A model generated the notes under the pieces. The model did not search any database, had not been told where the DNA came from, and saw only the letters and a list, made by a program, of their open reading frames with translations. The position numbers and the translations under genes are program-made. Of a DNA stretch of 43,112 nucleotides, positions 1 to 43,112 are shown in pieces; within the stretch, counting starts at the first letter, position 1, and every line of letters starts with the position of its first letter. Source of the stretch: Nitrospirota bacterium (GTDB lineage Bacteria > Nitrospirota > Nitrospiria > SBBL01 > JAADHI01); NCBI GenBank assembly GCA_029261195.1, contig JAJDBU010000001.1:1-43112 (forward strand). Reading direction: 5' to 3'.

Positions 1-145
1 ATTTGTCGTACATGTCGTTTGTGGGAACTTGTGTGGTTTTGTTGGGGGTACCCTGGTTTTTCGCCATTTTTTGACCTACAAAAATGGGGGCTAACACATT
101 GGTGCGCCCCTACCCGATCCCTGTAAAATCTACGGGAAAACAGAC
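1..145. other. Left-edge sequence without a recognised gene
   Basis: This stretch lies downstream of the substrate-binding protein gene, which is on the minus strand. I see no ORF with coding character and no clear terminator hairpin followed by a T-run on the minus strand. It could be the 3' untranslated part of the PBP/lipoprotein transcript or the upstream region of a gene outside the window. Confidence 0.3.
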
Positions 146-1339
146 TTAATCCTCCGGTTTCCAATATTCTTCAAACTTCCCGTTTTTTGTAATCCAGACG
201 ATGTAGGGGGCTTTTGTAACATCTCCTTTCGCGTCGAATTCCACATGTCCTGAGGCACCGTCATACTTCATCTTCCGGAGCGCTGCTGAAATTTTTGTGC
301 CTTCAGTGCTCCCTGAATCTGAGATAGCCGTTAATAGAATATTGGTCGCATCGTAGGAATAGATGGCGTAGGGCGCCAGTTCATTCCCATATTTTTCTCG
401 GTATTTTTTTAAAAAACCTGCGGCCTGTGGCATTTTGTCCGGATCGGGCGTAAAGGTGAGGTAAGTGCCTTCTGCAGCGCTTCCTGCAATTTCGATAAAC
501 TTCGGATCGATGACCCCGTCACCACTCATCATCGGGGCAGTGAGGCCGACTTCCCTGGCTTGTTTTGCCAATTGTCCTCCTTCGGGGAAGACACCTCCGA
601 AGAAAAAGAGGTCGGGCTGAAGCCCTTTCAGGGTCGTCAGGATGCCACGAAAATCTCGTTCTCCCTGTATGACCCCGTCGAATGAAACCACTTCCAGCCC
701 ATCACCTGCATAGTTTGCCAGACTTTTCCGAAACTCTACAGCAAGCCCCTGTCCATAGGTGGTTTTATCGTGCAAAATCGAAACACGTTTGGCCTTTAAA
801 TGTTTGGCAACAAAATCCGCTGCGACTTTTCCTTGTTGGTCGTCCCGGCCGACGACTCGAAAGACATTGGCGTAACCCTGTTCGGTGAGTTTCGGATTGG
901 TCGATGCGGGGGTGATCATCGGGATACCGGCATCATGGTAGACCGATGATGCCGGTATTGATGCACTTGAATTGAAGTGGCCCACCATACCGACAATGCC
1001 CAGGTTGACCAATTTATTTGCGACCGAGACCGCCTGTTTTGGATCGTGCTGGTCATCGCCGACTTCCAGGCGAATCGCTCTGCCTGTGATACCGCCCTTT
1101 GCATTCCACTCATCAACGGCAAGCTGGGCGCCTCGCTCAACATCGCCGCCAAGCTTGCTTTGATCTCCGGTCATCGGGCCTGCAACCCCGATATGGATTG
1201 CAGAAGGCTTGTTCCCTTCGGCTGTTTTTCCACCTTCTTTCTCACAGGCGATGTTTGTCATCGACAAAAGAAAAAGTCCAACAATGCCGAAATAGAAAGA
1301 GCGCTGTTTTGTCCTTAAAAAAAGAACCGTTTGATCCAT
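146..1339 (-). CDS. Branched-chain amino-acid type ABC transporter substrate-binding lipoprotein
   Basis: A 397-residue periplasmic binding protein of the LivK/Leu-Ile-Val (type I) family, which captures amino acids or amides for an ABC importer. The N-terminus has a basic start, a hydrophobic segment at about residues 15-30 and a cysteine at residue 32, so it is probably a lipoprotein. The lipobox (N-I-A-C) is imperfect at -3. The mature protein opens with the family's IHIGVAGPMTGDQ strand, continues with LAVDEWNAKGGI, and has the 'VGHFNSSASIPAS' ligand-loop pattern. The start is the ATG at 1339, preceded by a GAAGGG-like ribosome site. It overlaps the end of the PBP gene by 25 bases, so the two are probably cotranscribed. 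No permease or ATPase genes are visible; they may lie outside the window, or this may be an orphan receptor. The ligand cannot be read from the sequence. Confidence 0.87.
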   Translation of the reverse strand: MDQTVLFLRTKQRSFYFGIVGLFLLSMTNIACEKEGGKTAEGNKPSAIHIGVAGPMTGDQSKLGGDVERGAQLAVDEWNAKGGITGRAIRLEVGDDQHDPKQAVSVANKLVNLGIVGMVGHFNSSASIPASSVYHDAGIPMITPASTNPKLTEQGYANVFRVVGRDDQQGKVAADFVAKHLKAKRVSILHDKTTYGQGLAVEFRKSLANYAGDGLEVVSFDGVIQGERDFRGILTTLKGLQPDLFFFGGVFPEGGQLAKQAREVGLTAPMMSGDGVIDPKFIEIAGSAAEGTYLTFTPDPDKMPQAAGFLKKYREKYGNELAPYAIYSYDATNILLTAISDSGSTEGTKISAALRKMKYDGASGHVEFDAKGDVTKAPYIVWITKNGKFEEYWKPED

Positions 1340-3675
1340 TTTAATATGCCCTTCTCACATGATTGTGTGGGTTCCGTCCCTGCAATGAAGGGTTCTTCAA
1401 TCCCGTCCTGCTCACAGACGATTCCCTGTTGATTCACTTTTTTAAAAATAATGCCATCAGGCACCTGAAATTCAGACGATTCTGAGAGAGCCGCCTGTTT
1501 CATAAAGTCGGTCCAGATGGGCAATGCTGCCGTGGCCCCCGTGAACTCTCCAGACTGGTTTTGGTCAAAGCCAACCCAGACAACCGTGACAAGCTCAGGC
1601 GTGTACCCTGCAAACCAGGCATCCCGAAGGCCGCTTGTTGTGCCGGTTTTTCCTGCGGCCGTCCCCTTAAAACCCAGTTGGCGAACGCCCTGTGCAGTGC
1701 CCGAATTGATGACCCCCTTCATGAGGTGAGTGACGAGATAGCTGGCTTCGGCCGAGATCACCCGGCTCGAACGGGCATCGTTATCAACTTCCCGCTCTAT
1801 CGGAAGACCATTCGGATCGATGATCCCGGAAAGAAACTTTGGACTGTGACGGATGCCGCCATTGGCCAGAGTCGCATAAGCCATGCCCATTTCAAGAGGT
1901 GAAACCTCTATGCTGCCCAGTGCCAGAGAGGCGACGGGCTTTAACGGGCTTTGAATACCTATTTTTTGCGCGACATCTACAATGGCATCAATACCAAGCT
2001 CTTGCGAAAGGCGAACAGTTGCCGTGTTACGCGACCTCGCAAGGGCAGTACGCAGCGTGAGTGGTCCGAGATAGCTACGGTCATAATTTTGTGGTGACCA
2101 GGTCTTTCCCCCCACTTCAATGGTAAGCGGAGCATCATCCACTTCGCTGATCGGGGTATAGGGTCTTCCGCCTTTTGCGGCTTCATCAAAAGCTGTGAGA
2201 TAGACGATGGGTTTAAAGAGTGAGCCGGGTTGGCGTCGTGCGTCTGTCACACGATTGAATTGGCTTTTTTTGTAAAAGCGACCTCCGACTAAGGCCTTCA
2301 CCGCTCCCGTAAGTGGATCGATTGCGACAAGTGCGCCTTGTAATTCCTGCTCGGGCGCAAAGCGTTTCAATCGAGGATTGTTTCTTTCCAATGTTTCAAG
2401 TCCGTTTTGAACGGCCTTTTCCGCCGACCGTTGCAAGGCAATATCAAGCGTCGTAAAAATTCGTAACCCGCTTGCATTTAAGATACGATCGGGATAGTCC
2501 CCTGCAAGCTGACGCCGGATTTGATCGATAAAATAAGGGGCTGTATTCAGGCCTTGTTTGATTTTTTTAACAGAGACTTTTTCTTTCCGTGCGGACAGAT
2601 AGGCCGACCGGGTAATGACGCCCTCAGAGAAAAGAGACTCCAGAATGAGGTTTCGTCGATGGATCGATCGATAGACATCTTTAACCGGCGAGTAAAGATT
2701 CGGGGATCGTATCATTCCGGCCAGAAGAGCTGCTTCTCCGAGGCTCAGATCAATCGCATCCTTTTCAAAATAGAACCAGGAAGCCTGCCCGATGCCGTAG
2801 ATACCCATGATGCCGTTCTGGCCCAGGTAAATCTCGTTGAAGTAGGTTTCAAGAATCTGCTCTTTTGAAAAATTCCATTCCAGAAGAAGGGCCATCATGG
2901 CTTCACGGCCCTTGCGTTCCCATGTTTTTTCACTATCGAGATAAAAGTTTTTGACCAGTTGCTGTGTGAGCGTGCTTCCCCCCTGAACGATTTTCCCAGC
3001 CCAAAGGTTCACCCAGATGGCCCGCACGATACTCTTGATGTCGATACCGGGGTGGCTGAAAAATTTACGATCTTCCACCACTAAGACGGCATCAATCAAA
3101 ATCTGGGGAATTTCCTCCAGGCGGATCAATCGTCGCTCTTCCCATTCTGATTCATAAAAACCGCCAATGACTTCCGGCTCAATCATGGGTCTTTTCAATG
3201 ACTGACCCAAAGCCACGTTCAAGGCTGTATTTTGCTCAGGAGTGGACGATAGATCCTTGATGTGTTGAATATGTCCCGTTTCAGAAAGGGAAATTTGAAG
3301 TCTGCGACCCGGCTCCGTGTGCTCCGGGTAGTCAAAAGGGTGAAGATAAATCTCCATCTCCCGACTCGATTGCCTGTATTCTCCTCTTTGTGTAACGGGA
3401 GAATCGACACGGTGATAGGCCAGCCGTTTAAGACGAGCCCCCAGGTTGGCTTTATGAATATCCAGTCCGGTTCGGAGTTTTAAAGGGGCGGAATATATCT
3501 TGGAGGGGCGTTTCCACCTCTCTCCTTCAAAGCGTTTTTTAACTTCTTCATCAAGATGAATCAGGTAGGCCGTCGCAAAACTGAAGGCAACAAAACATCC
3601 GAAGAAAATAAGACGCGATACTGTTGTTTTTTTAGGATTTTCTGTTGAGGAGGTCCTCTTTTTTTTCCACTTCAT
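1315..3675 (-). CDS. mrcB: Class A penicillin-binding protein, PBP1B type (bifunctional glycosyltransferase/transpeptidase)
   Basis: A bifunctional peptidoglycan synthase that polymerises lipid II and cross-links stem peptides in the periplasm. Numbered from an upstream GTG at 3741, it has one transmembrane segment (about 42-61) and a UB2H-like domain (about 75-165), which marks the PBP1B branch. The GT51 glycosyltransferase has the EDRKFFSHPG motif with catalytic Glu223. The transpeptidase has SLFK (Ser507), SRN (570-572) and KTGT (698-701), so all catalytic motifs are intact. I prefer the ATG at 3675, giving 786 residues. It starts with a basic cytoplasmic tail and lies just after a weak promoter-like pair (TTGAAG, 17 bases, TTATAC). 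The GTG at 3741 would add 22 residues of unlikely composition. The lipoprotein gene overlaps its 3' end. The symbol is assigned by domain architecture only. Confidence 0.9.
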   Translation of the reverse strand: MKWKKKRTSSTENPKKTTVSRLIFFGCFVAFSFATAYLIHLDEEVKKRFEGERWKRPSKIYSAPLKLRTGLDIHKANLGARLKRLAYHRVDSPVTQRGEYRQSSREMEIYLHPFDYPEHTEPGRRLQISLSETGHIQHIKDLSSTPEQNTALNVALGQSLKRPMIEPEVIGGFYESEWEERRLIRLEEIPQILIDAVLVVEDRKFFSHPGIDIKSIVRAIWVNLWAGKIVQGGSTLTQQLVKNFYLDSEKTWERKGREAMMALLLEWNFSKEQILETYFNEIYLGQNGIMGIYGIGQASWFYFEKDAIDLSLGEAALLAGMIRSPNLYSPVKDVYRSIHRRNLILESLFSEGVITRSAYLSARKEKVSVKKIKQGLNTAPYFIDQIRRQLAGDYPDRILNASGLRIFTTLDIALQRSAEKAVQNGLETLERNNPRLKRFAPEQELQGALVAIDPLTGAVKALVGGRFYKKSQFNRVTDARRQPGSLFKPIVYLTAFDEAAKGGRPYTPISEVDDAPLTIEVGGKTWSPQNYDRSYLGPLTLRTALARSRNTATVRLSQELGIDAIVDVAQKIGIQSPLKPVASLALGSIEVSPLEMGMAYATLANGGIRHSPKFLSGIIDPNGLPIEREVDNDARSSRVISAEASYLVTHLMKGVINSGTAQGVRQLGFKGTAAGKTGTTSGLRDAWFAGYTPELVTVVWVGFDQNQSGEFTGATAALPIWTDFMKQAALSESSEFQVPDGIIFKKVNQQGIVCEQDGIEEPFIAGTEPTQSCEKGILKWIKRFFF

Positions 3676-3845
3676 TGCCCGTTTGTATAACACACTTTCA
3701 AAGAAGCCTTCAATGAAACGCCAACAATCAGACAAAATCACAAAAGGTCTTTTTTGATTGAAGGGTCGAAGTCAAGCAGAAGAAACGGTCCTTCGCAGGA
3801 ACCTTCAATATGAACACCTTCGGATAGGCCTTTACTAATAAAATA

Positions 3846-3874
3846 TTGACTTGCCGGGTGAAATTGCGTAGCCT
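3846..3874 (+). promoter_or_regulatory. Possible sigma-70 type promoter of the P-II/nitrate operon
   Basis: TTGACT at 3846-3851 matches a -35 box. With 17 bases of spacing the -10 position reads TAGCCT (3869-3874), a poor match. Transcription would start near 3881, just before the hairpin leader, which is what an attenuated leader needs. I looked for a sigma-54 GG-N10-GC pair here and found none with correct spacing. Confidence 0.3.
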
Positions 3875-3892
3875 GCCAGGTAATTAGTAATC

Positions 3893-3929
3893 AAGGTACA
3901 GCGTTGTACTTTATTCTTTAAGGCGAGGG
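3893..3929 (+). promoter_or_regulatory. Tandem hexaloop hairpins resembling an ANTAR antitermination target
   Basis: Hairpin P1 spans 3893-3912. AAGGTAC pairs with GTACTTT (7 pairs, one G-U) around the 6-base loop AGCGTT. Hairpin P2 spans 3916-3929. CTTT pairs with AGGG (4 pairs, two G-U) around the 6-base loop AAGGCG. Both loops have A at position 1 and G at position 4, the known signature of RNAs bound by ANTAR-domain antiterminators such as NasR and EutV. P2 touches the 5' arm of the terminator that follows. The weak P2 stem and its overlap of only two bases are reasons for caution. No ANTAR protein is encoded in the window. Confidence 0.45.
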
Positions 3930-3967
3930 CGCCTGAATCAGAACGATGATTCAGGCGCCTTTTTTTG
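3928..3967 (+). terminator. Intrinsic terminator in the leader of the P-II/nitrate operon (candidate attenuator)
   Basis: A perfect 13-base-pair stem, GGCGCCTGAATCA (3928-3940) with its complement at 3947-3959, closes a 6-base loop and is followed at once by eight T residues. It sits only 12 bases upstream of the first P-II start codon and points into that gene. It cannot end the PBP gene, which is transcribed away from it, so it most likely acts as an attenuator for the downstream operon. Confidence 0.8.
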
Positions 3968-3979
3968 TTTGGAGTCTTT

Positions 3980-4351
3980 ATGCAAAGCGAAGAAAAATTA
4001 GAGTTAAAGGAAGTCATCGCCATCCTGCGTCCAAGTAAGCATCAGATGACCCGACAAGCCCTGGGAGCCGCCGGCATTTATGCCTATACCACCTATACGG
4101 CTCTGGGTCGAAGTCAGCAACGGGGTTTGCGCTTTCAGGCAGACACACAGAGTGCGGCCGCAATTCGCTTCCTTCCGAAGCAGGTTTTTTCAATTGTCAT
4201 TCCTGAAGCCCGCCTTTCTGCCGCGATTGCCGTCATTATGAAGGCGAATCGCAGCGGAAAGGGAATGGTCGGCGATGGACGTATTTTTGTCTGCGATGTT
4301 GAGGATGCCGTTAGGATCAGCACAGACGAAAGGGAAGGGGAGGCGATTTAA
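3980..4351 (+). CDS. P-II family signal protein, NifI2-like
   Basis: A 123-residue P-II protein. These trimers bind ATP/ADP and 2-oxoglutarate and regulate nitrogen enzymes or transporters by direct contact. The N-terminus ELKEVIAILRPSKHQMT, the FLPKQVFSIVI strand, the N-R-S-G-K turn, the GDGRIFV nucleotide-binding motif and the C-terminal A-V-R-I-S-T tail ending in EEGEAI-like residues match the NifI2 (NifHD-type) branch rather than GlnB/GlnK. The T-loop region lacks a tyrosine at the GlnB uridylylation position. I chose ATG 3980, with GGAG seven bases upstream, over the TTG at 3965 inside the terminator T-run. Its stop shares one base with the next start. NifI2 normally pairs with NifI1 in nitrogenase operons; here both precede a nitrate porter. 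Confidence 0.87.
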   Translation: MQSEEKLELKEVIAILRPSKHQMTRQALGAAGIYAYTTYTALGRSQQRGLRFQADTQSAAAIRFLPKQVFSIVIPEARLSAAIAVIMKANRSGKGMVGDGRIFVCDVEDAVRISTDEREGEAI

Positions 4352-4665
4352 TGCTTATGATTCGCACCGTAATCCGGCCTGAACGAGAAAACGAGGTGAT
4401 GAAAGCATTGGAAAAGTCTGGAATTTATGCCATGACCAAAATCCCCGTTTTGGGTCGAGGACGACAGAGAGGGATTCAGGTGGGTCGGGTCAGCTACGAC
4501 ATACTCGCAAAGCTGATGATCATCCTGTTTGTTGAGGATGCCGATTACGAAAAGGCGATTCAAGCGATTGAGTGCGGGGCCGATACCGGACATCCGGGAG
4601 ATGGACGGATTTTTGTTCAGTCGGTTTCGGAATCTTATTCAGTACGAACAGGTGTGAAAGAATGA
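4351..4665 (+). CDS. P-II family signal protein, NifI1-like (first copy)
   Basis: A 104-residue P-II protein of the NifI1 type. It starts MLMIRTVIRPERENEV, has the subfamily's GRGRQRGIQVG T-loop base and the GDGRIFV motif, and ends SVRTGVKE, close to the NifI1 tail. NifI1 and NifI2 are known to form a mixed regulator that inhibits nitrogenase unless 2-oxoglutarate is bound. No nitrogenase gene is visible here. The ATG overlaps the preceding stop by one base, and its own stop overlaps the narK start by four (ATGA). All three products should therefore be made in coupled amounts. The target is inferred to be the porter or the nitrite reductase encoded downstream. Confidence 0.87.
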   Translation: MLMIRTVIRPERENEVMKALEKSGIYAMTKIPVLGRGRQRGIQVGRVSYDILAKLMIILFVEDADYEKAIQAIECGADTGHPGDGRIFVQSVSESYSVRTGVKE

Positions 4666-6224
4666 AGACTCAAGATCTCTTTCACGTCAAACGACCCGAA
4701 ATACGGGCGCTTCACCTCACCTGGATTGCCTTCTTCCTCTGTTTCTACACCTGGTTCAACATGGCCCCCCTGGCGACCACCATCGTCAAGTCGGTCGGCT
4801 GGCTGACCGGTGAGCACATCAAGCTCTTTGCCATCTGCAACGTTGCGCTGACGATTCCGGCCCGTGTTGTAATCGGCATGGCGATGGACAAATGGGGGCC
4901 GCGGAGGGTTTTTTCCGTGTTAATGATTGTGATGGCTTTCCCCGGTTTTGTCTTTGCCTTTGGTGAAAGCTTCGCCCAACTCCTGATTTCCCGTCTCCTC
5001 CTGGGATGTATCGGTGCCAGTTTTGTGGTCGGCATTCATATGACCGCGCTCTGGTTTAAACCTGCTGATATCGGTTTTTCAGAAGGCATTTATGCCGGAT
5101 GGGGCAACTTCGGCTCTGCCGCTGCCGCGATGGCACTCCCCGCTATTGCCTTTTATCTCTTCGGAGGGGAGGACGGATGGCGCTATGCCGTGGCATCCAA
5201 CAGTGTCCTTCTTCTGGCCTACGGCACTTTCTACTGGTTTGCGATTACCGACGGACCGGCCGGAACGGTTCATCGGAAACCGCGCAAGGTTGCCGCGATG
5301 GAAGTGAGTAGTTATGGGGATATGATCAAGCTGATCCTCTGGACTATCCCGATGCTGGGCGGATTGTCCATACTGGTCTGGAAGATTCAGCGGATGGGCT
5401 ATCTCGCTTGGCTTGGGGCAGCAATTGCCTACGGCATCATTGTCGCTGCGATACTCTATCAGATCGTTCAAATCTTAAAGATCAACCTTCCGATCTTGAA
5501 AACGGGGGTTCCCAAGGATGACCGATACGATTTCAATAGTGTTGGCGCGCTCAATTCGACCTACCTTGCCAACTTCGGTGCTGAGCTGGCGGTCGTTTCT
5601 ATGCTGCCCTCCTTTTTTGAGATGACCTTTTCCCTTTCACCAGCTGCGGCAGGCATCATCGCCTCCTCCTTCGCTTTCGTCAACCTTTTTGCGCGCCCTT
5701 TGGGTGGTGTGATCTCCGACAGGATGAAAAGCCGTAAAAAGGTGATGCTGATTTACATGTTAGGGATATCCGTCGGTTTCTTTTTGATGGGACTGATTAG
5801 TGCCGCCTGGCCGATTACGCTTGCGGTTTTCATCACGATCTTTTGTTCTATTTTTGTGCAGGGTGCAGAGGGGGCGACCTTCGCAATTATTCCGATGATC
5901 AAGCGCCGTCTGACCGGGCAAATTTCCGGGATGGCGGGGGCTTACGGGAATGTCGGCGCAGTAGTCTATCTGACGATCTATTCCTTCGTTGATTCTCAGA
6001 CCTTCTTTTTCGTGATTGCATCCGGGGCCTTAAGCAGTTTTTTCATCTGCTGGCGATATCTTAAGGAGCCGGAAGAAGCCTTTTCCGGTGAATACTACCT
6101 CTCCTCGGTAGACCGGGATATTGAAGGAGAGGCGATTCTGGGCGATCTGTTCAGCACGGAAATGCTTGCCCCTTCTCTAAAGGAGGGACAGATCAAAATG
6201 GAAGTAGGCCCGCATGAAAAATAA
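4662..6224 (+). CDS. narK: NarK/NrtP-type nitrate/nitrite porter (MFS)
   Basis: A 520-residue inner-membrane transporter of the nitrate-nitrite porter branch of the major facilitator superfamily. Both nitrate signature stretches are visible: GWGNFGSAAAA in the first half and GAYGNVGAVVYL in the second. The MFS loop motif DKWGPRRV follows helix 2, and the RLLLGCIGASF stretch follows in helix 4. The number of hydrophobic segments fits 12 helices plus an extended central region (about residues 205-300). The start is the ATG at 4662, overlapping the NifI1 stop by four bases; an upstream in-frame ATG at 4572 lies inside the P-II gene and is rejected. The gene overlaps the nitrite reductase gene by 11 bases. 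It probably imports nitrate and/or nitrite for the reductases encoded nearby; direction and ion preference are not decidable from sequence. Confidence 0.93.
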   Translation: MKTQDLFHVKRPEIRALHLTWIAFFLCFYTWFNMAPLATTIVKSVGWLTGEHIKLFAICNVALTIPARVVIGMAMDKWGPRRVFSVLMIVMAFPGFVFAFGESFAQLLISRLLLGCIGASFVVGIHMTALWFKPADIGFSEGIYAGWGNFGSAAAAMALPAIAFYLFGGEDGWRYAVASNSVLLLAYGTFYWFAITDGPAGTVHRKPRKVAAMEVSSYGDMIKLILWTIPMLGGLSILVWKIQRMGYLAWLGAAIAYGIIVAAILYQIVQILKINLPILKTGVPKDDRYDFNSVGALNSTYLANFGAELAVVSMLPSFFEMTFSLSPAAAGIIASSFAFVNLFARPLGGVISDRMKSRKKVMLIYMLGISVGFFLMGLISAAWPITLAVFITIFCSIFVQGAEGATFAIIPMIKRRLTGQISGMAGAYGNVGAVVYLTIYSFVDSQTFFFVIASGALSSFFICWRYLKEPEEAFSGEYYLSSVDRDIEGEAILGDLFSTEMLAPSLKEGQIKMEVGPHEK

Positions 6225-9200
6225 AAAAAGCACAGACCCAAAACTCGTCGTGGTCGGAAATGGAATGGCTGCGATGACCGCCGTCGAGGCGATTCTGAAA
6301 AAGAAACCGAACAGCTCGATTACTATCTTCGGAGATGAAAGTCAGACGAATTACAATCGGATTCAACTTTCGAATGTCCTGGCTGGAAAGACAGATGCCG
6401 AAAAAATCATCCTGCATACAAAGGCCTGGTACGCAGAGAAGGGCATTGATCTGAGGCAGGGCGTTCCGGTGAGCGCCATCGACACCGAAACAAAGAGGGT
6501 GTTTGACGCAAACGGGGATCAAAGCACCTATGACCACCTCCTGCTCGCAACGGGGAGCCTTCCCGTGGTTCCGCCGATAGAAGGATCCGGGAAAAAAGGT
6601 GTCTTTGTTTTTAGAACCCTGGCGGACACCAATAGGATTATTGCTGCTGCAAGCAATCACTTGGAAGCGGTGGTCATCGGTGGAGGTCTTCTGGGGCTTG
6701 AAGCAGCGCGGGGCTTGATGAACTACGGCCTCAGCGTCACGGTTGTCCATCTGGCCAAGCACTTGATGGAACAACAACTGGACCCCGCAGGCGCCGCCCT
6801 ACTCAAGCAGGAAATCGAGCAAATAGGCATTCGCGTGTTGACAGGAACCACCGTGAAGAAGATCGGTGGAGAGGAGTCCGTCACCGAAGTACAGCTCTCG
6901 ACCGGAGCAGTCTTATCCGCAGGCATGGTGATCATCTGCGCCGGCACACGACCCAATACTGCACTGGCAGAGGCCGCTGCTTTGAAGATCAATCGCGGCA
7001 TCGTCGTGGACGACCGGCTGGAAACCAGCGAATCCGGGGTCTTCGCTATCGGAGATGTCATCGAACATCGAGGGCGGACTTACGGTCTGATCGCGCCCTT
7101 AAAAGAACAGGCGAGGGTCATCGCCGATGTCATCGCGGGAGAGGATATAAAACGCTATACAGGGACGCTTTGCGCCACGACGCTCAAGGTTGCTGGTGTT
7201 TCGCTGACCTCAGCCGGCAGTTTAAATCGAGAAATCGGGGACGAAGAGTTGGCCTTTCTGGACACCCGGCGGGGCCTCTACAAAAAGTGCATTCTCCGGA
7301 ACAATCGCCTCACTGGATTTATTCTCCTGGGAGACACAAAAGACGGTACACGCCTTTTTGGATTACTCAAAAAAGGGACGGATCTTTCAGCCACTAAAGA
7401 TCAACTGCTTGGAAATATCTCCGTTACAGAAGAAAATGCGCCTTCCGCAGCCTCCGGGGCAACGACTCTGGCCGATTCCGATACGGTCTGCAACTGCAAT
7501 GATGTGTGCAAGGGCGCCATCGTCAGCGCCATCCGAAAAAATGGACTCAAGACCCGTGACGAAGTTGCGGCCTGTACCGAAGCGACAACGGGCTGCGGCA
7601 GTTGCGGAGCAATCGTGGATGACCTGCTTGCCATCGTCAACCAAAGCGCCCCATCGCTTGTCCCGATAACGGCAGAAAAAAAGAAAAAGCCCAGTTCCAC
7701 CAAGACGCTTGATCTTGAAAAAATTAAACAAGAGGGACTCGGGATCGATTTTGAGCGGATCACAAAAGAAGGGGCACGGGCGGTCTCAATGGATGACAAA
7801 TATCGCCTCAAAACCTACGGCATCTGCGTTCAAAAACACGCCGGTTACTCAATCGTCCGGATTCGTATTCCGGGCGGACGGCTCCGTCCCGAACAGCTTG
7901 CTCCCCTGATGGAATTGGTGGCCACTCACGGGCGGGGCCAAGTGCATTTGACTGTCCGGCAAAATATCGAGATCCATTGGGTTCGGGTTGAAGAAGCCGA
8001 AGATATTTTTGAGCGCTTGAGAAACATCGGTCTGACAACGCGCTCCACCTGCGGCCATACCCTGAGAAATGTCATGGCCTGCACACACGGCGCAATTTCT
8101 GATGACGGCATTTTAGATGTGCAGCCCTGGGCCGAAGTCATCTCCAACTACTTTATCGAACGCTCCGACTTGATCAATCCGACCATGCCGAATCGACTCA
8201 ATATCTATTTTTCCGGCTGTCGAGAATGCAATGCCGATGCGGTCATCAACGACATTGGTTTTGTTGCCGTGCGAAAAAAAAATGAGGCGGAGCGGGAAGG
8301 ATTTGGTGCGAGGCAAGAAGAACTTGGTGCGAGGCAAGAAGAACTTGGTTTTGAAGTCTGGGTGGGGGGCAGCCTGGGGGCGAAGCCGATGCTGGGTCTT
8401 AAACTACGGGATTTTATTCCCCTTAAGGATGCCCTGCCCGTCTGTCAGGCCGTCTTTGCCATTCATACCTTACATGGGAATAGAAACAAGGCCCGCTCTC
8501 GACTGAAGTTTCTGATTGCAGAATGGGGACAGGAAAAGTTTAGCGCTGAATTTGACCGGGTCTTTCTTGAAAAAAAGGCCAACCCCGATAATCGTTTGAT
8601 CTCGCTTCCGGGAGGTCTTGGGGATGAAAAGAAACCTTCCTTACTAAAGAAACCCTCTTGGCTGAGGAGAGCGCTTTCTTCACTGACAAATCTTCAAGCC
8701 GAAAATACGCCGGGCATCCTGCCTCAGCGACAAGGTGGTTCTGTCCGCCTCACGATCGGCGTAGCCCTCGGAGATATTCGGTCGGAGCAGGTACTGGAAA
8801 TCGGAAAGATTTCAAAACGCTTTGGAGACGGCTTCCTGCATTTAACTAAAGACCAGGATATTGAACTCCATGCCATTTCCACCTTGTCCATCAAACAGGC
8901 GCTTGCAGCCATCAAAGCACTGGGTTTTTCCTTGAAGGGCGATGGCAGCGGACCGAATTTGATTGCCTGTCCCGGCATCGAATTTTGTACCCTCGCGATT
9001 ACCCACGCACAGGGAGCGGTGCGGGACTTACTCAAACATTATCACCCTGAGGATCAGCTCAAACGGGACTTGTTTGACTCCCTCTCCATTTATATTTCCG
9101 GTTGCCCGAATAGCTGCGCAAAACATCAGGCTGCCGATATTGGATTAGCAGGTACGATGCTCCCCCTTGGGGATGCCCGGCGCTACTCCTATCAGCTTTT

Positions 9201-9468
9201 TCTGGGCGGTTCACTCAAAGCAGGGGATGTCCAACTCGGGGGGATGGTCCGAAAAGGCATTACCGAAGACATGGTAATACCCACTGTGGATGCCTTGCTG
9301 GACATTGTTCTGGAATTTCGTCAGGGCGAAGAGTCCTTTCATGACGTCGTCCGACGCTTGGGTCCGAAAACAATGATGAAATTTTTTGAAGAAAAAATCA
9401 TGCCCTTTGTTCCCGAAAAATCGAAGGTATTAGCGATGGTCACCACAGAATTAATCGAGGTTTCATAA
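6214..9468 (+). CDS. NADH-dependent sirohaem nitrite reductase: NirB-like diaphorase fused to a two-half NirA/CysI-like haemoprotein
   Basis: A 1084-residue predicted cytoplasmic enzyme reducing nitrite to ammonium. Residues 1-400 are a FAD/NAD(P)H pyridine-nucleotide oxidoreductase (VVVGNGMAA, VVIGGGLLGLEAA, GVFAIGDV). Residues 420-475 form one BFD [2Fe-2S] domain with Cys426, 428, 461 and 464. Residues 530-810 form the first ferredoxin-like plus sirohaem half (TRSTCGHTLRN, SGCREC). Residues 840-1084 form the second half, carrying the sirohaem-[4Fe-4S] ligands Cys919, 925, 964 and 968. Classic NirB has two BFD domains, a single reductase half and about 850 residues, so this is an unusual chimera. 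A 21-base in-frame tandem repeat lies in the first half. The ATG overlaps narK by 11 bases and the stop overlaps the next P-II start by one. Sulfite reduction is possible, but the porter and nitrate reductase context favours nitrite. Confidence 0.85.
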   Translation: MKNKKSTDPKLVVVGNGMAAMTAVEAILKKKPNSSITIFGDESQTNYNRIQLSNVLAGKTDAEKIILHTKAWYAEKGIDLRQGVPVSAIDTETKRVFDANGDQSTYDHLLLATGSLPVVPPIEGSGKKGVFVFRTLADTNRIIAAASNHLEAVVIGGGLLGLEAARGLMNYGLSVTVVHLAKHLMEQQLDPAGAALLKQEIEQIGIRVLTGTTVKKIGGEESVTEVQLSTGAVLSAGMVIICAGTRPNTALAEAAALKINRGIVVDDRLETSESGVFAIGDVIEHRGRTYGLIAPLKEQARVIADVIAGEDIKRYTGTLCATTLKVAGVSLTSAGSLNREIGDEELAFLDTRRGLYKKCILRNNRLTGFILLGDTKDGTRLFGLLKKGTDLSATKDQLLGNISVTEENAPSAASGATTLADSDTVCNCNDVCKGAIVSAIRKNGLKTRDEVAACTEATTGCGSCGAIVDDLLAIVNQSAPSLVPITAEKKKKPSSTKTLDLEKIKQEGLGIDFERITKEGARAVSMDDKYRLKTYGICVQKHAGYSIVRIRIPGGRLRPEQLAPLMELVATHGRGQVHLTVRQNIEIHWVRVEEAEDIFERLRNIGLTTRSTCGHTLRNVMACTHGAISDDGILDVQPWAEVISNYFIERSDLINPTMPNRLNIYFSGCRECNADAVINDIGFVAVRKKNEAEREGFGARQEELGARQEELGFEVWVGGSLGAKPMLGLKLRDFIPLKDALPVCQAVFAIHTLHGNRNKARSRLKFLIAEWGQEKFSAEFDRVFLEKKANPDNRLISLPGGLGDEKKPSLLKKPSWLRRALSSLTNLQAENTPGILPQRQGGSVRLTIGVALGDIRSEQVLEIGKISKRFGDGFLHLTKDQDIELHAISTLSIKQALAAIKALGFSLKGDGSGPNLIACPGIEFCTLAITHAQGAVRDLLKHYHPEDQLKRDLFDSLSIYISGCPNSCAKHQAADIGLAGTMLPLGDARRYSYQLFLGGSLKAGDVQLGGMVRKGITEDMVIPTVDALLDIVLEFRQGEESFHDVVRRLGPKTMMKFFEEKIMPFVPEKSKVLAMVTTELIEVS
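8301..8342 (+). repeat. 21-bp in-frame tandem duplication inside the nitrite reductase gene
   Basis: Two copies of a 21-base unit, 8301-8321 and 8322-8342, differ at one base and are followed by a partial third start. They encode the heptad G-A-R-Q-E-E-L twice (protein residues about 698-712). The unit keeps the reading frame and adds a charged surface loop between the first-half SGCREC motif and the next core strand. Confidence 0.85.
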
Positions 9469-9782
9469 TGAAGTTGGTTCAAGCAATCGTTCGTCCGGAA
9501 AAAGAACAGGAAGTCATCTTGGCTCTGGAAAAGTCCGGATTTTTTGCCTTTACACGTCTCCAGGTCTCGGGTCGTGGTCGGCAACGGGGCATACAAGTGG
9601 GTTCCGTTCGCTACGAAGAGCTGCAAAAGATCTGGTTGATGATTTCCTGCGAGGATGCCGAAATAGATCGGGTCGTCGATGCCATTCAAATCGCCGCCTG
9701 CACCGGCAACCCTGGAGACGGAAAGATTTTTGTTTCAAGGCTTCAAGAAGCGCGGCCGATACGGAAAGTGAGGATGGATTAA
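9468..9782 (+). CDS. P-II family signal protein, NifI1-like (second copy)
   Basis: A 104-residue P-II protein, the third in this operon. It starts MKLVQAIVRPEKEQEV, has GRGRQRGIQVGSVRY at the T-loop and GDGKIFVSRL near the end. It is closely similar to the NifI1-like protein at 4351-4665 but differs in the T-loop and C-terminus, so the two copies probably have distinct partners. The start ATG shares one base with the nitrite reductase stop, so translation is coupled to the enzyme. This placement suggests it acts on the reductase itself, as NifI proteins act on the enzyme encoded beside them. That target is inference. Confidence 0.87.
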   Translation: MKLVQAIVRPEKEQEVILALEKSGFFAFTRLQVSGRGRQRGIQVGSVRYEELQKIWLMISCEDAEIDRVVDAIQIAACTGNPGDGKIFVSRLQEARPIRKVRMD

Positions 9783-9818
9783 AATGCTGAGCAGTTTTTG
9801 TCGGCCCATCTCTGACCC

Positions 9819-9852
9819 GAGAGTGTTGCAGTAATATGATTGCAACACTCTC
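9819..9852. promoter_or_regulatory. 12-bp perfect inverted repeat upstream of the sigma-54 activator gene
   Basis: GAGAGTGTTGCA (9819-9830) is repeated as its exact complement at 9841-9852 around a 10-base spacer. Outer arms ATCTCT (9808-9813) and AGAGAT (9853-9858) add a second level of symmetry. No T-run follows, so it is a poor terminator. It contains the half-sites GTTGCA and TGCAAC, which recur upstream of the nitrate reductase gene. It may be an operator for the Fis-type HTH of the regulator encoded just downstream, or an RNA hairpin after the operon. Confidence 0.5.
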
Positions 9853-9916
9853 AGAGATGGCGTACAGTCCTTTCTCAATGGCTCAGAATTGCCCAAAACC
9901 TGAAGAGGGAATAGGG

Positions 9917-11242
9917 ATGCAGCCCGCCACAGACCACATGAGCACGGCGCTGAACGTCTTAAAAGAAGCGGTTTTTGTTTATGATCAAGACATGGTCATC
10001 AAACGCTTCAACCGGGCCGCTGAAAAAATAACGGGCTTTAGTAAAGCAGAGGTCATCGGTCAAAAGTGCGTCACACTTTTCAAGGAGAGCATCTGTCTCG
10101 GCAATTGCGATCTTTGTATGGTCGCAAAAAAAAACCCGAAACTGATTCGCTTCGAGTCACCCTTTTACCGGAAAGATACTCAGAAACGATTCGGCGAATT
10201 TAATGTCGGACTCCTCAATCGGGAGCATGACGGGCAGCTTGAAGTGCTTGTTGCCTTGACCGATATTACAGAAGTCGTGGCATTGCGGGATGCCCTGAAG
10301 GAGAGTACGTCATTTCACAAAATGATTGGGCACAGTCGGCCGATGAACGTACTTTATGAGATGGTCAAAAATACAGCTTACTTCGATTCCACCGTTCTGC
10401 TTCAAGGAGAAACGGGCACAGGAAAAGAGCTCATCGCACAAGCCATTCACCTTGAAAGTCCGCGTCGTCATCAAAAATTGGTCAAGGTGAATTGCGCCTC
10501 TTTTTCAGACAGCCTCCTGGAAAGCGAGCTCTTCGGCCACACAAGAGGGGCATTTACCGGAGCGGTCAAAGACCGGATGGGCCGCTTCGAAGAGGGAGAT
10601 GGCGGGACAGTGTTTCTGGATGAAGTCGGCGACCTCAGCCTGAACATTCAAGTCAAACTATTGCGTGTCTTGCAAGAAAAAGAAATCGAACGCGTGGGTG
10701 AAAACCGAACGCGCAAGACCGATTTTCGCCTCGTTGTCGCAAGCAACAAAAACCTTGAGGAAGAAGTTTCCAAGGGACATTTCCGGAAAGACCTTTTCTA
10801 CCGCCTCAATGTCATCCCCATCCGAATTCCGTCCCTCAGGGAAAGAAAGTCGGACATTCCCAACCTAGTGAATCATTTCATAAAAAACTGGCGAGGTCGC
10901 TCCCGGAAAGAAGTTTCAGGTATTTCCGACATTGCTCTGGGACAGCTCATGGATTATGACTGGCTCGGCAATGTCCGGGAGCTCGAAAACACCATCGAAC
11001 ATGCCTGCGTCAAATGCATGAATGGAAGGATTCAGGCTCAAGATCTGCCATTTTATTTGATTAAAGGCGCCCTCGGAGAAGGGGGCACAAGGAAACCAAG
11101 ACAGAAGTTTTCTAAGGAGAGAATCCTTGATGTTTTAACCCAGGTGGGTGGAAACAAGAGCGAAGCCGCACGGCAGCTCGGATGTCATCGGATTACCCTT
11201 TGGCGAAAAATGCAGGATTTAGGTATTGCAAGCCCCCTCTAA
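9917..11242 (+). CDS. PAS-domain sigma-54-dependent transcriptional activator (NtrC/NifA family)
   Basis: A 441-residue enhancer-binding protein that opens sigma-54 promoters. A PAS domain (about 8-125) carries an unusual cysteine group, Cys51, 60, 64 and 67. The AAA+ domain has Walker A GETGTGKE (164-171), the sigma-54 contact loop GAFTGA (211-216) and Walker B VFLDEV (232-237). It ends in a Fis-type HTH with [18 protein letters not shown]. The ATG at 9917 has a GAGGGA ribosome site; the ORF can be extended to an ATG at 9836, but that lies in the loop of an inverted repeat. There is no receiver domain, so the signal is probably sensed by the PAS domain (redox, metal or gas are possible). The location between the nitrite and nitrate reductase genes suggests it controls them. 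Confidence 0.88.
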
Positions 11243-11257
11243 AGAAGGGGCTTGCAA
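11226..11257. terminator. Hairpin at the end of the activator gene (possible bidirectional terminator)
   Basis: TTGCAAGCCCC (11226-11236) and GGGGCTTGCAA (11247-11257) are perfect complements around a 10-base loop that contains the activator's stop codon. The convergent nirK gene ends about 30 bases further on. There is no T-run on the plus strand side, so termination efficiency is uncertain; it may instead protect the 3' end of one or both messages. Confidence 0.45.
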
Positions 11258-11289
11258 GTCTGTATTTGAATGAAATGATGATAGAAAAA

Positions 11290-12291
11290 CTAGTTTCCCT
11301 TTTTAAAAATGGACGGGTCTTCCTTTCCTCCCACTGCCAGGATGCCAATTGCACCCTTGGCCACACGGAAGATACTGTGATCGACCAGGATATAATTTCC
11401 CGGCACATCGACCTTCATCTCAACGATGGTCGCTCCCGCAGAAGGCACCATTGTCGTCTGGACATTGTGGTTGACGGCCCCGCCGATGGCCCCTTCCATG
11501 TAGACTTTGTCGAAAATTTCTCCGATCACATGGAAAGAAGAAATATTGTTGGGACCGATGTTCCCGAAATAGATTCTCACACGGTCTCCCGCATCGGCTT
11601 TAATGGCATTATCTCCCATCAACGCACCGGTTTTTCCGTTAAAAAGCACATAATCAGGCTGGTCCGACATGCCCTTGGCAAAATCGAGTTCCAGAAGGTT
11701 TGCCTTGCCAGCGGATTTTGTAAAGAATTCACTCTGAAAGACATAAAACTCTTTCTCAACCTCAGACAGACCCTCCTCCGGCTCAACCAGAAACAAGCCA
11801 TACATTCCATTTGAAATATGATGAGGAATACTTGGAGCGCCGGCAGCGCAATGGTAGATGTAAAGCCCCGGGTTCAAGGCTTTAAAGGTAAAAACAGATG
11901 CTTCCCCCGGTTTGACTTCATTCACATGCGCTCCGCCTCCGGGACCATTAACCGCATGAATGTCAATGTTGTGGGGCCACTTGTTGTCTTTGTGATTGGC
12001 GAGGTGAAATTGGACGGAATCTCCCACTCGCACACGAATCATCGGACCCGGCGTTGTTCCGTTGAAGGTCCAGAATTGATACTTTTTTTCGCCATCAATC
12101 GTTTGAGTGATTTCTTTGGCTTCAAAATTCACCACCACCGTCGCTGCTGCATTTCGCTTAATCGGAGCGGGTACATTCGGAGCCGTCGTCAGAACGGCGT
12201 TTTCCGCAAAACTGCTTCCCGTGGACAGAAGAACAAACATGATTGTAAATAACACAGCACCAAGGCCGCAAAGACACTTTTTAATGAACAT
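11290..12291 (-). CDS. nirK: Copper-containing nitrite reductase (NO-forming), NirK/AniA type
   Basis: A 333-residue two-cupredoxin enzyme that reduces nitrite to nitric oxide in the periplasm. Residues 1-29 form a Sec signal peptide ending SSFA. All copper ligands are visible. Type 1 copper is bound by His107, Cys148, His158 and Met163. Type 2 copper is bound by His112, His147 and His305. The active-site Asp110 and His254 are present. The first domain holds H-N-I-D-I-H and IYHCAAG, and the second domain FHVIGE and LVDHSIF. The ATG at 12291 has a strong GGGAGGAAAAGG ribosome site. The gene is transcribed toward the activator gene, against its neighbours. Its role is respiratory or detoxifying, unlike the assimilatory enzymes around it, so it competes with them for nitrite. 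Confidence 0.95.
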   Translation of the reverse strand: MFIKKCLCGLGAVLFTIMFVLLSTGSSFAENAVLTTAPNVPAPIKRNAAATVVVNFEAKEITQTIDGEKKYQFWTFNGTTPGPMIRVRVGDSVQFHLANHKDNKWPHNIDIHAVNGPGGGAHVNEVKPGEASVFTFKALNPGLYIYHCAAGAPSIPHHISNGMYGLFLVEPEEGLSEVEKEFYVFQSEFFTKSAGKANLLELDFAKGMSDQPDYVLFNGKTGALMGDNAIKADAGDRVRIYFGNIGPNNISSFHVIGEIFDKVYMEGAIGGAVNHNVQTTMVPSAGATIVEMKVDVPGNYILVDHSIFRVAKGAIGILAVGGKEDPSIFKKGN

Positions 12292-12478
12292 CTATCCTTT
12301 TCCTCCCGTTGGTTTTAAGTTGGCCTTTTCATGTCAGGAAAAAGGCCCGATGGAATGGATACTGGAAATCTCCACGCCAAACCTCTATAAAAGCAAGAAC
12401 TGTACCATAAGAATATAAGAGATGAAGTCATTGATTTATTATGAGAAATACCGATAAAACCAATACGCCCCAGACTGA

Positions 12479-12515
12479 TGCAACAGTGCATTTTCGTTGC
12501 AATGCAAATTGCAAC
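12479..12515. promoter_or_regulatory. Clustered TGCAAC/GTTGCA half-sites between nirK and the nitrate reductase gene
   Basis: Three half-sites lie in 37 bases: TGCAAC at 12479-12484, GTTGCA at 12496-12501 and TGCAAC at 12510-12515. The last two form the dyad GTTGCAA-N6-TTGCAAC (12496-12515). The same GTTGCA...TGCAAC pair occurs in the inverted repeat upstream of the sigma-54 activator gene. The site is about 75 bases upstream of the nitrate reductase start and about 190 from nirK, suiting an operator or enhancer for either. I found no well-spaced sigma-54 promoter nearby. Confidence 0.45.
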
Positions 12516-12586
12516 ATTCGCGTCAGATTGCTTTGATCCAGGGCATTCACAACAGGAACACTTGAGGAAGGGTTAATACTCAAAAC

Positions 12587-14767
12587 ATGTTATTTGGACG
12601 ACGAACAAAAAATCCGATCCAACTTCCCGTCAAAGCGGTTGATAAATGGGTCTACACCACCTGTGGCTATTGCTCGACCGGTTGCTCTCTGGATGTCGGG
12701 CTTGATGACAAAGGCGCTGCCATCACGACCCGGGGTGTGGCCGATGCCGATGTCAACCGGGGCAAGCTCTGCCTGAAAGGCATCTACGAATTCGAGGTCT
12801 TTCGTTCCCTGAATCGCGGCAGGGTCCCCCTCATTCGCAAAACCCGCTCTGACCCTTTCACCGAAACCACCTGGGATGAAACACTCAACAAGACGGCCTC
12901 TGAAATCCAGCGGATTCAGGGGCTTTACGGTCGAGACAGCTTTGCCATTGTTTCAACCGGACAGATCTACACCGAGGAATTTTATACCCTCGGCAAACTC
13001 GTCCGCGCGGTTATCGGGACCAACAACTACGATGGCAATACCACGCTCTGCATGGCCTCTGCCGTTTCCGGCTACAAACGATCCTTCGGCAGCGACGGCC
13101 CCCCCGGTTGCTACGACGATTTTGATCAGACAAATTGCCTACTTGCCATAGGCTCTAACCTGCCGGAGCAGCACCCGATTATTTATTATCGTTTGAAAGA
13201 AGCCTACGACCGGCGGCATTTCCCCATAATCGTCGTCGATCCCCGCGTCACCCTGTTTGCCCAAATGGCCGACATTCACCTCCCCGTCAAGCCGGGAACC
13301 GACCTGGTCCTCTTGAATGCCCTGGCACACGTTATTCTCACAGAGGGACTGGCTGATCAAAACTACATCCAGGCCCACACCAGCGGCTTTGAGGATTTTA
13401 AGAAACTGGTTGAAGCCTACAATCCCGAGATGGCCGAGAAAATCTGTGGGATCCCGGCGAAGATGATCCGCAAGGTCGCCCGTATTTATGCCGAAGCCGG
13501 TGCGGCGATGACCATCTGGACGATGGGGATCAACCAATCAACTCATGGCTCGGATGGCGTGGTGGCCATCAACAACCTGAACCTCATCACGGGCAATATC
13601 GGCAAACCGGGCGGCACCTCCCTTTCGATTACCGGACAGTGTAACGCGATGGGGACACGGGAGTTTTCATCCTGTTCCGGCCTCCCCGGATACCGTACCC
13701 TGGAGAAGGAAGAAGACCGGCAGTTCATGGCCGACTACTGGGGAGTCGAAGCATCCTTCTTCCCACAGAAACGTGGCATGGCCGAAACCGATATCTTTCC
13801 CGCGATTGAACGGGGCGAGATCAAGGGCCTCTGGCTCATCGCCACGAATCCGATGACCTCGATGCCCGACACGGCCCGTATCAGAAAGTCCTTTGAACAA
13901 CTTGAATTTCTGGTCGTGCAGGACGCCTATTCAGATGTGGAGACCAATGAATATGCCCACGTTTTTTTTCCCGCCTCCCTCTGGGGAGAAAAGGAAGGGG
14001 TCTTCACCAACACCGAACGGCGGGTCAACCTGGTCCGGAAGGTAATGGACCCGCCGGGAGAGGCCAAGCCGGATCTCTGGATTTTTACAGAGATGGCAAA
14101 GCGCTTTGAACGAGGAAAAGAGATGACGTTTTCAACAACTGCGACAGAGGTGTTTGAGGAAATCAAGACGCTTTCTAAAGGTCGTCTCTGCGATTATTCC
14201 GAGATGAGCCATGACAAGATCGAGAAACAACGCGGCATTCAATGGCCTTGCAATACCGAGCATCCCAAAGGCAATCGACGTCTCTACGAAACGGGTGTTT
14301 TCCAGCACGCCGATGGCCGAGCCAAGCTGATCCCCCTCCCCTTTGTGGATAACAATGAATGCCCGGATAAGGAATACCCCTTCTGGCTGAACAGTGGGCG
14401 TTTGGTTGAGCAGTGGCATACGCGGACCAAGACTGGAAAAATCGGGAACCTGAATAAATTCAGTCCGACGCCTTTTATGGAAATGAACCCCAGGGCCGCC
14501 GCAAAACTCGGCATTGCGGCAATGGACTACGTTCGGGTGCATTCACGCCGGGACTCCGCTGTCGTCCTGGTACAGCTCACTGAACGAGTCGCCCCCGATG
14601 CGGTTTTTATCCCGATGCACTATTTCAACTGCATCAATCGACTGGCTCTCGGCCTGCTCGACCCCTACTCCCGACAACCGGCCTACAAGCAGTCAGCAGT
14701 GAGAATCGAATGTCTGGAAGATCAAGAAGCGGCTGCACGGGAAAATGTCGCAATGCGGAATTATTGA
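12587..14767 (+). CDS. narB: Assimilatory-type nitrate reductase catalytic subunit (NarB/NasA family molybdoenzyme)
   Basis: A 726-residue molybdopterin oxidoreductase that reduces nitrate to nitrite. The N-terminal [4Fe-4S] motif is Cys26, 29, 33 and 62. Cys155 in the TTLCMASAV stretch is the expected molybdenum ligand, followed by the family's GYKRSFGSDGPP stretch. The segment MGINQSTHGSDG, and the GNIGKPGGTSL and GQCNAMGTRE stretches after it, are typical of NarB/NasA. There is no Tat signal, so it is cytoplasmic. The length fits cyanobacterial NarB; the C-terminal BFD domain found in enterobacterial NasA is absent. Electrons must come from another protein, probably the iron-sulfur/membrane fusion encoded next. 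The ATG at 12587 is the only start after an in-frame stop; GAGGAAGGG lies rather far upstream. Confidence 0.9.
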   Translation: MLFGRRTKNPIQLPVKAVDKWVYTTCGYCSTGCSLDVGLDDKGAAITTRGVADADVNRGKLCLKGIYEFEVFRSLNRGRVPLIRKTRSDPFTETTWDETLNKTASEIQRIQGLYGRDSFAIVSTGQIYTEEFYTLGKLVRAVIGTNNYDGNTTLCMASAVSGYKRSFGSDGPPGCYDDFDQTNCLLAIGSNLPEQHPIIYYRLKEAYDRRHFPIIVVDPRVTLFAQMADIHLPVKPGTDLVLLNALAHVILTEGLADQNYIQAHTSGFEDFKKLVEAYNPEMAEKICGIPAKMIRKVARIYAEAGAAMTIWTMGINQSTHGSDGVVAINNLNLITGNIGKPGGTSLSITGQCNAMGTREFSSCSGLPGYRTLEKEEDRQFMADYWGVEASFFPQKRGMAETDIFPAIERGEIKGLWLIATNPMTSMPDTARIRKSFEQLEFLVVQDAYSDVETNEYAHVFFPASLWGEKEGVFTNTERRVNLVRKVMDPPGEAKPDLWIFTEMAKRFERGKEMTFSTTATEVFEEIKTLSKGRLCDYSEMSHDKIEKQRGIQWPCNTEHPKGNRRLYETGVFQHADGRAKLIPLPFVDNNECPDKEYPFWLNSGRLVEQWHTRTKTGKIGNLNKFSPTPFMEMNPRAAAKLGIAAMDYVRVHSRRDSAVVLVQLTERVAPDAVFIPMHYFNCINRLALGLLDPYSRQPAYKQSAVRIECLEDQEAAARENVAMRNY

Positions 14768-14790
14768 TGGACTCGAAAAAGCCCGGAAAT

Positions 14791-14825
14791 CCGTCATTCC
14801 CCCATGGTCGTAGCGGGAATGACGG
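14791..14825. repeat. REP-like palindrome in the gap between the two nitrate reductase genes
   Basis: CCGTCATTCCC (14791-14801) and GGGAATGACGG (14815-14825) are perfect complements separated by 13 bases. GTCATTCCC palindromes of this kind are common dispersed intergenic repeats in many bacterial genomes. It ends 24 bases before the next start codon and could form an RNA hairpin that tunes expression between the catalytic and electron-transfer subunits. Confidence 0.6.
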
Positions 14826-14848
14826 TTAAATATGATTTTGGAGTCACA

Positions 14849-16648
14849 ATGAACAATATAAATAGTCAGCACGGAACACCCATTGCCCTGGATCAGGTCT
14901 ACCCTGCTCTGGCCAATATCCCCCTCGAAATTAACGGCAAAGAAACCGAGGCAGACAATCCGGATCGCTACAAACAACACGGCTTCCACTTTAACGCCGA
15001 CAACTGCATCGCCTGCCATGCCTGTGAATCAGCCTGTTCTGAAAAGAATGACCTGCCGCCGCATCTAGCCTTTCGAACCGTCGGGACGATTGAAGGGGGT
15101 TATTATCCCGATGTCACGCGCATCAATATCTCGATGGCCTGCAACCACTGCGAAGACCCGGTCTGTCTGAAAGGCTGTCCGACACGGGCCTATACAAAAT
15201 ACCTGGAATACGGTGCGGTTTTGCAAGACCCAGATATTTGTTTCGGCTGCGGCTACTGCACCTGGGTTTGTCCTTACAACGCGCCCCAGCTTGATCCTGT
15301 GAAAGGGGAGGTTTCAAAGTGCAATATGTGTGTGGATCGACTGGAAGTCGGCCTGCAACCGGCCTGCGTCTCCGCCTGCCTCGGAAACGCCCTTGACTTC
15401 GGCGTGATGGAGGAAACACCCAAAGGTCAGGAAGAGATCAAATTGACCCTACCCTCTTTTCCCGACCCGAGCATCTCACGGCCCAACATCCGCTTTCAGC
15501 AAAAGCGTGAATTGCCGGAATCCTTTGGTCGGATGGATGCGGGTGAGATGACTTATCAACGGGGTGAAGGCAATGACAATCATTTCAAGATTGCAGAGAA
15601 GAAAACCAAGAAACTAGAGGGCTGGGGTTTTGACAAGCTCCGTTCCAGAGAAGACCCGCTGGTACTTTTCACTCTGGTTTCACAGTTTACCGTCGGAGCC
15701 TTTCTCCTTCTTTTTCTCCTGCCAAGTTTCACCGGAATGGCCGTGGCTTTGTCTCCTGAAGCCCACCCCTTCGCTTTCGGTGGCTTGCTCGTCTGCCTGG
15801 TGTTGGTTCAGGCGTTTGCATTACTCTCATCGACCCTGCATTTGGGAAAACCTCAATATTTTTACCGAGCCTTCAATAACCTGCGTCACTCCTGGGTCAG
15901 TCGGGAAATTGCAGCCATGGGGGCTTTCTTCACCCTACTGGGGGCCTATACCCTTGTCACCCTTTTCCCTATATTGATCACATGGCTGCCTGAAGCTCTG
16001 TCACAAAACATCCCGGACTGGCTCGGATGGGGCACCTGCCTAACAGGACTACTTGGCATCTATTGCATGTATCGCTGCTACCGGATTCCGGCGCGTCCCT
16101 ACTGGGATCATTGGCACTCCGGAGGAGTCTTTTTTGCGAGCGGACTGATTCTCGGAAGTGGTCTCCTGGGTCTTGTATTTGGTGGCGCAGGTCTCTTTGC
16201 CAATGTCGGGCTGGGCCCCCTGCTCAACCTACTTGCCTGGCCCCTTGAAATCGGATTGATCCTTCAAGGGATTTCCCTCTATGGGCATCGCATAGATCTG
16301 GATCGACGTGGCGAAGAAGCTGCTATTTCCAGGATCTTGATGGATGGCGTGCATGGCAAGATACACCGTCTCCGATTGATGGTGTGGGGTATCCTGATGC
16401 TTGCTTCCCTGGCCTTTACCCTTATTCCACTGAGCGCTGCCCTGGCATTGGCCGCATGGAGCTTGGCCCTCGTTCTGGCGCTCTTTAACGAGATCATCGG
16501 CCGCGCGCTTTTCTATGTCCTGGTCGTTCCGACCACAGTCCCAAGGAGCTTCTTCTGGGGAAATGAGCGTTTTGAAAACGACGCGCGGAAGAGCGGTTTG
16601 GCGGCCCTGCCTCAAGTTGGAGTGGTGGAAGAAGAGCATTCAGGCTGA
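14849..16648 (+). CDS. Fused four-cluster ferredoxin (DmsB-like) and membrane anchor (DmsC-like) subunit
   Basis: A 599-residue electron-transfer protein predicted to pass electrons from the quinol pool to the nitrate reductase. Residues 45-190 hold sixteen cysteines in four groups, the full set for four [4Fe-4S] clusters: Cys53/56/59/63, 98/101/106/110, 131/134/137/141 and 158/161/173/177. From about residue 275 onward a DmsC-type hydrophobic domain with roughly eight membrane segments follows. In DMSO reductases these are separate proteins. No Tat signal is seen, so the iron-sulfur part should face the cytoplasm, matching the catalytic subunit. The ATG at 14849 has GGAG eight bases upstream; the longer ORF start at 14804 lies inside the palindrome. 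The pairing with a NarB-type enzyme is unusual. Confidence 0.85.
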   Translation: MNNINSQHGTPIALDQVYPALANIPLEINGKETEADNPDRYKQHGFHFNADNCIACHACESACSEKNDLPPHLAFRTVGTIEGGYYPDVTRINISMACNHCEDPVCLKGCPTRAYTKYLEYGAVLQDPDICFGCGYCTWVCPYNAPQLDPVKGEVSKCNMCVDRLEVGLQPACVSACLGNALDFGVMEETPKGQEEIKLTLPSFPDPSISRPNIRFQQKRELPESFGRMDAGEMTYQRGEGNDNHFKIAEKKTKKLEGWGFDKLRSREDPLVLFTLVSQFTVGAFLLLFLLPSFTGMAVALSPEAHPFAFGGLLVCLVLVQAFALLSSTLHLGKPQYFYRAFNNLRHSWVSREIAAMGAFFTLLGAYTLVTLFPILITWLPEALSQNIPDWLGWGTCLTGLLGIYCMYRCYRIPARPYWDHWHSGGVFFASGLILGSGLLGLVFGGAGLFANVGLGPLLNLLAWPLEIGLILQGISLYGHRIDLDRRGEEAAISRILMDGVHGKIHRLRLMVWGILMLASLAFTLIPLSAALALAAWSLALVLALFNEIIGRALFYVLVVPTTVPRSFFWGNERFENDARKSGLAALPQVGVVEEEHSG

Positions 16649-16955
16649 ATGGAATTTGATAAAAACCACCCAGACACCTGACTGGTATAAGCGATATTAC
16701 CGCACACGCACATCGAGTCACTTAAGCGATCGAATTGAGTCAAGTTCACAGGTCATCGCTAGAAACTTCACTTTTTTTAAAGCAAGATAGAGCAATTCCA
16801 GCACAAAGCACGGCAAATATGTTAGTCTGCTCACTGTGATATTTTCACACGGTTTGTGCCGAAAAAGACGACTTCCATGCCAAAGAAAAAGGAAGCTCTG
16901 AGTCACAATCCATCAATTTTTCCCTCTCTCTCACCCGGCATGAAAGCCGTTTGAC
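16649..16955. other. Intergenic region upstream of the sucrose cluster with a TGTGA/TCACA palindrome
   Basis: This 307-base gap has no convincing gene. TGTGA (16835-16839) and TCACA (16845-16849) form a palindrome with a 5-base spacer, one base shorter than the CRP consensus. It lies inside a wider dyad, GCACAAA (16801-16807) with TTTGTGC (16853-16859). The position is about 110 bases upstream of the sucrose-phosphate synthase start, so it may be a regulatory site. I could not settle on -35 and -10 boxes. Confidence 0.35.
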
Positions 16956-19106
16956 ATGAAATCATCGAAAAAATACCTGCTTTTAATCAGTATCCATGGA
17001 CTGATCCGTGCGCATGATCTGGAATTGGGCCGGGACGCCGACACCGGAGGACAGACAAAATATGTCGTGGATCTCGCCCGGGCCCTCGCAAGCTGTGAAG
17101 GCGTCGCACAAGTGGATTTGGTCACGCGGCGATTGGTCGATCATGCTGTTGATGCAGAATATGCCGAAGGGATTGAGCGTCTTTCCGATAAGGCGCGCCT
17201 CATCCGCATTGATGCCGGCCCGGAGGGCTACCTGGCCAAAGAAATGCTTTGGGACGTATTGGATAACTTTTCAGACAGTTTACTGAACTGGCTAAACGAT
17301 CAACCCCGCATGCCGGATGTCATTCACAGCCATTATGCCGATGCAGGTTATGTGGGTGTGAAGCTATCGAACCTTCTTGAAATACCATTGGTCCACACGG
17401 GGCATTCGCTCGGACGGGATAAACGCAGGCATTTACTGGCAAGGGGCTTAAGTCGGAGCGACATTGAAGAACGATACAAGATCAGTCGGCGCATCGATGC
17501 GGAGGAGGAGGTGCTCGCCAACGCCGATCTCGTGATCACAAGCACACGCAACGAAATCGAGCAACAATACGAACGGTATGATTATTATCGGCCTGACTGC
17601 ATGGCCGTCATTCCTCCCGGCGTCAACCTGAAGCAATTTTATCCGCCGGACAAAAAAGATAGGCGGCCTGATTTTGCCCGGCAGCTTTCTCCATTTCTAA
17701 AAGATCCGGACAAAGCCATTATTCTGGCTCTTTGCCGTCCCGACGAGCGAAAAAATCTCGCCTTTCTGATGGAGTGCTATGGTCAATCCCGCTTACTACA
17801 GGAATGCGCAAATCTCGTCATTGTTGCGGGTTGTCGCGAGGATATCCGTGAGTTAGACGACGGGGCACAGGCTGTGCTGACGGAACTCTTATTGTTAATC
17901 GATTGCTATGATCTTTACGGCCGTGTGGCACTTCCCAAATCGCACCGCCCGGAAGAGGTCCCGGAAATTTTCCGGCTTGCCGCACGTTCAAACGGGGTTT
18001 TGATCAATATTGCGCTCACAGAACCCTTCGGACTGACACTGCTCGAAGCGGCGGCAAGTGGATTGCCCGTGGTTGCGACGGAAAATGGCGGCCCGGTCGA
18101 CATTATTGATAATTGCAAAAACGGCCTGCTCGTCGATCCCCTGGACCAAAGCGCCGTTACCTGCGCCCTGCTCCAGATCCTGCAAGCGCCCGAATCCTGG
18201 AGGGCCTACGCGCAAAGTGGTGTTCAGGCGGTGAAACGGCACTATTCATGGACAAATCATGCAGAGACCTATCTTGAAAAAATCGACACAATGCTGAAAA
18301 AACACGAGCGCATCCCGACCCCCTCACCGGGCCGCCGTGCCATGCGTTATCATGACCGTGCCATATTCACCCCGCTTGATCTCACGCTATTGGAACAACC
18401 GGAAGGATTGGAGCGTCTGATGAACACATTGCGTGAACATCGCCGCTCGGTCAGTTTCGGCATTGCGACGGGCCGTCGTCTGGACACGGCTATGACTGTC
18501 ATGAAAAAAAATGGTATCCCCTATCCCGATGTTTTGATCTCCAGCCTGGGCACGGAGATCCACTACTTTCCCAGCCTGACTGCAGACAGTTTCTGGGCCG
18601 ATCACATTGAACATCTCTGGAATCCCCGTGCAATTCGTCGTCTATTAGACGATCTGCCCGGTCTGAAGCCCCAGGAAAAACACGAACAAAGCCGCTACAA
18701 AATATCCTATTATTATGATCAGAAGAATGCGCCGTCCATTGAAGAAATCAATGCCCTGCTGCGTTCGGAAGAGCAAACCGTCAATGTCGTCCATTCCTTC
18801 GGACAATATCTTGATGTCATTCCCGTGCGGGCCTCAAAGGGCCAGGCCCTTCGATATTTTGCCCAACGTTGGGAAATCGCACTGGACAAAATACTCGTTG
18901 TGGGCGGATCGGGTGCCGACGAGGATATGATGCTCGGAAACACCCTGGCTGCCATCCTCTCCAACCGGCATCATGAAGAGTTGTCGCAACTGATTGACCT
19001 TGAGCGTGTATATTTTGCACAGCAGTCCCACGCCTTGGGTATACTAGAGGCCATCGCACACTATGATTTTTTTGCTGACTGCCGGGCCCCGCTTGAGGAA
19101 ACTTGA
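16956..19106 (+). CDS. sps: Sucrose-phosphate synthase
   Basis: A 716-residue enzyme that makes sucrose-6-phosphate from UDP- or ADP-glucose and fructose-6-phosphate. The GT-B catalytic part (about 1-450) has the family start ISIHGLIRAHD, the donor loop D-T-G-G-Q-T-K-Y (29-36), HTGHSLGRDK and the EPFGLTLLEAAASGLP nucleotide-sugar motif. Residues 465-716 form a sucrose-phosphatase-like HAD domain. Its motif I reads T-P-L-D-L-T where active phosphatases have D-L-D-x-T, so the nucleophilic aspartate is replaced by proline and this domain is probably inactive, as in plant enzymes. The ATG at 16956 fits the family N-terminus although its ribosome site is weak. The active phosphatase is encoded four bases downstream. 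Confidence 0.93.
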   Translation: MKSSKKYLLLISIHGLIRAHDLELGRDADTGGQTKYVVDLARALASCEGVAQVDLVTRRLVDHAVDAEYAEGIERLSDKARLIRIDAGPEGYLAKEMLWDVLDNFSDSLLNWLNDQPRMPDVIHSHYADAGYVGVKLSNLLEIPLVHTGHSLGRDKRRHLLARGLSRSDIEERYKISRRIDAEEEVLANADLVITSTRNEIEQQYERYDYYRPDCMAVIPPGVNLKQFYPPDKKDRRPDFARQLSPFLKDPDKAIILALCRPDERKNLAFLMECYGQSRLLQECANLVIVAGCREDIRELDDGAQAVLTELLLLIDCYDLYGRVALPKSHRPEEVPEIFRLAARSNGVLINIALTEPFGLTLLEAAASGLPVVATENGGPVDIIDNCKNGLLVDPLDQSAVTCALLQILQAPESWRAYAQSGVQAVKRHYSWTNHAETYLEKIDTMLKKHERIPTPSPGRRAMRYHDRAIFTPLDLTLLEQPEGLERLMNTLREHRRSVSFGIATGRRLDTAMTVMKKNGIPYPDVLISSLGTEIHYFPSLTADSFWADHIEHLWNPRAIRRLLDDLPGLKPQEKHEQSRYKISYYYDQKNAPSIEEINALLRSEEQTVNVVHSFGQYLDVIPVRASKGQALRYFAQRWEIALDKILVVGGSGADEDMMLGNTLAAILSNRHHEELSQLIDLERVYFAQQSHALGILEAIAHYDFFADCRAPLEET

Positions 19107-19110
19107 GTCA

Positions 19111-19989
19111 ATGACACCGCGTTTCTTAATTTGTACTGATCTTGACCGCACCTTAATTCCCAACGGTTGTGAAGACGAGTCTCCCGGCGCGCGGGACTGT
19201 TTTTCACGATTCGTACAAAGGCCTGAGATCACCCTGGTTTATGTCACCGGTCGAGATAAAAACCTCACGGCAAAAGCCATTCATGACTTTTCTCTGCCAA
19301 TGCCCGATGTCGTCATTGCAGATGTCGGTACTAGCATCTATATGCCTTATGGCGGTCGGAAGCTTAGGGATTGCAAGCCCTGGCAAGGGTGGACGAGGAA
19401 AATCGCTGAGGATTGGGCCGGAAAAGCCCATCGGGATTTAAAGGCCCTGTTTGATGATCTCAAGGCCTTGGATCTGCAAGCCCCGCACAAACAAAACGAC
19501 TATAAACTCAGCTACACCGTTGCCTTGGAAACCAACAAAGCAATGCTGTTTTCTGCCATGCACAAACGTTTAAAAGGACTGGGTGTTCAGGTCAATCTGA
19601 CTTGGAGTGTGGACGAAGTGGCAAAAGTCACCCTGCTTGATGTTGTGCCTGCCAGAGCGACAAAATACCATGCCATTGATTGTTTAATGCAGTATTGGGG
19701 GTTTTCCATCGAAGAGACGGTTTTTGCCGGTGACAGCGGCAATGATCTCGAAGTTTGTGCCAGCCCGATTCAGTCCGTACTCGTCGCGAATAGTATGGCC
19801 GATGTGAAAGAACAAGCGATCCGCATGGCGGCAGCTCAGGGAAATTCAGATACGCTCTACTTGGCCAAAGGCAGTTTCATGGGCATGAATGGCTGCTACA
19901 GTGCGGGCATCCTGGAGGGAATCGCACATTTTTTGCCCATCATCCAAAACTGGATGGAACAAAAAACTTCGGAAGATCAGAATAGATGA
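19111..19989 (+). CDS. spp: Sucrose-6-phosphate phosphatase
   Basis: A 292-residue HAD-superfamily phosphatase that removes the phosphate from sucrose-6-phosphate and drives sucrose synthesis forward. Motif I is DLDRTLIPNG (intact nucleophile), motif II lies in YVTGRDK, a lysine loop follows, and motifs III/IV are in FAGDSGNDLE. The cap-domain segment HKQNDYKLSYTV resembles sucrose phosphatases. I chose ATG 19111, four bases after the sps stop with GAGG upstream; the longer ORF start at 19063 lies inside sps. The stop overlaps the kinase gene by four bases (ATGA), so the three genes form one transcription unit. Confidence 0.93.
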   Translation: MTPRFLICTDLDRTLIPNGCEDESPGARDCFSRFVQRPEITLVYVTGRDKNLTAKAIHDFSLPMPDVVIADVGTSIYMPYGGRKLRDCKPWQGWTRKIAEDWAGKAHRDLKALFDDLKALDLQAPHKQNDYKLSYTVALETNKAMLFSAMHKRLKGLGVQVNLTWSVDEVAKVTLLDVVPARATKYHAIDCLMQYWGFSIEETVFAGDSGNDLEVCASPIQSVLVANSMADVKEQAIRMAAAQGNSDTLYLAKGSFMGMNGCYSAGILEGIAHFLPIIQNWMEQKTSEDQNR

Positions 19990-20888
19990 AATCCTCAAAA
20001 ATATACGTATTTGGTGAAGTCTTATTCGATCACTTTCCCGATGGGAAGCGTGTGCTCGGCGGCGCACCCTTTAACCTGGCTTGGCATCTTCAGGCCTTTT
20101 TGCAAGAACCCTGTTTGATCAGCCGCATTGGAAAGGATGCAGAAGGCCGGTCGATTCGAGCCGCCATGTCTGACTGGGGCATGACGACTGATTTTTTGCA
20201 ATGTGATGACAGTCGGCCCACAGGACGGGTAGATATTCACATTAAAGACGGCGAACCGAGCTATGACATCGTCCCGTCTTGCGCCTATGATTTTATCGAA
20301 TCCGGGACTATCGAAGCCGGGACTATGGACCTTAGAGATTGCGACCTGCTCTACCACGGCAGCCTGGCCCTCCGAAATGCAGTGTCCGCCAAGGCGCTTT
20401 CAGATTTAAAAAAACACTTTAAAGGCACATTGTTTATGGATGTGAACTTGCGCCCCCCCTGGTGGGAAAAAAAACAGGTGTTGAGTTGGATGCGTGCCGC
20501 CCACTGGGTTAAGCTCAATGAGGCGGAACTGCACATGCTCTGCCCTGGAGACGGCACTTTGTTGGCACGTGCTCAGGCATGTCGTCGCTCTTGCGATCTT
20601 GTCGGCCTACTTGTCACACGCGGTGCTCAGGGCGCCTTGGCCGTCACGGCCGATCTTCCTCCCATTCAAGTCACTCCATCGAGCCAAGGCACACTTGTCG
20701 ATACCGTCGGTGCAGGGGATGCTTTTTCAGCTGTCGTCATACTGGGCCTTGTGAGGGGATGGCCTCTCGAAAAGACGATGCAGAGGGCTCAATCTTTCGC
20801 GGCAGCTATGGTGTGTAGGCGAGGCGCTACGGTGAGCAACAAAGCCTTTTATACCCCCTATCTTTCCGACTACCAGCTCGCAGAGTAA
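19986..20888 (+). CDS. PfkB-family carbohydrate kinase, probable fructokinase
   Basis: A 300-residue ribokinase-type sugar kinase. The N-terminal GEVLFDHFPDG and GGAPFNLAWHL stretches are typical of fructokinases, and the C-terminal signature DTVGAGDAFSA (about 239-249) holds the catalytic Asp. It probably phosphorylates fructose released by amylosucrase and returns it as fructose-6-phosphate to sucrose-phosphate synthase or central metabolism. The start overlaps the phosphatase stop by four bases. Other PfkB sugars such as ribose or adenosine cannot be excluded from sequence alone, but the neighbours favour fructose. Confidence 0.88.
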   Translation: MKSSKIYVFGEVLFDHFPDGKRVLGGAPFNLAWHLQAFLQEPCLISRIGKDAEGRSIRAAMSDWGMTTDFLQCDDSRPTGRVDIHIKDGEPSYDIVPSCAYDFIESGTIEAGTMDLRDCDLLYHGSLALRNAVSAKALSDLKKHFKGTLFMDVNLRPPWWEKKQVLSWMRAAHWVKLNEAELHMLCPGDGTLLARAQACRRSCDLVGLLVTRGAQGALAVTADLPPIQVTPSSQGTLVDTVGAGDAFSAVVILGLVRGWPLEKTMQRAQSFAAAMVCRRGATVSNKAFYTPYLSDYQLAE

Positions 20889-20941
20889 ATTTTTTTGGTA
20901 TAGACTTTATTCAGTCGTAATCATAAGGATATCATCCTGAC

Positions 20942-22894
20942 ATGTACGAGCAAATCTCCCATTCTCTACTCAATGAAATTTTAAACGCACTCAAACCCGC
21001 CATTAAAAGGAAGCACATTCGCCATTTTTACACACGGCTGGGCGCCAATTTTTTCGGCATGTACACCCTGTTTCATAAGCTCTACGGACATCGCGACGAC
21101 TGTGATAAACAGATGTACCGACTTGTGGAAACCATGGCGAAGCAGTACATCAATCGATCCGCAGAACACAAAGCAATCGATATCGACCGGGAAAAAGATT
21201 ATGACTGGTTTATGAGTCAGAAGTGGGTGGGCATGAGTCTCTACACCGAGGGTTTCGCAGGCAACCTCAAAAAGCTTCAATCTAAAATTGCCTATTTTGA
21301 GGAACTCGGCATCAACCTGGTCCACATCATGCCCCTCCTGCATTGCCCCGAAGGCGCGAGCGACGGAGGCTATGCCGTCAGTAACTTCAGAAAAGTAGAT
21401 CCGAATATGGGCGCACTCGAAGATATCCGTTCTCTTTCGCATATCCTTCGAGAGCACGGCATCCTGCTGGTCCTGGATGTGGTCATGAACCATAGCTCTA
21501 ATGAACACGAATGGGCCCAAAAAGCCCAACAAGGCGATCCGGTCTATCAGGACTATTATTATGTTTTTGAGGATCGACATCTTCCCGATCAATATGAAGC
21601 GAACATGCCAGAGGTCTTTCCTGAAAGCGCACCGGGCAATTTCACTTGGGATGAGGCCATGGGCAAGTGGGTTATGACGGTTTTCAATAACTATCAGTGG
21701 GATCTCAATTACAGCAATCCCGCTGTCTTCATTGAAATGCTGAATATTATTTTGTTCTGGGCGAATCAGGGTGCAGACATCGTCCGCCTTGATGCCGTGG
21801 CTTTTTTGTGGAAAAAACTGGGCACTGCTGGCCAGAATGAGCGGGAAGCCCATCTTGTACTGCAACTCATGAAAGACTGCTGCCAGGTCACAGCGCCGGG
21901 CGTACTCTTTATTGCCGAGGCCATCGTTGCACCCGTCGAGGTTGTCAAATATTTTGGCGAAGATGTCGTCATCGCGAAAGAATGTGAACTGGCCTACAAT
22001 GCCACCTACATGGCGCTTTTATGGGACGCCGTCGCAACAAAAAATACAAAACTGCTTCATGAGGGCATAAAAAACCTTCCCCTTAAATTGGAACGTGCCA
22101 GCTGGCTAAACTATCTGCGCTGCCACGATGATATCGGTCTCGGCTTCGATGACTTGGACATTGAGCGGGCGGGCTACAACCCGAAGGCGCACCGTCATTT
22201 TTTGCTTGAATATTTTACAGGCGCCTACGGTGATTCTTCGGCCCGGGGCATGAAGTTCGGGCAGAACAGCAAGACCGGAGATGCCCGGATTTCAGGCACC
22301 CTGGCCTCTCTGGTCGGTTTGGAAGCCGCGCTTGCGCGGTCCAATGAAAAAGAGATAGATGAGGCCGTAAAACTCATTCTCCTGCTGCACAGCATGATTC
22401 TTTCTTTTGGCGGGATTCCGCTAATCTACAATGGGGATGAAATCGGCACCACAAACCATTACGAGTATGTGAAGGATGTGCGTAAGGACAGGGATAACCG
22501 CTGGCTGCACCGTCCGACGATTGACTGGGACAAAGCCGCAAAGCGGCATCAGCACGGCACCGTCGAGCAGAGAATCTTTGATGCTTTAAAAAAGATGATT
22601 GCCGTGCGTAAGGCCATTCCGGTCTTTGCCGACCTCAATAACCGGGAACTGATTACCGTAGACAATCCACATCTCTTCGTATTTTTGCGTACACACCCAC
22701 AAGATTTCATGTCTTCCGTTCTTGTCGTCGGCAACTTTGACGCATCGCCGCAATATTTGGATCTTTCTGCCCTAGACCTTTGGCAGCAGGCCCAATACAG
22801 CTCAATGAAAGATCTCTACTCCGGTGAAAAGACAAAAGATGACCGCCTACGGATCCCGGCCCATCAATTTTACTGGCTGGCAATGCAGCCGTAA
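20942..22894 (+). CDS. ams: Amylosucrase (GH13 sucrose glucosyltransferase)
   Basis: A 650-residue GH13 subfamily 4 enzyme that splits sucrose and transfers its glucose to alpha-glucans, releasing fructose. An N-terminal helical domain (1-90) precedes the barrel. Catalytic residues are Asp284 in VRLDAVAF (nucleophile), Glu326 in FIAEA (acid/base) and Asp396 in RCHDD. Those positions are close to Asp286, Glu328 and Asp393 of the Neisseria enzyme. The full length matches the family. It has no signal peptide, so it acts on intracellular sucrose, linking it to glycogen-like polymer. The ATG follows AAGGA by about 12 bases; the 53-base gap after the kinase gene could hold a promoter, but none is clear. 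Confidence 0.94.
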   Translation: MYEQISHSLLNEILNALKPAIKRKHIRHFYTRLGANFFGMYTLFHKLYGHRDDCDKQMYRLVETMAKQYINRSAEHKAIDIDREKDYDWFMSQKWVGMSLYTEGFAGNLKKLQSKIAYFEELGINLVHIMPLLHCPEGASDGGYAVSNFRKVDPNMGALEDIRSLSHILREHGILLVLDVVMNHSSNEHEWAQKAQQGDPVYQDYYYVFEDRHLPDQYEANMPEVFPESAPGNFTWDEAMGKWVMTVFNNYQWDLNYSNPAVFIEMLNIILFWANQGADIVRLDAVAFLWKKLGTAGQNEREAHLVLQLMKDCCQVTAPGVLFIAEAIVAPVEVVKYFGEDVVIAKECELAYNATYMALLWDAVATKNTKLLHEGIKNLPLKLERASWLNYLRCHDDIGLGFDDLDIERAGYNPKAHRHFLLEYFTGAYGDSSARGMKFGQNSKTGDARISGTLASLVGLEAALARSNEKEIDEAVKLILLLHSMILSFGGIPLIYNGDEIGTTNHYEYVKDVRKDRDNRWLHRPTIDWDKAAKRHQHGTVEQRIFDALKKMIAVRKAIPVFADLNNRELITVDNPHLFVFLRTHPQDFMSSVLVVGNFDASPQYLDLSALDLWQQAQYSSMKDLYSGEKTKDDRLRIPAHQFYWLAMQP

Positions 22895-23239
22895 AAGCTT
22901 GGAGTCATATCATAATAGAGTAGGGTGTCCTATAAGCCAGGGACGATGCCTTTCCGATCTTAAATGATGAGGACAGCACCCAGTCCCTGATCTCAAAGCC
23001 GCCTGACCGGCTGACACTTTTTTTGACGTCAGGGGCTTGACCGATTGACGCTTGATGAGGCATATTTTCCAACTCCAAAATGACGGTAATGTCGTTTGGA
23101 AAAATTATCAGTATCCGGTGTTAGCGGATTTATGGGTCAATTTTGCTCATGATTGCTTGAAGATCGATACAGATATCCTTCAATCAATAGGAACATATTT
23201 TGATTAAAAACAGACTCATCCCTGTGGAAGTAGACTGAC
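22895..23239. other. Intergenic region between the sucrose cluster and asnB
   Basis: No established gene is present. The left part has CAGGGAC (22938-22944) and its complement GTCCCTG (22983-22989), 38 bases apart, possibly the remnant of a mobile or palindromic element. A short 50-codon ORF occupies 23055-23207. TTGACC (23037-23042) with CATATT 18 bases downstream is a weak promoter candidate. Base composition becomes visibly more AT-rich from here to about 27.5 kb. Confidence 0.35.
23055..23207 (+). CDS. Small hypothetical ORF upstream of asnB
   Basis: A 50-residue ORF, start ATG 23055, stop TAA 23205-23207. It encodes an aromatic-rich peptide that begins MRHIFQLQNDGNVVWKNY and continues PVLADLWVNFAHDC. 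It has no clear ribosome site and I recognise no family. Its composition looks protein-like rather than random, and it is on the same strand as asnB, 32 bases upstream. It could be a real small protein or the remnant of a larger gene lost when this region was rearranged. Confidence 0.25.
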   Translation: MRHIFQLQNDGNVVWKNYQYPVLADLWVNFAHDCLKIDTDILQSIGTYFD

Positions 23240-25111
23240 ATGTGTGGAATTGTTGCCTTAGTCGATTTTGAGGTGTCTCCGACTGAGACAGAAATCATTA
23301 AAATGCGGGATGTGATTCAATACCGCGGACCTGACAACCAGGGATTGTCTCTTTTAAAAAAAGAAGGCATTGCTCTGGGACATCGTCGATTGAGTATCCT
23401 GGATACCCGGACTGCCGGAAAACAGCCCATGTCTAATTCGCGTGGGGATTTAACTGTTGTCTTTAATGGTGAAATATACAATTACATTGAAATACGAAAT
23501 GAGCTGCTCGAGAAGGGCTATTCCTTCAAGACCGCTACAGATACAGAAGTACTGATTAATGCCTATGATTGCTGGGGGAAACAATGCCTTCAATATTTTG
23601 TCGGGATGTTTGCCTTTGCCATCTGGGATAACAGAAAGAAAGAGCTTTTTGTCGCGAGAGATCGTATTGGGATTAAACCCTTTTATTATTATCAGCTCGG
23701 AAGCCGGTTTTATTTGTCATCAGAAGTCAAATCCATCCTTGCAGTGCTTTCAGATTTTCCTCCGGTCGATAAGGTTTTGATCGATACTTATTTAAGCTTT
23801 GGCTATGTTCCCGGAGAAAATACCATGAACACGGGAATCAAGAAACTCCTTCCCGGACATAGCGCAATATTAAACAAGAGCGGTTTTTTTATTGAAAAAT
23901 ACTGGGACTTACATTTTGATCAAAATACGGATAAAGGCCTTGATTATTACGTCGAACACCTTAATGATCTGATTGGCGACGCCATTGATCTTAGGTTGAG
24001 AAGTGACGTGCCTTTAGGTATTTTTTTGAGTGGCGGAATTGATTCCAGCGCTGTTGTTGCCCTCTTATCAGCAAGAGCCCCTCAAAAGCTAAAAACCTTT
24101 TCTGTGGCCTATGAGTTTGGCGCCCAGTTCAACGAGACAGCCTATGCCAGAGTCGTGGCGGATCATTTTGATACGGAGCACCATGAACTCATTGTAACAC
24201 CTGAAAAATTTTCAGATTTTATTCCGGGATATATTCGACATATGGATGAACCCGTCACAGAATCCGCTGCGATTTCTCTCTACTACCTGTCTCAAATGGC
24301 CAAAAATCACGTGACCGTGGTGTTGAGCGGAGAGGGTGCGGATGAGTTGTTTGCCGGCTATGATTTCTATGTTTACAACCTGGTGATTGAGAAATATCGC
24401 AGGATGATGGGGAATGAATTAAGTCCCTTGATTTCTAATATGCTTGCCTCTTTGCTGCCTTTAAAAAAGCTTCAAAAATATCTTGAATTAAGTCAACACC
24501 CTCTGGAGAAACGTTACAAAGGCATATCCAGTTACCAGGAATCCTTAAAGAATGAGTTGTATCTTGACGAGTATAAGGCGTTTTTAGGACGACAAAATAA
24601 TCCGGCAAAGGAATTCATTCAGGCCATCTTCAATACTCTGCCAGAGGCTGATCCCTTAAGTAAAATGTTGTATTTTGATACCAAAACCTGGTTGGTGGAT
24701 GATCTGCTGATCAAGGCGGATAGAATGAGCATGGCGGCTTCTTTAGAATTGAGAGTGCCATTCTTAGACCACCGTGTGGTCGAGTTTGCCGCCACTATTC
24801 CTTCAAAATATAAAATAAAGGGCCGGACGACGAAGTATCTTTTTAAAGAAATGATGAGAGGCAAACTACCGGATCAGATTATTGACCGCAAAAAAATGGG
24901 ATTTCCTACACCACTCGCAATCATGTTTAAAACAAAATTATTTTCCTATGCCCACGATACGCTTCTTTCTAAGGCTTCGATTGGACGAGGTTACTTTCAG
25001 GAAAAGACGATCCGAAATATTCTAAATGAACATCAGAAAGGGGAAGCAGATCACCATCGTGTTATTTGGCTTCTTCTGGTCCTTGAAGAGTGGCACCGTC
25101 AGTTTGCCTAA
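23240..25111 (+). CDS. asnB: Asparagine synthase (glutamine-hydrolysing)
   Basis: A 623-residue two-domain amidotransferase. Residues 1-215 are the class II glutaminase with the required N-terminal Cys2 (MCGIVALVDF) and the RGPDNQG and GHRRLSI stretches. Residues 235-600 are the synthetase with the ATP-binding PP-loop SGGIDSS (264-270) and the DRMSMAASLELRVPFLDH stretch. The residues point to a working ATP-dependent amide-forming enzyme. In clusters with glycosyltransferases, such AsnB-like proteins often amidate a sugar or peptide in surface-polymer assembly rather than supply asparagine. The next gene starts 13 bases downstream, so they are probably one operon. Codon use looks more AT-rich than in flanking genes. 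Confidence 0.92.
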   Translation: MCGIVALVDFEVSPTETEIIKMRDVIQYRGPDNQGLSLLKKEGIALGHRRLSILDTRTAGKQPMSNSRGDLTVVFNGEIYNYIEIRNELLEKGYSFKTATDTEVLINAYDCWGKQCLQYFVGMFAFAIWDNRKKELFVARDRIGIKPFYYYQLGSRFYLSSEVKSILAVLSDFPPVDKVLIDTYLSFGYVPGENTMNTGIKKLLPGHSAILNKSGFFIEKYWDLHFDQNTDKGLDYYVEHLNDLIGDAIDLRLRSDVPLGIFLSGGIDSSAVVALLSARAPQKLKTFSVAYEFGAQFNETAYARVVADHFDTEHHELIVTPEKFSDFIPGYIRHMDEPVTESAAISLYYLSQMAKNHVTVVLSGEGADELFAGYDFYVYNLVIEKYRRMMGNELSPLISNMLASLLPLKKLQKYLELSQHPLEKRYKGISSYQESLKNELYLDEYKAFLGRQNNPAKEFIQAIFNTLPEADPLSKMLYFDTKTWLVDDLLIKADRMSMAASLELRVPFLDHRVVEFAATIPSKYKIKGRTTKYLFKEMMRGKLPDQIIDRKKMGFPTPLAIMFKTKLFSYAHDTLLSKASIGRGYFQEKTIRNILNEHQKGEADHHRVIWLLLVLEEWHRQFA

Positions 25112-25124
25112 AAACTGAAGTCAT

Positions 25125-26309
25125 ATGCGGCTAAAAATTCTAGCACTCAGTTTACTGTTTCCAAACCGGCCCTTTCCCAATTACGGCATTTTCGTCTTAA
25201 ATCGCTTAAAGGCACTCAAGGCAGATTGCGACATTAAAATCGTTGCACCCAGCCCTAAATTTCCCTTGATGGAAAAATTCAACCGCTTTAAAAATTTTTC
25301 TTTAATCCCTGCAGAGGAAACGATTGAGGGATTTCAGGTCACTCACCCTTTTTTTCCAATCATTCCCCGGTACTTGAAATGGATAGATTCCCTTTCTTAT
25401 TTATTGGCAACTTTGCCGCACATTCGAGAAATCAGAAAATCTTTTGATTTTCAAATCATCGATGTGCATTGGGTTTACCCCGATATTTTAACTGCATATT
25501 TTTGTGCGAAACTATATAAAAAAAAGGTGATTGTGACTGTCCGAGGACTGGAAGCGCTCCATTTGGGTGAAAAAGGAATTCGAAAGAAGATCCTAGATTT
25601 TATAATCAAAAGAGTGGACTTTGTGATTACCTTAAGCCATGAACTTCAATCTCTTGTGGAAGACATCGGGGTTCCCAGGGAAAAAATAAAGGTCATTTTG
25701 AATGGGGTCAATACTTCAGAATTTTTCCTGATTGATCAGGAAAGGGCCCGGGCACATCTGGGGATTTCAAAAGGTAAAAAAGTTGTCATTTCTGTTGGTT
25801 CATTGATTAAAACTAAAGGGCACCACAAAATTATCGAGGCCCTGCCACTACTTAAAGATCTCAATATTGATTTATACATTATAGGGGGCGTTGGCTTAGA
25901 AGGAGACGACAAGACGTTTTTAGAAGAGTTGGTCAAATTGCATCGCCTAAATAATGTTCACTTTGTCGGGAAAGTACCCCATGCTGAATTAATCAACTGG
26001 TATAATCTTGCCGATTTGTTTTGTTTCGCCAGCTATAGTGAAGGCTGTCCCAATGTGATTATGGAAGCGCTTGCTTGTGGCGCTCCCATCGTTGCGAGTG
26101 ATGTGGGTGCGATGAGAGATATACTAGACACTCCGATTAAAGGGACGATATTCTCAAGCCAAAAAAAGGGAGATCTGGAAAAAAAAATGAGAGCGGCATT
26201 AGAAAAAGAGTGGGATCGACAGGCGATCCATTCTGCGATGAAAGAACAGAGTTGGGAAAAATGCGCGAAAATCGTTTTAGAAACTTACGAACATGTTCTC
26301 TCCAAATAG
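25125..26309 (+). CDS. Glycosyltransferase, GT4 family
   Basis: A 394-residue cytoplasmic GT-B fold enzyme. The N-terminal acceptor domain starts LKILALSLLFPNRPFPNYG. The C-terminal nucleotide-sugar domain has a VISVGSLIKTKGHHKII strand and the GT4 E-x7-E motif in SEGCPNVIMEALACGAP. It probably adds a sugar to a lipid-linked glycan or exopolysaccharide, with an unknown donor. The start ATG lies 13 bases after the asnB stop. No membrane segment is predicted. Its neighbours suggest a small capsule or envelope-glycan cluster, though flippase and polymerase genes are missing. Confidence 0.88.
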   Translation: MRLKILALSLLFPNRPFPNYGIFVLNRLKALKADCDIKIVAPSPKFPLMEKFNRFKNFSLIPAEETIEGFQVTHPFFPIIPRYLKWIDSLSYLLATLPHIREIRKSFDFQIIDVHWVYPDILTAYFCAKLYKKKVIVTVRGLEALHLGEKGIRKKILDFIIKRVDFVITLSHELQSLVEDIGVPREKIKVILNGVNTSEFFLIDQERARAHLGISKGKKVVISVGSLIKTKGHHKIIEALPLLKDLNIDLYIIGGVGLEGDDKTFLEELVKLHRLNNVHFVGKVPHAELINWYNLADLFCFASYSEGCPNVIMEALACGAPIVASDVGAMRDILDTPIKGTIFSSQKKGDLEKKMRAALEKEWDRQAIHSAMKEQSWEKCAKIVLETYEHVLSK

Positions 26310-26331
26310 ACATGAATAAGGCACATCAGCT

Positions 26332-27468
26332 GTGAAAATACTCTACCATCACCGAACACTCGGCAACGGCGCCGAAGGAATCCATATTCGAGAAATTATT
26401 AAAGCCTTTAGAAATATGGGGCATGAGGTTCAGGTTGTCGGGCCCGTTGGTGAAATGCAAGGGAAGAAACCCCAGACCCTGGAAAAAATAAAATCGATGA
26501 TCCCCAGGGTTGTTTTTGAGCTTTGTGAGATCGGATATAATCTGTACGGCTTTATTATGCTGCATAAGGCCGTTCGTTCCTTTAAACCTGATTTTATTTA
26601 TGACCGATACATTACCTTCAATGGGGCCGCTGTTTTAGTGGGGAAATATTTTGGAATCCCGGTGATTGAGGAGGTCAATGCCCCTCTTGCCCTTGAGAGA
26701 AGCAGCCAACCCGATGAAAAACTTTACTTTAAAAAAATTGCTTACCGGATCGAAAAATGGGTCTCTGGCAATGCCACCAAAACCCTGGTCGTTTCCACGC
26801 CTTTAGCAGAATATTTACAAAGTACCGGTGTGTCGCCGGAAAAGCTTCTGGTGATGCCAAACGGTGTGGATAAAAAAAAGTTTTATCCCAGCCCTAAATC
26901 AAAAAACCTTTTGACGGAACTCGGAATAAGTGAAGGGGACATCATCGTTGGCTTTTCTGGCATTCTCCGCCCCTGGCATGGGCTTGATCTTCTTATTGAT
27001 GCAATAGAAAAAGTTTTTAAAAAAGATCTAGCCGTATTTTTACTCATAGTCGGTGATGGTCCGATACGCGCAGATATCGAGAAAAAAATTAAGGCGGCGG
27101 GACTAAAAGATCGTTACAAAATAACCGGACTTCTGGACCATCAGGATGTTCCCTCCTATGTGAATCTATTCGATATTGCAGTGAGTCCTCACTCCACTTT
27201 TTATGCTTCACCGATGAAATTAATTGAATATATGGCCCTTGGAAAAGCAATTGCGGTGCCAGAGAGTAAAAATTTTCTTGATATTGTCGATCCGGATATC
27301 AATGGCATGACATTTAAAGAAGGCGATGCAGATGCCTTGGGACAAGTGATTTGCCGACTCTCCGAAGGTGAAGCCTTGAGGGACACCTTAGGGAATAATG
27401 CCCGATTAAAGGTAGAAAATCGACTTAATTGGGAATGGAATGCAAGGGCAGTCTGTGACCTTGTGTGA
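26332..27468 (+). CDS. Glycosyltransferase, GT4 family (second)
   Basis: A 378-residue GT-B fold glycosyltransferase with a GTG start at 26332. The N-terminus reads MKILYHHRTLGNGAEGIHI, a form seen in GT4 enzymes of polysaccharide clusters. The C-terminal half has GFSGILRPWHGLDLLI and the donor-site stretch SPMKLIEYMALGKAIAVPE. The ribosome site is weak; the gene begins 22 bases after the first glycosyltransferase and on the same strand, so cotranscription is likely. It ends the AT-rich segment; the next gene is convergent. Donor and acceptor cannot be read from sequence. Confidence 0.86.
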   Translation: MKILYHHRTLGNGAEGIHIREIIKAFRNMGHEVQVVGPVGEMQGKKPQTLEKIKSMIPRVVFELCEIGYNLYGFIMLHKAVRSFKPDFIYDRYITFNGAAVLVGKYFGIPVIEEVNAPLALERSSQPDEKLYFKKIAYRIEKWVSGNATKTLVVSTPLAEYLQSTGVSPEKLLVMPNGVDKKKFYPSPKSKNLLTELGISEGDIIVGFSGILRPWHGLDLLIDAIEKVFKKDLAVFLLIVGDGPIRADIEKKIKAAGLKDRYKITGLLDHQDVPSYVNLFDIAVSPHSTFYASPMKLIEYMALGKAIAVPESKNFLDIVDPDINGMTFKEGDADALGQVICRLSEGEALRDTLGNNARLKVENRLNWEWNARAVCDLV

Positions 27469-27524
27469 TTTCGATTGCCTTCCGCTAGAAGTCTTTTCAC
27501 AACCCCAGGTAAGCATCAAGTATA

Positions 27525-28496
27525 TTAAAGACCGCACAACACCCCCAAATGCCGTTCGACCGATCTTGCCAAGGCATCCAGGTTATATCCCCCTTCCAGA
27601 AATGAAATAATACGGCCCTCGCAATGCGTATCTGCTAGAGAACACACAATCTTTGTCATCTCTGCAAAACCCTCATCCGTCACTTCCAGACTCGCTAAAG
27701 GATCATCTCGGTGGGCGTCAAAACCGGCTGAAATCAAAATAAAATCGGGTCTGAAGTCTGAGACCGCTAAGGATAAGTCATGCTCAAATACTGCGAGCAA
27801 TTCCGTATCTCCCGACCCTGCCGGAAGCGGATGGTTTTCGGTGCTACCTTCACCTCTGCCCTCGCCCCGTTCATCTTTTGCCCCCGTTCCGGGGTAACAG
27901 GGAAACTGATGGCTACTGAAATAGAAGACGCTCGAATCCTGATAAAAAGCATTCTGTGTGCCGTTACCATGATGAACATCCCAGTCGATAATCAAAACCT
28001 TGTCGAGATGATATTTTGTCTGAATATATTTCGCGGCAATCGCGATGTTGTTGAAGAGGCAAAAACCCATTGCCTTCCCAGCTTCGGCATGGTGGCCCGG
28101 AGGCCGTACTGCACAGAAGGCATTTCGTATGCTTCCCGCCATAACTGAATCCACTGCGATTAATCCTGCAGACACGGCGAGTTCGGCGGCAAGTAAAGAG
28201 CCCGGAGAAAGCGGGGTGTCCGGATCAAGATAGATTCGGTCTGTTTTGGGGACAGCGGCCTTGAGGGCATCAATGTAAGTGCTTGTATGTATTCTGGAAA
28301 CAGCATCGTAGAGCCTATCGTGCCGTTCAGACTGCATCTTTTCCAAACGACTCGTAAGGGCAAAGCCCTGATTGGATTGACTTGCACCAAAGAGTTTTTT
28401 TTCTAATGTAGACAAGCGCTGCGGTGATTCAGGATGTCCGGGACCGGTATCATGCCGGAGCATGTCGGGATGGTAAATGTAGCCCGTCTTCATCAT
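27525..28496 (-). CDS. Histone deacetylase superfamily hydrolase (AcuC/acetylpolyamine amidohydrolase-like)
   Basis: A 323-residue zinc amidohydrolase of the HDAC superfamily, expected to remove acetyl groups from lysines, polyamines or other amines in the cytoplasm. Visible motifs are RPPGHHAE with the catalytic His pair, DWDVHHGNGTQ with zinc ligands Asp and His, and SAGFDAHRDDPL with the third zinc ligand, then the late EGGYN. The full length matches bacterial class II-like members. The start ATG at 28496 overlaps the metallo-hydrolase stop by four bases; an in-frame ATG three bases later is equally possible. It is the last gene of the long minus-strand run. The substrate is unknown. Confidence 0.9.
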   Translation of the reverse strand: MMKTGYIYHPDMLRHDTGPGHPESPQRLSTLEKKLFGASQSNQGFALTSRLEKMQSERHDRLYDAVSRIHTSTYIDALKAAVPKTDRIYLDPDTPLSPGSLLAAELAVSAGLIAVDSVMAGSIRNAFCAVRPPGHHAEAGKAMGFCLFNNIAIAAKYIQTKYHLDKVLIIDWDVHHGNGTQNAFYQDSSVFYFSSHQFPCYPGTGAKDERGEGRGEGSTENHPLPAGSGDTELLAVFEHDLSLAVSDFRPDFILISAGFDAHRDDPLASLEVTDEGFAEMTKIVCSLADTHCEGRIISFLEGGYNLDALARSVERHLGVLCGL

Positions 28497-29113
28497 AGGT
28501 AGGGATTATTATGTCGTTCCATGCCGATGGCCGTCTTCGGGCCATGGCCGGGATGGACGACGGTTTCGTCGGGAAAAGAGAGGAGTTTTTTCTTGATCGA
28601 GTCCAGCAGAGTGCTCTGAGATCCACCCCAGAGATCGGTTCGACCGACGCTTCCCAAAAAAAGGGTATCGCCCGTCAATAATCCAAAATCCTGAACAAAG
28701 AAGCTCAGGCTGCCCGGCGTGTGCCCCGGTGTGTGAATCACCTCTACAGTTTTTTTGCCGAAGGAGAGGCTTGTGCCGTCACTTAAGAATTGGTCGATTG
28801 TCGGAGTGGGGGGTGTCGGCAACCCAAACAGCTCTGCTTGAAGCGCCAGGTGATTGCAAAGGGGCATGTCGTCTTCGTGCAGGCCCGTCAGGCCGCCGAG
28901 CTTTTTATGGATGTCGTCCGTTGCTCCGACATGATCCAGATGGGCATGGGTGTGGATAATCTGTTCCAGCTTGAGTTGATGTCGAGACAGGACAGACAGG
29001 ATTTGATCCGCATCACCACCCGGATCAATGACGACTGCCGAGCGGGTTTCTTCACAGGCGAGGATGGTGCAGTTACACTGGAAGGGGCCGACGGGAAAGG
29101 ATTCAACTCTCAT
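28493..29113 (-). CDS. Metallo-beta-lactamase fold hydrolase (glyoxalase II/YcbL-like)
   Basis: A 206-residue MBL-fold enzyme with the zinc motif T-H-A-H-L-D-H, the second-site HTPGHTPGS stretch, GDTLFLGSVGR and a C-terminal HPGHGP. This pattern is typical of glyoxalase II-like thioester hydrolases. The start is the ATG at 29113, which overlaps the upstream stop by four bases. The ORF could extend to 29212, but that part lies inside the PP-loop gene. Its own stop overlaps the deacetylase start. The real substrate may be S-lactoylglutathione or another thioester. Confidence 0.9.
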   Translation of the reverse strand: MRVESFPVGPFQCNCTILACEETRSAVVIDPGGDADQILSVLSRHQLKLEQIIHTHAHLDHVGATDDIHKKLGGLTGLHEDDMPLCNHLALQAELFGLPTPPTPTIDQFLSDGTSLSFGKKTVEVIHTPGHTPGSLSFFVQDFGLLTGDTLFLGSVGRTDLWGGSQSTLLDSIKKKLLSFPDETVVHPGHGPKTAIGMERHNNPYL

Positions 29114-30132
29114 TGGACGACGGTCAAGCCTTCCGATGCTGTTTTTTCTGATGACGTTTCGGAAATAAGCCGAGGGAAACTGACCTTGATTTGGGCAACC
29201 AGGTCTCCACATTCCGCTTCGATGGTTTCCTCCGAATCGAGGCCTTTTTTCGCATATTTGGCGATCAACGCTCCGACCTCATCATAGACAGCCTCACCGT
29301 TTCCTGAAGACAAGACCGCATCCGGTCCGGAGAACTCGGGCCTAAAATAGGTCATGTTGCCTTCATTCACCGCATGTTTCGTCACTTCCCACATTTGATC
29401 ATTTTCAGCCTCGTTTCGTCCGATGACGAGGTGGCTTCCATCCGACAAATCAAAGTGCCGACCGTGCCGGACCAGACGAACCTCCACCATTGAGGGATTG
29501 TTTGTCCTCTCAAAAAAACCTTTCAATCGAGGCGTGAAATTGGCATCGGTTAAAAGACAACCGCCTGCCGGGGCCGTGTAGCCCTTGAGCTTCAGATCCT
29601 TGGCCCATTTAAGTTGTTCCGTCCGGCTTCGACCGCTGATATTCAGCAGTTTTTCACGATCAACCCAGCCTTCAAGTTCCATCTTCGTCGGAGGAAAAAA
29701 TTGTGCAGAGAGGGGACGGAGGATGACTTCCTCAACGGCGCTGTCCCGATCAATCAAAGACATCGCCTCTTTTCGCTGAGACATGGGCCGCTGTCCGATC
29801 ACCTCGCCCGTGATCATAAAATCCGCATCCATTTTGTCCATCATTTGGCGCGCAATTTTAAACATGTAAATCCGGCAATCAATGCAGGGATTCATGTTTT
29901 TGCCATAACCGTATTTCGGATCTTTGACCAGGTTGACGTAGCCCATACCCTTGCGAATAATTTTGAGTTCAATGCCCAAGTGCTTTGACACGGTCTCTAA
30001 ATCTTCTTCGCAGCCGAAGGGGCTTTCCAGATACAAACCGACCACCTCAATGCCCTGATCAATGATCAGTTTCGCTGCCAGCATACTGTCGAGCCCGCCC
30101 GATAACAGGGCAAGCGCTTTTCTTTTTTTCAT
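29110..30132 (-). CDS. PP-loop ATPase related to ThiI/MnmA (probable tRNA thiolation-type enzyme)
   Basis: A 340-residue protein with an N-terminal adenylating PP-loop, LALLSGGLDSML, followed by NMNPCIDCR, a paired-cysteine motif seen in MnmA/ThiI-like sulfur-transfer enzymes. A third cysteine lies in PAGGCLLTD. The C-terminal third (about 230-310) is a separate domain with RHGRHFDLSDGSHLVIGRNEAEN, resembling an RNA-binding region. It probably adenylates and thiolates RNA, but the exact nucleotide is unknown. A GGAGGA site lies right before tandem ATGs at 30135 and 30132; I use the second for spacing. A TTG start at 30177 would add residues without support. The stop overlaps the MBL start by four bases. 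Confidence 0.78.
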   Translation of the reverse strand: MKKRKALALLSGGLDSMLAAKLIIDQGIEVVGLYLESPFGCEEDLETVSKHLGIELKIIRKGMGYVNLVKDPKYGYGKNMNPCIDCRIYMFKIARQMMDKMDADFMITGEVIGQRPMSQRKEAMSLIDRDSAVEEVILRPLSAQFFPPTKMELEGWVDREKLLNISGRSRTEQLKWAKDLKLKGYTAPAGGCLLTDANFTPRLKGFFERTNNPSMVEVRLVRHGRHFDLSDGSHLVIGRNEAENDQMWEVTKHAVNEGNMTYFRPEFSGPDAVLSSGNGEAVYDEVGALIAKYAKKGLDSEETIEAECGDLVAQIKVSFPRLISETSSEKTASEGLTVVQ

Positions 30133-30213
30133 CATTCCTCCGTAACCTACAGATCTTATCGGCGGCAATAGTATCAATGCCCAAAAAAGCTGTCAACTTA
30201 GAGAGAGAGGGAC

Positions 30214-31470
30214 TTAATCGGTTTTCGTAGCGGCCATTGCCTTAAAATCACTACCCGTTGGATTTTGAAAAAGTTTCAAATCAAACTCCGGAATGGCGGC
30301 TAATAGGTGGTCGAAGATGTCGGCCTGAATTGCCTCGTAGTTGGCCCATGCGATGTCTTTGCAAAAGACATAAATCTCAATAGGCAAACCGTGTTCGGTC
30401 GGCGCCAATTGCCGGACGAGGGAGGTCATGTTTGTGTGGATCATTGGATGATTTTTCAGGTAGGCCACGATGTAGGCACGGAAGGTGCCGATGTTCGTCA
30501 TCTTTCTCCCGTTCACAAGAGAAAGTTCGTCAACCCGGTTAGCGCGATTGTATTCGGGCAGTTCCTTGCCCTTTGCTTCAATGTAGGCAGAGATGCATTG
30601 GATACGTTTATACCTTGTTAACATGTCTTCCGTGCAGAATTGAATCGAATTCATATCGACATGAATCGCCCGTTTGATCCGTCGCCCGCCCGATTCCGTC
30701 ATGCCACGCCAGTTTTTAAAGGACCCGCTGATCAAGGCATAGGTTGGGATCGTCGTAATCGTCTTATCCCAGTTTTGTACCTTGACGGTCGTCAGGCCAA
30801 CTTCGACCACATCGCCGTCCGCGCCGTAGTTTGGCATCTCAATCCAGTCGCCCTGCGTTACCATCTTATTAGCCGTCAATTGAATGCCGGCGACAAAACC
30901 TAAGATCGCATCCTTGAAAATCAACATGAGAATGGCAGTTAATGCACTCAATCCACTGACAAGGTAGAGTGGGGTTTTTCCAAGCAGGAGTGACACGACG
31001 AAGATGCCTCCGATGAAGTAGACAGCCACCTTGATGAGCTGAACAAAGACCTTGATCGGGATTTCTTTGGAAACTTCAGAACTCTGATAAATTTCAGATA
31101 CGCCGTTTAACAGCGCGTCGATTGCCAGGATACCAATCACAATCATGTAAATTAAGGCGACCGTTGTGAGCAAGGCAATCAGACGGTCCTGACTCTCTAG
31201 TGCCACCGGTACCATGAGGTAGATCACAAGGGCCGGGGCAAATCGGGCCAGTCGATCAAAAAAATGATGCTTAAGAAGGTGGTCGTCCCAATCTGTCTTG
31301 GTTTTGACGACTAGCCGGAATAAAGCAGTCAAAAGCAGACGTTTCGCAAGGACATTCGTCAGAATGCTCAGCACGATGACCAGCACAAGCATCGTGACTC
31401 CGGCGCTTAAGGCTGCGGTTTCAGGGCCGAAACCGCCTGCTTGGAATTGTTGATCTAAGAAATTGAGCAT
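30214..31470 (-). CDS. Mechanosensitive channel of the MscS family (YbdG-like)
   Basis: A 418-residue inner-membrane protein with about five hydrophobic segments in residues 18-205. The MscS pore/beta domain follows: a Gly/Ala-rich helix leading to FKDAILGFVAGIQLTANKMV, then GDWIEMPNYGADGDVVEVGLTTVKVQNWD and ITTIPTYALI. The C-terminal half matches the YbdG (miniconductance) branch. It would release solutes during hypo-osmotic shock. It begins four bases after the ABC-class ATPase stop, so the two are likely cotranscribed. A gap of about 80 bases separates it from the PP-loop gene. Confidence 0.9.
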   Translation of the reverse strand: MLNFLDQQFQAGGFGPETAALSAGVTMLVLVIVLSILTNVLAKRLLLTALFRLVVKTKTDWDDHLLKHHFFDRLARFAPALVIYLMVPVALESQDRLIALLTTVALIYMIVIGILAIDALLNGVSEIYQSSEVSKEIPIKVFVQLIKVAVYFIGGIFVVSLLLGKTPLYLVSGLSALTAILMLIFKDAILGFVAGIQLTANKMVTQGDWIEMPNYGADGDVVEVGLTTVKVQNWDKTITTIPTYALISGSFKNWRGMTESGGRRIKRAIHVDMNSIQFCTEDMLTRYKRIQCISAYIEAKGKELPEYNRANRVDELSLVNGRKMTNIGTFRAYIVAYLKNHPMIHTNMTSLVRQLAPTEHGLPIEIYVFCKDIAWANYEAIQADIFDHLLAAIPEFDLKLFQNPTGSDFKAMAATKTD

Positions 31471-31474
31471 CTCG

Positions 31475-33214
31475 TTAATCCGTCTCCGTTTTATTCGATT
31501 TTGTCGGCCTGACCTTCAAACTGCGCAAGCGGTTCAAGGCAGCGGCCCATTCAAAGCGGCGAAAATAAGCCAGGTCTCCGAATTTTTCTTTTGTTAGTGC
31601 ATCAAGCCCCCGCGCCGCAATATCCTTCATGATGCAATCGGCGATTTCAGTCAGAGATGCCTTGTCCTTCATATATCGGTTTTTTGCGTACAGGAGGGCA
31701 TGGGCGATTGCGCGGGTCTGCGATTTTTCGACAAGTTGTTCGAGGGCGCTTAGATCAATCTTTTCATCTCCGAAGGCGATGGTATTGATGTCATGGGCTT
31801 TGAGGTAGACCTCTCGTTTCCGGCTGCTCGGATCCAAACTCTCAGAAATCGGCATTCGCTTTTGCTTCGTGCCGAAATTGCCACCCCCTTCCGGCCTGCG
31901 TTTACTCCGATATTGATCGGCAATCTCTCGCGCGGCCTGTGTTACGTCGCTCGGAATAAAGTGATCCATGGCAATCACCGTGTCTGCCGTATCGAAGTAG
32001 TCTCCGCTGCCGCCGATGACCAGTATCGTAGAAACACCGTGATCCTGATAAAGGGATCTCACCTTGTCGATGAAAGGGGTGATGGGTTCTTTGTCTTTTG
32101 AGATGAGTTCCTGCATTCGATGATCACGGATCATGAAGTTTGTTGCCGCTGTATCTTCGTCGATTAAAATTGCCGTTGCCCCAAGCTCCAAGGCCTCAAT
32201 GATGTTGGCCGCCTGCGAGGTGCTTCCGCTGGCATTCTCTGTTGAAAATACCCTTGTCGATCTATCTTGCGGCAGGTTGTTGATAAAGGGAGTGATATCG
32301 ACACCCGAGACAGCGCGCTGATCCTCTGCGCGAATTTTAACCGCATCGGGATCGGTGATAACAAACTCCCGACCATCGCCGGACATGTGATTGTAAACCC
32401 CACACTCGATGGCCCGTAACAGGGTCGATTTTCCGTGATAGCCCCCTCCGACGATGAGCGTTACGCCATGAGGAATCCCCATGCCGGTGATCGGGCCGTG
32501 ATTGGGTCGTTCAAAGGTGTGACGAAGTGAGGGGGGATGTCGAAAAGGGATGGCCTCCGATTTTAAGGGGTGTGGGTCGATGCCAGATTTTCTGGGCAGG
32601 ACGGCTCCGTCCGCAATAAAAGCGACTAAGTGGCGATCTCGAAGTTGAGAACGGATTGCTTCGGCATCATCGATCGTTTCGACGAATGATTGCACATCCG
32701 CTTGATTGAGCTCAGAAAATTTGAGTGTTTTTTCGACTATGGCGGGCAGTTTGTCATTGATAATCTGTGCTGCCTCATTACCCAGGATGCTCCGGCCACG
32801 AGCGGGAAGGCCGACAGAAAAACGGAGTTCAACTCGCTCGGCATTGATTGAAGCTGAAGTCCGCTCCAAAACTTCCTGTGCGGGCCGGTCAATTGCAATT
32901 AAGCCACTATTGCCTGTGCCGCTTCTTTTGGAAACGCGGCCTGCCTCCCGGTCGAACTGACGTGTCAGATAATCGGCAAGGGCGATGCGCCGTATGGCTG
33001 TCCTGAGTAAAAAGTCCGGGAAAAGGGCGATGGTTTGCGGCATTTCAATGCGGAGGCGACTCGGACTAGAAAAGGGGTCCCCCTGAACATAGTCGATCTT
33101 AAGGGTAAATTCCGAAAAAGCATATTGCCCCTTAATTGCCTTGTAGGCTTTGTAAGCTCGGCCTTCGAGCGCGCATAGGTCTTTCCGAAGGTCTTTGTCT
33201 GTTTGCATTTTCAC
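31475..33214 (-). CDS. Predicted ABC-class ATPase (COG3044-like)
   Basis: A 579-residue soluble ATPase of the poorly characterised 'predicted ABC-class ATPase' family. Walker A reads GGGYHGKST (about 257-265), a signature-like ASGSTSQAANI precedes Walker B AILIDEDTAATNF, and an IGGSGDYFD stretch follows. There are no membrane segments, so it is not a transporter. The function of the family is unknown. The start is a GTG that overlaps the GIY-YIG stop by four bases; an ATG two codons later with GGGA upstream is an alternative. The tight coupling links it to the defence-like genes, but its presence could be incidental housekeeping. Confidence 0.83.
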   Translation of the reverse strand: MKMQTDKDLRKDLCALEGRAYKAYKAIKGQYAFSEFTLKIDYVQGDPFSSPSRLRIEMPQTIALFPDFLLRTAIRRIALADYLTRQFDREAGRVSKRSGTGNSGLIAIDRPAQEVLERTSASINAERVELRFSVGLPARGRSILGNEAAQIINDKLPAIVEKTLKFSELNQADVQSFVETIDDAEAIRSQLRDRHLVAFIADGAVLPRKSGIDPHPLKSEAIPFRHPPSLRHTFERPNHGPITGMGIPHGVTLIVGGGYHGKSTLLRAIECGVYNHMSGDGREFVITDPDAVKIRAEDQRAVSGVDITPFINNLPQDRSTRVFSTENASGSTSQAANIIEALELGATAILIDEDTAATNFMIRDHRMQELISKDKEPITPFIDKVRSLYQDHGVSTILVIGGSGDYFDTADTVIAMDHFIPSDVTQAAREIADQYRSKRRPEGGGNFGTKQKRMPISESLDPSSRKREVYLKAHDINTIAFGDEKIDLSALEQLVEKSQTRAIAHALLYAKNRYMKDKASLTEIADCIMKDIAARGLDALTKEKFGDLAYFRRFEWAAALNRLRSLKVRPTKSNKTETD

Positions 33215-34413
33215 TTTCCCAAAATTTCCTGTCGCTGCTTGTCATAGCGATAATTTACAATCTCTCCATTGATCAGAAGCTCAATCGCTATTTCAATGAT
33301 ATGCAATGGCACAACGAACCATTCTCTTGGTGTATGCCGTTTTCCCGCACCATCAAAAACATCAAGATTTAAACATGATTCTGCGAAAAAGGTATGTAAA
33401 AGTCCTTCCAATTTGTGTGGATTTAGATTGTATGTCTGAAACTCAGTGACCCGCCTGACATCGGCCATCAAGTAGGTGGGGTCTTTCTCCGCATTTTGAA
33501 TACGTTCTTCGACAGCTTGACCGGAAAAACCGATTTTGTACAGATCTTTGATCTTCCTGATTTTGGGATCCTGGCTCAAAGAGCGCAGAACATAGATTGC
33601 GCCTGTTGCCTCATCTTCTTTTGTGATCTCCTCTGAATTTTTGTAAAGTTCCATTTGATTGGCATCCACGATTTGAGCACTGTACTCATCCTTCCAGAGT
33701 GCTGAAGCGAGGGAGCGTAACAGCATGTTGGATTCGGTGCCATTTTCGAAAATACAGTAAAGGCGCCTGTCTCGGTTGCCGAAGTTTTTCTTTTCCCATT
33801 TGCCGACATTCGCGACATAAACCATCATGCCTTGCAGAATAAAAAATGCATCTTTTGTAATTTGTCCTTCGCTGGTGAACGGTTTTATCGTTTTTGTTTT
33901 TGAAGCCAGTCTAACTTGATTCTGCTTAAATAGCGGCTCAAATTGTTCGAATGCTTCGCAGGGTTTTCGATTGGCAATATGCTCGGGTGTGTCTTTCGAT
34001 TTCGGAATATTTTTAAGGGTGAAAATATCGTTTGGATGAAATGCGTCGCGTCCGTCGTCTCCTAACAAACCCAGGGCATCTTCTTCCAGTACATCATCAA
34101 TCGTTTTAATCTCTTTGGGTGCAGGTATTTTCACATCAGCCAATAAATTAAAGACATCAATCTCAAACAATGCGGCAGCTTTCTCCGGACTCTTTTTTAG
34201 ACCTTGGAGGCGACTATAAAGTCGTCGTTCAGTGATATCGCGACTTGCGACAGGCTCACGCCCATGCTCTCGCATAAAAAGGTTGATCTCCTCAAAAGAA
34301 GCAATCAGCCGTTCGTCTGCGCTCAGCACTGATGATGCCTTTGGTTTTGTCTCCAGCAAACCTAAGGGGTCGGTTTTCAGAATGGCCGAAAGTTCTTTTT
34401 CAAAATCAATCAT
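33211..34413 (-). CDS. GIY-YIG (T5orf172-type) nuclease family protein
   Basis: A 400-residue protein with a C-terminal GIY-YIG domain (about 270-370). The GIY strand reads GAIYVLRS (271-278), the YIG strand LYKIGFSG (291-298), then catalytic-type Arg304 and Glu336 in KLEGLLHTFF, and REWF at 363-366. The N-terminal 80 residues hold an F-M-x-E-H-G-R-E-P segment (46-54) that recurs at the end of the neighbouring helicase. The motif L-x-x-D-x-L-G-L-L occurs twice (12-20 and 109-117). It probably cuts DNA for the adjacent helicase and methyltransferase, forming a restriction-like system. Start and stop overlap both neighbours by four bases. Confidence 0.82.
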   Translation of the reverse strand: MIDFEKELSAILKTDPLGLLETKPKASSVLSADERLIASFEEINLFMREHGREPVASRDITERRLYSRLQGLKKSPEKAAALFEIDVFNLLADVKIPAPKEIKTIDDVLEEDALGLLGDDGRDAFHPNDIFTLKNIPKSKDTPEHIANRKPCEAFEQFEPLFKQNQVRLASKTKTIKPFTSEGQITKDAFFILQGMMVYVANVGKWEKKNFGNRDRRLYCIFENGTESNMLLRSLASALWKDEYSAQIVDANQMELYKNSEEITKEDEATGAIYVLRSLSQDPKIRKIKDLYKIGFSGQAVEERIQNAEKDPTYLMADVRRVTEFQTYNLNPHKLEGLLHTFFAESCLNLDVFDGAGKRHTPREWFVVPLHIIEIAIELLINGEIVNYRYDKQRQEILGK

Positions 34414-36350
34414 TTTTGATTTCCGCTGGCCTGTTGCCGTCTCTTATTTCTGAGGTAGACCAGGGCCTCCGCCTGTCTTCTTTCCAAGGGCTCGGACGAC
34501 TGTAGCCGGGGTTCCCGTCCATGAATTTTCATAAAGGGTCCGATCTTGTCCCGATAAAGAATCACCGCTTCCTCGTCTGTCATTTTGATACGACCGGCAT
34601 CAATGGTGTCTTGAATCACCTTCAAAAGCTTTGCCGTGACTGATTTTGAAAGCACTTCAAAGGCCTTCTGAAAGGGATTGACGCGATCAATCAAATCAAT
34701 GTGAATGTCGTCAATGTTGACAAATTTCCCGGCCATGCGCACAAAGCGTTGGCCGCCTACTTCCTTAATTTCTCCGTTCTTGATGACCGAATCCACCACC
34801 ACATGCTGCCGAATTTCTTCGATTTCTTCGTCGCTGAGTTCAGGGTACTTGATCTGTATGACCTTGGGGATCATCACTTTATTGATCACTTCGGGGTCGA
34901 TAAATTCCCCCGGCAGGGCTTGAAGCATTTTGTGGTCTTGCAGGATGGCCGCCTTCAGGTCATTGAGATCGGATGCCACAATCTCCTTCACCCGTTGTGA
35001 ACTGGGCTCCTTGAAGCCGCGAATTTTAATCGTTCCCTCTTCATGTGCTTCATGATCGAAGTGCCGTGTTTTGAAGATGAAATTCGGGGCAAGGACCTGT
35101 TCCATCAACAGGGAGGCCGTAATGGCCTTGAGCATATTGTTGACAGAGAGTTTTACCTCGTCATTCGCCGCATCGGGTTGGGCAATCAGGTTGGTAAACT
35201 GGGCATGGCATTTATTCGGGCTGTCGCGGGTGGCTCGACCGATAATCTGAATAATCTCCGTTAATGAGCCGCGATACCCGACAGTAAGCGCATGCTCGCA
35301 AAACGGCCAGTCAAAACCCTCTTTTGCCATGCCCAGGGCAATGATCAGATCCATGTCATCGGCATGTTTCATGTGGCGCAGAGTGGCGACAATCTTATCC
35401 CGGTCTTTTTGGGTATCGTTCACCAAATCAGCCACTTTGAGGATTTTTCCGTCATGATGGCGCTTTAAAAAAAGCACGCCGGTTTCAGTATCCTGGTGCG
35501 TCACCGTTCCAATCATATCCAGGATGGTATCGACTTCTTTGTGTTTGTCCTTGGTGGATTCACCGGCGTTGACATTGGGGATATGCAGGATGGTTTTTTT
35601 GTCAGTATCCAGCACTTCATCAATGGCGCTTAAGTAGCGGCCTTGATAGAAGTGGTAGCCGATACCCAGGGTTTTTAAATGGGAATAGCCATTGAGCTGT
35701 TCGTAATAGTTGTAGGTGACTTTGGAAAATTTCGCTTCGTCTTCCGGCAATAACACGGGTACGCTATCTCCCCGAAAATAGGAACCCGTCATGGCGATAA
35801 TGTGTGCCGTGGTCTTTTTCATGATAGATCGCATGACTTCACCCAGGCGGTTTTCAGCATCGGCGGAAACATGATGAAACTCATCAATCGCCAGGAGGCA
35901 TTGATTGAAGACCGATTCTTCCACCGCATCGAAGGCGAAACGCAAGGTGGCGTGGGTGCAAATCAAAATCGTTGCGCTGGGGTCTCTGAGGAATTTTATA
36001 AACGTGGCAACCTTGCCGGCATCTCCACCCGGCGTACAAAGGTTGTATTCGGCCTTGAAATCCCAGTCGGCAAAAAATCCGTGGCGAGTCAGATTTGTGC
36101 AATCAAAAGACGCACCAATGGCGCGTTCAGGTACGGCCACGATGACTTTTTTTAGACCTTGATTGAAGAGTTTGTCCAGTCCTAAAAACATCAGGGCGCG
36201 GGATTTTCCCGAGGCGGGTGGGGCTTTCAGGAGTAGATATTGTACATTTCGTGATTCAAAGGCACGCGCCTGCATCTCGCGCATGCCCATGTGGTCGGTG
36301 GCGGCGCTTTGGCCGGTCTGAGCGTAGCAGACATCAACGAGGTTGGGCAT
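34410..36350 (-). CDS. SF2 DEAD/DEAH-type helicase with C-terminal HGREP module
   Basis: A 646-residue superfamily 2 helicase or translocase. Walker A is APPASGKS (43-50), motif II is DEFH (156-159), motif III lies in AMTGSYFRGD, and motif VI is QIIGRATRD (368-376). The C-terminal 45 residues contain F-M-x-I-H-G-R-E-P (606-614), a helicase-associated-like segment shared with the GIY-YIG protein. It resembles the Res subunits of restriction systems and likely drives DNA translocation for the nuclease. The stop overlaps the GIY-YIG start by four bases. The start is about 33 bases after the 59-residue ORF. Confidence 0.87.
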   Translation of the reverse strand: MPNLVDVCYAQTGQSAATDHMGMREMQARAFESRNVQYLLLKAPPASGKSRALMFLGLDKLFNQGLKKVIVAVPERAIGASFDCTNLTRHGFFADWDFKAEYNLCTPGGDAGKVATFIKFLRDPSATILICTHATLRFAFDAVEESVFNQCLLAIDEFHHVSADAENRLGEVMRSIMKKTTAHIIAMTGSYFRGDSVPVLLPEDEAKFSKVTYNYYEQLNGYSHLKTLGIGYHFYQGRYLSAIDEVLDTDKKTILHIPNVNAGESTKDKHKEVDTILDMIGTVTHQDTETGVLFLKRHHDGKILKVADLVNDTQKDRDKIVATLRHMKHADDMDLIIALGMAKEGFDWPFCEHALTVGYRGSLTEIIQIIGRATRDSPNKCHAQFTNLIAQPDAANDEVKLSVNNMLKAITASLLMEQVLAPNFIFKTRHFDHEAHEEGTIKIRGFKEPSSQRVKEIVASDLNDLKAAILQDHKMLQALPGEFIDPEVINKVMIPKVIQIKYPELSDEEIEEIRQHVVVDSVIKNGEIKEVGGQRFVRMAGKFVNIDDIHIDLIDRVNPFQKAFEVLSKSVTAKLLKVIQDTIDAGRIKMTDEEAVILYRDKIGPFMKIHGREPRLQSSEPLERRQAEALVYLRNKRRQQASGNQK

Positions 36351-36383
36351 TTATCGATTCTCTCTTTTCGGTCATCAGTGAGT

Positions 36384-36563
36384 TTAAGTATCCGGATATT
36401 CCTCCCGGATGATCCCATTTTCCATAATGACAACCGCAGTACCGGTCAAGCGTGCCGCTTCACGCGCTTTGATCGCTGCCCGCTTCATCGCAAGTTCTGC
36501 ATTGACCAAATCCGGGTCTCTTTGATGTTGCGGCTTACTTTGATCAGATTTATTTATACTCAT
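36384..36563 (-). CDS. Small protein (59 aa), candidate antitoxin of the zeta-like kinase
   Basis: A 59-residue ORF with ATG at 36563-36561 and TAA at 36386-36384. It overlaps the stop of the zeta-like kinase gene by four bases (ATGA), so translation is coupled. The sequence is basic and helical in the middle (LAMKRAAIKAREAARL), then TGTAVVIMENGIIREE near the end. Small proteins with a TGT-x-hydrophobic strand are common partners of zeta-toxin-like P-loop kinases in my recollection of such loci. I infer an antitoxin or a modulating partner; no experiment or family assignment supports it here. Confidence 0.65.
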   Translation of the reverse strand: MSINKSDQSKPQHQRDPDLVNAELAMKRAAIKAREAARLTGTAVVIMENGIIREEYPDT

Positions 36564-37090
36564 GATGTCATGCTCTCCTCAATAAATAGTGGCATTGACC
36601 CGGAATTGTCATAAACCGCCCATTCGTCAACAAGAGGTTTATATAAAGTTTCCAAGTTGTATAGGCCTACTTCGAAACGTCTTCTTATTACCTGTTCTAG
36701 GATATTGTGTCCACCCGACATGACTCTTTGGTGGACACGGGCAATCGCCAGTTCCGGTGAATTCAGGCGAAGAAAAAACAGCTTCACGCGGTACCCCACC
36801 TTCTGCCACTTGGGAATCATTCGGGCATAAGTGCGACCGCTCAAGGTGGTTTCAAAAGCAAAGTTCTCATTTTTATACGGATAGGCGTGAATCTCACGCA
36901 ACATCAAACGCCCTGCCTTAAATGCTGCACGCTCTGGTTCAAAGGGTGCGAGTCCGGCGGCGATCAAATCAGCATTGATAAAAACGGGACAGGCTGCTTC
37001 GTTGGGCAAAAACTCTCCGGCGAAGGTTGTTTTTCCTGCACCGTTAGGCCCTGCAATGATCATTATTTTTTTGTTGTCACCTGAGTTCAT
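36560..37090 (-). CDS. Zeta-toxin-like P-loop kinase
   Basis: A 176-residue P-loop protein of the zeta toxin/COG4185 type. Walker A is GPNGAGKTT (14-22), followed by FINADLIAAGL with the conserved Asp41, and the NFAFETTLSGRTY stretch typical of the family. Zeta toxins phosphorylate UDP-N-acetylglucosamine or related metabolites and poison growth; the substrate of this branch is unknown. It lies between the DNA methyltransferase gene and the helicase gene. Its stop overlaps the start of the small partner ORF, so the pair looks like a toxin-antitoxin module built into the operon. The start ATG at 37090 is 31 bases downstream of the methyltransferase stop. Confidence 0.82.
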   Translation of the reverse strand: MNSGDNKKIMIIAGPNGAGKTTFAGEFLPNEAACPVFINADLIAAGLAPFEPERAAFKAGRLMLREIHAYPYKNENFAFETTLSGRTYARMIPKWQKVGYRVKLFFLRLNSPELAIARVHQRVMSGGHNILEQVIRRRFEVGLYNLETLYKPLVDEWAVYDNSGSMPLFIEESMTS

Positions 37091-37120
37091 TTTTATTCAA
37101 ACCTAGCGTAGGTCATGCGG

Positions 37121-39769
37121 TCATTTTACCTCATTTTGAATCATCTCTTCATAAAGATTGAAGAGATATGCAAGGCGTTCTTCGTCATTGGAAAAGGGGC
37201 GGGGGCGATAGCAACGCTCCACGGCCACATCCAAAGCGTGATGGGCTTGGCGCAGGCCCTCGGGCATCTTGTCCGGATCGTAGCGTTGGGCCATGGTCAG
37301 TTCGGGGTGTTGTTCCCGTTCGTCCAGCACTTTGAAAACATGGTCTTCGAGGGTGGATTTTTGCGCCTCGGTGATTTCGGGGAAAGGGAAGGTGTTGTAG
37401 CAGAGTGACGAGGAGTAGCGATAATCGGTTTTCAGGCGGCCCGCCACGGTGCGTACCCATGTCATGTGCATTCGGGATGAGATGACGGCGAAGATGTAGG
37501 GGGGTGGGTCGTAGATGGCAAAATTTGGTGCAACAACAACGTCGTCGAAGTTCAGATAACCAAAGGGAATATACTTTCTTCGTTCTGAGGAGACTGATGG
37601 GATGAAAATCGATGGTTTTCCGTTGTATCGGATTTCTCCAAATTGATGAGCTACTCCAGATTTTTCTTGAGTAGCTTTTTTTCTACTAGACAATCGTGAA
37701 TTTTTTACTTTGTTTATTCGTAAAGCAATTTCAGGGACCTTCAGGGCCTCATTTAATTGGTCATTATTTATCCAAAGACGATATTTATTAGCACCATTCA
37801 GAAATTCGTATGCCCCAACAAGGTTCTTGATAAACCCAGATGCTTCCGAATTAGATGAGATTAGTACATCTTTCTCATGTTGAGATAACAATAGATTTCC
37901 TCCATCAACAGCACCATTTCCACGCAACATCAATGGGATAGACGAAAGAGGTGAAGATCTTTTTGATACACTCAAGTTCTTACCATTTGCTAAATAATAA
38001 TTGATATTTTTTACATAATGACTAATTGCTCCTCTAAAGAGCATTTTTGGTTTTGAAGATACATTTCTCAGTCCTACAACGATACAAGTTACTCCGGCAT
38101 TTCCTTTGGCGTTATTTGTCCATTTGAATGATTGGTGTGCAAAGCTAATCTCAAGTCCCAACTCAAAGAGATGTGGCCACACTATAGCGACTTGTTCTCC
38201 TTGGCAGATCGAATTGGTGGAAACAAAAGAAAACTGAGAATTTGAATTTTTAATAAATCTTGCAGCAAGAAAAAACCAACAGGCAATATAATCCAAGGTT
38301 TTATGTCTTTCGACATCTTTAAAGACTGCGGCCAAATCCGATTTTTGTTTTCTTGATTGCAGACTGTAACCCAAATACGGCGGATTCCCTAAAATATAAA
38401 TCTCAACACCTTCATCTTTCGGACACACCGTCTCCCAATTCCGTCGCGTTGCATTGTCACAGACAATATGCCCGCCATCCTGCAAGGGCAGCGTGGGTTT
38501 TGCTTCCCCGAAGACCTCCTTGAAAGCCAGGTTCATTTGATGCTCGGCCAGCCACAGGGAGAGTTTGGCGGTTTCATGGGCGAAGTCGTCCAATTCAATG
38601 CCGTAAAACTGGGTGAGTTGGATATGGCTTTGGAATCGAAACGAGCGTTGATCGCCATGCAAGCGTTTAAAAATTTCGATTTCCAACTTGCAAAGTAATT
38701 TGTAGGCGATAATCAAAAAGTTGCCTGAGCCACAGGCAGGGTCAAAAATACGCAGGAGGTAGAGTCGTGCCAACAGCTTCTTGAGCTTAAGCGCGTTGTC
38801 TCCCGCCTGCTCCAATTCGGCGTAAAGATCATTGAGAAACAGCGGTTCTATCACCTTCATGATGTTGACGACTGAGGTGTAGTGCATTCCCATGCTGCCG
38901 CGCTTGTCATGATGGACTACGGCCTGAATCATGGAACCGAAGATGTCGGGGTTGATCTCCTTCCAGTTTAAGGCCCCGCATTCCACAATGATTTTTCTGG
39001 ATTTAGCGCTGAATTTGGGGACGAGAGCGTCATCGGCAAACAAGCCGCCGTTGACGTAGGGGAAGGCTTGGAGAAATTGCGGATAGCTCGATCGCTCGCG
39101 CAAGTTGAGCACGGCAAAGAGTTTTTGCAAATAGGCTTGCAGATCGCTGCCATCCTGCGCCGTATGGGAGGCCACGGCATTCGTAAACTGATCCTCCGCA
39201 AAGATGCCCGTATCTTCGGCAAAAAAACAGAAGAGCAAGCGGGAGAGGAAAATGTTGAGTGAGTGCCTCGTCCCCTCATTGATCGCAGGGTTGTCTTCCA
39301 GAATGAGGTCGTAGAGCCGCCCCATGCGCTCTGCCGCCTTGATGTCCGCCGGGTTTTCGCTGGAAAGCTGTGATTTTTCCATCCCTGCCCAGGGCAGGAA
39401 GAAATCAAAATATTTCGCCAGGTCCCGAACCGGAATATCCAGGGTGTCTTGCGTCTTGGTATCCAGTGACAGCAGGGTTTTGAAATCGCTTACAATAATG
39501 AAACGGGGATGATGCTTGTTGATGACGAGGTCATTTTTCAGACGGTCAATGAGATGATGGAGATCGGAAGTGAATTCTTTTTTAAAAAAGAGCTTCTTTT
39601 TCCAGAGGATTTCGCCCGGCGCTTTCGAGAGATTATAATCCCCTTTTTGCAATCGGGTGATGGAGGCTTTCGGTTGCCCGTAGGCCAGCAAGAGATCGTA
39701 GATGAAGCTCTGCTCCTCAAGATTTGCAACAAGCGACTGGAGTTTGTTTTCGAGTTTTTCGATGTTCAT
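37121..39769 (-). CDS. Class I N6-adenine DNA methyltransferase (MmeI-like scaffold)
   Basis: An 882-residue DNA methyltransferase. An N-terminal MmeI-like region (1-330) includes the spacer signature FLSRLLFCFFAEDTGIF. The SAM-binding motif I is FDPACGSGNFL (about 341-351) and the catalytic motif IV is NPPY (about 461-464), typical of N6-adenine enzymes. The C-terminal half (about 560-860) looks like a target-recognition domain ending in DVAVERCYRPRPF. I do not see a convincing D-ExK nuclease site at the N-terminus, unlike true type IIL enzymes, so restriction probably depends on the neighbouring genes. It is the first gene of the long minus-strand operon and modifies host DNA if the locus is a restriction system. 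The ATG lacks a good ribosome site. Confidence 0.88.
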   Translation of the reverse strand: MNIEKLENKLQSLVANLEEQSFIYDLLLAYGQPKASITRLQKGDYNLSKAPGEILWKKKLFFKKEFTSDLHHLIDRLKNDLVINKHHPRFIIVSDFKTLLSLDTKTQDTLDIPVRDLAKYFDFFLPWAGMEKSQLSSENPADIKAAERMGRLYDLILEDNPAINEGTRHSLNIFLSRLLFCFFAEDTGIFAEDQFTNAVASHTAQDGSDLQAYLQKLFAVLNLRERSSYPQFLQAFPYVNGGLFADDALVPKFSAKSRKIIVECGALNWKEINPDIFGSMIQAVVHHDKRGSMGMHYTSVVNIMKVIEPLFLNDLYAELEQAGDNALKLKKLLARLYLLRIFDPACGSGNFLIIAYKLLCKLEIEIFKRLHGDQRSFRFQSHIQLTQFYGIELDDFAHETAKLSLWLAEHQMNLAFKEVFGEAKPTLPLQDGGHIVCDNATRRNWETVCPKDEGVEIYILGNPPYLGYSLQSRKQKSDLAAVFKDVERHKTLDYIACWFFLAARFIKNSNSQFSFVSTNSICQGEQVAIVWPHLFELGLEISFAHQSFKWTNNAKGNAGVTCIVVGLRNVSSKPKMLFRGAISHYVKNINYYLANGKNLSVSKRSSPLSSIPLMLRGNGAVDGGNLLLSQHEKDVLISSNSEASGFIKNLVGAYEFLNGANKYRLWINNDQLNEALKVPEIALRINKVKNSRLSSRKKATQEKSGVAHQFGEIRYNGKPSIFIPSVSSERRKYIPFGYLNFDDVVVAPNFAIYDPPPYIFAVISSRMHMTWVRTVAGRLKTDYRYSSSLCYNTFPFPEITEAQKSTLEDHVFKVLDEREQHPELTMAQRYDPDKMPEGLRQAHHALDVAVERCYRPRPFSNDEERLAYLFNLYEEMIQNEVK

Positions 39770-39776
39770 TACGCGA

Positions 39777-39805
39777 AGAATAAGGGAAAATCGAGAAATT
39801 CACAA
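39777..39805 (-). promoter_or_regulatory. Candidate promoter of the methyltransferase operon
   Basis: On the minus strand TTGTGA (39805-39800) and TATTCT (39782-39777) are separated by 17 bases. The -10 box ends only seven bases before the ATG, so the message could be leaderless, which would agree with the missing ribosome site. The boxes match consensus only moderately. Confidence 0.35.
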
Positions 39806-39822
39806 CGATCAAAAAATCAAAG

Positions 39823-39851
39823 CTTCCTTTATTTCCAGGCCTTGTTATAAT
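39823..39851 (+). promoter_or_regulatory. Extended -10 promoter of the carboxypeptidase gene
   Basis: TGTTATAAT (39843-39851) is a perfect -10 box with the TGn extension. The -35 position (39823-39828, CTTCCT) is poor, as extended -10 promoters allow. AAGGAG lies about eight bases before the ATG at 39881. The promoter diverges from the methyltransferase operon. Confidence 0.65.
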
Positions 39852-39880
39852 GTTCGCCAATACTAAACAAGGAGCATGAA

Positions 39881-41404
39881 ATGCTGACCCCGGACAAGAT
39901 CAAACCCCTCATCACCTACTTAAAAGAAACTCAACATATAAAAAGCGCGATTTCTCTGCTTTCCTGGGATCAGGAAACTTACATGCCGAGCGGGTCTTCT
40001 CAGGCTCGGGCGGAACAGCTCTCCGGGCTGATGGCTTTGGTGCATGACCGGCAGGTTGGACGGGAAATGTCTGAGCGACTTTCAAAGTTGATTGACCTCA
40101 AAACAGGTGAACTCGTCTCTGAGACGGCTGAACCTTTCCCTGCGCTTCTTCGAGAGGTTTGGCGCGATTATGACCGTGCGACAAAGCTTCCCTCCGACTT
40201 TGTCCGGGCCTTGAGTTTAGAAACCGCCCTTGCCCATCCCATTTGGATTGAGGCCAGAAAAAATAACAACTTCTCCCAATTCTCCCCCAGTCTACGAAAA
40301 ATTGTGGCGCTCAAAAAAGAAGAGGCTGAGTATTTAGCTTATAAAGATTCGCCCTACGATGCCCTGCTGGACGAGTATGAACCGGGCATGACGGTGGCAC
40401 AGCTTGTTCCAATTTTCTCATCCCTTAAAGATAAACTGCTGCCGTTGCTTGAAAAGATTGCAGCATCACCTCGTCAGCCCAGGACCGATTTTCTGGATGA
40501 ATTTTACAATGAATCTGCACAAATTCGCTTTGGAGAACAAGTGCTGACTGCGATGGGCTTTTCATTTCAGACGGGGCGACAGGATCTCTCCACCCATCCC
40601 TTTACAACCTCTTTTCACCCGAGCGATGTCCGACTGACCACCAGGGTAGATACGCATGACCTGCTCTCTTCCCTTTTCAGTTCCATCCACGAGGGAGGGC
40701 ATGGCATCTATGACCAGGGATTGTTACAAGAATATTTCGGTACCCCTCTTGGAGAAGCGATTTCTCTCGGCATTCACGAAAGCCAATCCCGGCTCTGGGA
40801 AAACAGCGTCGGTCGATCACGCTCCTTCTGGAAACATTTTTTTCCGATTTTGAAAGAGACCTTTCCAAGACCTTTGAAGGACCTTGACCTTGAGACCTGG
40901 TATGCCGGTATCAATTGTGTGAGACCATCTTTTATCCGTGTGGAATCAGACGAAGTGACCTATAATCTCCACATCATGCTGCGCTTTGAAATCGAACGGG
41001 ATTTGATTGAAAATAATCTGCCGGTTGAACAACTTCCAGATCGATGGAATGAACTGATGCAGCGCTACATTGGAAGAAAACCGACGACAGATGCAGAAGG
41101 CATATTGCAGGATATTCACTGGGCCGGAGGGGCATTTGGTTATTTTCCAACTTACACTCTGGGTAACCTTTATGCGGCGCAATTGTTCAATCAGGCGAAA
41201 GCGGAGATTGTGGATTTGAGCGCTCAGATGGCAAAGGGAGATTTACTCGCTCTTAAAACCTGGTTGAATGAAAAAGTCCATCGCTGGGGCCGGCAATATA
41301 CAAGTGAAGAACTGATCCACCGGATCACCGGCGAGCCGCTCAATCCGGATTATTTTACGAAGGCTTTGTATAAAAAGTATGCCGAACTTTACCGGCTGTC
41401 TTGA
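39881..41404 (+). CDS. M32 family metallocarboxypeptidase
   Basis: A 507-residue zinc carboxypeptidase of the Taq carboxypeptidase (M32) family, trimming C-terminal residues of peptides in the cytoplasm. The zinc motif is HEGGH (in SIHEGGHGIYDQ), and the third ligand lies in the following HESQSRLWEN. The N-terminal LSWDQETYMPSG and the late INCVRPSFIRVESDEVTYNLHI are family hallmarks. Length is normal. It has its own strong extended -10 promoter and ribosome site. It is a stand-alone housekeeping gene with no visible link to the defence operon it diverges from. Confidence 0.95.
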   Translation: MLTPDKIKPLITYLKETQHIKSAISLLSWDQETYMPSGSSQARAEQLSGLMALVHDRQVGREMSERLSKLIDLKTGELVSETAEPFPALLREVWRDYDRATKLPSDFVRALSLETALAHPIWIEARKNNNFSQFSPSLRKIVALKKEEAEYLAYKDSPYDALLDEYEPGMTVAQLVPIFSSLKDKLLPLLEKIAASPRQPRTDFLDEFYNESAQIRFGEQVLTAMGFSFQTGRQDLSTHPFTTSFHPSDVRLTTRVDTHDLLSSLFSSIHEGGHGIYDQGLLQEYFGTPLGEAISLGIHESQSRLWENSVGRSRSFWKHFFPILKETFPRPLKDLDLETWYAGINCVRPSFIRVESDEVTYNLHIMLRFEIERDLIENNLPVEQLPDRWNELMQRYIGRKPTTDAEGILQDIHWAGGAFGYFPTYTLGNLYAAQLFNQAKAEIVDLSAQMAKGDLLALKTWLNEKVHRWGRQYTSEELIHRITGEPLNPDYFTKALYKKYAELYRLS

Positions 41405-41455
41405 GGGGAGCCCCCAGCTCTAGAAAAACCAATTTTCCTGGCGAAAGGAGTCACA

Positions 41456-41842
41456 ATGAACCGTTTTCTTCATACCCGTATTCGTGTAGGTGATTTAAAC
41501 CGCTCAATCGAATTTTATTGCAAACACTTCGGTTTTCAGGTCAAGAATCGATCCGATCAATCTCCCTCCGGTAATCACATTGTCCACCTGGAACTGCCTG
41601 GAAACGAACACTTGCTTGAGCTGACTTGGTCGGCGGATTATATCTTGAATGTTCCGGAAGACCTCATGCACCTTGCGATAGGTGTCCTTGATTTGATCGC
41701 CAGCTGTGACACTCTCGAAAAATCAGGTATCGAGATTTGGCCCGGAAACTGGAGAGAGACATTCATCACGGGCCATAAAATGGCATTTATAGATGATCCG
41801 GACGGTTATGAAATTGAACTGCTTGAGTCCGGGACGAAATAG
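41456..41842 (+). CDS. VOC-family protein, glyoxalase I (lactoylglutathione lyase)-like
   Basis: A 128-residue vicinal-oxygen-chelate protein with two beta-alpha-beta modules. It starts FLHTRIRVGDLNRSIEFYCKHF, and the later MHLAIGVLD and DDPDGYEIELLE segments carry the metal ligands expected of glyoxalase I. It would isomerise the hemithioacetal of methylglyoxal and a thiol. GAAAGGAG lies just before the ATG. A glyoxalase II-type hydrolase is encoded directly downstream, so the pair may form a methylglyoxal detoxification unit. Confidence 0.88.
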   Translation: MNRFLHTRIRVGDLNRSIEFYCKHFGFQVKNRSDQSPSGNHIVHLELPGNEHLLELTWSADYILNVPEDLMHLAIGVLDLIASCDTLEKSGIEIWPGNWRETFITGHKMAFIDDPDGYEIELLESGTK

Positions 41843-41878
41843 AAAGGTGATTGATACAAATGCCAATTGAGAGGGAAA

Positions 41879-42748
41879 ATGGTGCTTGAAGATGGTTTCG
41901 CAGACATTATAGGAAAAGCCCGTTTTGGAAAGGGATGGTCTCTTTTCGAGTTGGCAAATCGTTCGATGATTTCAGAATCAAGGATTGCGGACCTGGAAGC
42001 GGAAGCAAGACCTTCAGCAAGCGAAGTCGCATCAATTGGGGCGCCGCTTGATCTTGATGTCAAAAAACTCCAGGTAGGCTCCGACCTTGCCTGGGCGCCA
42101 AATCTCAAGCCGCCCTATGTTGTCGATCCGGGAGAAACGGTCTCAAATGACATGGTCCATGTTATTGATGGGAAAATCGGGAGCTATCCGGTCAATGGAT
42201 ACCTTTTTACGGATTGGAAAAGTCGGGAATCTGTCCTCTTTGATACCGGATACAGCCCGGACAAGGTCATTGCCTTTCTGGAAAAGAACGCGCTTCGGTT
42301 AGTTGCGATTTGTTTGACACATGCACATCCGGATCATATTGGCGGCATAAAAGAAATTCAATCCCACAGCGACGCACCCGTTTATCTTCATAGGGATGAA
42401 ATACCCGGCAATATCGGCTTAAAGCGGAGAATTCTCGTTAAAGAAAAAATGGCGATAGCGCTGGGTCGCTTTACAATTACGGCAAGGTTGACACCCGGAC
42501 ACACCGACGGCGGGACGAGTTATTTTATCGATTCAGTATCGGGAAGGTCTAAAGGCATCGCTTTTGTCGGTGATGCCCTTTTTGCTGGTTCTATAGGCCG
42601 TGCAAAGTCACCAGGAAGCTATCCGACCCTCTTGAACTCCGTAAAAAATATCATCTTGTCTTCTCCATCGGAAACATTACTGTTCCCTGGGCACGGGCCA
42701 GTCACGACTGTCGGAGCAGAAAATGCGAATAATCCATTCTTTAAATAG
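41879..42748 (+). CDS. Metallo-beta-lactamase fold hydrolase with N-terminal XRE-like HTH
   Basis: A 289-residue protein. Residues 8-65 resemble a Cro/XRE helix-turn-helix (IGKARFGKGWSLFELA, then SESRIADLE). Residues 85-289 are an MBL-fold hydrolase with T-H-A-H-P-D-H, the LTPGHTDGGTSYF stretch, GDALFAGSIGRA and FPGHGP, close to glyoxalase II-like enzymes. A GAGAGGG site precedes the ATG at 41879; a TTG four codons upstream is less likely. It follows the glyoxalase I-like gene by 36 bases. The DNA-binding-like part is unexpected on a hydrolase and could sense substrate, or be a structural remnant. The insertion element begins right after its stop codon. Confidence 0.82.
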   Translation: MVLEDGFADIIGKARFGKGWSLFELANRSMISESRIADLEAEARPSASEVASIGAPLDLDVKKLQVGSDLAWAPNLKPPYVVDPGETVSNDMVHVIDGKIGSYPVNGYLFTDWKSRESVLFDTGYSPDKVIAFLEKNALRLVAICLTHAHPDHIGGIKEIQSHSDAPVYLHRDEIPGNIGLKRRILVKEKMAIALGRFTITARLTPGHTDGGTSYFIDSVSGRSKGIAFVGDALFAGSIGRAKSPGSYPTLLNSVKNIILSSPSETLLFPGHGPVTTVGAENANNPFFK

Positions 42749-43112
42749 GGCTTGCTGAAAAAACGATAAGTTTTGATTTTAAAAGGTTTTAATCTGTAGT
42801 ATCCTGCTCCAAGTGCAAGGAAAAAGACCTTTAGCCCCTAAAAAGCATGCACCAGGAGCGTCCATGTATCGAAAAAGTAACCCGAATCAGCTGTCCTTTG
42901 AGAATTTTCATCTACCCTTCGGGGGGAAACTTCGGAGTGATAAGCGCTGGGTGATCCTCTCGAAACAGATCCCCTGGGCCGAGGTCGAGAAAGAATATAT
43001 CGTACACTTTTCAAAAGAAGACATGGGCTCACCGGGCAAGTCATCAAGAATGGCTTTTGGCGCATTGATCCTGAAAGAGAAACTCCGAGTCACAGACCGG
43101 GAACTGCTTCAG
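42749..43112 (+). mobile_element. Left end of an insertion sequence (cut by the window edge)
   Basis: The element appears to begin right after the hydrolase stop codon with GGCTTGCTGAAAAAACG, which looks like an IS terminal repeat. A promoter-like pair, TTGATT (42773-42778) and TAGTAT (42797-42802) with 18 bases of spacing, precedes the transposase gene. The right end lies outside the window, so the terminal repeats and target duplication cannot be checked. Confidence 0.6.
42864..43112 (+). CDS. Transposase N-terminal part (IS5/IS1182-like, partial)
   Basis: The first 83 codons of a transposase, open to the window edge. The start MYRKSNPNQLSFENFHLPFG, the W-A-E-V-E-K-E-Y segment and the GKSSRMAFGALILKEKL stretch match the DUF772-type N-terminus of IS5/IS1182-like transposases, which precedes the DDE catalytic domain. 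The ATG at 42864 has AGGAG ten bases upstream. Whether the gene is intact cannot be judged. Confidence 0.72.
   Translation, partial: MYRKSNPNQLSFENFHLPFGGKLRSDKRWVILSKQIPWAEVEKEYIVHFSKEDMGSPGKSSRMAFGALILKEKLRVTDRELLQ

Follow-up and report, generated by a model that had tools for sequence, protein, structure and literature searches.

The P-II/nitrate operon of a Nitrospirota genome is preceded, in the 43,112-nt stretch of DNA analysed here (hereafter the window), by a leader (positions 3893–3966, plus strand) that we regard with high confidence as an ANTAR-controlled transcription attenuator, with protein binding, antitermination and the nature of the signal predicted from sequence. The leader contains two hexaloop hairpins, the second of which is mutually exclusive with an intrinsic terminator; the element is conserved and its stems covary in related genomes, the window's genome holds a single ANTAR gene, and elements of the same kind recur before other nitrogen genes.

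Structure of the leader

The first hairpin, P1 (3893–3912, plus strand; AAGGTAC[AGCGTT]GTACTTT), identified by sequence reading, folding and covariation, has a 7-bp stem including one G-U pair and a loop (3900–3905) with A at position 1 (A1) and G at position 4 (G4), as an earlier note on this DNA had described. An 8-nt linker separates it from the second hairpin, P2 (3921–3934, plus strand; AGGC[GAGGGC]GCCT), the putative antiterminator, which was recognised by conservation, covariation and folding and has a 4-bp stem and a loop at 3925–3930. The intrinsic terminator (3928–3966, plus strand), found by sequence reading, a terminator scan and folding, consists of a 13-bp stem with perfectly paired arms, GGCGCCTGAATCA (3928–3940) and TGATTCAGGCGCC (3947–3959), a 6-nt loop and a run of seven Ts (3960–3966), and folds with −27 kcal/mol (z −8.6). 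The perfect 13-bp stem just before the first start codon (ATG at 3980) had been reported correctly; the T run had been counted as eight. Positions 3928–3934 (the 3′ arm of P2 together with the adjoining half of its loop) belong to both P2 and the terminator, and since the 3′ arm of P2 sits within the 5′ arm of the terminator, the two structures are mutually exclusive.

The earlier note had drawn the second hairpin in another register, CTTT[AAGGCG]AGGG, which can be formed but keeps a stem of at least three pairs with A1 and G4 in only 2 of 25 related leaders, whereas in the register five bases downstream (that of P2 as given above) all 25 keep G4 and a stem of at least 3 bp. The claim that both loops carry A1 and G4 therefore stands for G4, but A1 is found in P1 only, the P2 loop beginning with G. 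The overlap of only two bases between the second hairpin and the terminator, named as a weakness at the time, disappears in the corrected register, in which the 3′ arm and half of the loop lie inside the terminator arm.

The whole leader folds with −35.4 kcal/mol (z −7.0), and a partial transcript (3881–3936) is predicted to form P1 and P2, the energy model additionally pairing loop bases 1 and 6 in both hairpins. Among dinucleotide shuffles of a 46-nt stretch, 0.19% yielded a P1 with A1, G4 and a stem of 7 bp or more. When the window was shuffled 2,805 times and both strands were scanned, the combination of P1, P2 and terminator was found on 18 of the 5,610 strands; in the unshuffled window it was found at the 3893–3966 site only. 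A search of the leader against Rfam returned nothing at the gathering threshold, the weak matches being to unrelated families, and no ATG-started leader peptide lies within 3881–3928.

Genetic context

Positions 3881–3980 form the 5′ leader of the operon, with GGAG at 3971–3974 ahead of the ATG at 3980. The upstream gene (1315–3741) codes for a penicillin-binding protein on the minus strand and is divergent, so that the terminator can act only on the P-II/nitrate operon. The genes of the operon, on the plus strand, code for a P-II protein (3980–4351, Pfam PF00543), a second P-II protein (4351–4665, PF00543), a NarK-family nitrate/nitrite MFS transporter (4572–6224; PF07690, with TIGR00886 below cut-off), the start of which is uncertain and the open frame of which overlaps the second P-II gene, a NirB-like/siroheme nitrite reductase fusion (6214–9468; domain and family model searches), a third P-II protein (9468–9782, PF00543), a PAS/sigma-54-interaction activator (9836–11242; domain search), two proteins without assignment, an assimilatory nitrate reductase-like molybdoenzyme (12587–14767; NasC, NasA and Fdh-alpha models, all below cut-off) and a 4Fe-4S/DmsC-like subunit (14804–16648; domain search). 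The operon thus contains three separate P-II genes (starting at 3980, 4351 and 9468). In relatives, the first gene codes for an Oxidored_molyb domain (PF00174, sulfite-oxidase-type) fused N-terminally to P-II (L003:1501–2604, L015:1486–2610 and others); the first gene in the window consists of the P-II part only, without the Oxidored_molyb domain, and in family f10 the two parts are separate genes.

A possible sigma-70 promoter, TTGACT-N17-TAGCCT (3846–3874, plus strand), was read by eye; it is weak (8 of 12 consensus bases) and was not reported by a consensus promoter scan. The homologous operons carry a sigma-54 promoter, which the window operon lacks: with a position weight matrix of the relatives' sites, the best candidate in the window scored 2.6 compared with at least 15.3 for the sites of the relatives. 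A palindrome close to GACAAAWTTGTC is conserved upstream of the sigma-54 promoters in L051, L054, L056, L057, L059, L062, L066 and L068 and is probably bound by the sigma-54 activator that the operon itself encodes; it was not found in the window.

Elsewhere in the window, a gene cluster coding for a sucrose-phosphate synthase/phosphatase and a PfkB-type kinase (16956–20888) is likely involved in sucrose metabolism, and the region 33211–39769, in which a gene for an MmeI-like type IIL restriction-modification protein (37121–39769) lies near a Zeta-toxin-like gene, a DEAD helicase gene and a MUG113-domain gene, is possibly a defence cluster.

Homologous leaders

The same leader was found upstream of the fused first gene in Ca. 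Troglogloeales, Manganitrophaceae, another Nitrospirae lineage (L071) and two Elusimicrobia (L078, L080), examples being GAAATAC[AATGTT]GTATTTC + GGGC[GATGGC]GCTC (L056), TCACAC[AAGGGT]GTGTGA + TGGC[GATGGC]GCCG (L071) and GGTTC[ATAGCG]GAACT + AGAAC[GAAGGC]GTTCT (L080). P2 in the relatives is mostly GGC-RANGGC-GCC or GAC-RANGGC-GTC. Loop base G4 is invariant in P1 and P2 alike (25 of 25 leaders) and A1 of the P1 loop is present in 22 of 25; position 1 of the P2 loop is usually G, as in the window, and otherwise A or U. The earlier note had proposed an alignment of homologous leaders as a check, and the terminator, the dual hexaloops and G4 are indeed kept, but P2 is less strict about A1. Not every homologous leader has a good P1, which is poor or absent in L004 and in Manganitrophus L008–L012; for the Manganitrophus nitrate leaders L008–L012 several drawings of P1 were possible, none of them convincing.

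Compensatory changes were observed in 7 of the 10 stem pairs (4 of 6 in P1 and 3 of 4 in P2, including one pair that is G-C in 13 leaders and A-U in 11) among 24 distinct leaders, counts that lean towards the structure because models of the same structure had been used to find and align these leaders. The covariation score was.358 compared with.190 ±.019 for shuffled alignments, none of 500 shuffles scoring as high, and controls with slid alignments gave far lower covariation. Changes on both sides were already seen in 5 of 10 pairs in the first five-row alignment (MAFFT). On a shared model, the 44-nt leader core scored 51 bits in the window and 52 bits in its neighbour L051, which is not independent evidence as both are in the model seed. 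The core persists between the window and its relatives although both flanks have changed, the sigma-54 promoter and the Oxidored_molyb domain being gone.

A covariance model (R1) built from five leaders, the window among them, retrieved the element before glnB and nifA-like genes of family f10, and a second model (R2) found it in more than 20 of the 98 relatives searched, a number to be read with the reservation that the leaders counted are of the same kind as those used to build R2 and a third model (R3) and that the related genomes are not independent. A covariance-model search, another check proposed earlier, gave no Rfam match at threshold, but home-built models do retrieve the element in relatives.

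ANTAR genes in the window's genome and its relatives

A search of the window's genome (3.04 Mb, 99% complete) for an ANTAR gene, likewise suggested by the earlier note, revealed exactly one (PF03861, E = 1.9e-22). It codes for a protein of 429 aa (L001:292–1578) with two GAF domains and an ANTAR domain (Pfam) and is not adjacent to the P-II/nitrate operon. When aligned to EutV (6wsh), the protein has R, K, R, K, E, F and M at the positions of the EutV contacts R142, K143, K147, K149, E160, Y164 and M172 (contacts from PMC8934654, with the numbering derived from a constant offset of two), so the predicted RNA contacts are kept or conservatively replaced. No NIT domain was found in the protein with Pfam. 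The best PDB relatives of its first GAF domain include GAF domains of phosphoenolpyruvate-protein phosphotransferases (3ci6, 3trc). For the GAF domains of PtsP (EI-Ntr), the signals are glutamine and 2-oxoglutarate, which offers no more than a lead. The ANTAR gene of family f10 and that of the Nitrospira-family genome G041 lie beside nadE and near glnB/glnD, names that were read by eye except for nadE and the glnB relatives (family models).

Across relatives, the element was present in 23 of 28 ANTAR-positive and in 0 of 6 ANTAR-negative genomes (hypergeometric p = 3.4e-4), a count that leaves out the deep families f6 and f13, in which the models give no credible element, and a p-value uncorrected for shared ancestry, most of the genomes being related MAGs. 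None of the ANTAR-negative genomes among the 98 relatives contained a credible element, and G008 and G010, which belong to the same order, have neither the ANTAR gene nor the leader. Twenty further genomes carry a homologue of the first gene: three of these (L071 and the two Elusimicrobia) have the leader and all three are ANTAR-positive, while 13 of the 17 without leader are ANTAR-negative. The R2 model found no credible target in the closely related, ANTAR-positive Nitrospira.

An element with a longer linker was read by eye in G041, ahead of nadE, and one was found by script in G067; the script did not find it in G018, G058, G061 or G068. The G041 element, GGGGAAC[AAGGGC]GTTTCCC + AGGAC[GATGAC]GTCCT (L164:3020–3260), lies between the ANTAR gene and nadE, and its linker is long and able to fold into a hairpin of its own. 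Three genomes of family f13, probably relatives of Leptospirillum, have a P2 and a terminator within 1.1–1.2 kb just past the ANTAR domain.

Further candidate leaders

Of the R2 matches that were inspected, those with terminators were located ahead of nasA-type reductases (L118, L122, L124, L125), glnB (L114–L116, L120, L126), nifA-like activators (L111, L119, L127–L130), glnA (L135) and, by eye, a formamidase/acetamidase-like gene (L123); profile models assigned some of the target gene families and others were named by eye. R3, applied to genomes of the same family, added an ABC substrate-binding protein (L141), nirB (L154) and an NtrC/NifA-like activator (L142). Matches in relatives that lay inside ORFs and lacked a terminator (L132–L134, L136–L138) were rejected. 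Two P1-P2-terminator units follow one sigma-54 promoter in Manganitrophus (L127:2783–2920, L130:2792–2940), where they precede porin, amtB and glnB genes (L161; names by eye). Two units in a row are also present in G001, of the window's genus, before a porin gene (L131; L175, reverse strand, ~1950–2130) that is followed by ureD-like and urea-transporter-like genes (by eye).

The search for targets in the window's own genome covered covariance-model matches and selected stretches, and a leader ahead of nadE-glnA (L177:1860–1950, i.e. G000:C3, ~33360–33450) is likely the second one. It comprises a sigma-70-like TTGACA, an 8-bp P2 with canonical A1 and G4, AAGAAGAC[AATGGC]GTCTTCT, and a terminator that begins inside the loop; no clear P1 was found ahead of it. 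Other matches in this genome were discarded, G000:C39 being antisense inside an ORF and C54, C29 and C27 lacking a terminator or lying inside ORFs. A separate candidate, G000:C73 (L107, reverse strand, 975–1065), consists of TTAC[AGTGCT]GTAG tipping a long hairpin, TGGC[GATGAT]GCCG and a terminator; it sits between a citrate-synthase-like gene and ileS (by eye) and makes no nitrogen sense.

Discussion

We propose that, by default, the nascent RNA would form P1 and the strong intrinsic terminator, and polymerase would stop before the operon. An active ANTAR dimer would bind the P1 hexaloop and then P2 as it emerges, and P2, when held, would occupy the 5′ arm of the terminator, which would block termination and allow the operon to be read through. 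Probably the GAF domains sense nitrogen status and so supply the input. The ANTAR antiterminator reading put forward in the earlier note is thus well supported by the single ANTAR gene, the covarying homologous leaders and the lack of the leader in six ANTAR-less relatives. Further nitrogen operons, among them nadE-glnA of the window's genome, are very probably under the control of the same ANTAR protein.

The alternative that comes closest is a NasR-type switch, in which nitrate or nitrite would be sensed directly by an ANTAR protein dedicated to nitrate assimilation. Such a switch would suit an operon that encodes nitrate transport and reduction, and nitrate genes of other bacteria are under the control of NasR and NasT (PMC7496416, PMC3795266), but it is unlikely here, as the protein is a GAF-GAF-ANTAR rather than a NIT-ANTAR protein and the elements also precede glnA, glnB, amtB-glnB, nadE-glnA, urea and formamidase genes. 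On the same grounds the nitrate-responsiveness tentatively suggested in the earlier note finds no support: the breadth of the predicted regulon (glnA, glnB, amtB, urea, formamidase) argues for general nitrogen status rather than nitrate as the signal. It is more doubtful still that the attenuator is constitutive or controlled in another way (through an RNA-binding protein other than ANTAR, an aptamer for a small molecule, or a leader peptide) with the hexaloops being incidental. The terminator is kept even in homologues with a weak P1, and the link between ANTAR protein and leader RNA is a sequence-based prediction; however, Rfam gave no family at threshold, an ATG-started leader peptide is absent from 3881–3928, the stems of the hexaloop hairpins covary, G4 never changes and the occurrence of the element follows that of the ANTAR gene. 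An ordinary terminator without regulatory role, for example at the end of an upstream transcript, would have the strong stem and seven Ts but is scarcely credible, as the upstream gene on the minus strand leaves no plus-strand gene transcript to end and the order P1-P2-terminator recurs before many nitrogen operons.

An ANTAR-controlled attenuator is also what comparison with known systems points to. As in the EutV leaders of the Enterococcus faecalis eut genes, there are two hexaloops with G4 in both, a linker within the 5–12 nt known from eut (PMC3369931), a P2 that overlaps the 5′ arm of the terminator, as the 13-nt EutV P2 site AGCAANGRRGCUY does (PMC3369931), and is close to this motif, and an ANTAR protein with kept or conservatively replaced contacts. 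In contrast to EutV leaders, the P2 loop here usually has G at position 1 and a pyrimidine at position 6, the sensor is GAF-GAF instead of a phosphorylated receiver, the genes concern nitrogen instead of ethanolamine, and the phylum is different. A1 mutations weakened EutV antitermination (PMC3369931), and in the structure G4 is the only base-specific EutV contact, A1 having no direct contact with the protein (PMC8934654). The leader shares with ANTAR targets two hexaloop hairpins of at least 3 bp, a short linker, G4 in both loops, overlap with a terminator and an ANTAR gene with the contact residues; as the conserved features stated for such targets include A1 in P2, where the window has G1, we class it as a variant and not as a plain member. 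The nasF leader of Klebsiella oxytoca is similar to what is predicted here in that an assimilatory nitrate/nitrite reductase operon is antiterminated by an ANTAR protein, NasR, but NasR is a nitrate-sensing NIT-ANTAR protein known for one operon, whereas here NIT is not fused to ANTAR, the protein is GAF-GAF-ANTAR and the element stands before many nitrogen operons. Predicted control of nitrate assimilation by an ANTAR antiterminator is likewise shared with NasS-NasT of Paracoccus, Azotobacter and Bradyrhizobium, in which the ANTAR protein NasT is held by the nitrate sensor NasS. The putative ANTAR nitrogenase/glutamate-synthase regulons of Pelobacter and Desulfotomaculum (PMC3369931) are similar in being multi-operon nitrogen regulons derived from a covariance search, but concern other phyla and genes, whereas the element described here is recurrent across Nitrospiria and the GAF-ANTAR gene lies beside nadE/glnB/glnD in some relatives.

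We lean towards the broader view that one GAF-GAF-ANTAR protein may be a global nitrogen regulator in the class Nitrospiria, which would act during elongation on nitrate, nitrite, urea, formamide, ammonium-transport, glutamine-synthetase, NAD-synthetase and NtrC/NifA-like genes, often behind a sigma-54 promoter, so that initiation and elongation would both have to be licensed, with tandem attenuators in some cases and a relaxed A1 in P2.

The mechanism of antitermination itself is already known; experiments have established ANTAR antitermination in a handful of systems, the majority of which comprise a single operon. Our literature search found no report of an ANTAR nitrogen regulon in Nitrospirota, and as far as this search shows, the Nitrospirota nitrogen regulon, tandem ANTAR attenuators behind one promoter in such a setting and the relaxed A1 in P2 are new. 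Nitrospirota are central to the nitrogen cycle and include nitrifiers and the manganese oxidiser Ca. Manganitrophus, and a multi-operon ANTAR layer of nitrogen control appears to exist in this phylum. The finding predicts that one protein would serve many leaders, offers a natural test of the need for A1 and gives a reason to seek the ligand of the GAF domains.
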